Of a stretch of DNA of 64,000 nt, positions 1 through 64,000 are shown piece after piece. A program made the translations under genes and the position numbers. The stretch's first letter is position 1. Each line of letters starts with the position of its first letter. The notes under the pieces were generated by a model, which was not told the origin of the DNA, searched no databases, and saw only the letters and a list, made by a program, of their open reading frames with translations. The stretch comes from Sphagnum magellanicum (Eukaryota; Streptophyta; Sphagnopsida; Sphagnales; Sphagnaceae), in assembly GCA_021904315.1 (NCBI GenBank), contig CM038920.1, positions 5,146,001-5,210,000 of the forward strand, read 5' to 3'.

Positions 1-2550
1 TAGCCACTTTTTTCATGGACTTTTAAGGGCAACTCAATTCTTGTTAGGGTTGGCTAGTTGGTTACAAGTGGCCTCTTGCTTTTAACCTAGTCTATTTACA
101 TTTGATTTTCTTTTCTTTTGAATTGGTTTTTAGTCTAATAGTGTATTTTTGTGTTTTCTTAAAGGTGGATTTTGTTGAATCTTCTGCAACATCTCCCCCC
201 TCCCCCCCCTTGTGTCATTTGTGCCCTCCTTTCTCTATTTTACAATGGAACAAGCATGAGAAGCTACTCCAATTGTTTCTCTTTTATCAGTTTTCTTTGC
301 TGGGTTAATGTTTTTTGGAAGTGGATTTGGAAAGAGTCAATTATGCAATTCTGTTTCAAATCTGGGGCTGTCTTTTTCTGTCTTGATCTCTTTCTTTTGC
401 GATAGAACTTGAAGATGTTGGAGATTTGCAATAGAACTCAGATGATGTTACACATGGGAGATTGCGTTTTCTTTTGGGTTTCCAGTCATGTTCTTTTTGA
501 GGTGCATAATTTGGCAACTTTGCTTCAACTTCTCCTTATAATTCTTTGTCTATGTGTTTTGCAAATAGAATCCATGAGGAGTTGCTGCATTTAGGATATT
601 GTGATCCAAAATGAATAATTAAACAACAAAAATAGCAGCTTACCAGGAGTGATTTTTTGTACTGGCTTTTTGTCATTTTATAACTCTTTCCACCAAAAAT
701 ATTAGGGATTTTTAGAAATGTTTTGTTTTTCTAGTATAAATTCGACTATTCTTGCTGTTTTTGGGGAAATTTTGCCTAATTATCAATATAGAAATACCTT
801 TTCTCAATAAATAAAAACCCTGCTTACTAATCTCTTTAACTCACATCCCATATTTGAAGAAATCTCTCTCTCTCATCAATGCTTGATTCGCCACGACAAC
901 ATTAGCACATTACATATATATTTTTAATATTATAAAAACCTCATGGCTAGGAAAAAAAACTTTGGATTTATGTATTTTAATAGTTAAATAAATCATTAAA
1001 CTTTAATTTAAGCTTCACTTTGAAAATGTGAGTTCATCATTATTTACATCAATCTGAATTTTAAAAACATGAACATGAAAAGTGTGCCTTTTCATGTCCA
1101 TGTAGGTGGCTAGGAGAAAAGAATGAAATAATTATGAGGAAAGGAGTGACCTAGTTATTAGGAAAGAAATAAGGTAATCCATGAGAAGGCACATGTTACA
1201 TTTTCATATTATTTTTGAAAAAGTATCGAGATAATAATTATTTCAAATAATATTTTGAAAATTACATACATAAATATATACTAGAACTTGTGACCAAGAG
1301 CAAATATTTGGATTTAAATGAAATATATTGTAATAGTTAAATAAGTTTTAAAATTTTGATTTAAGCTTCACTTTGAAATTGTGAGCAATAGATAAGAATA
1401 ATGGTTTATTAAAGTTATTAAAGGAGATGAAAGTTTATTAATTAAAAAATATACTAAATATCTCCCCCATTTTATATCCCTAATATTAATAATATATTCC
1501 CATATGGTTTCCAATAGTTCATCATTATTTGTGTCAATCTCAATTTTGATTTTACTATATAACACATTAGACATGAAAAGACACATGAAAGGGCACATGA
1601 ACTAGCATGTGCTTTTTCATGCTATTTTTAAAAAGTTATTGATACAATCTTTTGAACACTTCTTCTTTGAATTACATATCGGTATATAGACCACTTGAAA
1701 CCATAGACTCTGGATAAATCCAAAGAATATACAACATTGACAACTATGTATGTATATATCCCTGTTGGTTCGTGAAAAAATCATTGATAATGATGATGCA
1801 TGTTATTAGATTCACACTAAAATTGACTAATGACATTGTATGTATTCATTAATGTTTTTCGTTGTGTTATCGATCCATGGGATTCTCAAGTGTGATGATT
1901 TGATTGGAATCGTTATCTGGTTTTGGGGTTTAATAAGTTGATTAAACCTGGGCCCAGTTTGTTTTTTTGTTTTTCCCTGGCTAATTTTTGCCAAATGGCA
2001 ACTTGCTTTTTCAAAATGGCAGAAATAAATTGTTTTGCAGGGTTAGTTGCCAAATTTCGAAATACCTATATATTCCCAGATTCTACATTAACTTCCCAAT
2101 AGGTAAATGCTTAAATATTTCTATAGCCAAATATGGCTAAATGTTTTGATAAAAGATCACCAGTTCAACCGCACACAAAAAACTCTTCTACTTGGCACCT
2201 ACAGATCTATAACTTTTCAATGGAGGGAATTTGGGTAATTACATTATTAAAAATGTCACCACTTTAAAAATATTGGCAACCACAAATTTCAATAGCCGTA
2301 ATCTCAAACTCCTCTATTTTACATAAAATGTAGGGCAGACATAGGACTTTTCTCAAATTCTAAACCGATTTACCCATTCACTATATTGGAACCAGAGTTT
2401 TTTGTTTCAGATTTGTGAAGGGGGTGGGTTAGCAATCATGCAGAAGACGACCAAATACCATAGCCTAGGGTCAGTTACCACATTGAGAAAATGAATTATT
2501 ATTGTTTTCCAAAAAATGAATTCAGTTTTTAATTTTAAAATTATATCATT
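1..2550. other. AT-rich segment without recognised gene
   Basis: AT-rich sequence with poly-A and poly-T runs. It recurs at 21,679-23,420, 23,542-26,088, and inverted at 31,060-33,300 and from about 62,500. Short minus-strand ORFs such as 1,368-1,598 are shared by several copies but match no family I know. I see no convincing gene. Confidence 0.6.
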
Positions 2551-4439
2551 TTCCATCATCTACTATAATATTGTGATATGAGTAGTGAAATTATTCGAAG
2601 TTTAGCCTACAATAATTATGATGATTTTCAACATATCAACTTCATATTATCACAAAAATTCATTTCACTATTTTGAGAATCATATAATGACGAAACTGAC
2701 CTTAGGGTAAGGTAGCAAAATTCTGCTACAGGTTCAAGTGGTCCTAAGTAAAAAAAATAGGATTCCTCATATAATTTGGTGACTTGTTTCAACTTTCTCT
2801 CTAAATATGGCAAGTGTAGAATTTTTTTCCTCTCATAGCATGTGCCAAATTCAGCCCATTTTTCTGAAAAAAATCAATTTGTACCTTGCGCACCTTTCTT
2901 TTTATTCCTTGCTAGGTTCCAAAAATTTGCCCAAAAATAATCACTGACCAACTATGAAAGCCTGTGGTGACTATGCCCCAGGACAGAAGATTCAAATAGA
3001 ACATTTACCATGTTACAATGTCACCCAAAATATTTATATTCCAAGGGCCAAGAATAAACTGTTTTGTGTTTTAGCAAGAAGTTTTTGGTGGCTTATGATT
3101 TAACAAGCCCATAATGCAAAATTGAATTGGAATCGTTAAACAACAGTGGGTTTTTTTTTTTTCTTATTTTGTGATGTAGTTGAGGTGACAATCACCCATA
3201 AGCTGATTCAACCTTGGTTATCAAAATATGAAAGGAAAATTTTGAACATCCTTTGTTTTTTTCACTACCTACTTGAATTGTCTATACAAATCTGGTGATT
3301 TAAAAATATTTTTTGGAATTTTGGTGAATTCTAAAAATCATTGAGTTTGCAACCAAAAAAAAACTAAATTTTGCACAAATAAAAATGGGGATGGGCAGTA
3401 GCTTCCTTGGATGAAATCAAAGTAAAGTAATGTAAAATGAAGTATGACTGCCTAACAGGTTTGAACAAATTGGATGTGAGGGAAAATGCAGTGATTTCAA
3501 ACAACAAGCATGGACAAAGTTCATGGCCATTGACAAAAGAGGCTTTCTTAATCTTCAATTCATCACCTAATCCCACCTGAATCTACAATCCATGTAACTA
3601 ACTTTTCTGGTGGAATATATTACTGTAATTGATACTTTAATGGATACCAATGTTTTTGTGGATCAGATTATTTTTTTTGGTGATTTTCTTGGGAGGGATT
3701 CATTTTTCTATTATTTAGATATTTCTATAATATTTATGGCCCAAGTAAAGTGAAACTCTCCTAGAAAACGACCAAAACACAATCCCCTCTGCCAATGTGC
3801 CATGGTAATTTCATAAAGGTATGTTCACACTTGTAGGTAATGCAAGAAATAACTTAGCAATTTACAATCTTTGTTCACATATAACATCATTTTTTTGATA
3901 ATTAATAGATGTGGTAAAGTGACATGGCAAGCTATCATGAGTGTTATCATCTACTAATAGTGTAAATGATAAATTGATTACATTTTAGTGAAAACTTCAA
4001 AATATAAACACTATTGTTCAAATTGCGGTTGCCAAGATATCAACATGGAGACTAGGCTATTAAACTAATAACCCATTGTGCACAACTCCATTGCTATGTT
4101 GAGAGCTTCTCTATTGTGAGGTTTTTTTAGCAATGGATGAAGATTGTCAAGAGCAAAGTTTTGTTGGATCAAAATTAGGGAGAGAGAAACAAAGGAGGGG
4201 GAAAATAATGCATGGACATCACTGGGATGAGTGCAATTGAAAACATCTATAACACAAAGGAGCAACAACAACACCAAATGCAACAACAAAAGCACATGTA
4301 ATGCCACAAGGAACATCGAACATTATAACAACAATTGCAAAATGTCAACAAGTTCAACACCAAGAGCAATGCCAAACTTAAAAGCTAGACCTTCCCACAA
4401 CAACAAGGTAGTTAGGAACATTCCCATGTCCTAGCTTTT
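2551..4439. other. AT-rich segment without recognised gene
   Basis: Nothing recognisable. Minus-strand ORFs at 2,628-2,813 and 3,364-3,576 recur in the mirrored copies (62,267-62,452; 61,501-61,716) but show no domain. The stretch 4,195-4,435 is Asn/Thr/Ser-rich on the plus strand and may be the N-terminal part of the relic that follows. Confidence 0.45.
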
Positions 4440-5600
4440 ATTCAATGTAAAAAAAACTTTTAGAAAATTGGTTGATCCTTGCTTTCAAATGATACCTACC
4501 ACATGAAAGTGGGATAAATAACTAATGAATTGTACAAGAGCACAAAAGTGAAAGTCCTTCATGATGGAAAAATGTGCAAAAACAAGTGGAACAACTTTAA
4601 TTTTGATTACAAGATCATCATGTAGGGATTGGTCACCACATTCCATTCTAGGATCAAGCAATTGAAGATTGCAATCACCACCATCTTTTCAAATAGTTCA
4701 AGAAGTAGTTCTACAAGGCTATTCAAGCATTCCAGAGTATAGTCACAATTAGGGTACCACTTTTTAACCACAGGATTCAAGGATTTTGTTTTTGTTATTT
4801 TCCTAATATAAAATTTAAATAAAATAGATTTAAATGAGAGATATTGAATAATTCAAATTATGATAATTTTCATGGTGGTGGTGATTTTTCACATGCATAT
4901 GTAATTATGCATAGATATTTTGGCAAATAACCAAAAATGCAAAAAATGGGTACATAAGCTTTTATATACAACTTAACATGTTTTCTTGCATGAAAATTTC
5001 CTTCACAATTTTCCAACATTTGGGGCCACAAATTCTAAGCCTAGTGAATATAAAAATCAACCAAATGGGGGGAGAAAAAATCATTTTCCTTGTTGCCTTT
5101 TCAAAATGGATTCTATAGACTTCAAAACTTTTATATTGTATATTATTTGATCAATTGCATTATATGAACATTGCCAAACATAGATGTATGCATATTTTAT
5201 CCATGAAAGAAAATTGAAATCAATTGCATTGTTTAATACATTCCTTTTGATTCCCTTAAGATGAAAATTGTAGTTAAAACAAGGACTAAAAAGGACATCT
5301 ATATTATATTCAATTTATTTTTAATTTTTTTTAATAAATTAACATGACATCATTCTAATTATAGTCATATACCAATCTTGTATAATCATGAAATAATAAA
5401 TATAATAAAAATCTAAAATAGAGCTTTGTAATCCTTTTTCTGTTAGACTATCCTTTTGGGTACCCTAATTGTGAATATGCCTTCTAGGGAAAGAGCATGA
5501 TCAATGCACTAGGACATGTGAGAGACATTCATCGAGAAAGAAATGTAGTTTACAAGTCACCCACTCTAGGATTGGATAAAAAAACTTTGTTGCACCTTAG
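4440..5600 (+). pseudogene. Relic of Myb/SANT-like (trihelix) transposon-type ORF, left copy
   Basis: Plus-strand frames at about 4,515-4,750 read like the plant Myb/SANT-like family seen in PIF/Harbinger-type elements. There is a helix with ITNELYKSTKVKVL, then CKNKWNNFNFDYK, then (frame-shifted) GIGHHIPF followed by a stop where Trp is expected, then HHHLFK and FYKAIQAFQS. After a 741-bp TIR insertion the characteristic NALGHVRDIH motif follows at about 5,490-5,540. Frameshifts and several stops make it non-functional. Such proteins normally bind DNA together with a DDE transposase; no transposase was recognised nearby. The family call is inferred from motifs only. Confidence 0.6.
4738..5478. 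mobile_element. 741-bp element with terminal inverted repeats (MITE-like), left copy
   Basis: The left end reads TCACAATTAGGGTACC and the right end GGGTACCCTAATTGTGA, an inverted repeat of about 16-20 bp bounded by TAT/ATA. The interior is AT-rich with no coding capacity. It sits inside the Myb/SANT-like relic, splitting its core from its GHVRD motif, so it inserted after that ORF was in place. All three unit copies share it. Confidence 0.65.
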
Positions 5601-7140
5601 ATATCTTTGATGAAAGAGCTTTTGGGAGATGAATATGTGCTTGAAAATCAAGGAAATGAAGTTGCAAATGCAAATATAAAAGGGAATCAACCAAATTTCA
5701 TAAACTTAGATGATTTTTCAAAGTCCAACAAAGGCAATCCACAATCCAATTTTTGTGAATTTTATGAACACTCCTTTAATATCTATAAGTCAATTTTTGA
5801 CAACTCCAATAACTCTCAAGAACATGGGTGTAAAGTGGAAAGAGTCAAATGTTTTCACCCCAATGCTTAAACTTGTAAATAAGAATAGAAAAATTGTAAA
5901 TGACATTGCGGAATGCATTCAATGTCACACATTTGGAAACTAAAAAACATCACAACAAGGTCCACCATTAAACCACCAAGGAGTAATTAGAATATTTGAA
6001 AAACAAAAACATAATAAATTTATGCATTGGACAACCAAAAATCTTGTAAATGTTTTGGTGAGTATGAATGTGACAATGTGCCATGTTTTTTAAAAAACAA
6101 AGTTGATATGTTTTCACTTATGGAATTGTTGTCAATTTTTTCATCAAATAATGCAAATCTAGAAGAAAACACACATAATGATGACAAAGAACAAAATTGA
6201 AAAACTAAGAAATAAACCAACAGTGAAGTATTATGAAAATTTTCCACACTTCCATATCTAATAGAAATCAACTTTGGAGATATAGGATGGATCCAAGTCC
6301 TAAAAATTGATCAATTCCTCAAGAGTATACATGGAATGGATAGCTAATGGCATGAATGGATCATATGAAGCCTACCTCTAATTGTGGAACATCAAATTTC
6401 ATGGAAAAACCTTCATCCTTTTAGTGACAAAAAGGATAACCAGATCCCACCAAAGTCATTAAACAAAGGAAAGACACAAGTATAGATGGATATACATGTA
6501 TAAGAGAGCACATGAAGCATGGTAACTGGAAGGTTAGATAGCAATGCATATAAAAACCATAGTTAGCCAATAAAGGTGCCTAGAGTTAGAAGACTACTAC
6601 AATAGAATGTGGTTTTCCTCACACAATAGGTCAGGGCTTATGACACATGTGTGATATAAATTTTGTAATTCATTCATTACAATGTATAATTTGTGATTTT
6701 TATTGTACCATATATTACATTAAAATCGTTGGTTGATGTTAAGTTGTGGCACATATTACATTAATGTCAAATTAATGTCAAACAACAATTTTAATGTATG
6801 TCGTAACAAATATCACATGTTGAACATTGTAATGGATGAAACAAGAAAATGTAACTTTCACCTGTGTGGGCCGAAGTGACGTAGCCCCCATGACTACATT
6901 AATTTTGTTTGGGATGAATTCAAGTTCATCCCAATTATTGGATCTCTTGCAAGCATTGAGGTTGGGTCACTTTTTTTTTTCCTTCACTTACTTCAAGACT
7001 ACCCATAAAAAAAATCTATTCAACTACCCAAGCATTTCAAACCCCAACTACCTACTTGACTTTGCAACTACCTACCTCCACCCCACCAAAAACCCTAAAC
7101 TTCGCCACCACTCAAACCTTACCATTGTAGTTTGTAGGAG
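5601..7140. other. AT-rich segment, possible C-terminal remnants of the Myb/SANT-like relic
   Basis: Plus-strand open stretches at 5,607-5,870 and 5,710-5,943 lie just downstream of the relic and recur, frame-broken, at 27,175-27,405 (-) and 58,984-59,322 (-). They are Asn/Lys-rich and match nothing I know. Antisense ORFs here (6,020-6,271) also recur. Around 6,240 the left copy lacks about 2.55 kb that is present at 56,290-58,850. Confidence 0.35.
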
Positions 7141-7500
7141 GTGAGGAACATTGTTGTAGCCGAAACTTGAATGTAGCCAAACAAGCAAAGGAGTCGTTAA
7201 GTGATTAGGAGTGACTAGGAACCAAGTGTTGCTACAACATAGAAACTTAATGTTGTTGTAACATTAAAGCGTAATCAAACATTGTTGCAAAATCAATGTG
7301 TAGAAGTGATGTTAAAACGATGCTACAGAAAATGATGTTGCAAAAGTAGTGTCGAAGTGATGTTGCAAAAGACGGTGCTATAGAAGTGGTGTTGAACAGA
7401 TGTTGTAAAAGATGTTACGACAAAAAATGTTGCTGAAGTAGTGCTGCACAAGATGCTGCTCCAAAAGATAACCTATGCATTTGTGGCAAGTGTACATCAG
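7140..7500. repeat. Degenerate short tandem repeat (GATGTTGCAAAAG type)
   Basis: The motif GATGTTGCAAAAG and variants (GTGTTGCAAAAG, GATGCTACAGAA) recur irregularly every 15-40 bp, mixed with AAGTAGTG-type spacers. No coding capacity. Mirrored at about 55,580-55,880. Confidence 0.55.
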
Positions 7501-7589
7501 AACTTTTTTTTTCTTTGTCTATTTTTCAGTCTTATCCCCTTGCAAAAAAGATTACAAATGCTACACTCGTTTCCTCTTCTACTATTCTT

Positions 7590-8498
7590 ACAAGATTAAG
7601 GTAGAAGATGATGACGAATGTAATGTTTGTTGTTGTCTTTTGGTTTTCTTATGAAACCAAGGTAGAAGACAATGACGAGCACACCTCCTCCTTGTCTTTT
7701 GTTTTTTTTTTCTTGCATTGCAGAAGACAATGACGAGCCTCTCGACTCGTCGTCGTTTTTTACAACTCAAGAAAAAAACAAAAAAAATAGAAAACTAGAA
7801 GGTGACGATGAGCCTTCCTCTTCTATAACCCAAGAAAAAAAACCTTGATGTTGCTTTCTTTTGGGTTGCAAGAGACGATGACAAGCCTTCCGACTTGTCA
7901 TCATCTCTTAGTTTTTTTTCTTCACTTGCAAAAGATGATGATTCTTGGTTTGTTGTTGTCTCTTAGTTTTTTTCTTCAATTACAGAAGATGACGATGAGT
8001 TAGGATCCTAGCTTATCATCATCCTTGGTTACTTTTTTTTAGTCGCAGAAGATAACAAAAAGCCTCCCAGTTCATCATCATCTTTTAGTGTTTTTTTCTT
8101 TAGTTGTAGAAGATGACAATGAGTGGAAATCCCGGTTTGTTGTCATCCTTGGTTGTTTTTCTTTAGCTACATAAGATGACAATGAACCTCCTGGCTCATT
8201 GTTGTGTTCTGTAGTTTTTTCTTCAATTATAAAAAACGACGACAAGCTAGGATCCCAGCTCATTATCATCCTTGGTTGTTTTGCTTTAGTTGTAAAAAAC
8301 AACAATGAACCTCCCAATTCATTGTCGTTTTTTACATTTTTTCTTTCGGTGCAGAAGATAACAACAAATCAGAAGGCTCATCATCATCTCCTAGTTTTTT
8401 TCCTCAAGTGTTGAAAACAACGACTTTTGATCTCAGTTCCTTATCGTCCTTAATTGTTTTGTTTTAGTTGCACAAAACAACAATGAACTTTTCAGCTC
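7590..8498. repeat. About 60-bp minisatellite (GAAGATGACGATGAG type), left copy
   Basis: About 15 degenerate units with a 55-70 bp spacing (cores near 7,607, 7,667, 7,722, 7,799, 7,872, 7,930, 7,985, 8,046, 8,108, 8,172, 8,232, 8,292, 8,353, 8,414 and 8,474). Each core reads like GAAGATGACGATGAG, followed by a CCTTGGTTGTTTTTCTT-like T-rich spacer; two subtypes tend to alternate. ORFs inside are repeat artefacts. Confidence 0.8.
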
Positions 8499-8501
8499 AT
8501 T

Positions 8502-9078
8502 TGTCATGCTCGTACATGGCCTCATACATAATGGCCAATTACGGGCATGCCCATGTATGCTTTTAGGGTTAATGTATGGTCTTAAATGATTGTACGTTAT
8601 TAGGTACTTAAGGTTTCAATTTGTTGGTAGTTGTATAAAAGGCCAAACCCTTCCTTTCTCTTTTTAGTTTTCCTAGAATTTCTTTGTCAGGAGAGTTTCC
8701 TCCATAATCAGATAGGAAATCTAGATGTTCATGGCAACCATTGCACAGCCACCGTCTACATACATTTCATGTTCTTCTTTTTTTGCAATTCAATTTTAGA
8801 AAAACTTTAGTTTCTGTTGCTTCATGTTGAGAGCGATAGATTTTTTGTGCCTTTGAGTTTTTGAGTTGTTTCTACCGGTGTTGCTATTGCCGAAGGGAGT
8901 GCAAGTTGCTACTAGTGTTGCTGTTGATGTTGTTGGAAGGAGCTTGCGTTGTTACATTTCTACTAACCAACAAAGTAGGTTTCAAACCTCCTCACCCCCC
9001 TTTTTTCTTTCTTTCTCTGCCTACCAAATGATTAATATAATGTTATCCAACTATTCCATTATAATTACCAATGTTGCA
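8502..9078 (+). mobile_element. Solo-LTR-like element, left copy
   Basis: 577 bp, beginning TGTCATG and ending TTGCA, flanked on both sides by the 4-bp duplication CATT (8,498-8,501 and 9,079-9,082). It holds a TATA box (TATAAAAGG, 8,634-8,642) and, for about 520 bp, resembles the 5' terminal part of the gypsy element at 45,866. The last 50 bp or so do not match that element. It may be a solo LTR from a related family or a small non-autonomous LTR element. Its mirror at 44,892-45,468 shows that it inserted before the unit was duplicated. Confidence 0.7.
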
Positions 9079-9183
9079 CATTGAACTCACTTCTTGCCAC
9101 AATTTTCATGAGTTCCAAATTCCAAACATTCCATCTTCCATTCTCATAAACTTATTTAATTTTATTACATTTATACTTTACAT

Positions 9184-9470
9184 TAACATTGGGTTTTTTG
9201 GTTGTAAGTACTATAAAACATTTCTATGACACTTACACATTAAGACAAAGATAATTAATCTCAAATGGTTTCATTTTTGTGAATGTTGTGTTATAAACAA
9301 ATATAAATTTAAGCCAATGGCACATTTCCTATATGTGATGCCCATCTTATACTTGGGTGAAAAAATCTTTGGGTGGTACCATTAGAAATGTGACATTTTG
9401 ATTTTCCTGGACCCGTCAAACTTTGAAAAATCATAAGAAACACTTAAATAAATATTTTCATGATTTATGA
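9184..9470 (+). repeat. About 285-bp direct repeat, copy 1
   Basis: Repeated almost exactly at 10,287-10,569, flanking an 815-bp GC-richer insert. The inverted arm (44,500-44,800) holds a single copy and no insert, so both the duplication and the insert are private to the left arm. Non-coding. Confidence 0.85.
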
Positions 9471-10286
9471 TGCGCTCGTAAGTCACTGGGCGAAACCCAC
9501 TTGAGGGTTTCACAAAGTCAAGTTGCGGAAATTGTGACTTAGTGGCACACTCCCGGCTTCCAACTCTAAAAAGGGGTAGAGGGTCGTGTTGGGAGCCCAG
9601 GGATTAGACTAGGAAGAGGGACTAGTTTAGCTCGTGTGAATCTGCATCCAAAAACCAACCACAAGAGGTTAGTTTAGCATTCGGGACACCTTTGGGTGTT
9701 GGGATTTGCCACGGGCACTTGGACACACAAGATTCACCACGGCCTGGACTCGGGAGTAAACCACCACCTTACTCCCTACAGTACTCTCTGCAGCTCGCTG
9801 CCGAGGCTACATCCAAATGGCACATTTTGTTGGGACTCCTGAAATGGAGTCCCGAAACTGTCCCGGCTGGACTCTCGGAACTTTGAACGGCCATAACTCC
9901 CGAATGTGGAGTCTGATCGCAACGAGTTCTAAACCAAAGTTGTAGCCTTCGTCGAGGTCTTTCCAACGACATGTCGCACTACCTGAGGCAATGTCGCGAA
10001 GGGGTCGATTCCCGACTTTTAGTGGTCAAGAGTCAAACTGCCAGTTTGACTCCCGGCCCTTCTTTTGCCCATAACTTGGGCTGCAAATGTCCGAATGGCC
10101 AATGCGAGGCCATTTTCGATATCTACGTTTCAAGACCTTTTCAATGACACCAAGAACACTCAATGCGAGGTGTTGTGAGCCTTGCTGTCGAGCTCTGAAC
10201 ATTTGGGAGTCTCGGAAGGCTCCAAACTTCCAACTTTTCCAAGTGTTGGGCTTCACCCCCACACTTGGCCAAAGTGGATTTGCAAC
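9471..10286. other. 815-bp GC-richer insert between direct repeats
   Basis: Base composition shifts sharply from AT-rich flanks to roughly half G+C. The text contains phrases such as CGGCCATAACTCCCGAATG and GAGGTCTTTCCAACGAC that resemble plant LTR-retrotransposon leader sequence (inference, weak). ORFs here (9,769-9,972; 10,026-10,262; 10,087-10,359) are open in overlapping frames on both strands and show no domain. Origin unknown. Confidence 0.5.
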
Positions 10287-10569
10287 ATTAACATTGGATT
10301 TTTTGGTTGTAAGTACTATAAAACATTTCTATGACACTTACACATTAAGACAAAGATAAGTAATCTCAAATGGTTTCATTTTTGTGAATGTTGTGTTATA
10401 AACAAATATAAATTTAAGCCAATGGCACATTTCCTATATGTGATGCCCATCTTATACTTGGGTGAAAACATCTTTGGGTGGTACCATTAGAAATGTGACA
10501 TTTTGATTTTCCTGGACCCATCAAACTTTGAAAAATCATAAGAAACACTTAAATAAATATTTTCATAAT
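10287..10569 (+). repeat. About 285-bp direct repeat, copy 2
   Basis: Near-identical to 9,184-9,470, with only a handful of substitutions visible. This implies a fairly recent event relative to the divergence between the arms. Confidence 0.85.
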
Positions 10570-12439
10570 TTTTTTAATGAGTACATTTAGGTTCTCTAGA
10601 TTTTGAAATTTTAATAATATAAAAAATATTGTGTGTTTTGATGTACCTAATCATTGCATTTAGAAAAAAATTTAAGAATGTCGCATTAGTTTTTTTCTTG
10701 AACTTTTTGATTGGGAACAGAAATTTGAAATTGTTTTTGGGAATTTCTTTTTAAGGTAATTTGGAAGTCATTGTATTGTAGGTTTTTATTAGGCAATTAA
10801 TTGAGTAAGTATAATTTAGTTATGAATTTCCAAAGTTAAATTTATCAATTTCTAAAGGGGCCATTTTAATTAGGAATAGAATTTTTTTGAAAAAATTAAT
10901 TTTTAAAATTTCAAAATAAACTTCAAACCATATATTAATGCATGAAATTGTTAAACATGATATATATATGAAAACATTTAAAATAAAGGGCCCAAGAAAA
11001 TGATTTGGTTGTTTTTAGTTTGTTAACCATTCCTTGAGGTGGTTCCTAGTGGTACAATTCAAAAATGTTTTTGCCTACTTTTATGAAGGTTTTGTTTAAG
11101 TCTTCTACAACCTTCAAATTAGTGAAAAGCTACTCTCAACCCATATCATATTTTCAGTGACACATTTTTAAAACATCAAACATATGTTTTTCAAATAAAG
11201 ACATGTCTCCTACTTATTTCATTTTACAAACTTAAAGGCTTAAAAAATTTATTTATTATTTTCTCTTCTTTCTAATTTGGAGATAATCGCTCCACTTGCC
11301 AAACACTAAAATAGCAATGCAAATCTTTGTTTTCAAAAAAAATTAATTATTTTTTCTTTTCTTGAAAATTAATATTTTAACTAGATCTAGAATGAAGAAT
11401 TATATTATATTTTAGCAGCATGCTGCAACTCACTATTTTAACCTACTATTTAAATCTAATGATTTCAAAAAAAAATTTCTCAAAATTAAGTGACTTTTGG
11501 CCTTTTTTTTTTCAAAAAGAACCTTTGTATAAGTGACATTGATTTTGTTTTTGTCACCAGGCTACAAAATTTCACCAAAAGGGTAAACATGTTATTTCGG
11601 TTGCAACAGATTTTGATACTAAAGTTCCTTCTCTAATGAAATCAATAGGGAATGTAGTAATCACTTAATAATGTTTTGACTTGAAATTAACATTGAAATG
11701 TTTTTGGAAAGATGATATTAAAAATTCAGTCGATAATGAATTATTTTCTCAAATGTTACCACTTCACCAAAACAAAGCATCCATTGTCAAATAGGCCTTC
11801 TCCTCCCACCAAAGGTGAGTACCTGGACCCTTTGTGTCTTGTTCTTATGCTTCTATGCCTATTCTTCACACTATTCAACAACCACAAATCTATTGTGGTC
11901 AAGCTTTTGTTGGAACCCCTCTAAACCTCACTTGCAGTAGCCTCACATACTTGCATGTTTTTTTTTGGTCACACGAACATAAAATAGTCATTGGGTTCTC
12001 ACCACCAATTTATGATCAAGAACTAATCCATCTAGCTACTTCTAGAGATAATTAATCTTTGTGTAGGCAATTGAATTTACCAACCCTGCAACAATTATGC
12101 CACATTGGCATACCACTAGAAGCACATGGTAGCCAATCACCTTGGAGAAATTGAAAAAAAAGACTGATCAGCACACCAGTATTTGGACATTAATGGTTAC
12201 CAATACTTAGAGATGAAATTATATCATCACATAACATGGATATAGTAGCTAAGGGTTTTTGTTTTGAATCCATTCACATTTGATGTACTGTACCACACAA
12301 AAACTATATTGTATTTACATCAAAAAAAAGAAAAAAGAAAAATCTTTGCCTATCCTACACCGTTTTCTGACAAATTTTCGACATGCTTTGGCCTACAAAA
12401 AAAATCTGTTTATTTAAAAATATTATTGTTACAAATCAG
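10570..12439. other. AT-rich segment without recognised gene
   Basis: Poly-A/T-rich. Mirrored at 42,640-44,500. Overlapping ORFs at 11,712-12,055 recur in the mirror (43,040-43,352, frame-shifted) without a recognisable domain. I see nothing else. Confidence 0.5.
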
Positions 12440-13100
12440 AAAATAAAAAAATTCCCAGCATTACCACTAAGATTCTCAGGATGCCCAAGTAGATTTTTGG
12501 CTAAGTTTGACATGCTTGTTTAGGCCTTTAATGAGCTCAAACTCTTATTGACCGCTGCTAAGATGTGAAGGGGAGTAGAGGATTCATTTATTAGGTCAAG
12601 TGGCAAATTTTTGACACAGCTAAGTTCTAAGAGCACCATGGCTGCAAATAATGTGTTAACAATTCTCAAGTGGGCAAATATTCTCTCCCATCTCTTTTTG
12701 AGTTGGGTTCAATGATGAAAGTTTGGGCTGTCATTTGGACAGCCATCACAATAAAAACACTTGCATATGGGAATTGAGCAGAGTGTTTAGGCTCTCATTT
12801 TGGTCCAAGTTAGTTCTGCACAACTTCTAGCCACCAACAGCCAATTCTCACTTGCTTTGTTGGTCAGTCCATTGGACAGGATGGAGCTTATGAGCCATGG
12901 AGCTCATGCCCCATGATTTATAGCATAAAGTAGGCACAAGGAAATATTTATAAATATTATGATCTAACCATCCATTGATACATCCCCTATTTTGTCCTTT
13001 TCCAAGTGCTTTCCACTCCAATTTTGTTGTTATGGGTAGGAGCCTGGAGGTCATATTTAAAATCAATACTTATTCAATACCATGTAGATGACCTATCATG
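12440..13100. other. Near-identical patch shared by both arms, left copy
   Basis: By eye about 640 bp here is almost identical to 41,985-42,635; I found one clear difference (T-rich versus CTCTTTG near 12,705). Flanking sequence differs every few dozen bases. It contains a minus-strand 72-codon ORF (12,848-13,066) identical in both copies, with no recognised domain. It could be a gene-converted patch, a constrained non-coding element or a small gene. Confidence 0.5.
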
Positions 13101-13149
13101 CATGCTAGTTGTGGTAGGCACACACAATGGAAATCTCAGCATTGCTTTT

Positions 13150-13420
13150 ACTGGCAAAATTTTGCCTCAATTCAAAAAAGAAATGATTTTCAAAGTTTTC
13201 AGTTGCCAAAACAAGAAAAAGTACAACTTACCAGATTCATACATTTCGTTTTTATCATGTAGCCAAAAATATAAAAGAATGGTTAAACATTGTACTTTAT
13301 TTCTGATATATAGCCAGATTTGGCTAAATCTTCATAGGGATGATCACCACCTTTTTTACATCTTCCTATGGATGATAGCCACTTTGTGTACAAATTTTTT
13401 TTTCTAAAAAAACAGTGAAC
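13150..13420. repeat. Dispersed 250-bp repeat (AGCCAGATTTGGCTAAATCTTC type)
   Basis: Resembles 20,990-21,260 in the same unit: both run from a GGCAAAATTTTGCC-like start, through a TTTTCA(A/G)TT segment and TAGCCAAAAATATA, to CAGATTTGGCTAAATCTTC and a GATGAT-rich end. Mirrors lie at 41,680-41,920 and 33,730-34,000. A looser relative lies near 1,980-2,170 (ATAGCCAAATATGGCTAAATG). Probably an old short interspersed element; non-coding. Confidence 0.5.
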
Positions 13421-14094
13421 ATGATATATCTTATAGAGGTAGATGCCAGTCTTTTCTTTTCTTTTCTTTTTGCAAATAATCGCCAAAAGGGAACGCAGTT
13501 TGCTGAAAATGGAATATTCTGTTTTGGCATAACACTTTTGTGTGGAGTTAATTTTCTCACCAAGATGATGTTCTTCCTAACTGGGTACTTGATATTAGTT
13601 TTGAAAACTCTTTTGGGAACCAACAAAGAGTTTCATATAGAATCATATATTTGGTAGGAAAGAGGACCCCACTAGGTGGAACCTCCTTCTGCCCTGGTTT
13701 TTTTAATGTAATCATCATAAAGGGGTCCTTGCTTCCCCCCCACCCCGCTTGGGATTCTTTCATATAAAGCCAAGAGTCCAGGCCAAAGAATTTTTTTTTG
13801 TGAAATTTTGCAACTTGGCCCAGTACCCTTAAATCTTTCTTCTAGGATAACATAGAATTGCATAAAAAGCTCAATGTTGTTTAGAGTAGTCAATAGTTTG
13901 TTTTGTAAAACATAAATAACCCAATGAAAACTGCAGCAACTAACTGCTAAGAAATAGAAATTAATACCCTGAAAAATACAGTAGACAAATTTTTGTCCTT
14001 CAGCAGATGAAACCCAAAATGTTTTTGTGGTAGGCGCCCTGTCTTCCTTTTGTAGCTAGTCTAACAGCGGTAAGGGTGGCTGCCTCCTTTGATC

Positions 14095-14465
14095 GGGTAT
14101 CTCCCAGTGTTGGCCGGTTATCGAGTTTTGGCCCGGTTGTCGGCCCAAGTAGTGATAACCTATCAGTCAGTTCTTTGGGTTTTTGCATAACTAGTTAATA
14201 ACCTAACCACTTTGTATTGAATTTTCAAATTTTTATAACCTACCCAGATCGCCTGGTTATAATCCGGGTAGGTTATCAATCTCAAAATGCTAAGCATGTT
14301 TATAATATAAAATAGAAATACAAAAGATGAAATCAAAAATGAAAATAGCCCCATATTTGGCTAATAACCAACAAGATAACTGATGTCTATTAATCAACTA
14401 TTTGATAACCTACCCTTATTCGCAACCAAAGGTTATTTACCCAAAAAATACTAACCTTTAGACCA
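14095..14465. repeat. Cluster of GGTTAT / ATAACCTACC motifs, left copy
   Basis: Within 370 bp, GGTTAT or its complement ATAACC occurs roughly ten times in both orientations, often extended to GGTAGGTTAT or ATAACCTACC. It could be a fold-back element or a cluster of protein-binding sites. Mirrored at about 40,600-40,970. Confidence 0.45.
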
Positions 14466-14708
14466 GCGCTCAATTGAAAAAAAACACCCTACTGAATGGT
14501 TATGAAAAGAAATAAATAACCGGCAAACACTGGCACTGCTTGACAGCTGCCCAGGATGAAAAATTTGGTCAGTCTCTATCGGGCATGGGTCCTGGCAGCA
14601 CATGTTGCCAGAGATGATGGCCATCAGTTCGTCTAGCGTGTTGCAGAAGTTAATGGGATAGGATGAAAGAGTGTTTTCACATTCAATCCGACACATCCTC
14701 TTCATCAT
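14451..14708 (-). other. Conserved exon-like ORF, left copy (unidentified)
   Basis: 85 codons, Cys-rich, starting MMKRMC. The counterpart at 40,359 (+) shares about the first 60 residues with several substitutions (for example R/K, I/D, T/A, E/G, P/M), then both run into low-complexity sequence. A possible first exon facing away from the PAH pseudogene at 15,012. No family recognised; most substitutions change the protein, so it is probably not constrained. Confidence 0.25.
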
Positions 14709-15011
14709 CTCTACGCATCACTCTTCACGCCTGGCTAGCTTTGTAGTTCGATGCGAGCTAGAGCTCAAGGTTGCATTATCCTTTTCTTTGAATCTTTGAG
14801 ATGTATTAGACGGTTGTTCATGCAGCTAGTTCACACTTGGAAGCAGGGCAGAGTGAGAGAACTTATGAGATGTCTTATTTAAATTTTCTTCATCTTTGCG
14901 CATGAGTATACTGGCAGACATGTAGTCTACAATTGGAAGGAGCACAGCTAGAGCTTACATGTTCGCGTGATTGCAGCTTCGATCTACAACAACAATCTCA
15001 AGATAAGAGAA

Positions 15012-15652
15012 ATGGCTAATGAGCAATATCTCCTTTCCCACCCAGCCTGTCCGCTCAGGATCCATCGTGATACCGCGGACCAGTATACGAGATTTCTAGA
15101 GGTTTTCTATGAACTCCTGCAGCAAGAGTTGGCCTAAGCTATGAAGACAAAGATCATGTACCTGGGCCGCGGATTTCCTGGAGAAGCGCATCGAGACTGC
15201 GCAGTGGGTGGAGCTTGTAATTAACCAGAAATTCTGAGATTGAGGCAAGAGTAGTCAAGCGGATCCACGACAAAAAATGATTGGTGCTCCTGAATTTGAC
15301 CAACTGCCTCGCTCTACCGCTGGACACAAAGCTACCACAAGTGATGGTAAAGTGGACTGAACATAAAGAAGGGCGATAAGGCCAGTGCCTGATGATGTCT
15401 ATATCCAAGAGATGCATCAACGTGTGGTCCAAGAGTTGGATCAAGCCCAAGACCTAGTAAGCAGAATCGAGGCTAGTCTCCAAGGGAGAAACGAGGAGCA
15501 TGTGTAGTATGTACAGAGCGTTCCTCCATAACGTCACTGTGCACAGCAAGGACGAAAAGACCGCAGACGAAGCGATATGCTCGGTTGCCGCCATGCTCCA
15601 GACCGAGCACAGGGACTTTCTTCACAAGTTCTGCAATTTCCTCAAGATCTGA
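15012..15652 (+). pseudogene. PAH-domain (SIN3-like) gene remnant, left copy
   Basis: Reading through frameshifts and stops gives protein-like text. It starts MANEQYLLSHPACPL, then has TADQYTRFLEVFYELLQQEL (first PAH-like helix pair), FLEKRIETAQWVELV, LVLLNLTNCLALPLDTK, DDVYIQEMHQRVVQELDQA, and ends with MYRAFLHNVTVHSK through LHKFCNFLKI. The last piece has the PAH pattern: Y-x-x-F-L, a central Val/Leu helix, H-x-x-F-L, then F-x-x-F-L. PAH domains are four-helix modules by which SIN3 corepressors bind transcription factors. At least two frameshifts and a TGA (Trp in the right copy) disable it. Introns could explain some breaks but not all. Confidence 0.5.
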
Positions 15653-17390
15653 TCGGCTTTTGTGGTGGTAATTTCAAAGGTGAAAGTGCACATAATTTCC
15701 TTACTTCCTATCAACCAGAAGAACTAATTTTCTGGTCATACCTACAAGGGGTTTACATGCTATGATTTGTTTCAGTTGTATGTATCTTGAAGACTGGGTG
15801 CTCAAAGACTAAGTTGGTGGTTGTGAAAACTTTGATTAGGAAAATGGTTTTATGCAAGGAAGACATGCTCATTGATTTATTCTCTTTGCATTATGCATTC
15901 GAACTTGTGCCAATCTTATGCACTTTATGTCTTATTGTTTCCAGGAATAGAATGAAAGGTACCAAGGTTGAGTTATATAAAGCACTTGCAATCACTTCAG
16001 ATCTGTATTAGTTTTACAATCTTCTTGCATTGGTTTTACATTCTTTTGTCAGACAGAGTCCAGACTTGAGGGAGCTTTTTGGTTTTGTCAGCAGGCAAGG
16101 TGTTGAGTACATGAGATGGAAACAATTTCTCTTTTGAATCAATCAAGTGCAGGGCTCAGTGGAATGACATGATCAATATAGGTTACCTCCTTGTGGACCC
16201 GCTTATATCTCTTTGTTTCTTTCATAGGTAGTTGCAGGAACTGGGACTTACAAAAAACCTCATGAACAACATTGATCTATTTTGCATATATTTCAGCCTC
16301 TGTTGGGGACCTGAGATTTGCATTGTACCAGTTTGTCCTTCAGTTATTTTTCAAGTCTTATGTGTACTCAGCTTGTGCTTCTCACTTTGCTTCACATCAT
16401 GTTTGCAAAGTTGCTTAAATTGTCACATGGGTTGTTGTGTCTTGGATAGGTGTGTGCTGCACATCCACACCATCTTGTTTACTGGCTTACTTTTTAGAAC
16501 TGCTAACCAAACCTGTCTTGAGTGAACCCTAGCAAGCAATCAAGCATAGAACAGGATGGTGATCATGGCTAGTTAGCTTCATGAGAGCACTTCAAAGTTC
16601 AAATCTCTTGAACACCAGATTACATCACACAATCCAAACCTAAAAACCACAATTGATTCTTCAATCAGCAGAGAGGCCACCCTTTCCACATACAGTACCA
16701 AAATGTGTTTGTAGTTTGTGCATAATTTGGGTTGTGGTTGGTGTTGTGGTAACACTTCAGGTCTGTTTTGTCTTTTGCCTTCTTTTGTTTGCAAAGCATG
16801 TTCTACTAATTTTCTGTGTACAGTTCACCAGTCTTATTCAAGTCTTTGGGGCCTTGTGTTTTCATTGCTCTTTGTTTTCAATTTCCTCCAATGTAATGTA
16901 CAGACCTGTAACAACACATGTTATAACATGTGGTCATGGATTTATGAATAATAACTTGCAGTCCAAAGGATTATATACAGTAGATGATATAGATACTTCC
17001 TAGATATGAACCCAAGTTTCTATGGTTCCATTTTATTGTTGGTTTCCATTCTTAAAATTGGATGCAGACTGTCTTTGGCCAGTTATGGTCTGAGAGATCT
17101 TGTGTGCATGAAAATTATTTTATTGTCATTTCTTCCTCTGATGCTTCCATGTAGGTCTTGTATGCCACTTGTGATAATTCTAAATCTAGATGATATTTTT
17201 CTGTGCATGACAAGACTTCCACGTTGACATGTGCTGTTGCATCACACTTTCAATATTTTGAGTTTATAGAACTACATTGTAATACACTTCATACACTTTT
17301 GGTACTGTAATATACAGAAAGCCAACTAATATTTTCGTGAAGTCCTGTAAAGGAGTAACAAGTGCATGTTTGAGTTTAATGACTTGTTTC
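15653..17390. other. Long stretch with exon-like islands, no firm gene
   Basis: Downstream of the PAH remnant on the plus strand. An island at about 16,050-16,136 follows a TTTTGTCAG acceptor-like site and reads VRQSPDLRELFGFVSRQ. It recurs on the minus strand near 38,900-38,975 with one or two changes. Splice-like TTGCAG and TTTCAG sites are frequent. Mirrored at about 37,660-39,410. I cannot assemble a gene. Confidence 0.3.
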
Positions 17391-18275
17391 CAGATCTTAT
17401 AACAATGTCTCTGGGGCATTGGGACATTGTTCTTGAGCCTGGTAGATCTTCTGTTCAAATAGTGAATATGATGCCATTCTCTGTCATTCCCATGGGGAAA
17501 ATCATGTATAGCACCACAAAGCTACCAGAAAGCAATGTGTTAATATACCGGACTCATTGTTTGTTTGCAGAGAGTGCTCATATATCACTTTCTGAATTTT
17601 GTTTTCTAAAATCCATCCAAGCTACTTTCCAGAGATTAAATCTCTTGAGTTTAGTTCACCAGATCAGTGCTGCAGAGATCCCTGGTGTTCCTGTATTCCA
17701 ATGATGGAGGGGAAGAAGCCTAACTATGAATTGTCTCATTTACATAAGCTAAGAAATATGCCTCATTCAACACATGGAGCTTGCTTGAAACTAATTCCTG
17801 ATTTCTCTGTGAGTCCTTTGACATTTTAAGTACATCTTTGCTGTACCAGCTTAAAACACAATCCAGTTTCTCAGTACTTCCAATTTATTGCTGATGAAGA
17901 TTGTCAGCAGTTATAGTCCATCTAGTTTTCCACCATACGATTAAGTTACAGGGTTTCTGCTCAAATTTGGCTTAAGTCAATATCTGTTGCACTGATTTCA
18001 GTGATTTATTAATCTTGTTGTAGCGATCCAAAGAGAGTAAACATTTTTTCTAGCTGGACTCTCTTGTTTCATTTTCTGGCCATACATAGTTCTGATATTT
18101 TATGTTGCAGGACAAAAGGAACTCATGCAACATCAAGCCTAGCACCAAATGGATTACAATCTTGTATAGTTTCACTAAGTCTCCCATGCAACAAAAAAGA
18201 ACACTACAAGGGATTAGACGCAAGACTGAGACATCAATTAATTACCATGTGAGGAGGGAGAAATTCCAAGTGTAA
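17391..18275 (+). pseudogene. Candidate two-exon gene remnant, left copy (unidentified)
   Basis: One exon-like block ends near 17,808 (CIPMMEGKKPNYELSHLHK ... LIPDFS) at a TCT|GTGAGT donor-like site. A second begins after TTATGTTGCAG at 18,111, reads DKRNSCNIKPSTKWITIL and ends with REKFQV and a TAA at 18,275. The right copy has a 12-bp, in-frame insertion in the second block (GIGRGIGRKT for GIRRKT). Upstream, 17,398-17,520 reads SLGHWDIVLEPGRSSVQIV. No family recognised; status between living gene and remnant is unclear. Confidence 0.3.
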
Positions 18276-18745
18276 CTTGCTTGCAACAGTATTGGTGACA
18301 GTCAAGTATGCATAATTTCCAAATGAGCAGCACAAGGGAAGAGACATGATGTGTTGAAACAGACATATAACAGAGCTCTAATATCATGGCTCAAGATGAC
18401 TATTTTCAGGGAAATTGGCAGAGTACTTGGAGGTTTCTCAACTGAACAGTTTTAATGTGACCTCTTTTGTGTACAAATTGTTCTTCAAGACAAAAGTCAG
18501 ATTGAAGTGTTTACTTTTAGGTACTGCTTGCCTCTTAGCATCTGGATTTTGAGTTGAACAAGTAGTTTATTCAGCCATGTGCTTTAAGATGGTCAAAGGC
18601 TCGAGGGTTAGGAAGATCACACAGGGCTGTAGGTTTTGCTTGCTTGGGCTGAAACAGGGTAGAAATGACATAAACATGGCAGTGAGCCCAAACAAGAAAA
18701 AAATCTCAGAAAAGCTTCAACATCTATGAACATATGTGTAATACT

Positions 18746-19250
18746 TCAAAGTGATAACTGCACGCAGCAGTTCTGAAATGGAACACATGTACCACATAAT
18801 GCAAAACACATCAAGAATGAAGCTGAAGATGGAAATCCTGCCATTGTTGTTCATGCAAGCAGCGGTGTTGAAATGGAACACATGTACCACATAATGCAAA
18901 ACACATTAAGAAAGAAACTCAAGATGGAAATCCTGTCATTTTTGTTCATGTAAGCAGCAGTGCTGAAATGGAACACATGGAACACATGTACCACAGAATG
19001 CAAAATACATTAAGAAAGAGGCTGAAGATCGAAATCCTGCCGTTGTTGTTGGTGCAAGCAGCAGTGTTGAAATGGAACACATGTACCGCATAATGCATCA
19101 TATCCCAAAAGAAGCTGAAGTTGGAAATCCTGCCATTGTTGTTCATGCAAGCAGCAGTGTTGAAATGGAACACATGTACCACAAAATGCAAAACACACCC
19201 AGATAGAAGCTAAGGATGGAAATCCTGTCATTGTTGTTCATGAGCTATCA
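18746..19250. repeat. About 95-bp minisatellite, left copy
   Basis: Five units, with GAAATCCTG at 18,833, 18,928, 19,031, 19,125 and 19,219, giving spacings of 95, 103, 94 and 94 bp. Each unit holds GTTGTTCATGCAAGCAGCAG, GAAATGGAACACATGTACC and AATGCAAAACACA. Unit lengths are not multiples of three, so the array is not a protein repeat. It lies downstream of the PAH gene's stop codon. Confidence 0.85.
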
Positions 19251-19932
19251 AAGTACCAGACCTACAAAGGGAAGATGCATGATCATCAAGATGCATCACT
19301 GTCAATTGACAGTGAGTTTACAAGCCCCAACAAATTGCCTGTAATCTAACAGATATTGTTTCACTGCATGGTGGTGTCCACAAGCTGAAGGAAGCCAAGA
19401 TATGGAAAGGCATTCCCAACTTTCACCAAGTCCGTTTATTATTCAGCACCTCTGCGCCCAGACCAAAACTCCCCTCTTTCTTTGTAGACCTGTCTGTTAA
19501 AAGGAACAAGAACGAAGTAAGAACCAAGGCATACATACCAAAACACAATTCAGGTCCCTTGTAGAAGGGTCGATAACCCTAGTTCACTACTGTTCCAAAC
19601 CCCAACCGGATCCTCACGAGTGCACAAGGTTACTGCGTCAACAGAGATACACAGAAAATGTCAACACAAAAGAAAACCTTTATCAAACATCATGGACTCC
19701 ATGATAGCTCCCCATGCAGCATGATTCTCTAGCAAAACCTTTCTCAAACAGCTATACTAGTGTCATACCAATAGCCAGAATTTGTCTGCTTGAGGGTTCT
19801 AGCGGGGATGCACTAGATAAGCAACAGTGATATGTAGCAACAAGCTTAAAGACTGGATGTTAATTAGTTTATTGGGAAGTGATTAGAAGATGTCTGACTA
19901 GTACCTTGCAAACCACCCCCAGAGCCCATCGA
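19251..19932. other. 3' flank of the PAH gene, no gene seen
   Basis: Unique-looking sequence between the minisatellite and the PAH gene stop, mirrored at 35,034-35,735. No ORF of note. It may include the 3' untranslated region of the PAH gene. Confidence 0.5.
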
Positions 19933-20607
19933 TCAGGGTTCGAAGAAGAAGCGAAATCCTGCAATGAGTTCCGGGTGGTCGAGCTGGAACAAAGCGGTAA
20001 CTATGGGCAGCATTTCGTCGTGGGTCTTCTCACCAGAGCACAGCAGGGCTACGCAGCACTCGAACTCGATGTACACCAACTCCTGGTTGATCATTCGGAA
20101 GTAGATCTTCATGCTTGTAGTGTACGCGTACCATAGTTCTTTAGCCAAATATGTGATCTCGGTATCGGTCATCGGCCGCAACATGCCCAGCTCCATATCC
20201 AGTTCTGTCTCTTCTTCCTCCACGTCCTCTTCCTCGTCTTCGTCCTCTTCCTCCTCCGAGTCCTCCTCCGAGTCCTCCTCTCCCTCCTCTTCCTGCTTCG
20301 TAATTGCCAAACAAACAAACAAGCTCCTAGAACATAAAACGCACACGTGAAGGATATGAACAAGGAAAGAGAAAGCGTTCATCCAGATTTCCAGTTTTGC
20401 ACTTTCCGCCGCATCCTGCTTCATTGCGGATACAAACAAGCATTGAAGGAACAAACCAGCTGCTGGAATGTAGAACCCATACGTAATGAAGATAGAGAAG
20501 AGAAAGCGCGTGATGCTGCAATTCGCTTCTACCACACTCTTGGATAGAAACACTTGCAACTCACGAGGAATTAAGAGCAAGTCGAGCGACATACTGCAGA
20601 GCCCCAT
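19933..20607 (-). CDS. PAH-domain (SIN3-type) protein with hydrophobic N-terminus and acidic tract, left copy
   Basis: 224 aa, intact. Residues 33-62 and 74-102 are strongly hydrophobic (two possible membrane helices). Residues 106-134 are almost all Glu/Asp. Residues 146-223 match the PAH pattern: ELVYIEFE, then PIVTALFQLDHPELIAGFRF, equivalent to the Y-x-x-F, V-x-x-L-F, H-P-x-L-I-x-G-F signature of SIN3 PAH domains. SIN3 proteins carry several PAHs and use them to bind repressors; a single PAH behind membrane-like helices is unusual. The start is the first ATG of the frame, 160 nt downstream of a TATA box. The right copy's C-terminal 85 residues are identical. Function inferred only; an intron hidden in the hydrophobic part cannot be excluded. 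Confidence 0.75.
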   Translation of the reverse strand: MGLCSMSLDLLLIPRELQVFLSKSVVEANCSITRFLFSIFITYGFYIPAAGLFLQCLFVSAMKQDAAESAKLEIWMNAFSFLVHILHVCVLCSRSLFVCLAITKQEEEGEEDSEEDSEEEEDEDEEEDVEEEETELDMELGMLRPMTDTEITYLAKELWYAYTTSMKIYFRMINQELVYIEFECCVALLCSGEKTHDEMLPIVTALFQLDHPELIAGFRFFFEP

Positions 20608-20766
20608 GATGCGAAAAAGAGAAAGAACAAGAAAAAGAGCAAGAGAAAATGAATGATGAAGAGCTGCTGCTCCGTTTAAGGACTCCTTCGTTGATGGGTG
20701 GAAGCTCGCCCGCGGCTATAAGGACTACTTGGTCGATGGGTGCAGCGAGAGCAGCGACACCTGCTT

Positions 20767-20774
20767 CTTATATA
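20767..20774 (-). promoter_or_regulatory. TATA box of left PAH gene
   Basis: TATATAAG on the minus strand, 160 nt before the ATG at 20,607, conserved at the same distance in the right copy. The surroundings are more GC-rich than the rest of the unit. Confidence 0.7.
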
Positions 20775-20989
20775 CGCGACGGAAGGACAGATATCGACGT
20801 CTGCGGTGGAATCTACTTTTCCAGCATCCACCGTTGGCATTGTGCAGATTCTGTAATTTAATGGTTCAAGGGAATTTTTTATTTATCACACGCTACATAT
20901 GCATAATGGCCCTAATGAGAATCTTGACACTCTGATTGGAAATCAGGTTACGAGTTCAAAGCCATAACGGATTGTAGTAGTCTTTTCTT

Positions 20990-21260
20990 AATTGATGAAA
21001 TTTTGCCAGAAAGAGAAGTTAAAAAGTAAATTTTTGAAAACTAATTAATTTTGGAAGTTTTCAATTTCCAGAAGTGAAGGAAAAAAAGGAGTACAAATGA
21101 CCAGATTTTAATACGTGGCTGTCAATATGTAGCCAAAAAATATAGGAGGATGATTAAGATTTGTACAAGTTCTTATAATTTGTCATATATAACCAGATTT
21201 GGCTAAATCTTCCTAAAAATGATTGCCGCTTTTTTTCCATCCTGCTATTGACGATATTCA
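20990..21260. repeat. Dispersed 250-bp repeat, second copy in unit
   Basis: Homologous to 13,150-13,420, more diverged from it than the arms are from each other. It lies just upstream (promoter side) of the PAH gene at 19,933-20,607. Mirrored at 33,730-34,000. Confidence 0.5.
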
Positions 21261-21570
21261 CTTTACTGTCTTGCTAACATGGTGGCACGCTATTTGACAA
21301 GTGTTCCCCAGTGCATATTAGCATGTATCATGCACATGGCATTTTCATATCTCCCTATTACTTTTATGCACATTCCTGGTCACTGGTTGGACGAACGTCA
21401 TAACTTACCCTCTCTTTTGTCCTATATGTCTCTTTTGTGTGCATAACCAGTAAGTTCGGCGCTCACTTAAACTGAGTAATGTTCAGTAACTAGCTTGAGT
21501 ATGCATGTTGTGATGAATGGATCAGCGTTCACAAGTCTCAAGGAATAGGACCTGCACAGTTGAGTTGGTG

Positions 21571-24500
21571 CACAACCTTCCACCCTCATTTCATTAGTAA
21601 CCTACTAGTTAGCACAAGGTACCAGGCTCAGTTCTTATTGGCCCAATGATTTGGTAACCCTTCAAAACGTCAATGTCATAGCGACTTTTTTAATGGACTT
21701 TTAAGGGCAACTCAATTCTTGTTAGGGTTGGCTAGTCTGGTTTCAAGTGGCCTCTTGCTTTTAACCTAGTCTATTTACATTTGATTTTCTTTTCTTTTGG
21801 ATTGGTTTTTAGTCTAATAGTGTATTTTTGTGTTTTCTTGAAGGTGGATTTTGTTGAATCTTTTGCAACATCTCCCCCCTCCCCCCCTTGTGTTATTTGT
21901 GCCCTCCTTTCTCTATTTTACAATGGAACAAGCATGAGAAGCTACTCCATTTGTTTCTCTTTTATCGGTTTTCTTTCCTGGGTTAATGTTTTTTGGAAGT
22001 GGATTTGGAAAGAGTCAATTATGCAATTCTGTTTCAAATCTGGGGCTGTCTTTTTCTTTCTTGATCTCTTTCTTTTGCAATAGAACTTGAAGATGTTGGA
22101 GATTTGCAATAGAACTCAGTAGATGTTACGAATGGGAGATTACATTTTCTTTTGGGTTTACAGTCATGTTCTTTTTAAAGTGCATAATTTGGCAACTTTG
22201 CTTCAACTTCTCCTTATAACTCTTTGTCTATGTGTTTTGCAAATAGAATTCATGAGGAGTTGCTGCATTTGGGATATTGTGATCCAAAATGAATAATTAA
22301 ACAAGAAAAATAGTAGCTTACTAGGAGTTATTTTTTGTGATGATTTTTTGTCATTTAAAAATTCTTTTCACCAAAAATATTAGGGATTTTTAGGAATGTT
22401 TTGTTTTTCTAGTATAAATTCAACTATTCTTGCTGTTTTTGGGGAAATTTTGCCTAATTTTCAATATCAAAATACCTTTTCTCAATAAATAAAAACCTTG
22501 CTTACTAATCTCTTTAACTCACATCCCATATTTGAAGAAATCTCTTTCTCTCATCAATGCCTGATTCCCCACCACAACATTAGCACATTACATATATATT
22601 TTTAATATTATTAAAACCTCATGGCTAGGAAAAAAAACTTTGGACTTATGGAATGTATTTAACAGGTTAAATATATCGTTAAACTTTAATTTAGGCTTCA
22701 CTTTGAAAATGTGAGTTCATCATTATTTACATCAATCTGAATTTTAATAACTGAACATAAAAAGTGTGCCTTTTCATGTCCATGTAGGTGGCTAGGAGAA
22801 AAGAATGAACAGAATATGAGGAAGGAGTGACCTAGTTATTAGGAAAGAAATAAAGTAATCCATGTGAAGGCATATGTTACATTCTCATATTATTTTTGAA
22901 AAAGTATTGAGATAATAATTATGTTAAATAATATTTTGAAAATTACATACATAAATATATACTAGAACTTGTGACCAAGGACAAATATGGATTTCAATGA
23001 AATATAATGTAATAGTTAAATAAATTTTAATTTTTTGATTTAAGCTTCACTTTAAATTTGTGAGCAAGAGATAAGAATAATGGTAAAGGAGATGGAAGTT
23101 TATTAATTAAAAACTATACTGTATGTCTCCCCCATTTTATTTCCCTAACATTAATAATATGTTCCCGTATGGTTTCCAATAGTTCATCATTATTTGTGTC
23201 AATCTCAATTTTGATTTTACTATATATAACAATATAGACATGAAAAGGCACATGAACTAGCATGTGCTTTTTCATGTTATATTTCGAAAAGGTATTGAAA
23301 CAATTTTCTGGAACACTTCTTCTTTGAGTTACATATTGATATATGGACCACTTGAAACCATAGACTGTGGATAAATCCAACGAATATACAACATTGACAA
23401 CTACATACATACATATATATTACTGAGTTTGTCCACAACCTTCCACCCTCATTTCATGAGTAACCTACTAGTTAGCACAAGGTACCAGGCTCAGCTCTTA
23501 TTGGCCCAGTGATTTGGTAACCCTTCAAAACGTCAATGTCATAGCCACTTTTTCCATGGACTTTTAAGGGCAACTCAATTCTTGTTAGGGTTGGCTAGTC
23601 TGGTTACAAGTGGCCTCTTGTTTTTAACCTAGTCTATTTAAATTTGATTGTCTTTTCTTTGGATTGGTTTTTAGTCCGATTGTGTGTTTTTGTGTTTTCT
23701 TAAAGGTGAATTTTGTTGAATCTTATGCAACATCTCCCCCCTCGCCCCCCCCCTGGTCATTTGTGCCCTCCTTTCTCTATTTTACAATGGAACAAGCATG
23801 AGAAGCTACTCCATTTGTTTCTCTTTTATTGGTTTTCTTTCCTGGGTTAATGTTTGGAAGTGGATTTGGAAAGAGTCAATTATGCAATTCTGTTTCAAAT
23901 CTGGGGCTGTCTTTTTCTTTCTTGATCTCTTTCTTTTGCAATAGAACTTGAAGATGTTGGAGATTTTGCAATAGAACTCAGCTGATGTTACACATGGGAG
24001 ATTGCGTTTTCTTCTGGGTTCACAGTCATGTTCTTTTTAAGGTGCATAATTTGGCAACTTTGTTTCAACTTCTCCTTATAACTCTTTCTATATGTGTTTT
24101 GCAAATAGAATCCATGAGGAGTTGCTGCATTTGGGATATTGTGATCCAAAATGAATAATTAAACAACAAAAATAGCAGCTTACCAGGAGTGATTTTTTGT
24201 ATTGACTTTTTGTCATTTTATAACTCTTTTCACCAAAAATATTAGGGAATTTTAGGAATGTTTTGCTTTTCTAGTATAAATTCAACTATTTTTGCTGCTT
24301 TTGGGGAAATTTTGCATAATTTTCAATATCAAAATACCTTTTTTCAATAAATAAAAACCCTGCTTACTAATCTCTTTAACTCACATCCCATATTTGAAGA
24401 AATCTCTCTCTCTCAAGAATGCTTGATTCCCCACCACAACATTAGCACATTACGTATATATTTTTGATAATATTAGAACCTCATGGCTAGGAAAAAAAAC

Positions 24501-25270
24501 TTTGAATTTATGGAATGTATTTTAATGGTTAAATAAATTGTTAAACTTTAATTTAAGCTTCACTTTTGAAAATGTGAGTTCATCATTATTTACACCAATC
24601 TGAATTTAATAACATGAACATGAAAAGTGTGGCACACTTTTCATGTCCATGTAGGTGGCTAGGAGAAAAGAATAAAATAATTATGAGGAAAGGAGTGACC
24701 TAGTTATTAGAAAAGAAATAAGATAATCCATGAGAAGGCACATGTTACATTTTCATATTATTTTTGAAAAAGTATCGAGATAATAATTATTTCAAATAAT
24801 ATTTTGAAAATTACGTACATAAATATATACTAGAACTTGTGACCAAGCAAAAAAATTCGGATTTAAATGAAATATGTTCTAATAATTGAATAAATTTAAA
24901 ATTTTTGATTTAAGCTGCACTTTAAAATTATGAGCAAGAGATAAGAATAACGATAAAGGAGATGGAAGTTTATTAATTAAAAAATAGACTAAATATCTCC
25001 CCCATTTTATTTCCCTAATATTAATAATACATTCCCATATGGTTTTCAATAGTTCATCATGATTTGTGTCAATCTCAATTTTGATTTTACTATATAACAC
25101 ATTAGACATGAAAAGGCACATGAACTGGCATGTGCTTTTTTATGCTATTTTTCAAAAGGTTATTGAAACAATTTTTGTGAACACTTCTTCTTTGAATTAC
25201 ATATCGATATATGGACCACTTGAAACCATAGACTGTGGATAAATCCAAAGAATATACAACATTGACAACT
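21571..25270 (+). repeat. 1.86-kb tandem duplication
   Basis: The segment starting CACAACCTTCCACCCTCATT at 21,571 starts again at 23,434, a period of 1,863 bp. The first copy breaks off at about 23,420 in a TA/CA-rich run. Both copies are non-coding by eye. The inverted arm has only one copy here, so this duplication is private to the left array. Confidence 0.85.
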
Positions 25271-26088
25271 ACAACATACATATATATATATATATCCCTG
25301 TTGGTTGGTGACAAAATCATTGATAATGATGATGCATGTTATTAGATTCACATTAAAATTGACTAATGATATTGTAAGGATATATTAATTAATTTTTTTC
25401 AATTGCATTATTGATTCATGGGATTCTCACGTGTGATGATCTGATTGGCATGATTATCTGGTTTTGGGGTTTAATTAGTTGATGAAACCTGGGCCTGGTT
25501 TGTCTTTTTGTTTTTCCCTGGCTAATGGCAACTTGCTTTTTCAAAATGGCAGAAATAAATTGTTTTGTGGGGTTAGTTGCCAAATTTCGAAATACATATA
25601 TATTGCCAGATTCTACATTTTCCCAATAGGTAAATGCTTAAATATTTTTATAGCCAAATATGGCTAAATGTTTTGATAAAAGATCACCAGTTCAACCTCA
25701 CACAAAAAACCCTTCGACTTGGCACCTACAGATCTATAACTTTTCAATGGAGGAAGGAATTTGGGTAATTACATTATTAAAAATGTCACCATTTAAAAAA
25801 TATTGGCAACCACAAATTTCAATAGCCACAATCTCAAACTCCTCTATTTTACATAAAGTGTGGGGCAGACATGGGACTCTTCTCAAATTCTAAACCGATT
25901 TACCCATTCACTATATTGGAACTGGTGTTTTTTGTTTCAGATTTGTGAAGTGGGTGGGTTAGAAATCATGCAGAAGGGGACCAAATACCATAGCGTAGGG
26001 TCAGTTGCCACATTGAGAAAATGAATTATTATTATTTTCCAAAAAATGAATTCAGTTTTTAATTTTAAAATTATATAATTTCCCATCA
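21679..26088 (+). repeat. Mega-repeat unit, left array copy 2 (partial)
   Basis: This repeats positions 1 to about 2,550 of the first unit in the same orientation, with its first 1.86 kb present twice. Homology to the first unit stops at about 26,088, where the sequence switches to the inverted copy. No convincing gene is seen. Small ORFs here (for example 21,781-22,083) are frame-open stretches of the same AT-rich sequence as the window start. Confidence 0.85.
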
Positions 26089-26100
26089 TTTTTTTCAAAT
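26080..26100. other. Head-to-head inversion junction between the two arrays
   Basis: Sequence up to about 26,088 follows positions 1 to about 2,550 of the unit. From about 26,092 it follows 58,010 onward, that is the inverted unit. No spacer or unrelated DNA is seen at the switch, only a short T run that may be microhomology. Confidence 0.7.
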
Positions 26101-27559
26101 GAGTGATATTTCAAAAATAATTATGTTTTCACACATTTATGTTTGTTTGAGTGAAAAACTTCGTCTAGAATTTTTGTGAACTCACATGAATGAAACTTTT
26201 AATATAGAATTGAAATAATATAATCAACTCATATATAATATATGATTGAATACTTCAACAAGTTTGGTAATTGTTTGAATGGTGTTTGGAGTATATTTGC
26301 ACTTTGCAATATATTGGTACGATTACAAATTTTTCATGAATATAATTTTTAATCATTTAATATCAATTTCAAAGCAAGTTTTTTTATTTACAATCTTATT
26401 CTTGGGGTTTGAACCATTTTATTCCAAGTACAATTTGAAAAAAACCTTTTCAATATTAAAGTTTTGGTGGAAGTTCAAGCACATGAAGTTTCAAAAAATA
26501 ACTTTTATTCCAACAATCTTTGATCATTGTAATGTGTTTTCACCCTTTGGAAATTGAGTGATATTGATATTCATTATAACTCATAGACATCTTTGATTGT
26601 AGTGTTTTATTATTTTGTATATTTGTTACAATGTAAACATGAGAAGTTACAACATTTTCCTTTTTTTAAAAATGTTTAGGGTTTCTAAAAAATGCTATCA
26701 AGATTTCAGATTATTGCACGCCTATTATACTTGTTATACATCATACTTTTGGGTGAAAAGTGATGAAAAGTGGTTCACCTATAATGTGTTTTTCATTTTC
26801 GAGTCTTGCAAATATTTTCTCTATATCATTGGGCCATTAAAGGAAACCTATTTGCAAAAACAAGATACCCCTTGTCACCAAATTGAAAAACAATCAAGAA
26901 TAAATTCAAAGGTTTGAAAATTTTCACTAATACTTCATTATTAGTCTATTTCTCAGTTTTTCAATTATGTTTTTTGTTACCATTATGTGTGTTTTCTTCT
27001 AGATTTGCATTATTTGATGAAAATTTTGACAACAATTCCATAAGTGAAAACATATCAACTTTGTTTTTAAAAAAACATGGCACATTGTTGCATTCATATT
27101 CACCAAAACATTTAGAAGATTTTTGTTTGTCCAATGCATAATTTTTTTAGGTTTTTGTTTTTCAAATATTTTAATTACTCCTTGGTGGTTGCTGGTGGAG
27201 CTTGTTGTGATGTTTTTTGGTTTCCAAATATGTGACATTGAATGCATTCCATAATGTCACTTACAATTTTGTTATTCTTATTTACAAGTTTAAGTACTGG
27301 GGTGAAAGCATTTGATTTTTTCCACTTTATACCCATGTTCTTGAGAGTTATTGGAGTTGTCAAAAATTGACTTATAGATATTAAAGGAATGTTCATAAAA
27401 TTCACAAAATTGGGTGGTGGATTGCCTTTGTTGGATTATGACAAATCATCCAAGTTTATGAAATTTGGTTGATTCCTTTTTATATTTGCATTTGTAGTTT
27501 CATTTCTTTGATTTCAAGCACATATTCATCTCCCAAAAGCTCTTTCATCAAAGATATCT

Positions 27560-28680
27560 AAGGTGTAGCAAAGTTTTTATATCCAATCCTATAGTGGGTG
27601 GCCTATAAACTACATCTCCTTCATCGTGAATAACTCTCACATGTCTTAGTGCATTGATCGTGCTCTTTCCCTGGAAGGCATATTCATAATCAGGGTAACC
27701 AAAAGGACAATCTAATGGAAAAAAGATTGCAAAAGACTATTTTAGATATTTATTATATTTATTATTTCATGATTATACTAGATTGGTATACGACTATAAT
27801 CAAAATGATGTCATGTTAATCTATTAAAAAAATCTAAAAATAAATTGGATATAATATAGATGTCTTTTTAAGTCCTTTAAAGTAATTCGAATCCTTGTTT
27901 TAACTACAATTTTCATCTTAAAGGAATCAAAAGGAATGTATTAAACAATGCAATTGACTTCAATTTTCTTTCATGGATAAGTAATGCATACATATATGTT
28001 TGGCAATGTTCATATAATGCAATTGATTAAATACTATACGATATAAATTTTTTGAAGGCTATAGAATCCATTTTGAAAGGGCAACAAGGAAAATGATTTT
28101 TTTTTCCCACTTGGTTGATTTTTTTAATTCACTGGGCTTAGAATTTGTGGCCCTAAGTGTTCAAAAAATGTTAAGGAAATTTTCATGCAAGAAAACATGT
28201 TAAGTTGTATATAAAAACTTATGTACCCATTTTTTGCATTTTTGGTTATTTACCAAAATATCTATGCATAATTACATACGCATATGAAAAATCACCATCA
28301 CCATGAAAATTATCATAATTTTAATTATTCAATATCTCTCATCTTAATTTATTCGATTTAAATTTTATATTTGGAAGATAACAAAAACAAAGTCCTTGAA
28401 TCTTGTGGTAAAAAAGTGGTACCCTGATTGTGAATATGTTTTGGAATGTTTGAATAGCCTTGTAGAATTGCTTATTGAACCATTTCAAAAGATGGTGGTG
28501 ATTGCAATCTTCAATTGCTAGATCTTAGAATGGAATGTGGTAACCAATCCCTACATGATGATCTTGTAATCAAAATTAAAATTGTTTCGCTTTTTTTATG
28601 CACATTTTTCCATTGTGAAGGACTTTCACTTTGTGATCTTGTGCAATTCATTAGTTATTTTATCCCACTTTTGTGTGGTA
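27560..28680 (-). pseudogene. Relic of Myb/SANT-like ORF, central copy
   Basis: Minus-strand counterpart of the relic at 4,440-5,600, with the same broken motif order, split by the same TIR element (about 27,680-28,438). The GHVRD-type motif lies on the distal side at about 27,630-27,680. The trihelix core lies at 28,440-28,650. The core is further interrupted upstream by a private insertion at 28,690-29,100. Confidence 0.5.
27680..28438. mobile_element. TIR (MITE-like) element, central copy
   Basis: Counterpart of 4,738-5,478 in inverted orientation. The ends read ATTCATAATCAGGGTAACC and GGTACCCTGATTGTGAATA, each with substitutions relative to the left copy. Non-coding. Confidence 0.6.
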
Positions 28681-28689
28681 GGTAACACT

Positions 28690-29100
28690 AGTGGTAACCC
28701 TTACCTTCAAGGCATAGACGGTTTTCAAGTGTGGCACATTTCAAGTGGTTGTAAGGTTACTTCAAACTTGGAACACCCACTAAATCGGAGCTAAAATAAA
28801 AGCTCGGCTAAAATATGGAGGAAGGAGGCATCCATCCATCCATCCACTCATTCATCCATTCATCCCAAGGTTGAGGGACTCTATAAACCTTATAAGAGAC
28901 CTTACAAACCCAAACCCTCCCTTGCTAGTGTGCCTTATCTCCAATTTTTTCATCACTCCTTGAAACAAATATTTGCTGGAGAAAGAAAACCCCCAAAAGA
29001 AAAGAAGGGCGCTCAGAGCAGCCGGAGGGCCCCATTTCTCAGTGTGAAAAAATACGTCTCCACCAACAGACCCCTCCCCGTCCGCCCCCCCCAAAGCAAT
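28690..29100. other. Private insertion in the central unit copy
   Basis: Flanked by a repeat of about 30 bp (GTTATTTTATCCCACTTTTG at 28,654 and GTTATTTTATCCCACTTTCG at 29,101). The insert carries a CATC microsatellite (about 28,830-28,865), a CTCTATAAACC TATA-like site and a purine-rich stretch with GAAAACCCCCAAAAGAAAAG. It is absent from the left (near 4,500) and right (near 60,590) counterparts. No domain in its ORFs. Origin unknown. Confidence 0.55.
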
Positions 29101-32100
29101 AGTTATTTTATCCCACTTTCGTGTCATAGGTAACATTTGAAAGCAAGGATTAACTAATTCTCTAAAAGTTTTTTTTTTTTTACATTGAATAAAAGCCAAG
29201 ACCTAGGAATGTTCCTAGCTACCTTGTTCTTGTTGGGAAGGTCTAGCTTTTAAGTTTGGTGTTGCTCTCGGTGCTGAACTTATTGATATTTTGCAATTGT
29301 TGTTGTAATGTTTGGTGCTCCTTGTGACATTACATGTGCTTCTTTTGTTACACTTTGTGTTGTTGTTGCTCCTTGTGTTATAGATATTTTCAATTGCACT
29401 CATCCAAGTGATGTCCATGCATTATTTTCCCCCTCCTTTGTTTTTCTCTCCCTAATTTTGATCCAACAAAACTTTGTTATTGATGATCTTCGTCCATTGC
29501 TGAAAAAAACTCACAATAGAGAAGCTCTCAACATAGCAATGGAGTTGTGCACAATGGGTTATTAGTTTCATAGCCTAGTGTCCATGTTGATATCTTGGCA
29601 ACCACAATTTGAACAATAGAGTTTATATTTTGAAGTTTTCACCAAAATGTAATCAATTTACCATTTACACTATTAGTACATGATAACACTCATGATACCT
29701 TGCCATGTCACTTTACCACATCTATTAATTATCAAAAAAATGATGTTATATGTGAACAAAGATTGTAAATTGCTAAGTTATTTCTTGCATTACCTACAAG
29801 TGTGAACATACCTTTATGAAATTACCATGGCACATTGGCAGAGGGGATTGTGTTTTGGTGGTTTTCTAGGAGAGTTTCACTTTACTTGGGCCATAAATAT
29901 TATACAAAGATCTAAATGATAGAAAGATGAATCACTCCCAAGAAAATCACCAAAAAAATAATCTGGTCCACAAAAACGTATCCATTAAAGTATCAATTAC
30001 AGTAATATATACCACCAAAAAAGTTAGTTACATGGATTGTAGATTCAAGTGGGATTAGGTGATGAATTGAAGATTAAGAAAGCCTCTTTTGTCAATGGCC
30101 ATGAACTTTGTCCATGCTTGTTGTTTGAAGTCACTGCATTTCCCCCAAATCCAATTTGTTCAAACCTGTTAATGGGCAGTCATACTTCATTTTACATTAC
30201 TTTAGTGTGATTTCATCCAAGGAAACTACTGCCCATCCGCATTTTTATTTGTGCAAAATATAGGTTTTTTTTGGTTGCAAACTCAATGATTTTTAGAAAT
30301 CACCAAAATTCCAAAAAATCTTTTTAAATCACCAGATTTTTATAGACAATTCAAGTAGGTAGCGAAAAAAAACAAAGGATGTTCAAATTTTTCCTTTCAT
30401 ATTTTAATAACCAAGGTTGATTCAGCTTATGGATGATTGTCACCTCAACTACATCACAAAATAAGAAAAAAAAAAACCCACTGATGCTTAATGATTCCAA
30501 TTCAATTTTGCCTTATGGGCTTGTTAAATCATAAGCCACCAAAAACTTCTTGCTAAAACACAAAACAGTTTATTCTTGGCCCTTGGAATATAAATATATT
30601 GGGTGACTTTATAACATGGTAAATGTTCTATTTGAATCTTCTGTCCTGGGGCATAGTCACCACAGGCTTTCATAGTTGGACTCAGTGATTATTTTTGGGC
30701 AAATTTTTGGAACCTAGCAAGGAAAAAAAAGAAAGGTGCGAAAGGTACAAATTGATTTTTTTTGAGAAAAATGGGCTCAAGTTGGCACATGCTATGAGAG
30801 GAAAAAAAATCTGTAGTTGCCATATTTAGAGAGAAAGTTGAAACGAGTCACCAAATTATATGAGGAATCCTATTTCTTTTTACTTAGGACCACTTGAACC
30901 TCTAGCAGAATTTTGCTACCTTACCCTAAGGTCAGTTTCGTCATTATATGATTCTCAAAATAGTGAAATGAAATTTTGTGATAATATGAATGACATGTTG
31001 AAAATCACAATATTATAGTAGATGATGGAAAATGATATAATTTTAAAATTAAAAACTGAATTCATTTTTTGGAAAATAATAATAATTCATTTTCTCATGT
31101 GGTAACTGACCCTAGGCTATGGTATTTGGCCCTCTTCTGCATGACTGTTAACCCAACCACTTCACAAATCCAAATAAAAAAAAAACTGGTTCTGATATAG
31201 TGAATGGGTAAATCGGTTTCGAATGTGAGAAAAGTCCCATGTCTGCCCCACACTTTATGTAAAATAGAGGAGTTTGAGATTGTGGCTATTGAAATTTGTG
31301 GTTGCCAATATTTTTTTAGTGGTGACATTTTTAATAATGTAAGTACCCAAATTCCCTCCTCCATTGAAAAGTTATAGTTCTGTAGGTGCCAAGTAGAAGG
31401 GTTTTTTGTGTGAGGTTGAACTGGTGATCTTCTATCAAAACATTTAGCCATATTTGGCTATAAAAATATTTAAGCATTTACCTATTGGGAAGCTAATGTA
31501 GAATCTGGCAATATATATGTATTTCGAAATTTGGCAACTAACCCCACAAAACACTTTATTTCTGCCATTTTGAAAAAGCAAGTTGCCATTTGGTAAAAAT
31601 TAGACAAGGAAAAACAAAAAAACAAACCAGGCCCAGGTTTAATCAACTAATTAAACCCTAAAACCAGATAACGATGCCAATCAAATCATCACACTTGAGA
31701 ATCCCATGAATCAATAACACAATGAAAAACATTAATTAATATGTCCTTACAATGTCATTAGTCAATTTTAGTGTGAATCTAATAACATCCATTATCATTA
31801 TCAATGATTTTTTCACCAACAATGTTATATAGTAAAATCAAAATTGAGATTGACACAAATAATGATGAACTATTGGAAACCATATGGGAATATATTATTA
31901 ATATTAGGGAAATAAAATGGGGGAGATATTTAGTATTTTTTAAATTAATAAACTTTCATCTCCTTTACCATTATTCTTATCTATTGCTCACAATTTCAAA
32001 GTGAAGCTTAAATCAAAATTTTAAAACTTATTTAACTATTACAATATATTTCATTTAAATCCAAATATTTGTCCTTGGTCACAAGTTCTTCTATATATTT

Positions 32101-34203
32101 ATGTATGTAGTTTTTAAAATATTATTTAAAATAATTATTATCTCAATACTCTTTCAAAAATAATATGAAAATGTAACATGTGCCTTCTCATGGATTACCT
32201 TATTTCTTTCCTAATAACTAGGTCACTCCTTTCCTCATAATTATTTCATTCTTTTCTCCTAGCCACCTACATAGACATGAAAAGGCACACTTTTCACTTT
32301 CATGTTATTAAAATTCAGATTGATGTAAATAATGATGAACTCACATTTTCAAAGGGAAGCTTAAATTAAAGTTTAACAATTTATTTAACTATTAATATAC
32401 ATTCCATAAATCCAAAGTTTTTTTTCCTAGCCATAAGGTTTTAATAATATTAAATATATATATGTAATGTGCTAATGTTGTGGTGGGGAATCAAGCATTG
32501 TTGAGAGAGAGATTTCTTCAAATATGGGATGTGAGTTAAAGAGATTAGTAAGCAGGATTTTTATTTATTGAAAAAGGTGTTTTGATATTGAAAATTAGGC
32601 AAAATTTCCCCAAAAACAGCAAAAATAGTTGAATTTATACTAGAAAAACAAAACATTCCTAAAATTCCCTAATATTTTTGGTGAAAAGAGTTTTAAAATG
32701 ACAAAAAGTCATTACAAAAAATCACTCCTGGTAAGCTGCTATTTTCTTGTTTAATAATTCATTTTGTATCACAATATTCCAAATGCAGCAACTCCTCATG
32801 GATTCTATTTGCAAAACAGATAGAAAAAGAGTTATAAGGAGAAACGCAATCTCCCATCCGTAACATCATCTGAGTTCTGTTGCAAATCTCCAACATCTTC
32901 AAGATCTATTGCAAAAGAAAGAGATCAAGACAGAAAAAGACAGCCCCAGATTTGAAACAGAATTGCATAATTGACTCTTTCCAAATCCACTTCCAAAAAC
33001 ATTAACCCAGGAAAGAAAACTGATAAAAGAGAAACAAATGGAGTAGCTTATCGTGCTTGTTCCATTGTAAAATAGAGAAAGGAGGGCACAAATGACAAGG
33101 GGGGGGAGGGGGGAGATGTAGCAGAAGATTCAACAAAATCCACCTTTAATACAACACAAAAATACACGATTAGACTAAAAACCAATCCAAAAGAAAAGAA
33201 AATCAAATGTAAATAGACTAGGTTAAAAGCAAGAGGCCACTTGTAACCAGACTAGCCAACCCTAACAAGAATTGAGTTGCCCTTAAAAGTCCATGAAATA
33301 GCCATTGACGTTTTGAAGGGTTACCAAATCATTGGGCCATTAAGAGCTGAGCCGGTACCTTGTGCTAACTAGTAGGTTACTCATGAAATGAGGGTGGAAG
33401 CTTGTGCACCAACTCAACTGTGCAGGTCCTATTCCTTGAGACTTGTGAACGCTGATCCATTCACCACAACATGCATACTCAAGCTAGTTACTAAACATAA
33501 CTGAGTTTATGCGAGCGCCGAACTTACTGGTTTTGCACAGAGAAGAGACATATAGGACAAAAGAGAGGGTAAGTTATGACGTTTGTCCAACCAGTGACCA
33601 GGAATGTGCATTAAGATAATAGGGAGATATGAAAATGCCATATGCATGATACATGCTAATTATACACCGGGGAACTCTTGTCCAATAGGGTGCCACCATG
33701 TTAGCAATACAGTAAAGTGACTATCCTCAATAGCAGGATGGAAAAGAGGTGGCAATCATTTTTAGGAAGATTTAGCCAAATCTGGCTACATATGACAAAT
33801 TATAAGAACTTGTACAAATCTTAATCATCCTCCTATATTTTTTGACTACATATTGATAGCCACGTATAAAAATCTGGTCATTTGTACTCCTTTTTTTTCT
33901 TCACTTCTGGAAATTCAAAACTTCGAAAACTACTTAGTTTTCGAGAATTTATTTTTTAACTTCTCTTTTTGGCAAAATTTCATCAATCAAGAAAAGACTA
34001 CTACAATCGGTATGGCTTTGAACTCGTAACCTGATTTCCATTCAGAGTGTCAAGATTCTCATTAGGGGTGGTTATGCATATGTAACGTGTGATAAATAAA
34101 AAATTCCCTTGAACCATTAAATTACAGAATCTGCACAGTGCCAACGGTGGATGCTGGAAAAGTAGATTCCACCGCAGACGTCGATATCCGTCCTTCAGTC
34201 GCG

Positions 34204-34211
34204 TATATAAG
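34204..34211 (+). promoter_or_regulatory. TATA box of right PAH gene
   Basis: TATATAAG, 160 nt upstream of the ATG at 34,371, matching the left copy. A CT-rich leader (TTTTTCTTTTTCTTTCTC) lies between the TATA box and the start. Confidence 0.7.
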
Positions 34212-34370
34212 AAGCAGGTGTCGCTGCTCTCGCTGCACCCATCGACCAAGTAGTCCTTATAGCCGCGGGCGAGCTTCCACCCATCAACGAAGGAGTCCTT
34301 AAACGGAGCAGCAGCTCTTCATCATTCATTTTCTCTTGCTCTTTTTCTTTTTCTTTCTCTTCTTCGCATC

Positions 34371-35033
34371 ATGGGGCTCTGCAGTATGTCGCTGGACTTG
34401 CTCTTAATTCCTCGTGAGTTGCAAGTGTTTCTATCCAAGAGCGTGGTAGAAGCGAATTGCAGCATAACGCGCTTTCTCTTCTCTATCTTCTTTACGTATG
34501 GGTTCTACATTCCAGCAGCTGGTTTGTTCGTTCAATTGTTGTTTGTATCCGCAATGATGCAGGATGCGGCGGAAAGTGCAAAACTGGAAATCTGGATGAA
34601 CGCTTTCTCTTTCCTTGTTCATATGCTTCACGTGTGCGTTTTATGTTCTAGGAGCTTGTTTGTTTGTTTGGCAATTACGAAGCAGGAAGAGGAGGGAGAG
34701 GAGGATGCGGAGGAGGAAGAGGACGGAGACGAGGAAGAGGACGTGGAGGAAGAAGAGACAGAACTGGATATGGAGCTGGGCATGTTGCGGCCGATGACCG
34801 ATACCGAGATCACATATTTGGCTAAAGAACTATGGTACGCGTACACTACAAGCATGAAGATCTACTTCCGAATGATCAACCAGGAGTTGGTGTACATCGA
34901 GTTCGAGTGCTGCGTAGCCCTGCTGTGCTCTGGTGAGAAGACCCACGACGAAATGCTGCCCATAGTTACCGCTTTGTTCCAGCTCGACCACCCAGAACTG
35001 ATCGCAGGATTTCGCTTCTTCTTCGAACCCTGA
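34371..35033 (+). CDS. PAH-domain (SIN3-type) protein with hydrophobic N-terminus and acidic tract, right copy
   Basis: 220 aa, intact. Differs from the left copy by a few residues in the hydrophobic half (I41F, L54V, C56L, K63M, I85M in left numbering) and by a shorter acidic run. From the end of the acidic run to the stop the protein is identical; the three nucleotide differences I see there (CCA/CCG, CTG/CTC, ATC/ATT) are all silent. Both copies are therefore likely maintained by selection or by conversion. Same architecture and PAH signature as the left copy. The start is the first in-frame ATG after a short 5' leader. Confidence 0.75.
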   Translation: MGLCSMSLDLLLIPRELQVFLSKSVVEANCSITRFLFSIFFTYGFYIPAAGLFVQLLFVSAMMQDAAESAKLEIWMNAFSFLVHMLHVCVLCSRSLFVCLAITKQEEEGEEDAEEEEDGDEEEDVEEEETELDMELGMLRPMTDTEITYLAKELWYAYTTSMKIYFRMINQELVYIEFECCVALLCSGEKTHDEMLPIVTALFQLDHPELIAGFRFFFEP

Positions 35034-35734
35034 TCGATGGGCTCTGGGGGTGGTTTGCAAGGTACTAGTCAGACATCTTCTAATCACTTCCCAATAAACC
35101 AAATTAAGATCCAGTCCTTCAGCTTGTTGCTACATATAACTGTTGCTTATATAGTGCATCCCCGCTAGAACCCTCAAGCAGACAAATTCTGGCTATTGGT
35201 ATGACACTAGTATAGCTGTTTGTGAAAGGATTTGCTAGAGAATCATGATGCATGGGGAGCTATCATGGAGTCCATGATGTTTGATAAAGGTTTTCTTTTG
35301 TGTTGACATTTTCTGTGTATCTCTGTTGACGCAGTAACCTTGTGCACTCGTGAGGATCCGGTTGGGGTTTGGAACAGTAGTGAACTAGGGTTATCGATCC
35401 TTCTACAAGGGACCTGAATTGTGTTTTGGTATGTATGCCTTGGTTCTTACTTCGTTCTTGTTCCTTTTTACAGACAGGTCTACAAAGAAAGAGGGGAGTT
35501 TTGGGCTGGGCGCAGAGGTGCTGAATAGTAAATGGACTTGGTGAAAGTTTGGAATGCCTTCAGATATCTTGGCTTCCTTCAGGTTGTGGACACCACCATG
35601 AATTGAAACAATATCTGTTAGATTGCAGGCAATTTGTTGGGGCTTGTAAACTCACTGTCAATTGACAGTGATGCATCTTGATGATTATGCATCTTCCCTT
35701 TGTATGTCTGGTACTTTGATAGCTCATGAACAAC

Positions 35735-36205
35735 AATAACAGAATTTCCATCTTTAGCTTCTATCTGGGTGTGTTTTGCATTTTGTGGTACATGTGTTCC
35801 ATTTCAACACTGCTGCTTGCATGAACAACAATGGCAGGATTTCCATCTTCAGCTTCTTTTGGGATATGATTGCATTATGGGGTACATGTGTTCCATTTCA
35901 ACACTACTGCTTGCATGAACAACGGCAGGATTTCGATCTTCAGCTTCTTTCTTAATGTATTTTGCATTATGTGGTACATGTGTTCCATGTGTTCCATTTC
36001 AGCACTGCTGCTTACATGAACAACAATGACAGGATTTCCATCTTCAGCTTCTTTCTTCATGTGTTTTGCATTATGTGGTACATGTGTTCCATTTCAACAC
36101 CACTACTTGCATAAACAACAATGGCAGGATTTCCATCTTCAGCTTCTTTCTTGATGTGTTTTGCATTATGTACATGTGTTCCATTTCAGAACTGCTGCTT
36201 GCAGT
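35735..36205. repeat. About 95-bp minisatellite, right copy
   Basis: Inverted counterpart of 18,746-19,250 with five to six units, one of which has an extra GTTCCATGT. Unit number and order differ slightly from the left array, as expected for independently evolving tandem repeats. Confidence 0.8.
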
Positions 36206-36685
36206 TATCACTTTGAAGTATTACACATATGTTCATAGATGTTGAAGCTTTTCTGAGATTTTTTTCTTGTTTGGGTTCAGTGCCATGTTTATGTCATTTC
36301 TACCCTGTTTCAGCCCAAGCAAGCAAAACCTACACCCCTGTATCATCTTCCTAGCCCTCAAGCCTTTGACCATCTTAAAGCACATTGCTGAACAAACTAC
36401 TTGTTCAACTCAAATCCAGATGCTAAGAGGCAAGCAGTACCTAAAAGTAAACACTTCAATCTGACTTTTGTCTTGAAGAACAATTTGTACACAAAAGAGG
36501 TCACATCAAAACTGTTCAGTTGAGAAACCTCCAAGTACTCTGCCAATTTCCCTGAAAATAGTCATATTAAGCCATGATATTAGAGCTCTGTTATATGTCT
36601 GTTTCAACACATCATGTCTCTTCCCTTGTGCTGCTCATTTGGAAATTATGCATACCTGATTGTCACCAATACTGTTGCAAGCAAG

Positions 36686-37660
36686 TTACACTTGGAATTT
36701 CTCCCTCCTCACATGGTAATTAGTTGACGTCTCAGTCTTGCGTCCAATGCCTCGTCCAATGCCTTGTAGTGTTCTCTTTTGTTGCATGGGGGACTCAGTG
36801 AAACTATACCAGATTGTAATCCATTTGGTGGTAGGCTTGATGTTGCATGAGTTCTTTTTGTCCTGCAACATAAAATATAAGAACTCTGTATGGCCAGAAA
36901 ATGAAACAAGAGACTCCATCTAGAAAAAATGTTTACTCTCTTTGGATCGCTACAACAAGATTAATAAATCACTGAAATCAGTGCAACAGATATTGACTTA
37001 AGCCAAATTTGAGCAGAAACTCTGTAACTTAATTGTATGGTGGAAAACTAGATGGACTATAACTGCTGACAATCTTCATCAGCAATAAATTGGCACTCTT
37101 GAGAAACTGGATTGTCTTTTAAGCTGGTACAGCAAAGATGTACTTAAAATGTCAAACGAATCACAGAGAAATCAGAAATTAGTTTCAAGCAAGCTCCAGG
37201 TGGTGAATGAGGCATATTTCTTGGCTTATGTAAATGAGGCAATTCATAGTTAGGGTTCTTCCCCTCCATCATTGGAATACAAGAACACCAGGGATCTCTG
37301 CAGCAGTGATTTGGTGATAGGACATTTCCATATGAGGATCAGTTGGCTCTCTTGATAGTGAACTAAACTCAAGAAATTTAATCTCTCGAAAGTAGCTGGA
37401 TGGATTGTAGAAAACAAAATTCAGAAAGTGATATATGAGCACTCTCTGCAAACAAACAATGAGTCAGGTATATTAACACGTTGCTTTCTGGTAGCTTTGT
37501 GGTTCTATACATGATTTTCCCCATAGGAATGACAAGGAATGGCATCAGATTCACTATTTGAACAGAAGATCTACCAGGCTCAAGAACAATGTCCCAATGA
37601 CCCCGAGACATTGTTATAAGATCTGGAAACAACAAGGAATTAAACTCAAACATGCACTTG
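36686..37660 (-). pseudogene. Candidate two-exon gene remnant, right copy (unidentified)
   Basis: Mirror of 17,391-18,275. The second block is at about 36,688-36,862 (-), the first at 37,190-37,640 (-). Near 37,300-37,370 the right copy has a replaced segment that is not in the left, so one copy has been rearranged. Confidence 0.3.
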
Positions 37661-39410
37661 TTACTCCTTTACAGGACTTCAAGAAAATATTAGTTGGCTT
37701 TCTGTATATTACAGCACCAAAAGTGTATGAAGTGTATTACAATGTAGCTCTATAAACTCAAACTATTGAAAGTGAGATACAACAGCACATGTCAATGTGG
37801 AAGTCTTGTCATGCACAGAAAAACATCAACTAGATTTACAATTATCACAAGTGACATAGAAGACCAACATCTAAGCATGACAGGAAGAAACACAACAAAA
37901 TAATTTTCATGCACACAAGATCTCTCAGACCATAACTGGCCAATGACAGTATGTATCCAATTTTAGGAATGGAAACCAACAATAAAATGGAAGCATAGAA
38001 ACTTGGGTTCATATCTAGGAAGTATATATCTATATCATCTACTGTATATAATCCTTTGGACTGCAAGTTATGATTCATAAATCCATGACCATATGTTATA
38101 ACATGTGTTGTTACAGGTCTGTACATTACATTGGATGAAATTGAAAACAAAGAGCAATGAAAACACAAGGCCCCAAAGATTTGAATAAGACTGGTGAACT
38201 GTACACAGAAAATTAGTAGAACATGCTTTGCAAACAAGAGAAGGCAAAAGACAAAAACAGACCTGAAGTGTTACAACACCACCGACCACAACCCAAATTA
38301 TGCACAAACTACAAACACATTTTGGTACTGTATGTGGAAAGGGTGGCCTCTCTGCTGATTGAAGAATCAATTGTGGTTTTTAGGTTTGGATTGTGTGATG
38401 TAATCTGGTGTTCAAGAGATTTGAACTTTGAAGTGCTCTTATGAAGCTAAATAGCCAAGATCACCATCCTATTCTATGCTTGATTGCTTGCTAGGGTTCA
38501 CTCAAGACAGGTTTGGTTAGCAGTTCTTAAAAGTAAGCCAGTAAACAAGATGGTGTGAATGTGCAGCACACACCTATCCAAGACACAACAACCCATGTGA
38601 CAATTTAAGCAACTTTGCAAACATGATGTGAAGCAAAGTGAGAAGCACATGCTGAGTACACATAAGACTTGAAAAATAACTGAAGGACAAACTGTTACAA
38701 TGCAAATCTCAGGTCCCAAACAGAAGCTGAAATATATGCAAAATAGATCAATGTTGTTCATGAGGTTTTTTGTAAGTCCAGGTTCCCACAACTACCGGTG
38801 AAAGAAACAAAGAGATATAAACGGGTCCACAAGGAGGTAACCAATATTGATCATGTCATTCCAACTGAGTCCCCACTTGATTGATTCAAAAGAGAAATTG
38901 CTTCCATCTCATGTACTCAATGTCTTGCCTGCTGACAAAACCGAAATGCTCCCTCAAGTCTGGACTCTGTCTGACAAAAGAATGTAAAACCAATATAGAT
39001 GTGTTTGCAACAAGAATGTAAAACCAATGCAAGAAGATTGTAAAACTAATACAGATCTGAAGTGATTGCAAGTGCTTTATAGAACTCAACCTTGGTACCT
39101 TTCATTCTATTCCTGGAAACAATAAGACATAATAAGACATAAAGTGCATAAGATTGGCACAAATTCGAATGCATAAAGCAAAGAAAACAAATCAATGAGC
39201 ATGGCTTCCTTGCATAAAACCATTCCCTAATCAAAGTTTTCACAACCACCAACTTAGTCTTTGAGCACCCACTCTTCAAGATACATACCACTAAAACAAA
39301 TCATAGCATGTAAACCCCTTGTAGGTATGACCAGAAAATTAGTTGTGGTTGATAGGAAGTAAGGAAATTATGTGCACTTTCACCTTTGAAATTACCACCA
39401 CAACAGCCGA

Positions 39411-40055
39411 TCAGATCTTAAGGAAATTGCAGAACTTGTGGAGAAAGTCCCCGTGCTCGGTCTGGAGCATGGCGGCAACCGAGCATATCGCTTCATCTGC
39501 GGTCTTTTCATCCTTGCTGTGCACAGTGACGTTATGGAGGAACGCTCTGTACATACTACACATGCTCCTCGTTTCTCCCCTGGGGACTAGCCTTGATTCT
39601 GCTTACTAGGTCTTGGGCTTGATCCAACTCTTGGACTACAAGTTGATGCATTTCTTGTTGGATATAGACATCATCAGGCGCTGGACTCATTGCCCTTCTT
39701 TATGTTCAGTCCACTTTACCATCACTTGTGGTAGCTTCGTGTCCAGCGGTAGAGCGAGGCAGTTGGTCAAATTCATTAGCACCAACCATTTTTTGTCATG
39801 GATCCGCTTCGAGTACTCTTGCCTCAATCTCAGAGTTTCTGCTTACTTACAAGCTCCACCCACTGCGCAGTCTCGATGCGCTTCTCCAGGAAATCCGCGG
39901 CCCAGGTACATGATCTTTGTCTTCATAGCTTAGGCCAACTCTTGCTGCAGGGGTTCATAGAAAACCTCTAGAAATCTAGTATACTGGTCCGCGGTATCAC
40001 GATGGATCCTGAGCGGACAGGCTGGGTGGGAAAGGAGATATTGCTCATTAGCCAT
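39411..40055 (-). pseudogene. PAH-domain (SIN3-like) gene remnant, right copy
   Basis: Mirror of 15,012-15,652, with the same ATG, the same early TAA after GAGTTGGCC and the same terminal PAH-like segment. One lesion of the left copy is absent: DKKWLVLMN is open where the left has a stop. Conversely it has its own changes (a CCC codon in the first helix). Shared early lesions imply decay began before the inverted duplication, unless the shared stop marks an intron. Confidence 0.5.
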
Positions 40056-40358
40056 TTCTCTTATCTTGAGATTGTTGTTGTAGATCGAAGCTGCAATCAC
40101 GCGAACATGTAAGCTCTAGCTGAACTCCCTCCAATTGTAGACTACATGTCTGCCAGTAGACTCATGCGCAAAGATAAAGAAAATTTAAATAAGACATCTC
40201 CTAAGTTCTCTCACTCTGCCCTGCTTCCAAGTGTGAACTAGCTGCATGAACAACCGTCTAATACATCACAAAGATTCAAAGAAAAGCATAATGCAACCTT
40301 GAGCTCTAGCTCGCATCGAACTACAAAGCTAGCCAGGCGTGAAGAGTGATGCGTAGAG

Positions 40359-40649
40359 ATGATGAAGAAGATGTGTCGGGATGAATGTGAAAACGCTCTT
40401 TCATCCTATCCCATTAACTTCTGCAACACGCTAGACGGACTGATGGCCATCATCTCTGGCAACATGTGCTGCCAGGACCCATGCATGATAGAAACTGACC
40501 AAATTTTTCATCCTGGGCAGTTGTCAAACAGTACCAGTGTTTGCCGGGTATTTATTTCTTTTCATAACCATTCAGTAGTGTGTTTTTTTTTTCAATTGAG
40601 CGCTGGTCTAAAGGTTATTATTTTTTGGGTAAATAACCTTTGGTTATAA
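40359..40649 (+). other. Conserved exon-like ORF, right copy (unidentified)
   Basis: Counterpart of 14,451-14,708. Open for 97 codons, but the last third reads through T-rich sequence and is unlikely to be coding. No domain recognised. Confidence 0.25.
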
Positions 40650-41984
40650 ATAAGGGTAGGTTATCAAATAATTGATTAATAGACATCAGTTATCTTATTG
40701 GTTATTAGCCAAATATGGGGTTATTTTGATTTTTGATTTCATCTTTTGTATTTATATTTTATATTATAAACATGCTTAACATTTTGAGATTGATAACCTA
40801 CCTGGATTAGAACCATGCCATCTGGGTAGGTTATTAAAATTTGAAAAATCAATACAAAGTGGTTAGGTTATTAACTAGATATCCACAAAGCCAAAGAACT
40901 GAATGATAGGTTATCACTACTTGGGTTGACAACCGGGCCAAAACTCAATAACCGGCCAACACTGGGAGATACCCCATCAAAGGAGGGAGCCACCCTTACC
41001 CCTGCTAGCTACAAAAGGAAGACGCCTACCACAAAAACATTTTGGGTTTCATCTGCTGAAGGACAAAAATTTGTCCACTGTATTTTTCATCAGGGTAGTA
41101 ATTTCTATTTCTTAACAGTTAGTTGCTGCAGTTCTCATTGGGATATTTATGTTTTACAAAACAAAGTATTGACTACTCTAAACACATTGAGCTTTTTATG
41201 CAATTCTATGTTATCCTAGAAGAAAGATTTAAGGGTACTGGGCCGAGTTGCAAAATTTCACAAAAAAAAATCATTGGCCTGGACTCTTGGCTTTATATGA
41301 AAGAACCCGAAGCAGGGAGGGGGGGGAAGCAAGGACCCCTTTACTGATGATTACATTAAAAAAACCAGGGCAGAAGGACGTTCCTCCTAGTGGGGTCCTC
41401 TTTCCTACCAAATATATGATTCTATATGAAACTCTTTGTTGGTTCCCAAAAGAGTTTTCAAAACTAATATCAAGAACCCAGTTAGGAAGAACATCATCTT
41501 GGTGAGAAAACTAACTCCACACAAAAGTGTTATGCCAAAACAGAATATTCCATTTTCAGCAAAGTGTGTCGCCTTTTGGGGATTATTTGCAAAAAGAAAA
41601 GAAAAGAAAAGACTGGCGTCTACCTCTATAAGATATATCCTGTTCACTGTTCTTTTAGAAAAAAAAATTTGTACACAAAGTGGCTATCATCCATAGGAAG
41701 ATGTAAAAAAGGTGGTGATCATCCCTATGAAGATTTAGCCAAATCTGGCTATATATCAGATATAAAGTACAAATGTTTAACCATTCTTTCTTTTTTTTGG
41801 CTACATGATAAAAACGAAATGTATGAATCTGGTAATTTATACTTTTTCTTGTTTTGGCAACTGAAAACTTTGAAAATCATTTCTTTTTCGAATTTAGGCA
41901 AAATTTTGCCAGTAAAAGCAATGCTGAGATTTCCATTGTGTGTGCCTACCACAACTAGCATGCATGATAGGTCGGTCATCTACA

Positions 41985-42635
41985 TGGTATTGAATAAGTA
42001 TTGATTTTAAATATGACCTCCAGGCTCCTACCCATAACAACAAAATTGGAGTGGAAAGCACTTGGAAAAGGACAAAATAGGGGATGTATCAATGGATGGT
42101 TAGATCATAATATTTATAAATATTTCCTTGTGCCTACTTTATGCTATAAATCATGGGGCATGAGCTCCATGGCTCATAAGCTCCATCCTGTCCAATGGAC
42201 TGACCAACAAAGCAAGTGAGAATTGGCTGTTGGTGGCTAGAAGTTGTGCAGAACTAACTTGGACCAAAATGAGAGCCTAAACACTCTGCTCAATTCCCAT
42301 ATGCAAGTGTTTTTATTGTGATGGCTGTCCAAATGACAGCCCAAACTTTCATCATTGAACCCAACTCAAAGAGAGATGGGAGAGAATATTTGCCCACTTG
42401 AGAATTGTTAACACATTATTTGCAGCCATGGTGCTCTTAGAACTTAGCTGTGTCAAAAATTTGCCACTTGACCTAATAAATGAATCCTCTACTCCCCTTC
42501 ACATCTTAGCAGCGGTCAATAAGAGTTTGAGCTCATTAAAGGCCTAAACAAGCATGTCAAACTTAGCCAAAAATCTACTTGGGCATCCTGAGAATCTTAG
42601 TGGTAATGCTGGGAATTTTTTTATTTTCTGATTTG
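41985..42635. other. Near-identical patch shared by both arms, right copy
   Basis: Inverted counterpart of 12,440-13,100. The 72-codon ORF is at 42,001-42,219 (+). No domain recognised. Confidence 0.5.
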
Positions 42636-42639
42636 TAAC

Positions 42640-44880
42640 AATAATATTTTTAAATAAACAGATTTTTTTTGTAGGCCAAAGCATGTCGAAAATTTGTCAG
42701 AAAACGGTGTAGGATAGGCAAAGATTTTTTCTTTTTCTTTTTTTGATGTAAATACAATATAGTTTTCGTATGGTACAATACATCAAATGTGAATGGATTC
42801 AAAACAAAAACCCTTAGCTACTATATCAATGTTATTTGATGATATAATTTCATCTCTAAGTATTGGTAACCATTAATGTCCAAATACTGGTGTGCTGATC
42901 AGTCTTTTTTTTCAATTTCTCCAAGGTGATTGGCTACCATGTGCTTCTAGTGGTATGCCAATGTGGCATAATTGTTGTAGGGTTGGTAAATTCAATTGCC
43001 TACACAAAGATTAATTATCTCTAGAAGTAGCTAGATGGATTAGTCCTTGTTCATAAATTGCTGGTGAGAACCCAAGACTATTTTATGTTCATGTGACGAA
43101 AAAAAGACATGCAAGTATGTGAGGCTACTGCAAGTGAGGTTTAGAGGGGTTCCAACAAAAGCTTGACCACAATAGATTTGTGGTTGTTGAATAGTGTGAA
43201 GAATAGGCATAGAAGCATAAGAACAAGACACAAAGGGTCCAGGGACTCACCTTTGGTGGGAGGAGAGGCCTATTTGACAATGGATGCTTTGTTTTGCTGA
43301 AGTGGTAACATTTGAGAAAATAATTCATTATCGACTGAATTTTTAATATCATCTTTCCAAAAACATTTCAATGTTAATTTCAACTCAAAACATTATTAAG
43401 TGATTTGACTACATTCCCTATTGATTTCATTAGAGAAGGAACTTTAGTATCAAAATCTGTTGCAACCGAAATAACATGTTTACCCTTTTGGTGAAATTTT
43501 GTAGCCTGGTGACAAAAACAAAATCAATGTCACTTATACAAAGGTTCTTGTTGAAAAACAAAAGGCCAAAAATCACTTAATTTTGAGGATTTTTTTTTTG
43601 AAATCATTAGATTTAAATAGTAGGTTAAAATAGTGAGTTGCAGCATGCTGCTAAAATATAATATAATTCTTCATTCTAGATAAAGATCTAATTAAAATAT
43701 TACTTTTCAAGAAAAGAAAAAACAAGTAATTTTTTTTGAAAACAAAGATTTGCATTGCTATTTTAGTGTTTGGCAAGTGGAGCGATTATCTCCAAATTAG
43801 AAAGAAGAGAAAATAATAAATAAATTTTTTAAGCCTTTAAGTTTGTAAAATGAAATAAGTAAGAGACATGTCTTTATTTGAAAAACATATGTTTGATGTT
43901 TTAAAAATGTGTCACTGAAAATATGATGTGGGTTGAGAGTAGCCTTTCACTAATTTGAAGGTTGTAGAAGACTTAAACAAAACCTTGAGAAAAGTAGGCA
44001 AAAACATTTTTGAATTGTACCACTAGGAACCACCTCAAGGAATGGTAAACAAACTAAAAGGACCAAATCATTTTCTTGGGCCCTTTATTTTAAATGTTTT
44101 CATATATATATATATCATGTTTAACAATTTCATGCATTAATATATGGTTTGAAGTTTATTTTGAAATTTTAAAAATTAATTTTTTAAAAATATATATATT
44201 CCTAATTAAAATGGCCCCTTTAGGAATTGATAAATTTAACTTTGGAAATTCATAACTAAATTATACTTACTCAATTAATTGCCTAATAAAAACCTAACAA
44301 TACAATGACTTCCAAATTACCTTTTTTAAAAAAAATTCAAATTGTATTTCAAATTTGTGTTCCCAATCAAAAAGTTCAAGAAAAAAACTAATGCGACATT
44401 CTTAGAACTTTTTCTAAATGCAATGATTAGGTACATCAAAACACACAATATTTTTTATATTATTGAAATTTCAAAATCTAGAGAACCTAAATGTACTCAT
44501 TAAAAAAATTATGAAAATATTTATCTAATTGTTTCTTATGATTTTTCAAACTTTGATGGGTCCAAGAAAATCAAAATGTCACATTTCTAATGGTGCCACC
44601 CAAATATGCTTTCACCCAAGTATAAGATGGGCATCACATATAGGAAATGTGCCATTGGCTTAAATTTATATTTGTTTATAACGACATTCACAAAAATGAA
44701 ATCATTTGAGATTAGTTATCTTTGTCTTAATGTGTAAGTGTCATAGAAATGTTTTATAGTACTTACAGCCAAAAAACCCAATGTTAATGTAAAGTAAAAA
44801 TTTAATAGAATTAAATAAGTTTATGAGAATGGAAGATGGAATGTTTGGAATTTGGAACTCATGAAGATTGTGGTAAGAAG
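42640..44880. other. AT-rich segment without recognised gene
   Basis: Mirror of 9,080-12,440 minus the 815-bp insert and its duplicated flank. Nothing genic recognised. Confidence 0.5.
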
Positions 44881-44891
44881 TGAGTTTAATG

Positions 44892-45468
44892 TGCAACATT
44901 GATAATTGTAATGGAATAGTTGGATAACACTATATTAGTCATTTGGTAGGCAAAGAGAGAAAGAAAAAGAGAAAAGGGGGGTGAGGAGGTTTGAAACATG
45001 CTCTGTTGGTTGGCAGAAATGTAACAACACAAGCTCCTTCCAGCAACATCAAAAATAACACTAGTAGTAACTTGCACTCCCTCCGACAGTAGCAACACCA
45101 GTAGAAACAACTCAAGAACTCAAAGGCACAAGAAATCTACCACTTTCAACATGAAGCAATAGAAATTAAAGTTTTTCTAAAATTGAATTGCAAAGAAAAA
45201 AGATCATGAAATGTATGTAGACGGTGGCTGTGCAATGGTTGCCATGAACATCTAGAAATCCTATCTGATTATGGAGGAAACTCTCCTGACAAAAGAATTT
45301 TAGAAAAACTAAAAAGAGAAAAGAAGGGCTTGGCCTTTTATACAACTACCAACAAACTGAAACCCTAAGTACCTAATAACGTATAATCACCTAAGACCGT
45401 ACATTAACCTTAAAAGCACACATGGGCATGCCCGTAACTGGCCATCATGTATGAGGCCATGTACGGGC
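44892..45468 (-). mobile_element. Solo-LTR-like element, right copy (5'-truncated)
   Basis: Inverted counterpart of 8,502-9,078. The AATG flank (reverse of CATT) is intact at 44,888-44,891. At the other edge a deletion has removed the first bases of the element and about 45 bp of neighbouring minisatellite. The TATA box (minus strand, near 45,337) is kept. Confidence 0.65.
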
Positions 45469-45474
45469 AAAACA

Positions 45475-45861
45475 ATCAAGGACGACAAGGAGCTGAGATC
45501 GAAAGTCGTCATCTTCAACACTTGAGGAAAAAAGGCAGGAAATGACAATGAACCTTCCGATTTGTTGTTATCTTCTACACCTAAAGAAAATATGTAGAAA
45601 ACGACAATGAATTGGGAAGTTCATTGTTGTTTTTTACAACTAAAGCAAAACAACCAAGGACAATGATGAGTTAAGATCCTAGCTTGTCGTCGTTTTTTAT
45701 AATTGAAGAAAAAAATGCAAAAGACAACAATGAGCCAAGAGGTTCATTGTCATCTTACGTAGCTAAAGAAAAACAACCAAGGATGACAACAAACCGGGAT
45801 CTCGACTCATTGTCATCTTCTCCAACTGAGGAAAAAAACACTAAAAGATGATGATGAACTG
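45475..45861. repeat. About 60-bp minisatellite, right copy (part 1)
   Basis: Inverted counterpart of part of 7,590-8,498, interrupted by the gypsy element. It resumes at 54,993. Confidence 0.75.
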
Positions 45862-45906
45862 GGAGTGTCATGCCCGTATGCACGGCCTCATGCATGATGG
45901 CCGGGT

Positions 45907-45920
45907 ACGGGCATGCCCGT
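45907..45920. promoter_or_regulatory. 14-bp perfect palindrome in the LTR-like segment
   Basis: ACGGGCATGCCCGT is self-complementary, about 95 bp upstream of the TATA box. A half copy (ATGCCCGT) lies at 45,869-45,876. A close version occurs in the solo-LTR-like element near 8,543. Possible transcription-factor site (inference). Confidence 0.35.
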
Positions 45921-46014
45921 CATATCTTTTAAGGTTATTGTACAGTTGTAAGGTTAGGAACGTTCTTAAGTGACTGTGCGCTATTAGGTTTAGGGTTTCA
46001 GCTTTTGGTGGCTG

Positions 46015-46023
46015 TATAAAAGG
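46015..46023 (+). promoter_or_regulatory. TATA box of the gypsy element
   Basis: TATAAAAGG, as in the solo-LTR-like copy at 8,634-8,642. Transcription would be expected to start about 30 bp downstream, giving a leader of about 1.3 kb before the gag ATG. Confidence 0.7.
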
Positions 46024-46479
46024 GCCAAGCCCTTCCCTTATCCTTTAGTTTTTCTAGAATTCCTTTGTATGAGAGTTGCCTCCATAGTTCACTTGGATTT
46101 TCTAGATGCTCACGGTGGTTACTGCACGGCCACCATCTACATACACCTTCACTACTTCTTTGCAATTCATTTCAATTCTAGAAAAACTCTATTTCCTGTT
46201 GCTTCATGTTGAAAGCAACAGATTTTTTGCACTTTTGAAGTTCTTGAGTTGTTACTACTGGTGTGGTGTTGTTGTTGCTGGAAGGAGCGCAAGGAGAGAG
46301 CGCAAGTTGCTACTACTGTTGCTGCGAAAGAGAGCTTTCGTGTTACATTCAAGCCAACCAACAGAGCCGGGAAACAGGTCTCGAAGCCCTGTCTCTTTTC
46401 TCTCTGTCTTGCTTTTGTTCTCTCTTTGAAACAGTCGAGTAAAAAAAAAAAAAAAAACAAAAATTATGGCTGCCTGCCA

Positions 46480-46930
46480 TCGCTACAGAGCAGCGTAGGG
46501 CCGCCTGCCTTTGCCACGAGCACTGGCCGCCGCGCCATCGCGTTGCTCTTCGCCGTTGCTGCGAGCTTGCAACAGCGCCGCAGCGCTACCACGACGCTTG
46601 CTTCAGCGTCGCAACGACGCAAGCTGAAACAGCGCCGCAGCGTTGTTGCAACGCCTGTTGCAACACTGCCGCAGTAACGCGAGCTGCAGCAGCGTTGCTA
46701 CAACGCCTGCTACAACCGCGTCGTTGCGCTCTCGCGACTGGTGCTACAGCAACAACGTCGCAACGCTGCCGCAACGAGAGCTGCAGAAACAGTGTCGCAG
46801 CTCTCTCGCGACGCGTGTTGCAACAGCGCCGCCGCGTTGCGCGACGCGAGCTGCAGCAACGCGAGCTTGCATCACTGCAGTGCAGCGCCGCTGCCCGCCA
46901 TCGCCGCAGCGGCGGTGAAGCTCTACACGT
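46480..46930 (+). repeat. CpG-rich degenerate repeat in the retrotransposon leader
   Basis: Units like CAGCGCCGCAGCG, TTGCAACGCC and CGAGCTGCAGCAACG recur throughout. CpG density is extreme compared with the surrounding AT-rich DNA. All three plus frames and the minus frames are largely open (for example 46,586-47,140 minus), an effect of composition rather than coding. Confidence 0.7.
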
Positions 46931-46944
46931 CCAACGTAAGTTAG

Positions 46945-47205
46945 ACTTCCGTCCGTGGGACTTCCGTCCACGGACTTCTGTCCGTCGGATGACTTCCGTC
47001 CACGGACAACTTTCGTCCGTTGGACGACTTTCGTCCACGGACAACTTCCGTCCGTCGGACGACTTCCGTCCATCGGTCCTGTCGTCATGTCCTGCACCCT
47101 GACGTCCTACGTCCTGTTGTCCTGCCGTCCTGTCCTGCACCCTGACGTCTTACATCCTGTTGTCCTGTCGTCCTACGTCCTGCCATCTACGTCCTACCTT
47201 TTCAT
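46945..47205 (+). repeat. CGTCCGTCGGACGAC-type tandem repeats in the leader
   Basis: CTTCCGTCCACGGACTTCCG-like units repeat at about 15-32 bp spacing to about 47,080, many with internal dyads (TCCGTCGGA, GTCCACGGAC). They are followed by CCTGACGTCCTACGTCCTG-type units to about 47,205. The dyads could fold into hairpins in the RNA leader. No tRNA primer-binding site was recognised. Confidence 0.65.
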
Positions 47206-47351
47206 CCAACATCTATTTGACTTCCGTGCAATATTTGTGTGTCACGGGTCACTCCCAACAGCGCACTTTATTCTTCAAATTATACGTTGTGTTAGGATTT
47301 TGTAGTTAGTGTTATGTACTATCACAACATTTTAGGGCATGGGACAACACC

Positions 47352-48005
47352 ATGTCCTCGGATGATGAGAGCACTACCGTTAGACCAGAGCCCAGGTATC
47401 AGCTACAAAGTAACACACAATCTTTTGAGCCAATTTCTTTAAGCTCGCGAGCATCACGACGATACCATCAAGCGTCTACAGCACCATCGTTGTCTAGTAC
47501 AACTCCTACCAGGAACTCAGGCTCAGGTTACACTACATCAACAGTACATCAAAGTCCATTTGGAGGGGCTCATCAGTGGACTACGCCTGTTGTTGCACCT
47601 ACTTTCGCACCATCACCGTATACTCCATTGCAAGCTGTGACTTCAGCACCCATATACACTATGGAGGTGAGGAGTTCTTCTGGGAGAATTGAGAAGTTCA
47701 GCGGAAGGCCAGGTACTATTTCTTTGAGGGAGTTCAAGGCAACCTTCTCAACTTTGGTTTGTGAATTGGAGCTCAAGTATGGCGCTAATTACACCGAGGC
47801 GTTTGCATTCAAACAATTGGCTCGTTATGTGCATTATGAGGCACTGGATGTCTACGAACAACATTCTGCAAGGATTTTGGGTGTCACCCAGATTCCCAAT
47901 CCAGCTTACGCCATGGCCATTGCCACTGCCTCTCAAGCTGCATTGCAAGCTGTAATTGCACATCACGGGACTGTGCCGAATAATCCAGACCCAGTACCTA
48001 CCTAA
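47352..48005 (+). CDS. Gag N-terminal part (Ty3/gypsy)
   Basis: 217 residues. The first 100 are Ser/Thr/Pro-rich and disordered. From about residue 108 a structured capsid-like region begins (GRIEKFSGRPGTISLREFKA), typical of plant Ty3/gypsy gag start regions. The frame continues past the TAA with protein-like sequence, so this is a truncated piece rather than a complete product. Confidence 0.8.
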   Translation: MSSDDESTTVRPEPRYQLQSNTQSFEPISLSSRASRRYHQASTAPSLSSTTPTRNSGSGYTTSTVHQSPFGGAHQWTTPVVAPTFAPSPYTPLQAVTSAPIYTMEVRSSSGRIEKFSGRPGTISLREFKATFSTLVCELELKYGANYTEAFAFKQLARYVHYEALDVYEQHSARILGVTQIPNPAYAMAIATASQAALQAVIAHHGTVPNNPDPVPT

Positions 48006-48086
48006 GTAAACCTTTCTCCTCAACAACTCATTGCTGCTACTGCAAACATTCCTCCCACAACTGATGCGCCAGCTTTTGCTGATCCA

Positions 48087-48443
48087 GTGGGGGAATTCTT
48101 CCGAATTCTTGAACTAGAATTTCCAGTCAAAAGTTCCGAAAAAATTCTGCAACTCGCCACTTTCTCTCGGCAGAAGGATGAAACCCTCAAGATGCTTTAC
48201 AGGAGGCTTCTCAAACTCAAAGAGGATACCCAGAGCATCACCGACTTGGAAGCTGCCCACCGGTATCTTCGTTCTTTGGAAGGTACCCCAACACTCCATG
48301 CACAGGTTTTGCAACGAGTCTTTGCAGAATTTGGAGACTCGTACACTTTGCTGGATGTGTACAACATTTCCGAAAAGTTGGAACTGGCTCATGCACATTA
48401 TGAGGCCAGCACTATGAGGCCTCCATCACGTTCAAGGCCTTAA
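48087..48443 (+). CDS. Gag capsid part (retrotransposon gag domain)
   Basis: The open frame after the first stop really begins at 48,006; the ATG here is internal. LQLATFSRQKDETLKMLYRR and the following Leu-rich helices match the retrotransposon gag pattern (a block with F-x-R-x-x-E-T, then a LYRRLLKLKE-type helix). Ends at the TAA at 48,441, after which the frame continues into the nucleocapsid. Confidence 0.8.
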   Translation: MGEFFRILELEFPVKSSEKILQLATFSRQKDETLKMLYRRLLKLKEDTQSITDLEAAHRYLRSLEGTPTLHAQVLQRVFAEFGDSYTLLDVYNISEKLELAHAHYEASTMRPPSRSRP

Positions 48444-48497
48444 CCTACACAAGCTGCGCCAACTAGATCATCACATTCTTCTTCAAGGACTAAAGCG

Positions 48498-49868
48498 GTG
48501 CACACGGCTACACCCATCCTACCTTCTTGCAACTACTGTGGCAATCCTGCCCACAAAGCTAGTGAGTGCAACATTCCTTCTGAAGATCTCTTTTGTGATT
48601 ATTGTGGAAAAGAAGGACATCAGGAATCTGTCTGTTTTGCCAAGTTCCCAGAGCGGAAGCAACTTCGATTACAATGGCAAAATCTACCAGCATCTTCCGC
48701 TATCCCTCAACCAAAAGCCAAGGGACCTCAGCCTTCCACTCAGGCTTTGCCCACCAAGGGTAATTCCAACAAGAATGCTAAGAAGAAGGAGCACAATGCT
48801 GACAAGAGGGAGGTGCTTCAAGCCCATGCAATTCAAGTTCAGACTTTACAAAATGAACTCGAATCATTGAGGGCTCAACTTGCTAATCTAAAAGGCAAGT
48901 CTTCCCAACCAGCTGGTCATGCCCAACCTGTACAAGATTCAGGATCACGAGAGGGACCTCCTAGGTCGTTCTATGGCCTTCCACACGATGCCATGGTTGG
49001 GGAGTACGTTCTTTCCACTCCACACAATTCTAGTCTCACACCAGAATTTGCTACTTCTTTCTGCCCTTCCTACGTCGCAGCACAAGAAGCTAGTGTGGCA
49101 CCCAGAGTTTCTGCCACCAGGCAGGTAATTCAGACTGATGGACTTGCATCTGGTTCAAGTCCTCGTACCAGGGCTAGGGGAGCTCGAGCAGTCATGCCAC
49201 AATCTTTTCGTCCTCTCAACATGGAAGAAGAACGCACCTTGTTGGCGAGGGGGGAGGACACTACTATACCACAAGTTGTTAGGGCATCAAATTCTCGTGT
49301 CCCAGGAGTACATGTACATCAGGAAAACACACAATTTTCCACTAATCAACTTATGGAATGCCAACTTCAAATGCATGAAGTGGCGCAAAAGCTTGTGAGT
49401 ACACCATTGTTTAGTTTTCAAGATTTGAAGCTAAGCACCAAGGACATAATTGCAATCTTAGAGGATACCTTGAACATTACATCAGGTCCTTTACCAATCC
49501 TTGATCCACATGCTACAGAGGTCCCATCCAACAGCTTGGAAAGACATTCGATTGGCTCACATGTTGTAGATGGCGTTCGTAATCTGGTCACTAGTTCTAG
49601 CATGGCTAAACTAGTAGGCTTTCCTACCTCTGGTTTTACATTCACATATCAGAAGGGAGTTCAAAACACCTCACTTGTGGATTTGTTACTCAGCAAAGGT
49701 GTTGTGGATAGCCATGCTCTCCACAAAGTCTCTCATTCATTTCCGAAGGTGGTGCCTAGTGAGAGAACTTCCATCGCCACTGGAGTTACCATTGTCGACA
49801 ATACTGGGTCAGCAATCCAAGTGGGAGGACATACACCTAGAGTGGTACTTCTTGACACAGGTGCCTAA
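48498..49868 (+). CDS. Gag nucleocapsid (two CCHC knuckles), linker and protease start
   Basis: 456 residues. Two CX2CX4HX4C zinc knuckles sit at 48,528-48,569 (CNYCGNPAHKASEC) and 48,594-48,635 (CDYCGKEGHQESVC); they bind the element's RNA. A Lys-rich helix with heptad-like Leu follows (residues 110-135), then a long variable linker. The segment ends in the protease active-site motif VVLLDTGA, immediately before the TAA at 49,866. Confidence 0.85.
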   Translation: MHTATPILPSCNYCGNPAHKASECNIPSEDLFCDYCGKEGHQESVCFAKFPERKQLRLQWQNLPASSAIPQPKAKGPQPSTQALPTKGNSNKNAKKKEHNADKREVLQAHAIQVQTLQNELESLRAQLANLKGKSSQPAGHAQPVQDSGSREGPPRSFYGLPHDAMVGEYVLSTPHNSSLTPEFATSFCPSYVAAQEASVAPRVSATRQVIQTDGLASGSSPRTRARGARAVMPQSFRPLNMEEERTLLARGEDTTIPQVVRASNSRVPGVHVHQENTQFSTNQLMECQLQMHEVAQKLVSTPLFSFQDLKLSTKDIIAILEDTLNITSGPLPILDPHATEVPSNSLERHSIGSHVVDGVRNLVTSSSMAKLVGFPTSGFTFTYQKGVQNTSLVDLLLSKGVVDSHALHKVSHSFPKVVPSERTSIATGVTIVDNTGSAIQVGGHTPRVVLLDTGA

Positions 49869-49871
49869 CCA

Positions 49872-52800
49872 GTGATTCTTGGAGTTCAATTCGCCAAGAA
49901 GATGGGCATGCTTGACTCCAAACTACGGAAATCTATGTGGCAGATTTGCACCGCTAGTGGGAGCATAGAGGAGGTACTTGGGGAAAGCTCAGATTTGATT
50001 GCACTTAAGTTCAATGAAGGTACCAATCAGGAGCTTTGCTTACAGGTCAGATGTTTAGTCACCAATGCCACAAGTTATGATGTGCTCATTGGGCAAGAAG
50101 CCCTGTTTCCACCAGGTTTCACAATTGACAACTGGTTTGAACATGCGTACTACAGAGTGGATTGGGAAACTGATGGCCACCACTTGGGATACATACCCCT
50201 TGATTTACATGGGAACCATAGTCCTATGGCTCACCATTGCATGCTCAAGGAAGCACACACCATTTCCTACATCCAACAAGCTAGCCACGAATGGATAGAG
50301 GGAGATGAGGAGGAGATAGCTTACGTTCAAGCTACTAAAAGCTTGAAGGTGGTTCCTACTGACATCCAACATGGACCAGAGGTTTTACAAAGGTTCAAAG
50401 TAGCCCACAAGCCCTTGGTCAAAACTTTGTCTAGTTTTGAAAGTATGGAGAGCCATGGCGAACCGATTAAGCCATTACTTCGTCAGCTCATCACCTGGAC
50501 ACCACCTAAGGAAGGGATTACATTACTAGAGCTCTTTGGTGGTATTAGTACAGGTCTCGAAGCCCTACTACAGTCAGGGATGGTGGTTCGGAGGTATTTC
50601 TACGTAGACATTGATCCTATTGCAAGGCAAGTGGCGGCATCAAGAATGAGAGAATTCACAACAAGATTTCCGCAACAATTTGCAACTACCGCATGGAAGG
50701 CTAGTTTCACATTTTTGCCCTCTGACATACAACTAATTCAGAAGAAGCATATGGAATTACTTGGCCCTGTCGACCTCATCATTTCAGGTTGGGAGTGTCA
50801 AGGATTTTCAGCGGCTGGATTTGGAGAAGGCTTGAATGACACAAGATCTGGTCTTTTCACGGACATGGTACGATTGATCACTTGGGCTCAATCCATTTCT
50901 CCTACACTTGGGTATGTAATTGAGAACACTCCTTCTCAGCTTGATCAGAGGGAGAAAGTCCAGGAGCACTACACACTGGTCAAGCATTACCTTGGAGAGC
51001 CGCTCTTACTTGATGCGGCACAATGTGGTTCCTATGCGCACCGGCTGCGCAATTGGTGGACCAATTTGGCACCACTCTCAGTTCTACAGCTAGCTCTGAA
51101 ATACACTATCAGAGACCCCAACCTGCAGGTTTCTCACATATTGGATGATCAAAGTTCTTGCCAACCAGTTACAAGGCAAGAAAAACCTCCTTGGTTTCCT
51201 GCGAACACAATGGGAAAACCAAGAGGTGCTTGGCCCACCTTTGTCTCCTTCCCAGGAGCGCACGCCTTTCAGGGAGATGGGCCAGGCCTGGTGTATCGTC
51301 ATGCTTCAGCCACTTGGGATGAACCAAGCCCAGAAGAAAGAGAGAGGGCTATGGGGTTCCAAGCTGGCACTACTAGTCACACCAAGGTGACTAGATTGGA
51401 GCGTAATGCTCTACTAGGGAGAGGCATGGACCTGAACTCCCTTACATGGTTGTTGGTAACTTGTGTACTCTTTCAAATGTACATAACACCAACACTGACT
51501 CAATCAACTTGTAGTTCTAGTGATGCAACCACATGGCACCCCGACCAAGTACACTTGCCTATCTTCAACACTCTACATTTCACTCTCAGTGTTGGGGGGG
51601 AGGAGGTACCATGTAATTTGACTCAAGTTGTGTCTGATACACCTGGAGGTGCATCAGCTTCTGGAGAAACAATTACAACCTTCTACGAATCTACGCAGTT
51701 GGATAGTGGAGAACCCAATACACCAGGTTCTTCAAACACACTTTCCAACTCCATTCCATGTGTTTCCAACTACCCTTTCGTTATGGGGAACCAGCTCACC
51801 AAGAAGGAGAGAGACCAAGTCACAAACTTGCTAATTAAGTATGAGAATGTGTTTGCATTCTCAATGAAAGACTTAGGTAGGTGTAAGACCATGCAGTTCT
51901 CTATAAACCTTACAGATGAGACACCTGTCTATCGAAGGAGGCATAGGTTGAGCAAACATGAATGGGAACTGGTAGATGAAAGATGCAAAGAGCTCCATGA
52001 GGCCGGTCTCATTCAGCCATCAAGTTCTGATTTCGCAACCGTTACAGTAATGCCAGCAAAGAAAGATTCAGCTGGATTATGGACCGAGAAAAGGATGTGC
52101 GGGGATTATAGGCCTTTGAATCTAGTTACACCGCAGGATAGGTACCCCATGCCCATCCCTGAAGAATTGTTTGATAGCATTGGAGATTCAAACATCTTCA
52201 CAATTGTGGATCTGAGGCAAGGTTTCAACCAAATTGTGCTCGCTGAGAAGGATCGCAAGAAAACAGCATTCCATGGAAGCAACAAGTTATGGGAATGGCT
52301 TGTGATGCCTTTTGGATTGAAGAATGCACCTGTCTTCTTTCAACGAGTCATGGACCAGGTTCTCGAAGGGGCAGATTTCCTGAAGTGCTACATAGATGAC
52401 GTCCTGGTGCATAGCAAGGGACTCCTGCAACATTTGGTTCATCTCGAGGAGTTATTCAAGAGGCTCCATGAAGTCAATATGAAGATCCATCCTAAAAAGT
52501 GTGAGTTTGTTGTCACCTCAGTAATCTACCTTGGACATAGAATTTTGCCAAATGGTATTATGGCTCATTGGGCCAAAGTAGTAGCCATTTTGGAGATGCC
52601 CAATCCTACTGATGTTCACACGTTGAGGAGCTTCATTGGACTATGCAATTACTACAGAATTTATGTCCAAGATTTTAGTACTATTGCTCATCCTCTCTAT
52701 GCATTGTTAAAGAAGGATGTTGCTTGGACATGGAGTGATGAAGCTCAAGAAGCTTTCAACACACTCAAGGAAAAGCTTTCAGAGTTCCCCATTCTGAGAA

Positions 52801-53492
52801 GACCTGATTTCAACAAGGTTTTCATTCTACACACTGACTGGAGTGCTCTTGGTATTGGAGCTATTCTTGGCCAACTTGATGAGGAAGGCAAGGAATATGT
52901 TATCGCCTATGCATCTCGAAGCAACAACAAGGTTGAGAGCAACTACTCTTCATATGAGGGAGAGTGCCTTGCTGTTGTATGGGCCGTCATACATTTCAGG
53001 CCCTATCTTTATGGCACCAATTTCACTTTGTATACCGACCACCAGCCTATCAAGTGGTTGATGACCAATGATAAGCTTACTAGTAAGTTAGCTCGTTGGG
53101 CACTTATACTTCAAGAGTATGAGTTCAAGGTTATTCACCGACTTGGTATTACACATCAGAATGCGGATACCATGTCACGAAGACCCCTCACTACCTCTGA
53201 GGATTTTTCAAAAGCCAGGCAAGATTTTGACCAGATTCCAGGAGTACCTGTATCTGAGGCATCTAGTTATCTTGCACTATTGCAATGCAACTTGGTTGAG
53301 CAGCCCATTCTCGATATATGGGAGGACTTGGACACTCTGAGGTTTCTTCAACATGGGGAATACCCTCCCCAAGTTACGTCAAGTCAACGAGATCGCATAC
53401 AACAGCGGTCCAAACGCTATTCATGGAGGGACAATCACCTCGTCCGATGCTTACCACAAGGCGACAGAGTGGTTCCACCACCACATGAATGA
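49872..53492 (+). CDS. Pol: protease remainder, DNMT3-like DNA methyltransferase, reverse transcriptase, RNase H
   Basis: 1,206 residues. Residues 1-90 finish the aspartic protease (DVLIGQEAL). Residues 212-535 are a cytosine-5 methyltransferase: motif I LLELFGGISTGLEAL (217-231), a motif II-like FYVDIDPIA, motif IV GPVDLIISGWECQGFS with the candidate catalytic Cys309, motif VI YVIENTP with Glu351, motif VIII HRLRNWW, and C-terminal ERERAMGF and LLGRGMDLNSL. The LFGGISTG and LLGR signatures and the linear motif order resemble DNMT3/DRM more than CMT or MET1. Residue 308, before the Cys, is Glu where Pro is usual. Residues 680-945 are reverse transcriptase with YIDD at 840-843; RNase H follows with Asp989, the GECLAVVWA Glu and TDHQPIKWL. 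Confidence 0.92.
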   Translation: MILGVQFAKKMGMLDSKLRKSMWQICTASGSIEEVLGESSDLIALKFNEGTNQELCLQVRCLVTNATSYDVLIGQEALFPPGFTIDNWFEHAYYRVDWETDGHHLGYIPLDLHGNHSPMAHHCMLKEAHTISYIQQASHEWIEGDEEEIAYVQATKSLKVVPTDIQHGPEVLQRFKVAHKPLVKTLSSFESMESHGEPIKPLLRQLITWTPPKEGITLLELFGGISTGLEALLQSGMVVRRYFYVDIDPIARQVAASRMREFTTRFPQQFATTAWKASFTFLPSDIQLIQKKHMELLGPVDLIISGWECQGFSAAGFGEGLNDTRSGLFTDMVRLITWAQSISPTLGYVIENTPSQLDQREKVQEHYTLVKHYLGEPLLLDAAQCGSYAHRLRNWWTNLAPLSVLQLALKYTIRDPNLQVSHILDDQSSCQPVTRQEKPPWFPANTMGKPRGAWPTFVSFPGAHAFQGDGPGLVYRHASATWDEPSPEERERAMGFQAGTTSHTKVTRLERNALLGRGMDLNSLTWLLVTCVLFQMYITPTLTQSTCSSSDATTWHPDQVHLPIFNTLHFTLSVGGEEVPCNLTQVVSDTPGGASASGETITTFYESTQLDSGEPNTPGSSNTLSNSIPCVSNYPFVMGNQLTKKERDQVTNLLIKYENVFAFSMKDLGRCKTMQFSINLTDETPVYRRRHRLSKHEWELVDERCKELHEAGLIQPSSSDFATVTVMPAKKDSAGLWTEKRMCGDYRPLNLVTPQDRYPMPIPEELFDSIGDSNIFTIVDLRQGFNQIVLAEKDRKKTAFHGSNKLWEWLVMPFGLKNAPVFFQRVMDQVLEGADFLKCYIDDVLVHSKGLLQHLVHLEELFKRLHEVNMKIHPKKCEFVVTSVIYLGHRILPNGIMAHWAKVVAILEMPNPTDVHTLRSFIGLCNYYRIYVQDFSTIAHPLYALLKKDVAWTWSDEAQEAFNTLKEKLSEFPILRRPDFNKVFILHTDWSALGIGAILGQLDEEGKEYVIAYASRSNNKVESNYSSYEGECLAVVWAVIHFRPYLYGTNFTLYTDHQPIKWLMTNDKLTSKLARWALILQEYEFKVIHRLGITHQNADTMSRRPLTTSEDFSKARQDFDQIPGVPVSEASSYLALLQCNLVEQPILDIWEDLDTLRFLQHGEYPPQVTSSQRDRIQQRSKRYSWRDNHLVRCLPQGDRVVPPPHE
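50500..51480 (+). other. Cytosine-5 DNA methyltransferase domain inside pol
   Basis: This entry marks the captured domain. It replaces what is normally a short protease-RT spacer, so it would be made as part of the polyprotein and possibly released by the protease. The captured piece has only the catalytic core, without the PWWP or ADD modules of host DNMT3 enzymes or the UBA domains of DRM. Retrotransposons with captured cytosine methyltransferases have been reported in dinoflagellates and charophyte algae, so the principle has precedent. Presence in this element family and genome is what the sequence shows. Confidence 0.9.
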
Positions 53493-53585
53493 CATGGTCT
53501 TATTCAAAAAGTACACTCGGAGCTTGGACACTTTGGAGTTAAGCGTACTTACAGCCTTCTCGTTCCTCATTACCATTGGAGAGGT

Positions 53586-54761
53586 ATGTATGCTCAAGTC
53601 CGAGACATCATTGCTAGGTGCGAACAATGTGATAGAGTGAGAACTTCTTTTTCCTCTCGACAGCTCACACTTTCTCCACTCCCTATTCAGGGCATGTTCT
53701 ATCGTTGGTCATGTGATTTAGCTGGAGAGTTACCACAAACCTCTAGGGGTAATGTTTACATCATGATTATGATTGAGCATTTTTCAAAGTGGGTTGAGCT
53801 TGTTGCGTTACCAGACAAATCATCACACAGCACCAGCCAGGCTTTCTTACAACAAGTTTTAAGTAGATTTGGGGCTTGTGCTGAGTGCCTTACTGATCAA
53901 GGATCAGAATTCAGGGGAGAATTCAAAGACCTACTTGACCATGCTCTCATTGACCATCGTCGAATTTCAAGAGATCATCCCCAAGCTGATGGCCTTGCAG
54001 AAAGGATGGTTCAAACGCGCAAGAAAGGATTTCGGAAGATTTGCCTCACTAAGAACAAAGAGGATTGGGACCTGGCCCTCCCTTACATCGCCATGGGTTA
54101 CAGGATGTCCAAACACGCCTCTTTATCTCATTTCTCTCCTTACTTTTTACTTTTTGGGAGGCACCCCATTCCACCCTCTTCCATTACTGCTCAAATGGAC
54201 CAGGTTGTGGATTTGGATTCCCCAGCCACTTGGGCTAGGGTCATTGCAGAAAGGGCTGCTCTATTCAGGAGGGTTATGCCCATGGCCATGGAAAACTTGT
54301 CCATTGCACAACATCGAGACACCTTACGGTATGCACACACACGAGGTGGTAGTTACAAACCTAAGGTGAGACAATTTGATGTTGGTGATTTTGTGTATCT
54401 TCAGCGACAACCCACTGACACTTTAGACACTTCTTCTGGTCGCACTATTTTGAGGATTAAGGCAATCAGGCCTTCAGGTGTGTTGGAGCTACAAAGAGCT
54501 GACGGACGCACAATTCGGGATCATTCCAAAAATTGTGCGCCTTGCCACCTACCAAACTTGGACCCTACCATCATCACGTCGACTTGGATTCCTCCACTTG
54601 ATTATCCATGTCAGGTATGTCAGAGGACGGACGATGCTAATCAGATGCTGCTTTGCGACAATTGTAATGGTGGATACCATCTCTTTTGCCTCAAGCCGGA
54701 ACTCACTCAAGTTCCTGCCGGCAATTGGTACTGTTTATCATGCTCTCCTACAGCACCTTGA
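53586..54761 (+). CDS. Integrase with C-terminal PHD finger
   Basis: The open frame starts at 53,493, just after the TGA; the ATG here is internal. The zinc-binding module is HSELGHFG (His pair) with CEQC. The catalytic core has WSCDLAG (Asp), LTDQGSEF (Asp) and QADGLAERM (Glu), the DDE triad that joins cDNA to the target. An SH3-like C-terminal region follows (VGDFVYLQRQ). The last 50 residues form a C4HC3 PHD finger (CQVC, CDNC, YHLFC, GNWYCLSC). The usual plant chromovirus chromodomain is absent. Ends at TGA 54,759. Confidence 0.92.
   Translation: MYAQVRDIIARCEQCDRVRTSFSSRQLTLSPLPIQGMFYRWSCDLAGELPQTSRGNVYIMIMIEHFSKWVELVALPDKSSHSTSQAFLQQVLSRFGACAECLTDQGSEFRGEFKDLLDHALIDHRRISRDHPQADGLAERMVQTRKKGFRKICLTKNKEDWDLALPYIAMGYRMSKHASLSHFSPYFLLFGRHPIPPSSITAQMDQVVDLDSPATWARVIAERAALFRRVMPMAMENLSIAQHRDTLRYAHTRGGSYKPKVRQFDVGDFVYLQRQPTDTLDTSSGRTILRIKAIRPSGVLELQRADGRTIRDHSKNCAPCHLPNLDPTIITSTWIPPLDYPCQVCQRTDDANQMLLCDNCNGGYHLFCLKPELTQVPAGNWYCLSCSPTAP
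54609..54743 (+). other. PHD finger fused to integrase
   Basis: Spacing C-X2-C-X11-C-X2-C-X4-H-X2-C-X14-C-X2-C, with the diagnostic Trp two residues before the seventh ligand and the CLKPELTQVP loop typical of PHDs. PHD fingers read the histone H3 tail. No Trp is seen at the CDxC-xxW position common in H3K4me3 binders, and acidic DD precedes MLLCD. This looks more like readers of unmodified H3K4 (inference from motif comparison). It could steer integration or bring the methyltransferase to chosen chromatin. Confidence 0.88.
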
Positions 54762-54802
54762 TTCCTACTCAGACCATGCCACGCTTTTCCTGGCTCAGGT
54801 CT

Positions 54803-54811
54803 GGGGGGGAA
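54803..54811 (+). promoter_or_regulatory. Candidate polypurine tract
   Basis: GGGGGGGAA, 42 bp after the stop codon. It is in the place where the plus-strand primer of reverse transcription lies in Ty3/gypsy elements, just before the 3' LTR. No LTR-like TGTCATG follows it directly. Confidence 0.5.
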
Positions 54812-54963
54812 TACATGAGAATTTCATCTCAGCCTCCCTTGTGCTTTGTGTATATATGTGTGTGCATGCATCTCTTTTTAGTTGATTAGTTTCTACCTTT
54901 AATTGGTTTTAGGCTGTTTGTTTAGTAGAGTTTCCTACGGATTCACACCTTTACGACACTGTA

Positions 54964-54988
54964 TGTCACGACACTACACGTCACGACA
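54964..54988 (+). repeat. Possible 25-bp stub of a 3' LTR
   Basis: TGTCACGACACTACACGTCACGACA starts like the element's 5' end (TGTCATG) and ends with its complement (CACGACA), next to the GGAG duplication. It could be an LTR with nearly all of its interior deleted. Alternatively the 3' end belongs to a different family. A loosely similar GTGTGTCACGGGTCACTCCC lies at 47,237-47,256. Confidence 0.35.
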
Positions 54989-54992
54989 GGAG

Positions 54993-55500
54993 GCTTTTTG
55001 TTATCTTCTGCGACTAAAAAAAAAGCAACCAAGGATGATGATAAGTTAGGATCCCAACTCATCGTCATCTTCTGTAATTGAAGAAAAAACTAAAAAACAA
55101 CAACGAACCAAGAGTCGTCATCTTTTGTAAGTGAAGGAAAAAAACTAAGAGATGATGACAAGTCGAAAGGCTTGTCATCATCTCTTGCAACCCAAAAGAA
55201 AGCAACATCAAGGTTTTTTTTCTTGGGTTATAGAAGAGGAAGGCTCATCATCCTCTTTTGGTTTTTTGTGTTTTTTTTTTTTTTTTTTTGTTGAGTTGTA
55301 AAAGACGATGACGAGTTGAGAGGCTCGTCATTGTCTTTTGCAATGTAAGAAAAAAAAAAACACAAGACAAAGAGGAGGTGTGCTCGTCGTTGTCTTCTGC
55401 CTTGGTTTCATAAAAGACCAAAAGACGACAACAAACATTGCATTCATCATCATCTTCTACCCTAGTCTAGTAAGAATAGTAGAAGATGAAACGAGTGTAA
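54993..55500. repeat. About 60-bp minisatellite, right copy (part 2)
   Basis: Continuation of the array broken at 45,865. The sequence after the GGAG duplication (AGGCTTTTTGTTATCTTCTG) is the complement of 8,043-8,065, so the insertion site can be reconstructed exactly from the empty left arm. Confidence 0.75.
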
Positions 55501-55579
55501 CATTTGAAATCATCTTTTCTACAAGGGGATAAGATTGAAAAATAAACAAAGAAAAAAAAAATTGATGTACACTTGCCAC

Positions 55580-55880
55580 AAATGCATAGGTTATCTTTTG
55601 GAGCAGCATCTTCTGCAGCACTACTTTAGTAACATCTTTTGTCACAACATCTTCTACAACATCTCTTCAACACCGCTTCTGTAGCACCGTCTTTTGCAAC
55701 ACCACTTTGACACTGCTTTTGCAGCATCATTTTCTATAGCACCATTTCAACATCACTTCTACACATTGATTTTGCAACAATGTTTGATTACGCTTTGATG
55801 TTACAACAACATTAAGTTTCTATGTTGTAGCAACACTTGGTTCCTAATCGCTCCTAATCACTTAACAACTCCTTTTCTTG
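55580..55880. repeat. Degenerate short tandem repeat, right copy
   Basis: Inverted counterpart of 7,140-7,500 (TTTTGCAACATCACTTC-type units). Non-coding. Confidence 0.5.
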
Positions 55881-56289
55881 TTTGGCTACATTTAAATTTC
55901 GACTACAACAATGTTCCTATTGTGTGAGGAAAACCACATTCTATTGTAGTAGTCTCTTAACTCTAAGCACCTTTATTGGCTAACTATGGTTTTTATATGC
56001 ATTGTTATCTAACCCTCCAGTTACCATGCTTCATGTGCTCTCTTGTACATGTATATCCATCTATACTTATGTCTTTCCTTTGTTTAATGACTTTGGTGGG
56101 ATTCGGTTCTCCTTCTTGTCACTAAAAGGATGCCTTCCATGAAATTTGATGTTCCACAATTAGGGGTAGGCTTCATATCATCCATTCATGCCATTAACTA
56201 CCCATTCCATGTATACTTTTGAGGAATTGATCAACTTTTAGGACTTGGATCCATCCTATATCTCCCAAAGTTGATTTTTGTTAGATATG

Positions 56290-58850
56290 AAATTGTAGGT
56301 TGTTTTTATAGAAGTTGGGAATGATTTTGGGATTAGAAATGAGCTACTTACTTAATGATTAGCTTTGGGAAAACCTCAAACTTATAATATATAAGGTTAA
56401 AAGTTTGTCCAAAAAAAAATTGTTAAGTTTCAAACTTGTAGTTTAGTGGCTTAACCAAATAAAAGAAAAGAACATAGAAAACATTATTAAATTACATTAG
56501 GCATATAAAAAATGTCCCCCAACATTAATTAGAAGTAAAGAAATAATTCTTCAATGCTAATTTGAAATGCCCAAATTTGCACATACAATTTACAAAACTG
56601 AATCCAAGCCAAAAAATGAGAAAGATCTATATCAAGAATTTGTTTATTTAATCATAGATAAACAAACTATGTAGTATAATATATATGCTCATTCTTGTAG
56701 TTGTTTCACATTTGTGGATAGGCTAACAAAAATGACAACAAATGTTAGTTAATTACTAAATTAGAGGATTTACTAATTTGGTTAATTAGTTTTGAGGTAT
56801 TAATTGTTTAGTTATTTGCCTATCTATTCACACATGCCATAAAATAATGGGTGGGTAATCTAAAAAAACTTAAAAGGATTGGCACTAAGGTGATATCAAA
56901 ATGGTAAAGGGTGGTTGCACACTATTGCATGTACACTAAATCTTCTCATAATGTTACAATTTTCATTGCATTCAAAAATTGATGTGTCACATTACACAAT
57001 TGAAAATGGTTTAGTGATGAAAATGTGTAATCAATTGTGATTCACATCTTAGTCTATTGAAATGTTTTTTAAAAAATTGTCAAAAAAAACAAGTTCAATT
57101 TTGGATTGGAATATCTTTTTTGTAACATAAGTCTTGTCACAATGTAACACAGTTTAGCAAAAGGACTACAAAATACAAGTTTTAGTTCAAGGTTTTCAAT
57201 GAAAATTTGCATATCCAATTATTGAAACATAATAAATCATTTATTTTGACACAATTTGTTTACATTTTTTTCATGTTTTGACATTGACACATTTAGATTT
57301 CAAAAATACATTTAAGTGATATAAAAACTTGTTTTTGCAAAAACAATTGTTGGAAGTCATACTTATAATCAAATTATAGTTGGGCAAATTGTTAATTTTA
57401 TTTATTCACAAAATTGAAGTAGTTTTTGAATTAGTAAAAAAATTGTATACTATTATCAAATGGGGTTTTTTAAATATGTTTTATAATGTGATTAATGTGC
57501 ATTTATTTAAAGAAAAAATGAAGCAATTTGATATTCATTATTTTTTTAACTTATTTTATTTTTAAGTCAAATTTAACTAAACATAATTTTTAGAAAATTT
57601 GAAAATAAATGAGTTTTAAGTTATAATATTTTTAATAGTTTATGTAAATCCAAGTTTGACTCCTTTTGTGTAGACCATAATCATGTGAACCTACATTAAG
57701 CTCAACCTATTTCCTTGATACCTACCTTTTGGTTTTTTTCTACCGTGTATGTGCATTTGGTAATTGTCCTAAAAAAGTGCATGTGCAATGAATGTAAAAA
57801 CAAGGTGATTATTGTAAAAGTAGGTTAATGTTCAAAAAATTGTGAAATGTTTCTAGGGTGAAAGCACATTATCATGGTACATTTTGGGTAAAAAAAGAAG
57901 TACTCTTTTGGAGTACATTTTGTATTATTTTGGGCTTAGTTTTTTTTTTCATTTCATTTAGTGTTTTGAGAATTGCATAAATGATTTTTTAACACAATAT
58001 CTCCCACACAATTTTTCTCAAGTGAGTGATTTTTCAAAAAAAAAAATGTTTTCACACATTTACATTTGTTTGAATGAAAAACTTCATCTAGATTTTTTTG
58101 TGAACTCACATGAATGAAACTTTTAATATAAAATTGAAATGATACAATCAACTCGTATTTAATATATGATCGAGTACTTCAACAAGTTTAGTAATTGTTT
58201 GAATGGTGTTTGGAGTATATTTGCACTTTGTAGTATTGGTACGATTATAATGTTTTCATGAATATACTTTTAAATCATTTAATATCAATCTCAAAGCAAG
58301 TTTTTTTTTTTACAATCTTATTCCTTGGGTTTTGAACTACTTTATTCCAAGTAAAATTTGCAAAAAACCCTTTCAACATTAAAGTTTTGGTGGAAGTTCA
58401 AACACATGAAGTTTCAGAAAATAACTTTTATTCCAACAATCTTTGATCACTATAATGTGTTTATACCCTTTGGAAATTGAGTGATATTCATTATAGCTCA
58501 TAACATCTTTGATTGTAGTGTTTTATTCTTTTGTGTATTTGTTACAATGTAAACATGAGAAGTTACAACATTTTCCTTTTTTTAAAAATGTTTAGGGTTT
58601 CCAAAAAATGCCATCAAGATTTTTGTTTACTACATGCCTATTACACTTGTTATACATCACTTTTTTCAGTGAAAAATGGTGAAAAGTGGTTCACCTATAG
58701 TGTGTTTTTCACTCTCGAGTTCAACAAATATTTTTTCCATATCATTGGGCCACTAAAGGAAGCCTATTTGCAAAAAGGGGATACCCCTTGTCACCAAATT
58801 GAAAAACAATCAAAAATGAATTCAAAGGTTGGAAAATTTTCAATAATACT
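56290..58850. other. 2.55-kb segment missing from the left arm
   Basis: Left positions about 6,238-6,262 are contiguous where this stretch sits in the right arm. The central copy shares its last 840 bp (26,095-26,920). It is therefore more likely a deletion in the left arm than an insertion in the right. AT-rich. An ORF at 58,531-58,872 recurs at 26,615-26,917 with many amino-acid changes and no recognised domain. Confidence 0.5.
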
Positions 58851-59479
58851 TCATTGTTGGTTTAATTCTTAGTTTTTCAATTTTGTTCTTTGTCATCATT
58901 ATGTGTGTTTTCTTCTAGATTTGCATTATTTGATGAGAAAATTGACAACAATTCCATAAATGATAACATATCAACTTTGTTTTTTAAAAAACATGGCACA
59001 TTGTCACATTCATACTCACCAAAACAATTACAAGATTCTTGGTTGTCCAATGCATAAATTTATTATGTTTTTGTTTTTCAAATATTCTAGTTACTCCTTG
59101 TCGGTTTGCTGGTGGACCTTGTTGTGATGCTTTTGAGTTTCCAAATGTGTGACATTGAATGCATTGCATAATGTCACTTACAATTTTGCTATTCTTATTT
59201 ACAAGTTTAAGCATTGGGGTGAAAGCATTTGATTCTTTCCACTTTAGACCCATGTTCTTGAGAGTTATTAGAGTTGTCAAAAATTGACTTATAGATATTA
59301 AAGGAGTGTTCAGAAAATTCACAAAAATTGGATTGTGGATTGCTTTGTTGGACTATGAAAAATCATCTAAGTTTATGAAATTTGGTTGATTCCCTTTTAT
59401 ATTTGCATTTGCAACTTCACTTCCTTGATTTTCAAGCACATATTCATTTCCCAAAAGCTTTTTCATCAAAGATATCTAA

Positions 59480-60600
59480 GGTGCAACAAAGTTTTTTTAT
59501 CCAATCCTAGAGTGGGTGACTTGTAAACTACATTTCCTTCACCATGAATGTCTCTCACATGTCCTAGTGCATTGATCATGCTCTTTCCTTGGAAGGCATA
59601 TTCACCATTAGGGTACCCAAAAGGATAGTCTAACAAAAAAATGATTACAAAGGTCTATTTTAGATTTATATTATATTTATTATTTCATGATTATACAAGA
59701 TTGGTATATGACTATAATTAGAATGATGTCATGTTAATTTATTAAAAAAATAAATAAATAAATTGAATATAATATAGATGTCCTTTTTAGTCCTTGTTTT
59801 AACTACAATTTTCATCTTAAGGGAATCAAAAGGAATGTATTAAACAATGCAATTGATTTCAATTTTCTTTCATGGATAAAATATGCATACATCTATGTTT
59901 GGCAATGTTCATATAATGCAATTGATTAAATAATATACAATATAAAAGTTTTGAAGTCTATAGAATCCATTTTGAAAAGGCAACAAGGAAAATGATTTTT
60001 TTTCCCCCCATTTGGTTGATTTTTATATTCACTAGGCTTAGAATTTGTGGCCCCAAATGTTGGAAAATTGTGAAGGAAATTTTCATGCAAGAAAACATGT
60101 TAAGTTGTATATAAAAGCTTATGTACCCATTTTTTGCATTTTTGGTTTTTTACTAAAATATCTATGCATAATTACATACGCATGTGAAAAATCACCATCA
60201 CCATGAAAATTATCATAATTTTAATTATTCAATATCTCTCATTTAAATTTATTTTATTTACATTTTATATTTGAAAAATAACAAAAACAAAGTCCTTGAA
60301 TCCTATGGTTAAAAAGTGGTACCCTAATTGTGAATATACTCTTGAATGCTTGAATAGCCTTGTAGAACTGCTAATTGAACTATTTCAAAAGATGGTGGTG
60401 ATTGCAATCTTCAATTGCTTGATCCTAGAATGGAATGTGGTGACCAATCCCTACATGATCATCTTATAATCAAAATTAAAGTTGTTCCACTTGTTTTTGC
60501 ACATTTTTCCATCATGAAGGACTTTCACTTTTGTGATCTTGTACAATTCATTATTTATTTTATCCCACTTTCATGTGGTAGGTATCATTTGAAAGCAAGG
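59480..60600 (-). pseudogene. Relic of Myb/SANT-like ORF, right copy
   Basis: Minus-strand mirror of the left relic. This copy keeps a longer open stretch before the core: WDKINNELYKITKVKVL runs directly into CKNKWNNFNFDYK. The left copy has a lesion before the matching ITNELYKS stretch. It then has the same stop after the core, the same frameshift and the same TIR insertion (59,600-60,337). The lesions are largely shared, so the ORF was dead before the unit was duplicated. Confidence 0.55.
59600..60337. mobile_element. TIR (MITE-like) element, right copy
   Basis: Counterpart of 4,738-5,478 in inverted orientation. The ends read ATTCACCATTAGGGTACCC and GGTACCCTAATTGTGAATA. Non-coding, AT-rich interior. 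Confidence 0.6.
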
Positions 60601-61019
60601 ATCAACCAATTTTCTAAAAGTTTTTTTTACAATGAATAAAAGCTAGGACCTGGGAATGTTCCTAACTACCTTGTTGTTGTCGGGAAGGTCTAGCTTTTAA
60701 GTTTGGTGTTGCTCTTGGTGTTGAACTTGTTGACATTTTGCAATTGTTGTTATAATGTTCGATGTCCCTTGTGACATTACATGTGCTTTTGTTGTTGCAC
60801 TTGGTGTTGTTGTTGCTCCTTGTGTTATAGATGTTTTCAATTGCACTCATCCAAGTGATGTCCATGCATTATTTCCCCCCTCCTTTGTTTCTCTCTCCCT
60901 AATTTTGATGCAACAAAACTTTGCTATTGACAATCTTCATCCATTGCTAAAAAAACCTCACAATAGAGAAGCTCTCAACATAGCAATGGAGTTGTGCACA
61001 ATGGGTTATTAGTTTAATA

Positions 61020-64000
61020 GTCTAGTCTCCATGTTGATATCTTGGCAACCGCAATTTGAACAATAGTGTTTATATTTTGAAGTTTTCACCAAAATGTAAT
61101 CAATTTACCATTTACACTATTAGTAGATGATAACACTCATGATACCTTGCCATGTCACTTTACCACATCTATTAATTATCAAAAAAATGATGTTATATGT
61201 GAACAAAGATTGTAAATTGCCAAGTTATTTCTTGCATTACCTACAAGTGTGAACATACCTTTATGAAATTACCATGGCACATTGGTAGAGGGGATTGTGT
61301 TTTGGTGGGTTTCTAGGAGAGTTTCATTTTACTTGGGCCATAAATATTATAGAAAGATCTAAATAATAGAAAAATGGATCACTCCCAAGAAAATCACCAA
61401 AGAAAAAAATCTGAGCCACAAAAACATTGGTATCCATTAAAGTATCAATTACAGTAATATATTCCACCAGAAAAGTTAGTTACATGGATTGTAGATTCAG
61501 GTGGGATTAGCTGATGAATTGAAGATTAAGAAAGCCTCTTTTGTCAATGGCCATGAACTTTGTCCATGCTTGTTGTTTGAAGTCACTGCATTTTCCCCCA
61601 AATCCAATTTGTTCAAACCTGTTAATGCGCAGTCATACTTCATTTTACATTACTTTAGTGTGATGTCATCCAAGGAAGCTACTGCCCATCTGCATTTTTA
61701 TTTGTGCAAAATATAGGTTTTTTTTGGTTGCAAACTCAATGATTTTTAGAAATCACCAAAATTCCAAAGAATCTTTTTCAATCACCAGATTTCTATCTAT
61801 TTCTATAGATAGGTAGCAAAAAAAACAAAGGATGTTCAAAATTTTCCTTTCATATTTTAATAACCAATGTTGAATCAGCTTATGGGTGATTGTCACCTCA
61901 ACTATATCACAAAATAAGAAAAAAAAAACCCACTGTTGTTTAACGATTCCAATTCAATTTTGCCTTATGGGCTTGTTAAATCATAAGCCACCAAAAACTT
62001 CTTGCTAAAACACAAAACAATTTATTCTTGGCCCTTGGAATATAAATATTTTGGGTGACTTTGTAACATGGTAAATGTTCTATTTGAATCTTCTGTCCTG
62101 GGGCATAGTCACCATAGGCTTTCATAGTTGGTCAGTGATTATTTTTGGGCAAATTTTTGGAACCTAGCAAGGAAAAAAAAGAAAGGTGCGGCAAGGTACA
62201 AATTGATTTTTTTCAGAAAAATGCGCTGAAGTTGGCACATGCTATGAGAGGAAAAAAATTCTATAGTTGCCATATTTAGAGAGAAAGTTGAAACAAGTCA
62301 CCAAATTATATGAGGAATCCTATTTTTTTTACTTAGGACCACTTGAACCTGTAGCAGAATTTTGCTACCTTACCCTAAGGTCAGTTTCGTCATTATATGC
62401 TTTTCAAAATAGTGAAATGAATTTTTGTGACAATATGAAGTTGATATGTTGAAAATCATCATAATTATTGTAGGCTAAACTCCAAATAATTTCACTACTC
62501 ATATCGCAAAATTATAGTAGATGACGGAAAATTATATAATTTTAAAATTAAAAATTGAATTCATTTTTTGGAAAATAATAATAATTCATTTTCTCAATGT
62601 GGTAACTGACCCTAGGCTCTGGTATTTGGTCCTCTTCTGCATGATTGCTAACCCACCCACTTCACAAATCTGAAACAAAAAACACTGGTTCCAATATAGT
62701 GAATGGGTAAATCCGTTTAGAATTTGAGAAAAGTCCCATGTCTGCCCTACATTTTATGTAAAATAGAGGATTTTGAGATTGTGGCTATTGAAATTTGTGG
62801 TTGCCAATATTTTTAAAGTGGTGACATTTTTAGTAATGTAATTACCCAAATTCCCTCCATTGAAAAGTTATATGATTTGTAGGTGCCAAGTAGAAGGGTT
62901 TTTTGTGTGTGGTTGAACTGGTGATCTTTTATCAAAACATTTAGCCATATTTGGCTATAAAAATATTTAAGCATTTACCTATTGGAGTTAATGTAGAATC
63001 TGGGAATATATATGTATTTCGAAATTTGGCAACTAACCCCACAAAACAGTTTATTTCTGCCATTTTGAAAAAGCAAGTTGCCATTTGGCAAAAATTAGCC
63101 AGGGAAAAACAAAAAAACAAACCAGGCCCAGGTTTAATCAACTAATTAAACCCAAAAACCAGATAACGATGCAAATCAAATCATCACACTTGAGAATCCC
63201 GTGGATCAATAACACAATGGAAAACATTAATTAATACATACAATGCCATTAGTCAATTTTAGTGTGAATCTAATAACATGCATCATCATTATCAATGATT
63301 TTTTCACCAACCAACAGGGATATATACATACATAGTTGTCAATGTTGTATATTCTTTGGATTTATCCAGAGTCTATGGTTTCAAGTGGTCCATATATCGA
63401 TATGTAATTCAAAGAAGAAGTGTTCAAAAAAATTGTATCAATAACTTTTTGAAAAATAGCATGAAAAAGCACGTGCTAGTTCATGTGCCTTTTCATGTCT
63501 AATGTGTTATATGGTAAAATCAAAATTGAGATTGACACAAATAATGATGAACTATTGGAAACCATATGGGAATATATTATTAATATTAGGGATATAAAAT
63601 GGGGGAGATATTTAGTATAGTTTCTAATTAATAAAATTTCATCTCCTTTATCATTATTCTTATCTATTGCTCACAATTTCAAAGTGAAGCTTAAATCAAA
63701 ATTTAAAACTTATTTAACTATTACAATATATTTCATTTAAATCCAAATATTTGTCCTTTGTCACAAGTTCTAGTATATATTTATGTATGTCATTTTCAAA
63801 ATATTATTCTAAATAATTATTATCTCAATACTTTTTCAAAAATAATATGAAAATGTAACATGTGCCTTCTCATGGATTACCTTATTTCTTTCCTAATAAC
63901 TAGGTCACTCCTTTCCTCATAATTATTTCATTCTTTTCTCCTAGTCACCTACATGGACATGAAAAGGCACACTTTTCATGTTCATGTTTTTTAAATTCAG
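61020..64000. other. AT-rich segment without recognised gene
   Basis: Mirror of about 1,050-4,060. ORFs at 61,501-61,716 and 62,267-62,452 recur in the left copy on the minus strand without a recognised domain. Nothing else is seen. Confidence 0.5.

Follow-up and report, generated by a model that had tools for sequence, protein, structure and literature searches.

The question raised by this locus is whether a land-plant retrotransposon carries a cytosine methyltransferase of its own and, if so, what such an enzyme would do for the element. The window, the whole stretch of 64,000 nucleotides that was analyzed, contains one copy of a Ty3/gypsy-type retrotransposon of Sphagnum magellanicum (peat moss) at 45866-54988. 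The first-pass annotation had placed a DNMT3-like cytosine-5 methyltransferase inside the pol of this element. This proposal was borne out: the domain gave a significant profile match and is located in frame between the protease (PR) and the reverse transcriptase (RT). Taking all parts together, we consider it probable that the element represents a recently active, multi-copy, gypsy-type family of the moss with a DNMT3 that keeps its catalytic residues, and that its life cycle would include self-priming, a circular cDNA and methylation ahead of insertion.

Limits and layout of the window copy

The segment 44001-56296 is an inverted duplicate of 11071-6246, the main pieces being 88-94% identical, and the element is present in the first of the two only. 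The empty site in the inverted duplicate therefore sets the limits of the element at 45866-54988 and identifies a 4-bp target-site duplication (TSD), GGAG. The features are as follows.

45866-54988, + strand: whole retrotransposon copy, short form A1...B, 9123 bp, ends TGTC...GACA (element-free site in the inverted paralogous segment; matching ends in other copies across the genome)
45862-45865, no strand: TSD GGAG, left copy (empty-site comparison and reading of the termini)
54989-54992, no strand: TSD GGAG, right copy (empty-site comparison and reading of the termini)
45866-46176, + strand: repeat A (A1, 311 bp), which holds the TATA box; A2 lies near the right end in long-form copies
46015-46022, + strand: TATA box TATAAAAG (sequence motif; putative function)
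46047-46058, + strand: predicted RNA 5' end AGTTTTTCTAGA, 32 bp past the TATA-box start (complementary to the primer-binding site; putative start site)
46177-46188, + strand: primer-binding-site-like TCTAGAAAAACT, directly 3' of repeat A (perfect 12-nt complement of the predicted RNA 5' end; putative Tf1-like self-priming)
47352-54761, + strand: single frame Gag-PR-DNMT-RT-RH-IN-PHD, with in-frame stops at 48003, 48441, 49866 and 53490
48498-48677, + strand: Gag zinc knuckles, two, CCHC-like (sequence motif; relatives matched as local query; no Pfam family for the ORF)
49746-50201, + strand: aspartic protease region, LDTGA, interrupted by a stop (local query; no Pfam match in the window; relatives with PF13650/PF13975)
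50484-51482, + strand: DNMT3-type cytosine-5 methyltransferase domain (profile match and motif order)
50796-50798, + strand: codon of the catalytic Cys of motif IV (WECQG)
51849-52583, + strand: reverse transcriptase (Pfam RVT_1, 2e-29; local query)
52725-53141, + strand: RNase H (RH; Pfam RT_RNaseH, 2.1e-38; local query)
53595-54257, + strand: DDE integrase (IN) core (Pfam rve, 2.4e-12; local query)
54597-54743, + strand: PHD finger at the integrase C-terminus (Pfam PHD, 2.2e-12; PDB PHD matches)
54803-54810, + strand: polypurine-tract-like G run, directly 5' of repeat B (sequence motif; putative function)
54811-54988, + strand: repeat B, 178 bp, right end of the element
8063-8068, - strand: empty site, the element-free position in the paralogous segment 11071-6246

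The window copy is dead, since the four in-frame stops allow no full protein. Open frames of up to 2379 aa that span the DNMT were found in other copies of the family.

The leader between repeat A and Gag (46177-47351) showed GC-rich short repeats, with a CpG observed/expected ratio of 1.22 against 0.39 in the coding frame. An older remnant akin to the left end of the element (73%) was found at 8502-9078 and, in the inverted duplicate, near 45000-45480. By eye, this remnant is flanked by CATT on both sides, and the young copy lies about 390 bp away, head to head. A large inverted duplication is also apparent by eye, from paired ORFs, between 14000-21000 and 34000-42000; it includes two copies of a 220-224 aa ORF (19933-20607 on the minus strand and 34371-35033 on the plus strand). 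Outside the element, tRNA, Rfam and Pfam scans of the window (the last on ten ORFs) yielded nothing informative about the host.

The methyltransferase domain, its moss copies and its relatives

The best profile match of the window domain was DNMT3A (89.8 bits, among the best 60 of 69 matches). Other scores were 67.7 bits for 4onj, which we take to be tobacco DRM, 59.0 bits for entries named DRM2, 46.3 bits for HhaI, 39.5 bits for a DNMT2-type protein and 11.0 bits for DNMT1. No CMT appeared among these best 60 of 69 matches. Motifs I to X of the window domain are in the canonical, non-permuted order, whereas the DRM-like exons of the host itself (L002 and L005) show a permuted order. A DRM identity was rejected on the basis of the profile scores and this difference; DNMT1-type, DNMT2 and bacterial origins were likewise rejected by profile scores and motif order. 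Judged from its sequence, the captured domain is a DNMT3, not a DRM.

The moss genome (438,994,042 bases in 31 contigs) was searched with the DNMT protein as a query. At least 121 copies of the domain were found at 79-100% identity (122 rows with E <= 0.001, two of which are pieces of one copy), the count being a lower bound because the best 121 of 1087 first-look candidates were scored. The possibility of a one-off chimera was thus discarded. By eye, ten of the matching rows, including that of the window, run through DNMT residues 1-333 without an internal stop. A second Sphagnum family (L001, L003 and L004) is about 42% identical and has PCQ in motif IV.

Selection was analyzed in two sets of copies. 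In the window copy and ten others chosen for long open frames, a choice that favors stop-free frames, pooled pN/pS was 0.18 for DNMT (55 pairs), 0.27 for RT, 0.33 for RNase H and 0.24 for PR; the linkers on either side of the DNMT gave 0.18 (before) and 0.69 (after). In the second set, the window copy and the 29 best-scoring other copies, DNMT variants were sorted by the number of copies sharing them. Variants found in three or more of the 30 copies comprised 39 synonymous, 19 nonsynonymous and 4 stop changes (pN/pS 0.15), those found in two copies 19, 28 and 3 (0.45), and those private to one copy 26, 97 and 9 (1.14). The difference between the first and the last class was highly significant (Fisher test, 5.5e-9). 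The contrast between shared and private variants had the same direction without being significant in RT (0.26 vs 0.54, p 0.13), in PR (29 copies, p 0.22) and in the linker before the DNMT (p 0.25); in the linker after the DNMT, p was 0.045. Since shared variants are constrained and private ones are not, purifying selection acts on the DNMT as long as the lineage is mobile, and inserted copies then decay. Of the two observations that the first-pass annotation named as refuting it, a missing profile match and a domain absent from every other copy, neither was made. Among the private DNMT changes, 94 of 132 were C>T or G>A, and 84 of these 94 lay outside CG, a pattern that CH methylation of silenced copies would produce, among other possible causes.

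We infer that the element-encoded DNMT is an active enzyme, and that it methylates the cDNA or the insertion site of the element itself. The catalytic Cys, the motif VI Glu and the R-x-R are all present in the window domain. Among the aligned element domains, window included, the catalytic Cys was found in 101 of 102 and the motif VI Glu in 103 of 103. In most C5-methyltransferases, the Cys of motif IV is preceded by Pro. In its place, the window (50793-50798) and all 30 moss copies examined have Glu-Cys, and of the 102 aligned element domains, window included, 63 have Pro and 37 have Glu at this position. On a quick tree made with this column masked, seven changes between Glu and Pro were needed, and at least three were forced by supported branches. 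The repeated replacement would fit a catalytically idle DNMT that acts as a structural part of Pol or binds nucleic acids within it. We regard an idle DNMT as unlikely, however, because all 30 moss copies retain the catalytic Cys, the motif VI Glu and a motif I Gly, and 27 of them the second R-x-R arginine, because constraint on the DNMT is at least equal to that on RT, and because relatives with PCQ have the same architecture. It could also be supposed that the DNMT acts on the host, by silencing its defences or rival elements or by protecting it against DNA viruses, and not on the cDNA of the element. Speculation on retrotransposon methylases in the available part of PMC6338049 and the host effects discussed for Symbiodinium in that of PMC5890265 are in line with this view. 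The moss DNMT is nevertheless coded in the Gag-Pol frame, so that it would most likely be confined to the particle, and the window copy has no separate ORF for it; an action on the host thus seems to us improbable. An active DNMT that would methylate the cDNA or insertion site of its own element is the reading followed below.

Three protein searches matched 48, 133 (best 120 listed) and 1141 (best 120 listed) proteins. After two of them, a DNMT domain was present in 143 of 161 sequences (160 database proteins and the window). The matches of the second search included Sphagnum proteins, namely P0121 of S. magellanicum (88%), P0136 of S. balticum (89%) and P0142 of S. troendelagicum (87%). The named hosts with a DNMT domain were Marchantia, Calypogeia, Sphagnum, Closterium, Chromochloris (from the record tag), Haematococcus, Monoraphidium, Pleodorina and Volvox. 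Among the matches listed, Klebsormidium nitens and Chara gave RT matches only, arthropods gave RT without DNMT, and no vascular plant was named, the last of which is not proof of absence. One query against viral contigs found no relative. One element-type DNMT (P0069) is filed under a Candidatus Obscuribacterales MAG and is probably plant or algal contamination of the bin.

The DNMT tree, the bootstrap of which had not settled, contained 103 element domains (at least 80% covered) and human DNMT3A, which is on a very long branch. In this tree, the 33 rows with DNMT after RNase H or before the integrase formed one clade (99/98), which also takes in six unscored rows and P0043 (Haematococcus); P0043 was scored as upstream, possibly through a gene-model effect. 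The other 37 upstream rows lay outside this clade. In the algal clade the DNMT is thus between RNase H and the integrase, and in the moss element between PR and RT. The RT tree (120 rows, after nine multi-RT proteins were dropped) placed all 43 rows whose protein also carries a DNMT inside one 90-row clade (100/99), and 20 of the 21 rows that were scored by rule as DNMT-less outside it. The 24 downstream-DNMT rows again formed one clade (99/99). P0023, scored as upstream, was a long-branched sister of the downstream clade, contrary to the DNMT tree. A tree without cellular plant DNMT3s is compatible both with a single capture followed by a move of the domain and with two separate captures. The two places of the DNMT in Pol, almost cleanly split on the tree, offer a natural comparison for the use of a captured domain. 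In many relatives, the coding sequence is split: the first ORF closes with the DNMT, and the next one begins a short way upstream of RT; DNMT and RT therefore need not share one polyprotein everywhere.

Four algal-type relatives (P0019, P0020, P0038 and P0039) showed by eye a second methyltransferase-like segment (DPFAGSG-like ... SPPF-like) in their C-termini after the PHD. In P0019, Pfam D12 was below the cut-off (E 0.0035), and D12 was absent from the listing for the other three. Some algal relatives may, on this faint resemblance, carry both a C5 and an amino methyltransferase.

Termini and a proposed life cycle

In the window copy, no ordinary direct LTRs were found by repeat search, BLAST or local alignment against shuffles, and the last 219 bp were no closer to the first 1835 bp than shuffles were. 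The last 289 bp of the element were found at 40 places (the best 40 of 771 first-look candidates), namely the window and 39 others at 89-99% identity, and the final base of the element was reached in 38 of the 40. The ends were examined in 11 copies, the window copy and the ten picked for long open frames. A perfect 4-bp TSD was found in ten of them outside the ends TGTC...GACA (AACA in one), C7a being the exception. Five copies (C15a, C15b, C20a, C6a and C8a) had the long form A1-ORF-B1-GC-A2-B2, with the TSDs outside the whole unit in all five, and five (the window copy, C17a, C8b, C8c and C7a) had the short form, which ends at B. None of the 11 showed A-B at both ends in direct orientation. 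PR-RT-RH-IN order with a DDE integrase, a TSD in the range of 4-6 bp and TG...CA ends, all found here, are features of Ty3/gypsy. The A-coding-B-A-B arrangement of the DIRS type was found in 5 of the 11 copies; the tyrosine recombinase and the lack of a TSD of that type were not, the integrase being of the rve family and a 4-bp TSD being present in 10 of 11.

In copy C10a (L027 and L028), BLAST coordinates placed the internal part in inverted orientation relative to the ends, with an overlap of about 5 bp at one breakpoint. Its target duplication, AATT, is intact, and the copy looks like a case of autointegration before insertion.

In the long forms, the A1/A2 and B1/B2 pairs together showed 0 to 8 differences, with single gap columns at some A-pair slice ends. 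In C8a the two A repeats (310 aligned bases with a single gap column) are free of mismatches, as are the two B repeats (178), and the insertion of this copy is therefore recent. With many copies in the moss, at least one of them very young, the question of why an element should carry a transposon-silencing enzyme becomes directly testable.

A genome-wide search that allowed up to three mismatches gave 129 B-GC-A junctions, against none for the reversed-pattern control, and 146 A|B junctions, against two for the control. Among 100 places of each junction, at least 39 pairs lay 285-338 bp apart in the right order; the remaining junctions may be further pairs, or solo or decayed ends. At G000:C4:3308678 and 3309166, two B-GC-A junctions lie on the same strand at a distance of 488 bp and thereby form a tandem of terminal units, the product that a multi-unit circle or a concatemer would give.

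The position of the A|B junction matches that predicted from the primer-binding and G-run sites. The genomic ends fall within the LTR predicted from the primer sites, an arrangement suggestive of integration from circular cDNA. The RNA would start in repeat A (AGTTT), and the minus strand would be self-primed on the site after A, as in Tf1, where the 5' end of the RNA itself serves as the primer of the minus strand. Plus strands begun at the G run would give a cDNA with an "LTR" of B-GC-A, 491 bp, and the ends of the cDNA units would join at A|B to form circles. The integrase would then cut the internal palindrome GACA-GC-TGTC and insert a permuted copy; a one-unit circle opened at the palindrome would yield the short form A1...B, and a two-unit circle the long form A1...B1-GC-A2-B2. 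Methylation of the cDNA by the DNMT borne in the particle would precede or accompany insertion, which the PHD finger would steer by reading histone H3. The element would arrive already marked and pass as host DNA, or its copies would be quiet enough to be tolerated. In this account the domain order, the copy number, the selection on the DNMT, the 4-bp TSDs and the A-ORF-B-A-B arrangement of the long forms are direct observations. Integration from a circle was once proposed for retroviruses and then dropped; the combination of A-B-A-B ends and integrase-type TSDs is relevant to the question of whether any retroelement integrates in this way.

It is worth considering that the A-B-A-B arrangement might be a by-product of recombination between ordinary LTRs, or of tandem insertion, and not of circular integration. 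Nested and inverted copies do exist (C10a, 1 of 11; the window copy lies beside an older remnant). There is little room for this explanation, however, since the junctions number 129 and 146 genome-wide, the TSDs lie outside the entire unit in all five long forms, and direct A-B at both ends was seen in 0 of 11 copies. Two facts do speak against integration from a circle: 1 of the 11 copies has no matching TSD, and 5 of the 11 have no A2-B2. The latter could also be explained if the short forms arose by recombination between B1 and B2 after insertion, and not by insertion of a one-unit circle. The direct repeats B1 and B2 measure 178 bp each and lie 491 bp apart, and the product would look identical. 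Short forms, on the other hand, make up 5 of the 11 copies, many for repeats so short, which is a weak argument against the recombination model; we give this model nearly even chances. For the long forms, integration from circular cDNA remains our preferred explanation.

The nearest solved PHD fingers include those of KMT2D, CHD4, WSTF, ATXR5, KDM5, BAZ2A/B, KAT6A, UHRF1, AIRE and PHF21A. Several of these read unmodified H3K4, and the ADD domain of animal DNMT3 reads the same mark. As a guess from this resemblance, the moss polyprotein may rebuild the pairing of an H3K4 reader with DNMT3. We tentatively extend the reading to a green-lineage clade of DDE-integrase retrotransposons that ranges from green algae to liverworts and mosses and has the DNMT in either of two places in Pol. 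Such elements would integrate from circular cDNA at an internal palindrome (GACAGCTGTC in the moss family) rather than from linear LTR ends, carry a DNMT3 and an H3-reading PHD finger, and have their copies methylated in advance; this extension is possible but somewhat doubtful.

Comparison with known systems

One primary report of DNMT-bearing Gypsy elements was found in the full-text literature (de Mendoza et al. 2018, PMC5890265). According to its available text, KnitGypsy-Dnmt3 of Klebsormidium nitens has Gypsy domains and a non-rearranged Dnmt3 in the Pol ORF, with Ka/Ks under 0.2 on the DNMT, and the legend of Fig. 4 gives the K. nitens element a DIRS repeat structure with Gypsy domains, the DIRS arrangement being described there as A-coding-B-A-B. 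Together with SymbioDIRS-Dnmt3 in the same text, this agrees with the earlier statement that retrotransposons with captured DNMTs are known from dinoflagellates and charophytes. The available part of PMC12344493 cites earlier reports of element DNMTs from streptophytes and dinoflagellates, and that of PMC6338049 describes transposon methylases as absent from land plants. Element DNMTs are not mentioned in the available parts of PMC9985172, PMC9033089, PMC10952607 and PMC5784723; PMC12440569 concerns another lineage, and a term search of its available part gave no match. In the full-text literature, a scope outside which preprints, most subscription papers and supplements fall, no report of DNMT-bearing elements of land plants was found. 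The suggestion that a land-plant host would make this an undescribed lineage is upheld to that extent, but the same kind of element has been described from a charophyte. The element-borne DNMT3s of liverworts and Sphagnum are contrary to one published account and left out of another.

KnitGypsy-Dnmt3 is the closest described element. The moss family likewise has Gypsy domains, Dnmt3 in Pol, DIRS-like repeats and purifying selection, as far as the available text of PMC5890265 describes its counterpart, and the K. nitens proteins P0180, P0209 and P0233 fall in the 90-row RT clade of the window, a likeness that is of RT only on the K. nitens side. It differs in its land-plant host. The available text of PMC5890265 does not mention a PHD finger, a 4-bp TSD, a self-priming site or permuted ends for KnitGypsy-Dnmt3, and some of these may prove shared. 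The SymbioDIRS-Dnmt3 elements of dinoflagellates, in the same available text, are alike in Dnmt3 in Pol, the A-coding-B-A-B arrangement and purifying selection; they use a tyrosine recombinase, in contrast to the DDE integrase and 4-bp TSDs of the moss element.

With Ty3/gypsy elements (Metaviridae), the moss element shares the Gag-PR-RT-RH-IN order, the DDE integrase, the TG...CA ends, the 4-bp TSD and the polypurine tract; it differs in lacking direct LTRs and in the DNMT between PR and RT. Its PHD finger is located where chromoviruses have a chromodomain. In Tf1 of fission yeast, as predicted for the moss element, the RNA 5' end is complementary to a site just past the LTR, which fits self-primed reverse transcription. 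Tf1 has ordinary LTRs and a chromodomain, unlike the moss element. The domain itself resembles DNMT3A/B in canonical motif order, sequence and fold, a comparison made with animal DNMT3 only; from animal and bryophyte DNMT3 it differs by ECQ in motif IV and by its place in a polyprotein. Relative to the described elements, the moss family stands apart by its host, a land plant, by its PHD finger and by its permuted, TSD-flanked ends; the Klebsormidium element may share the latter two.
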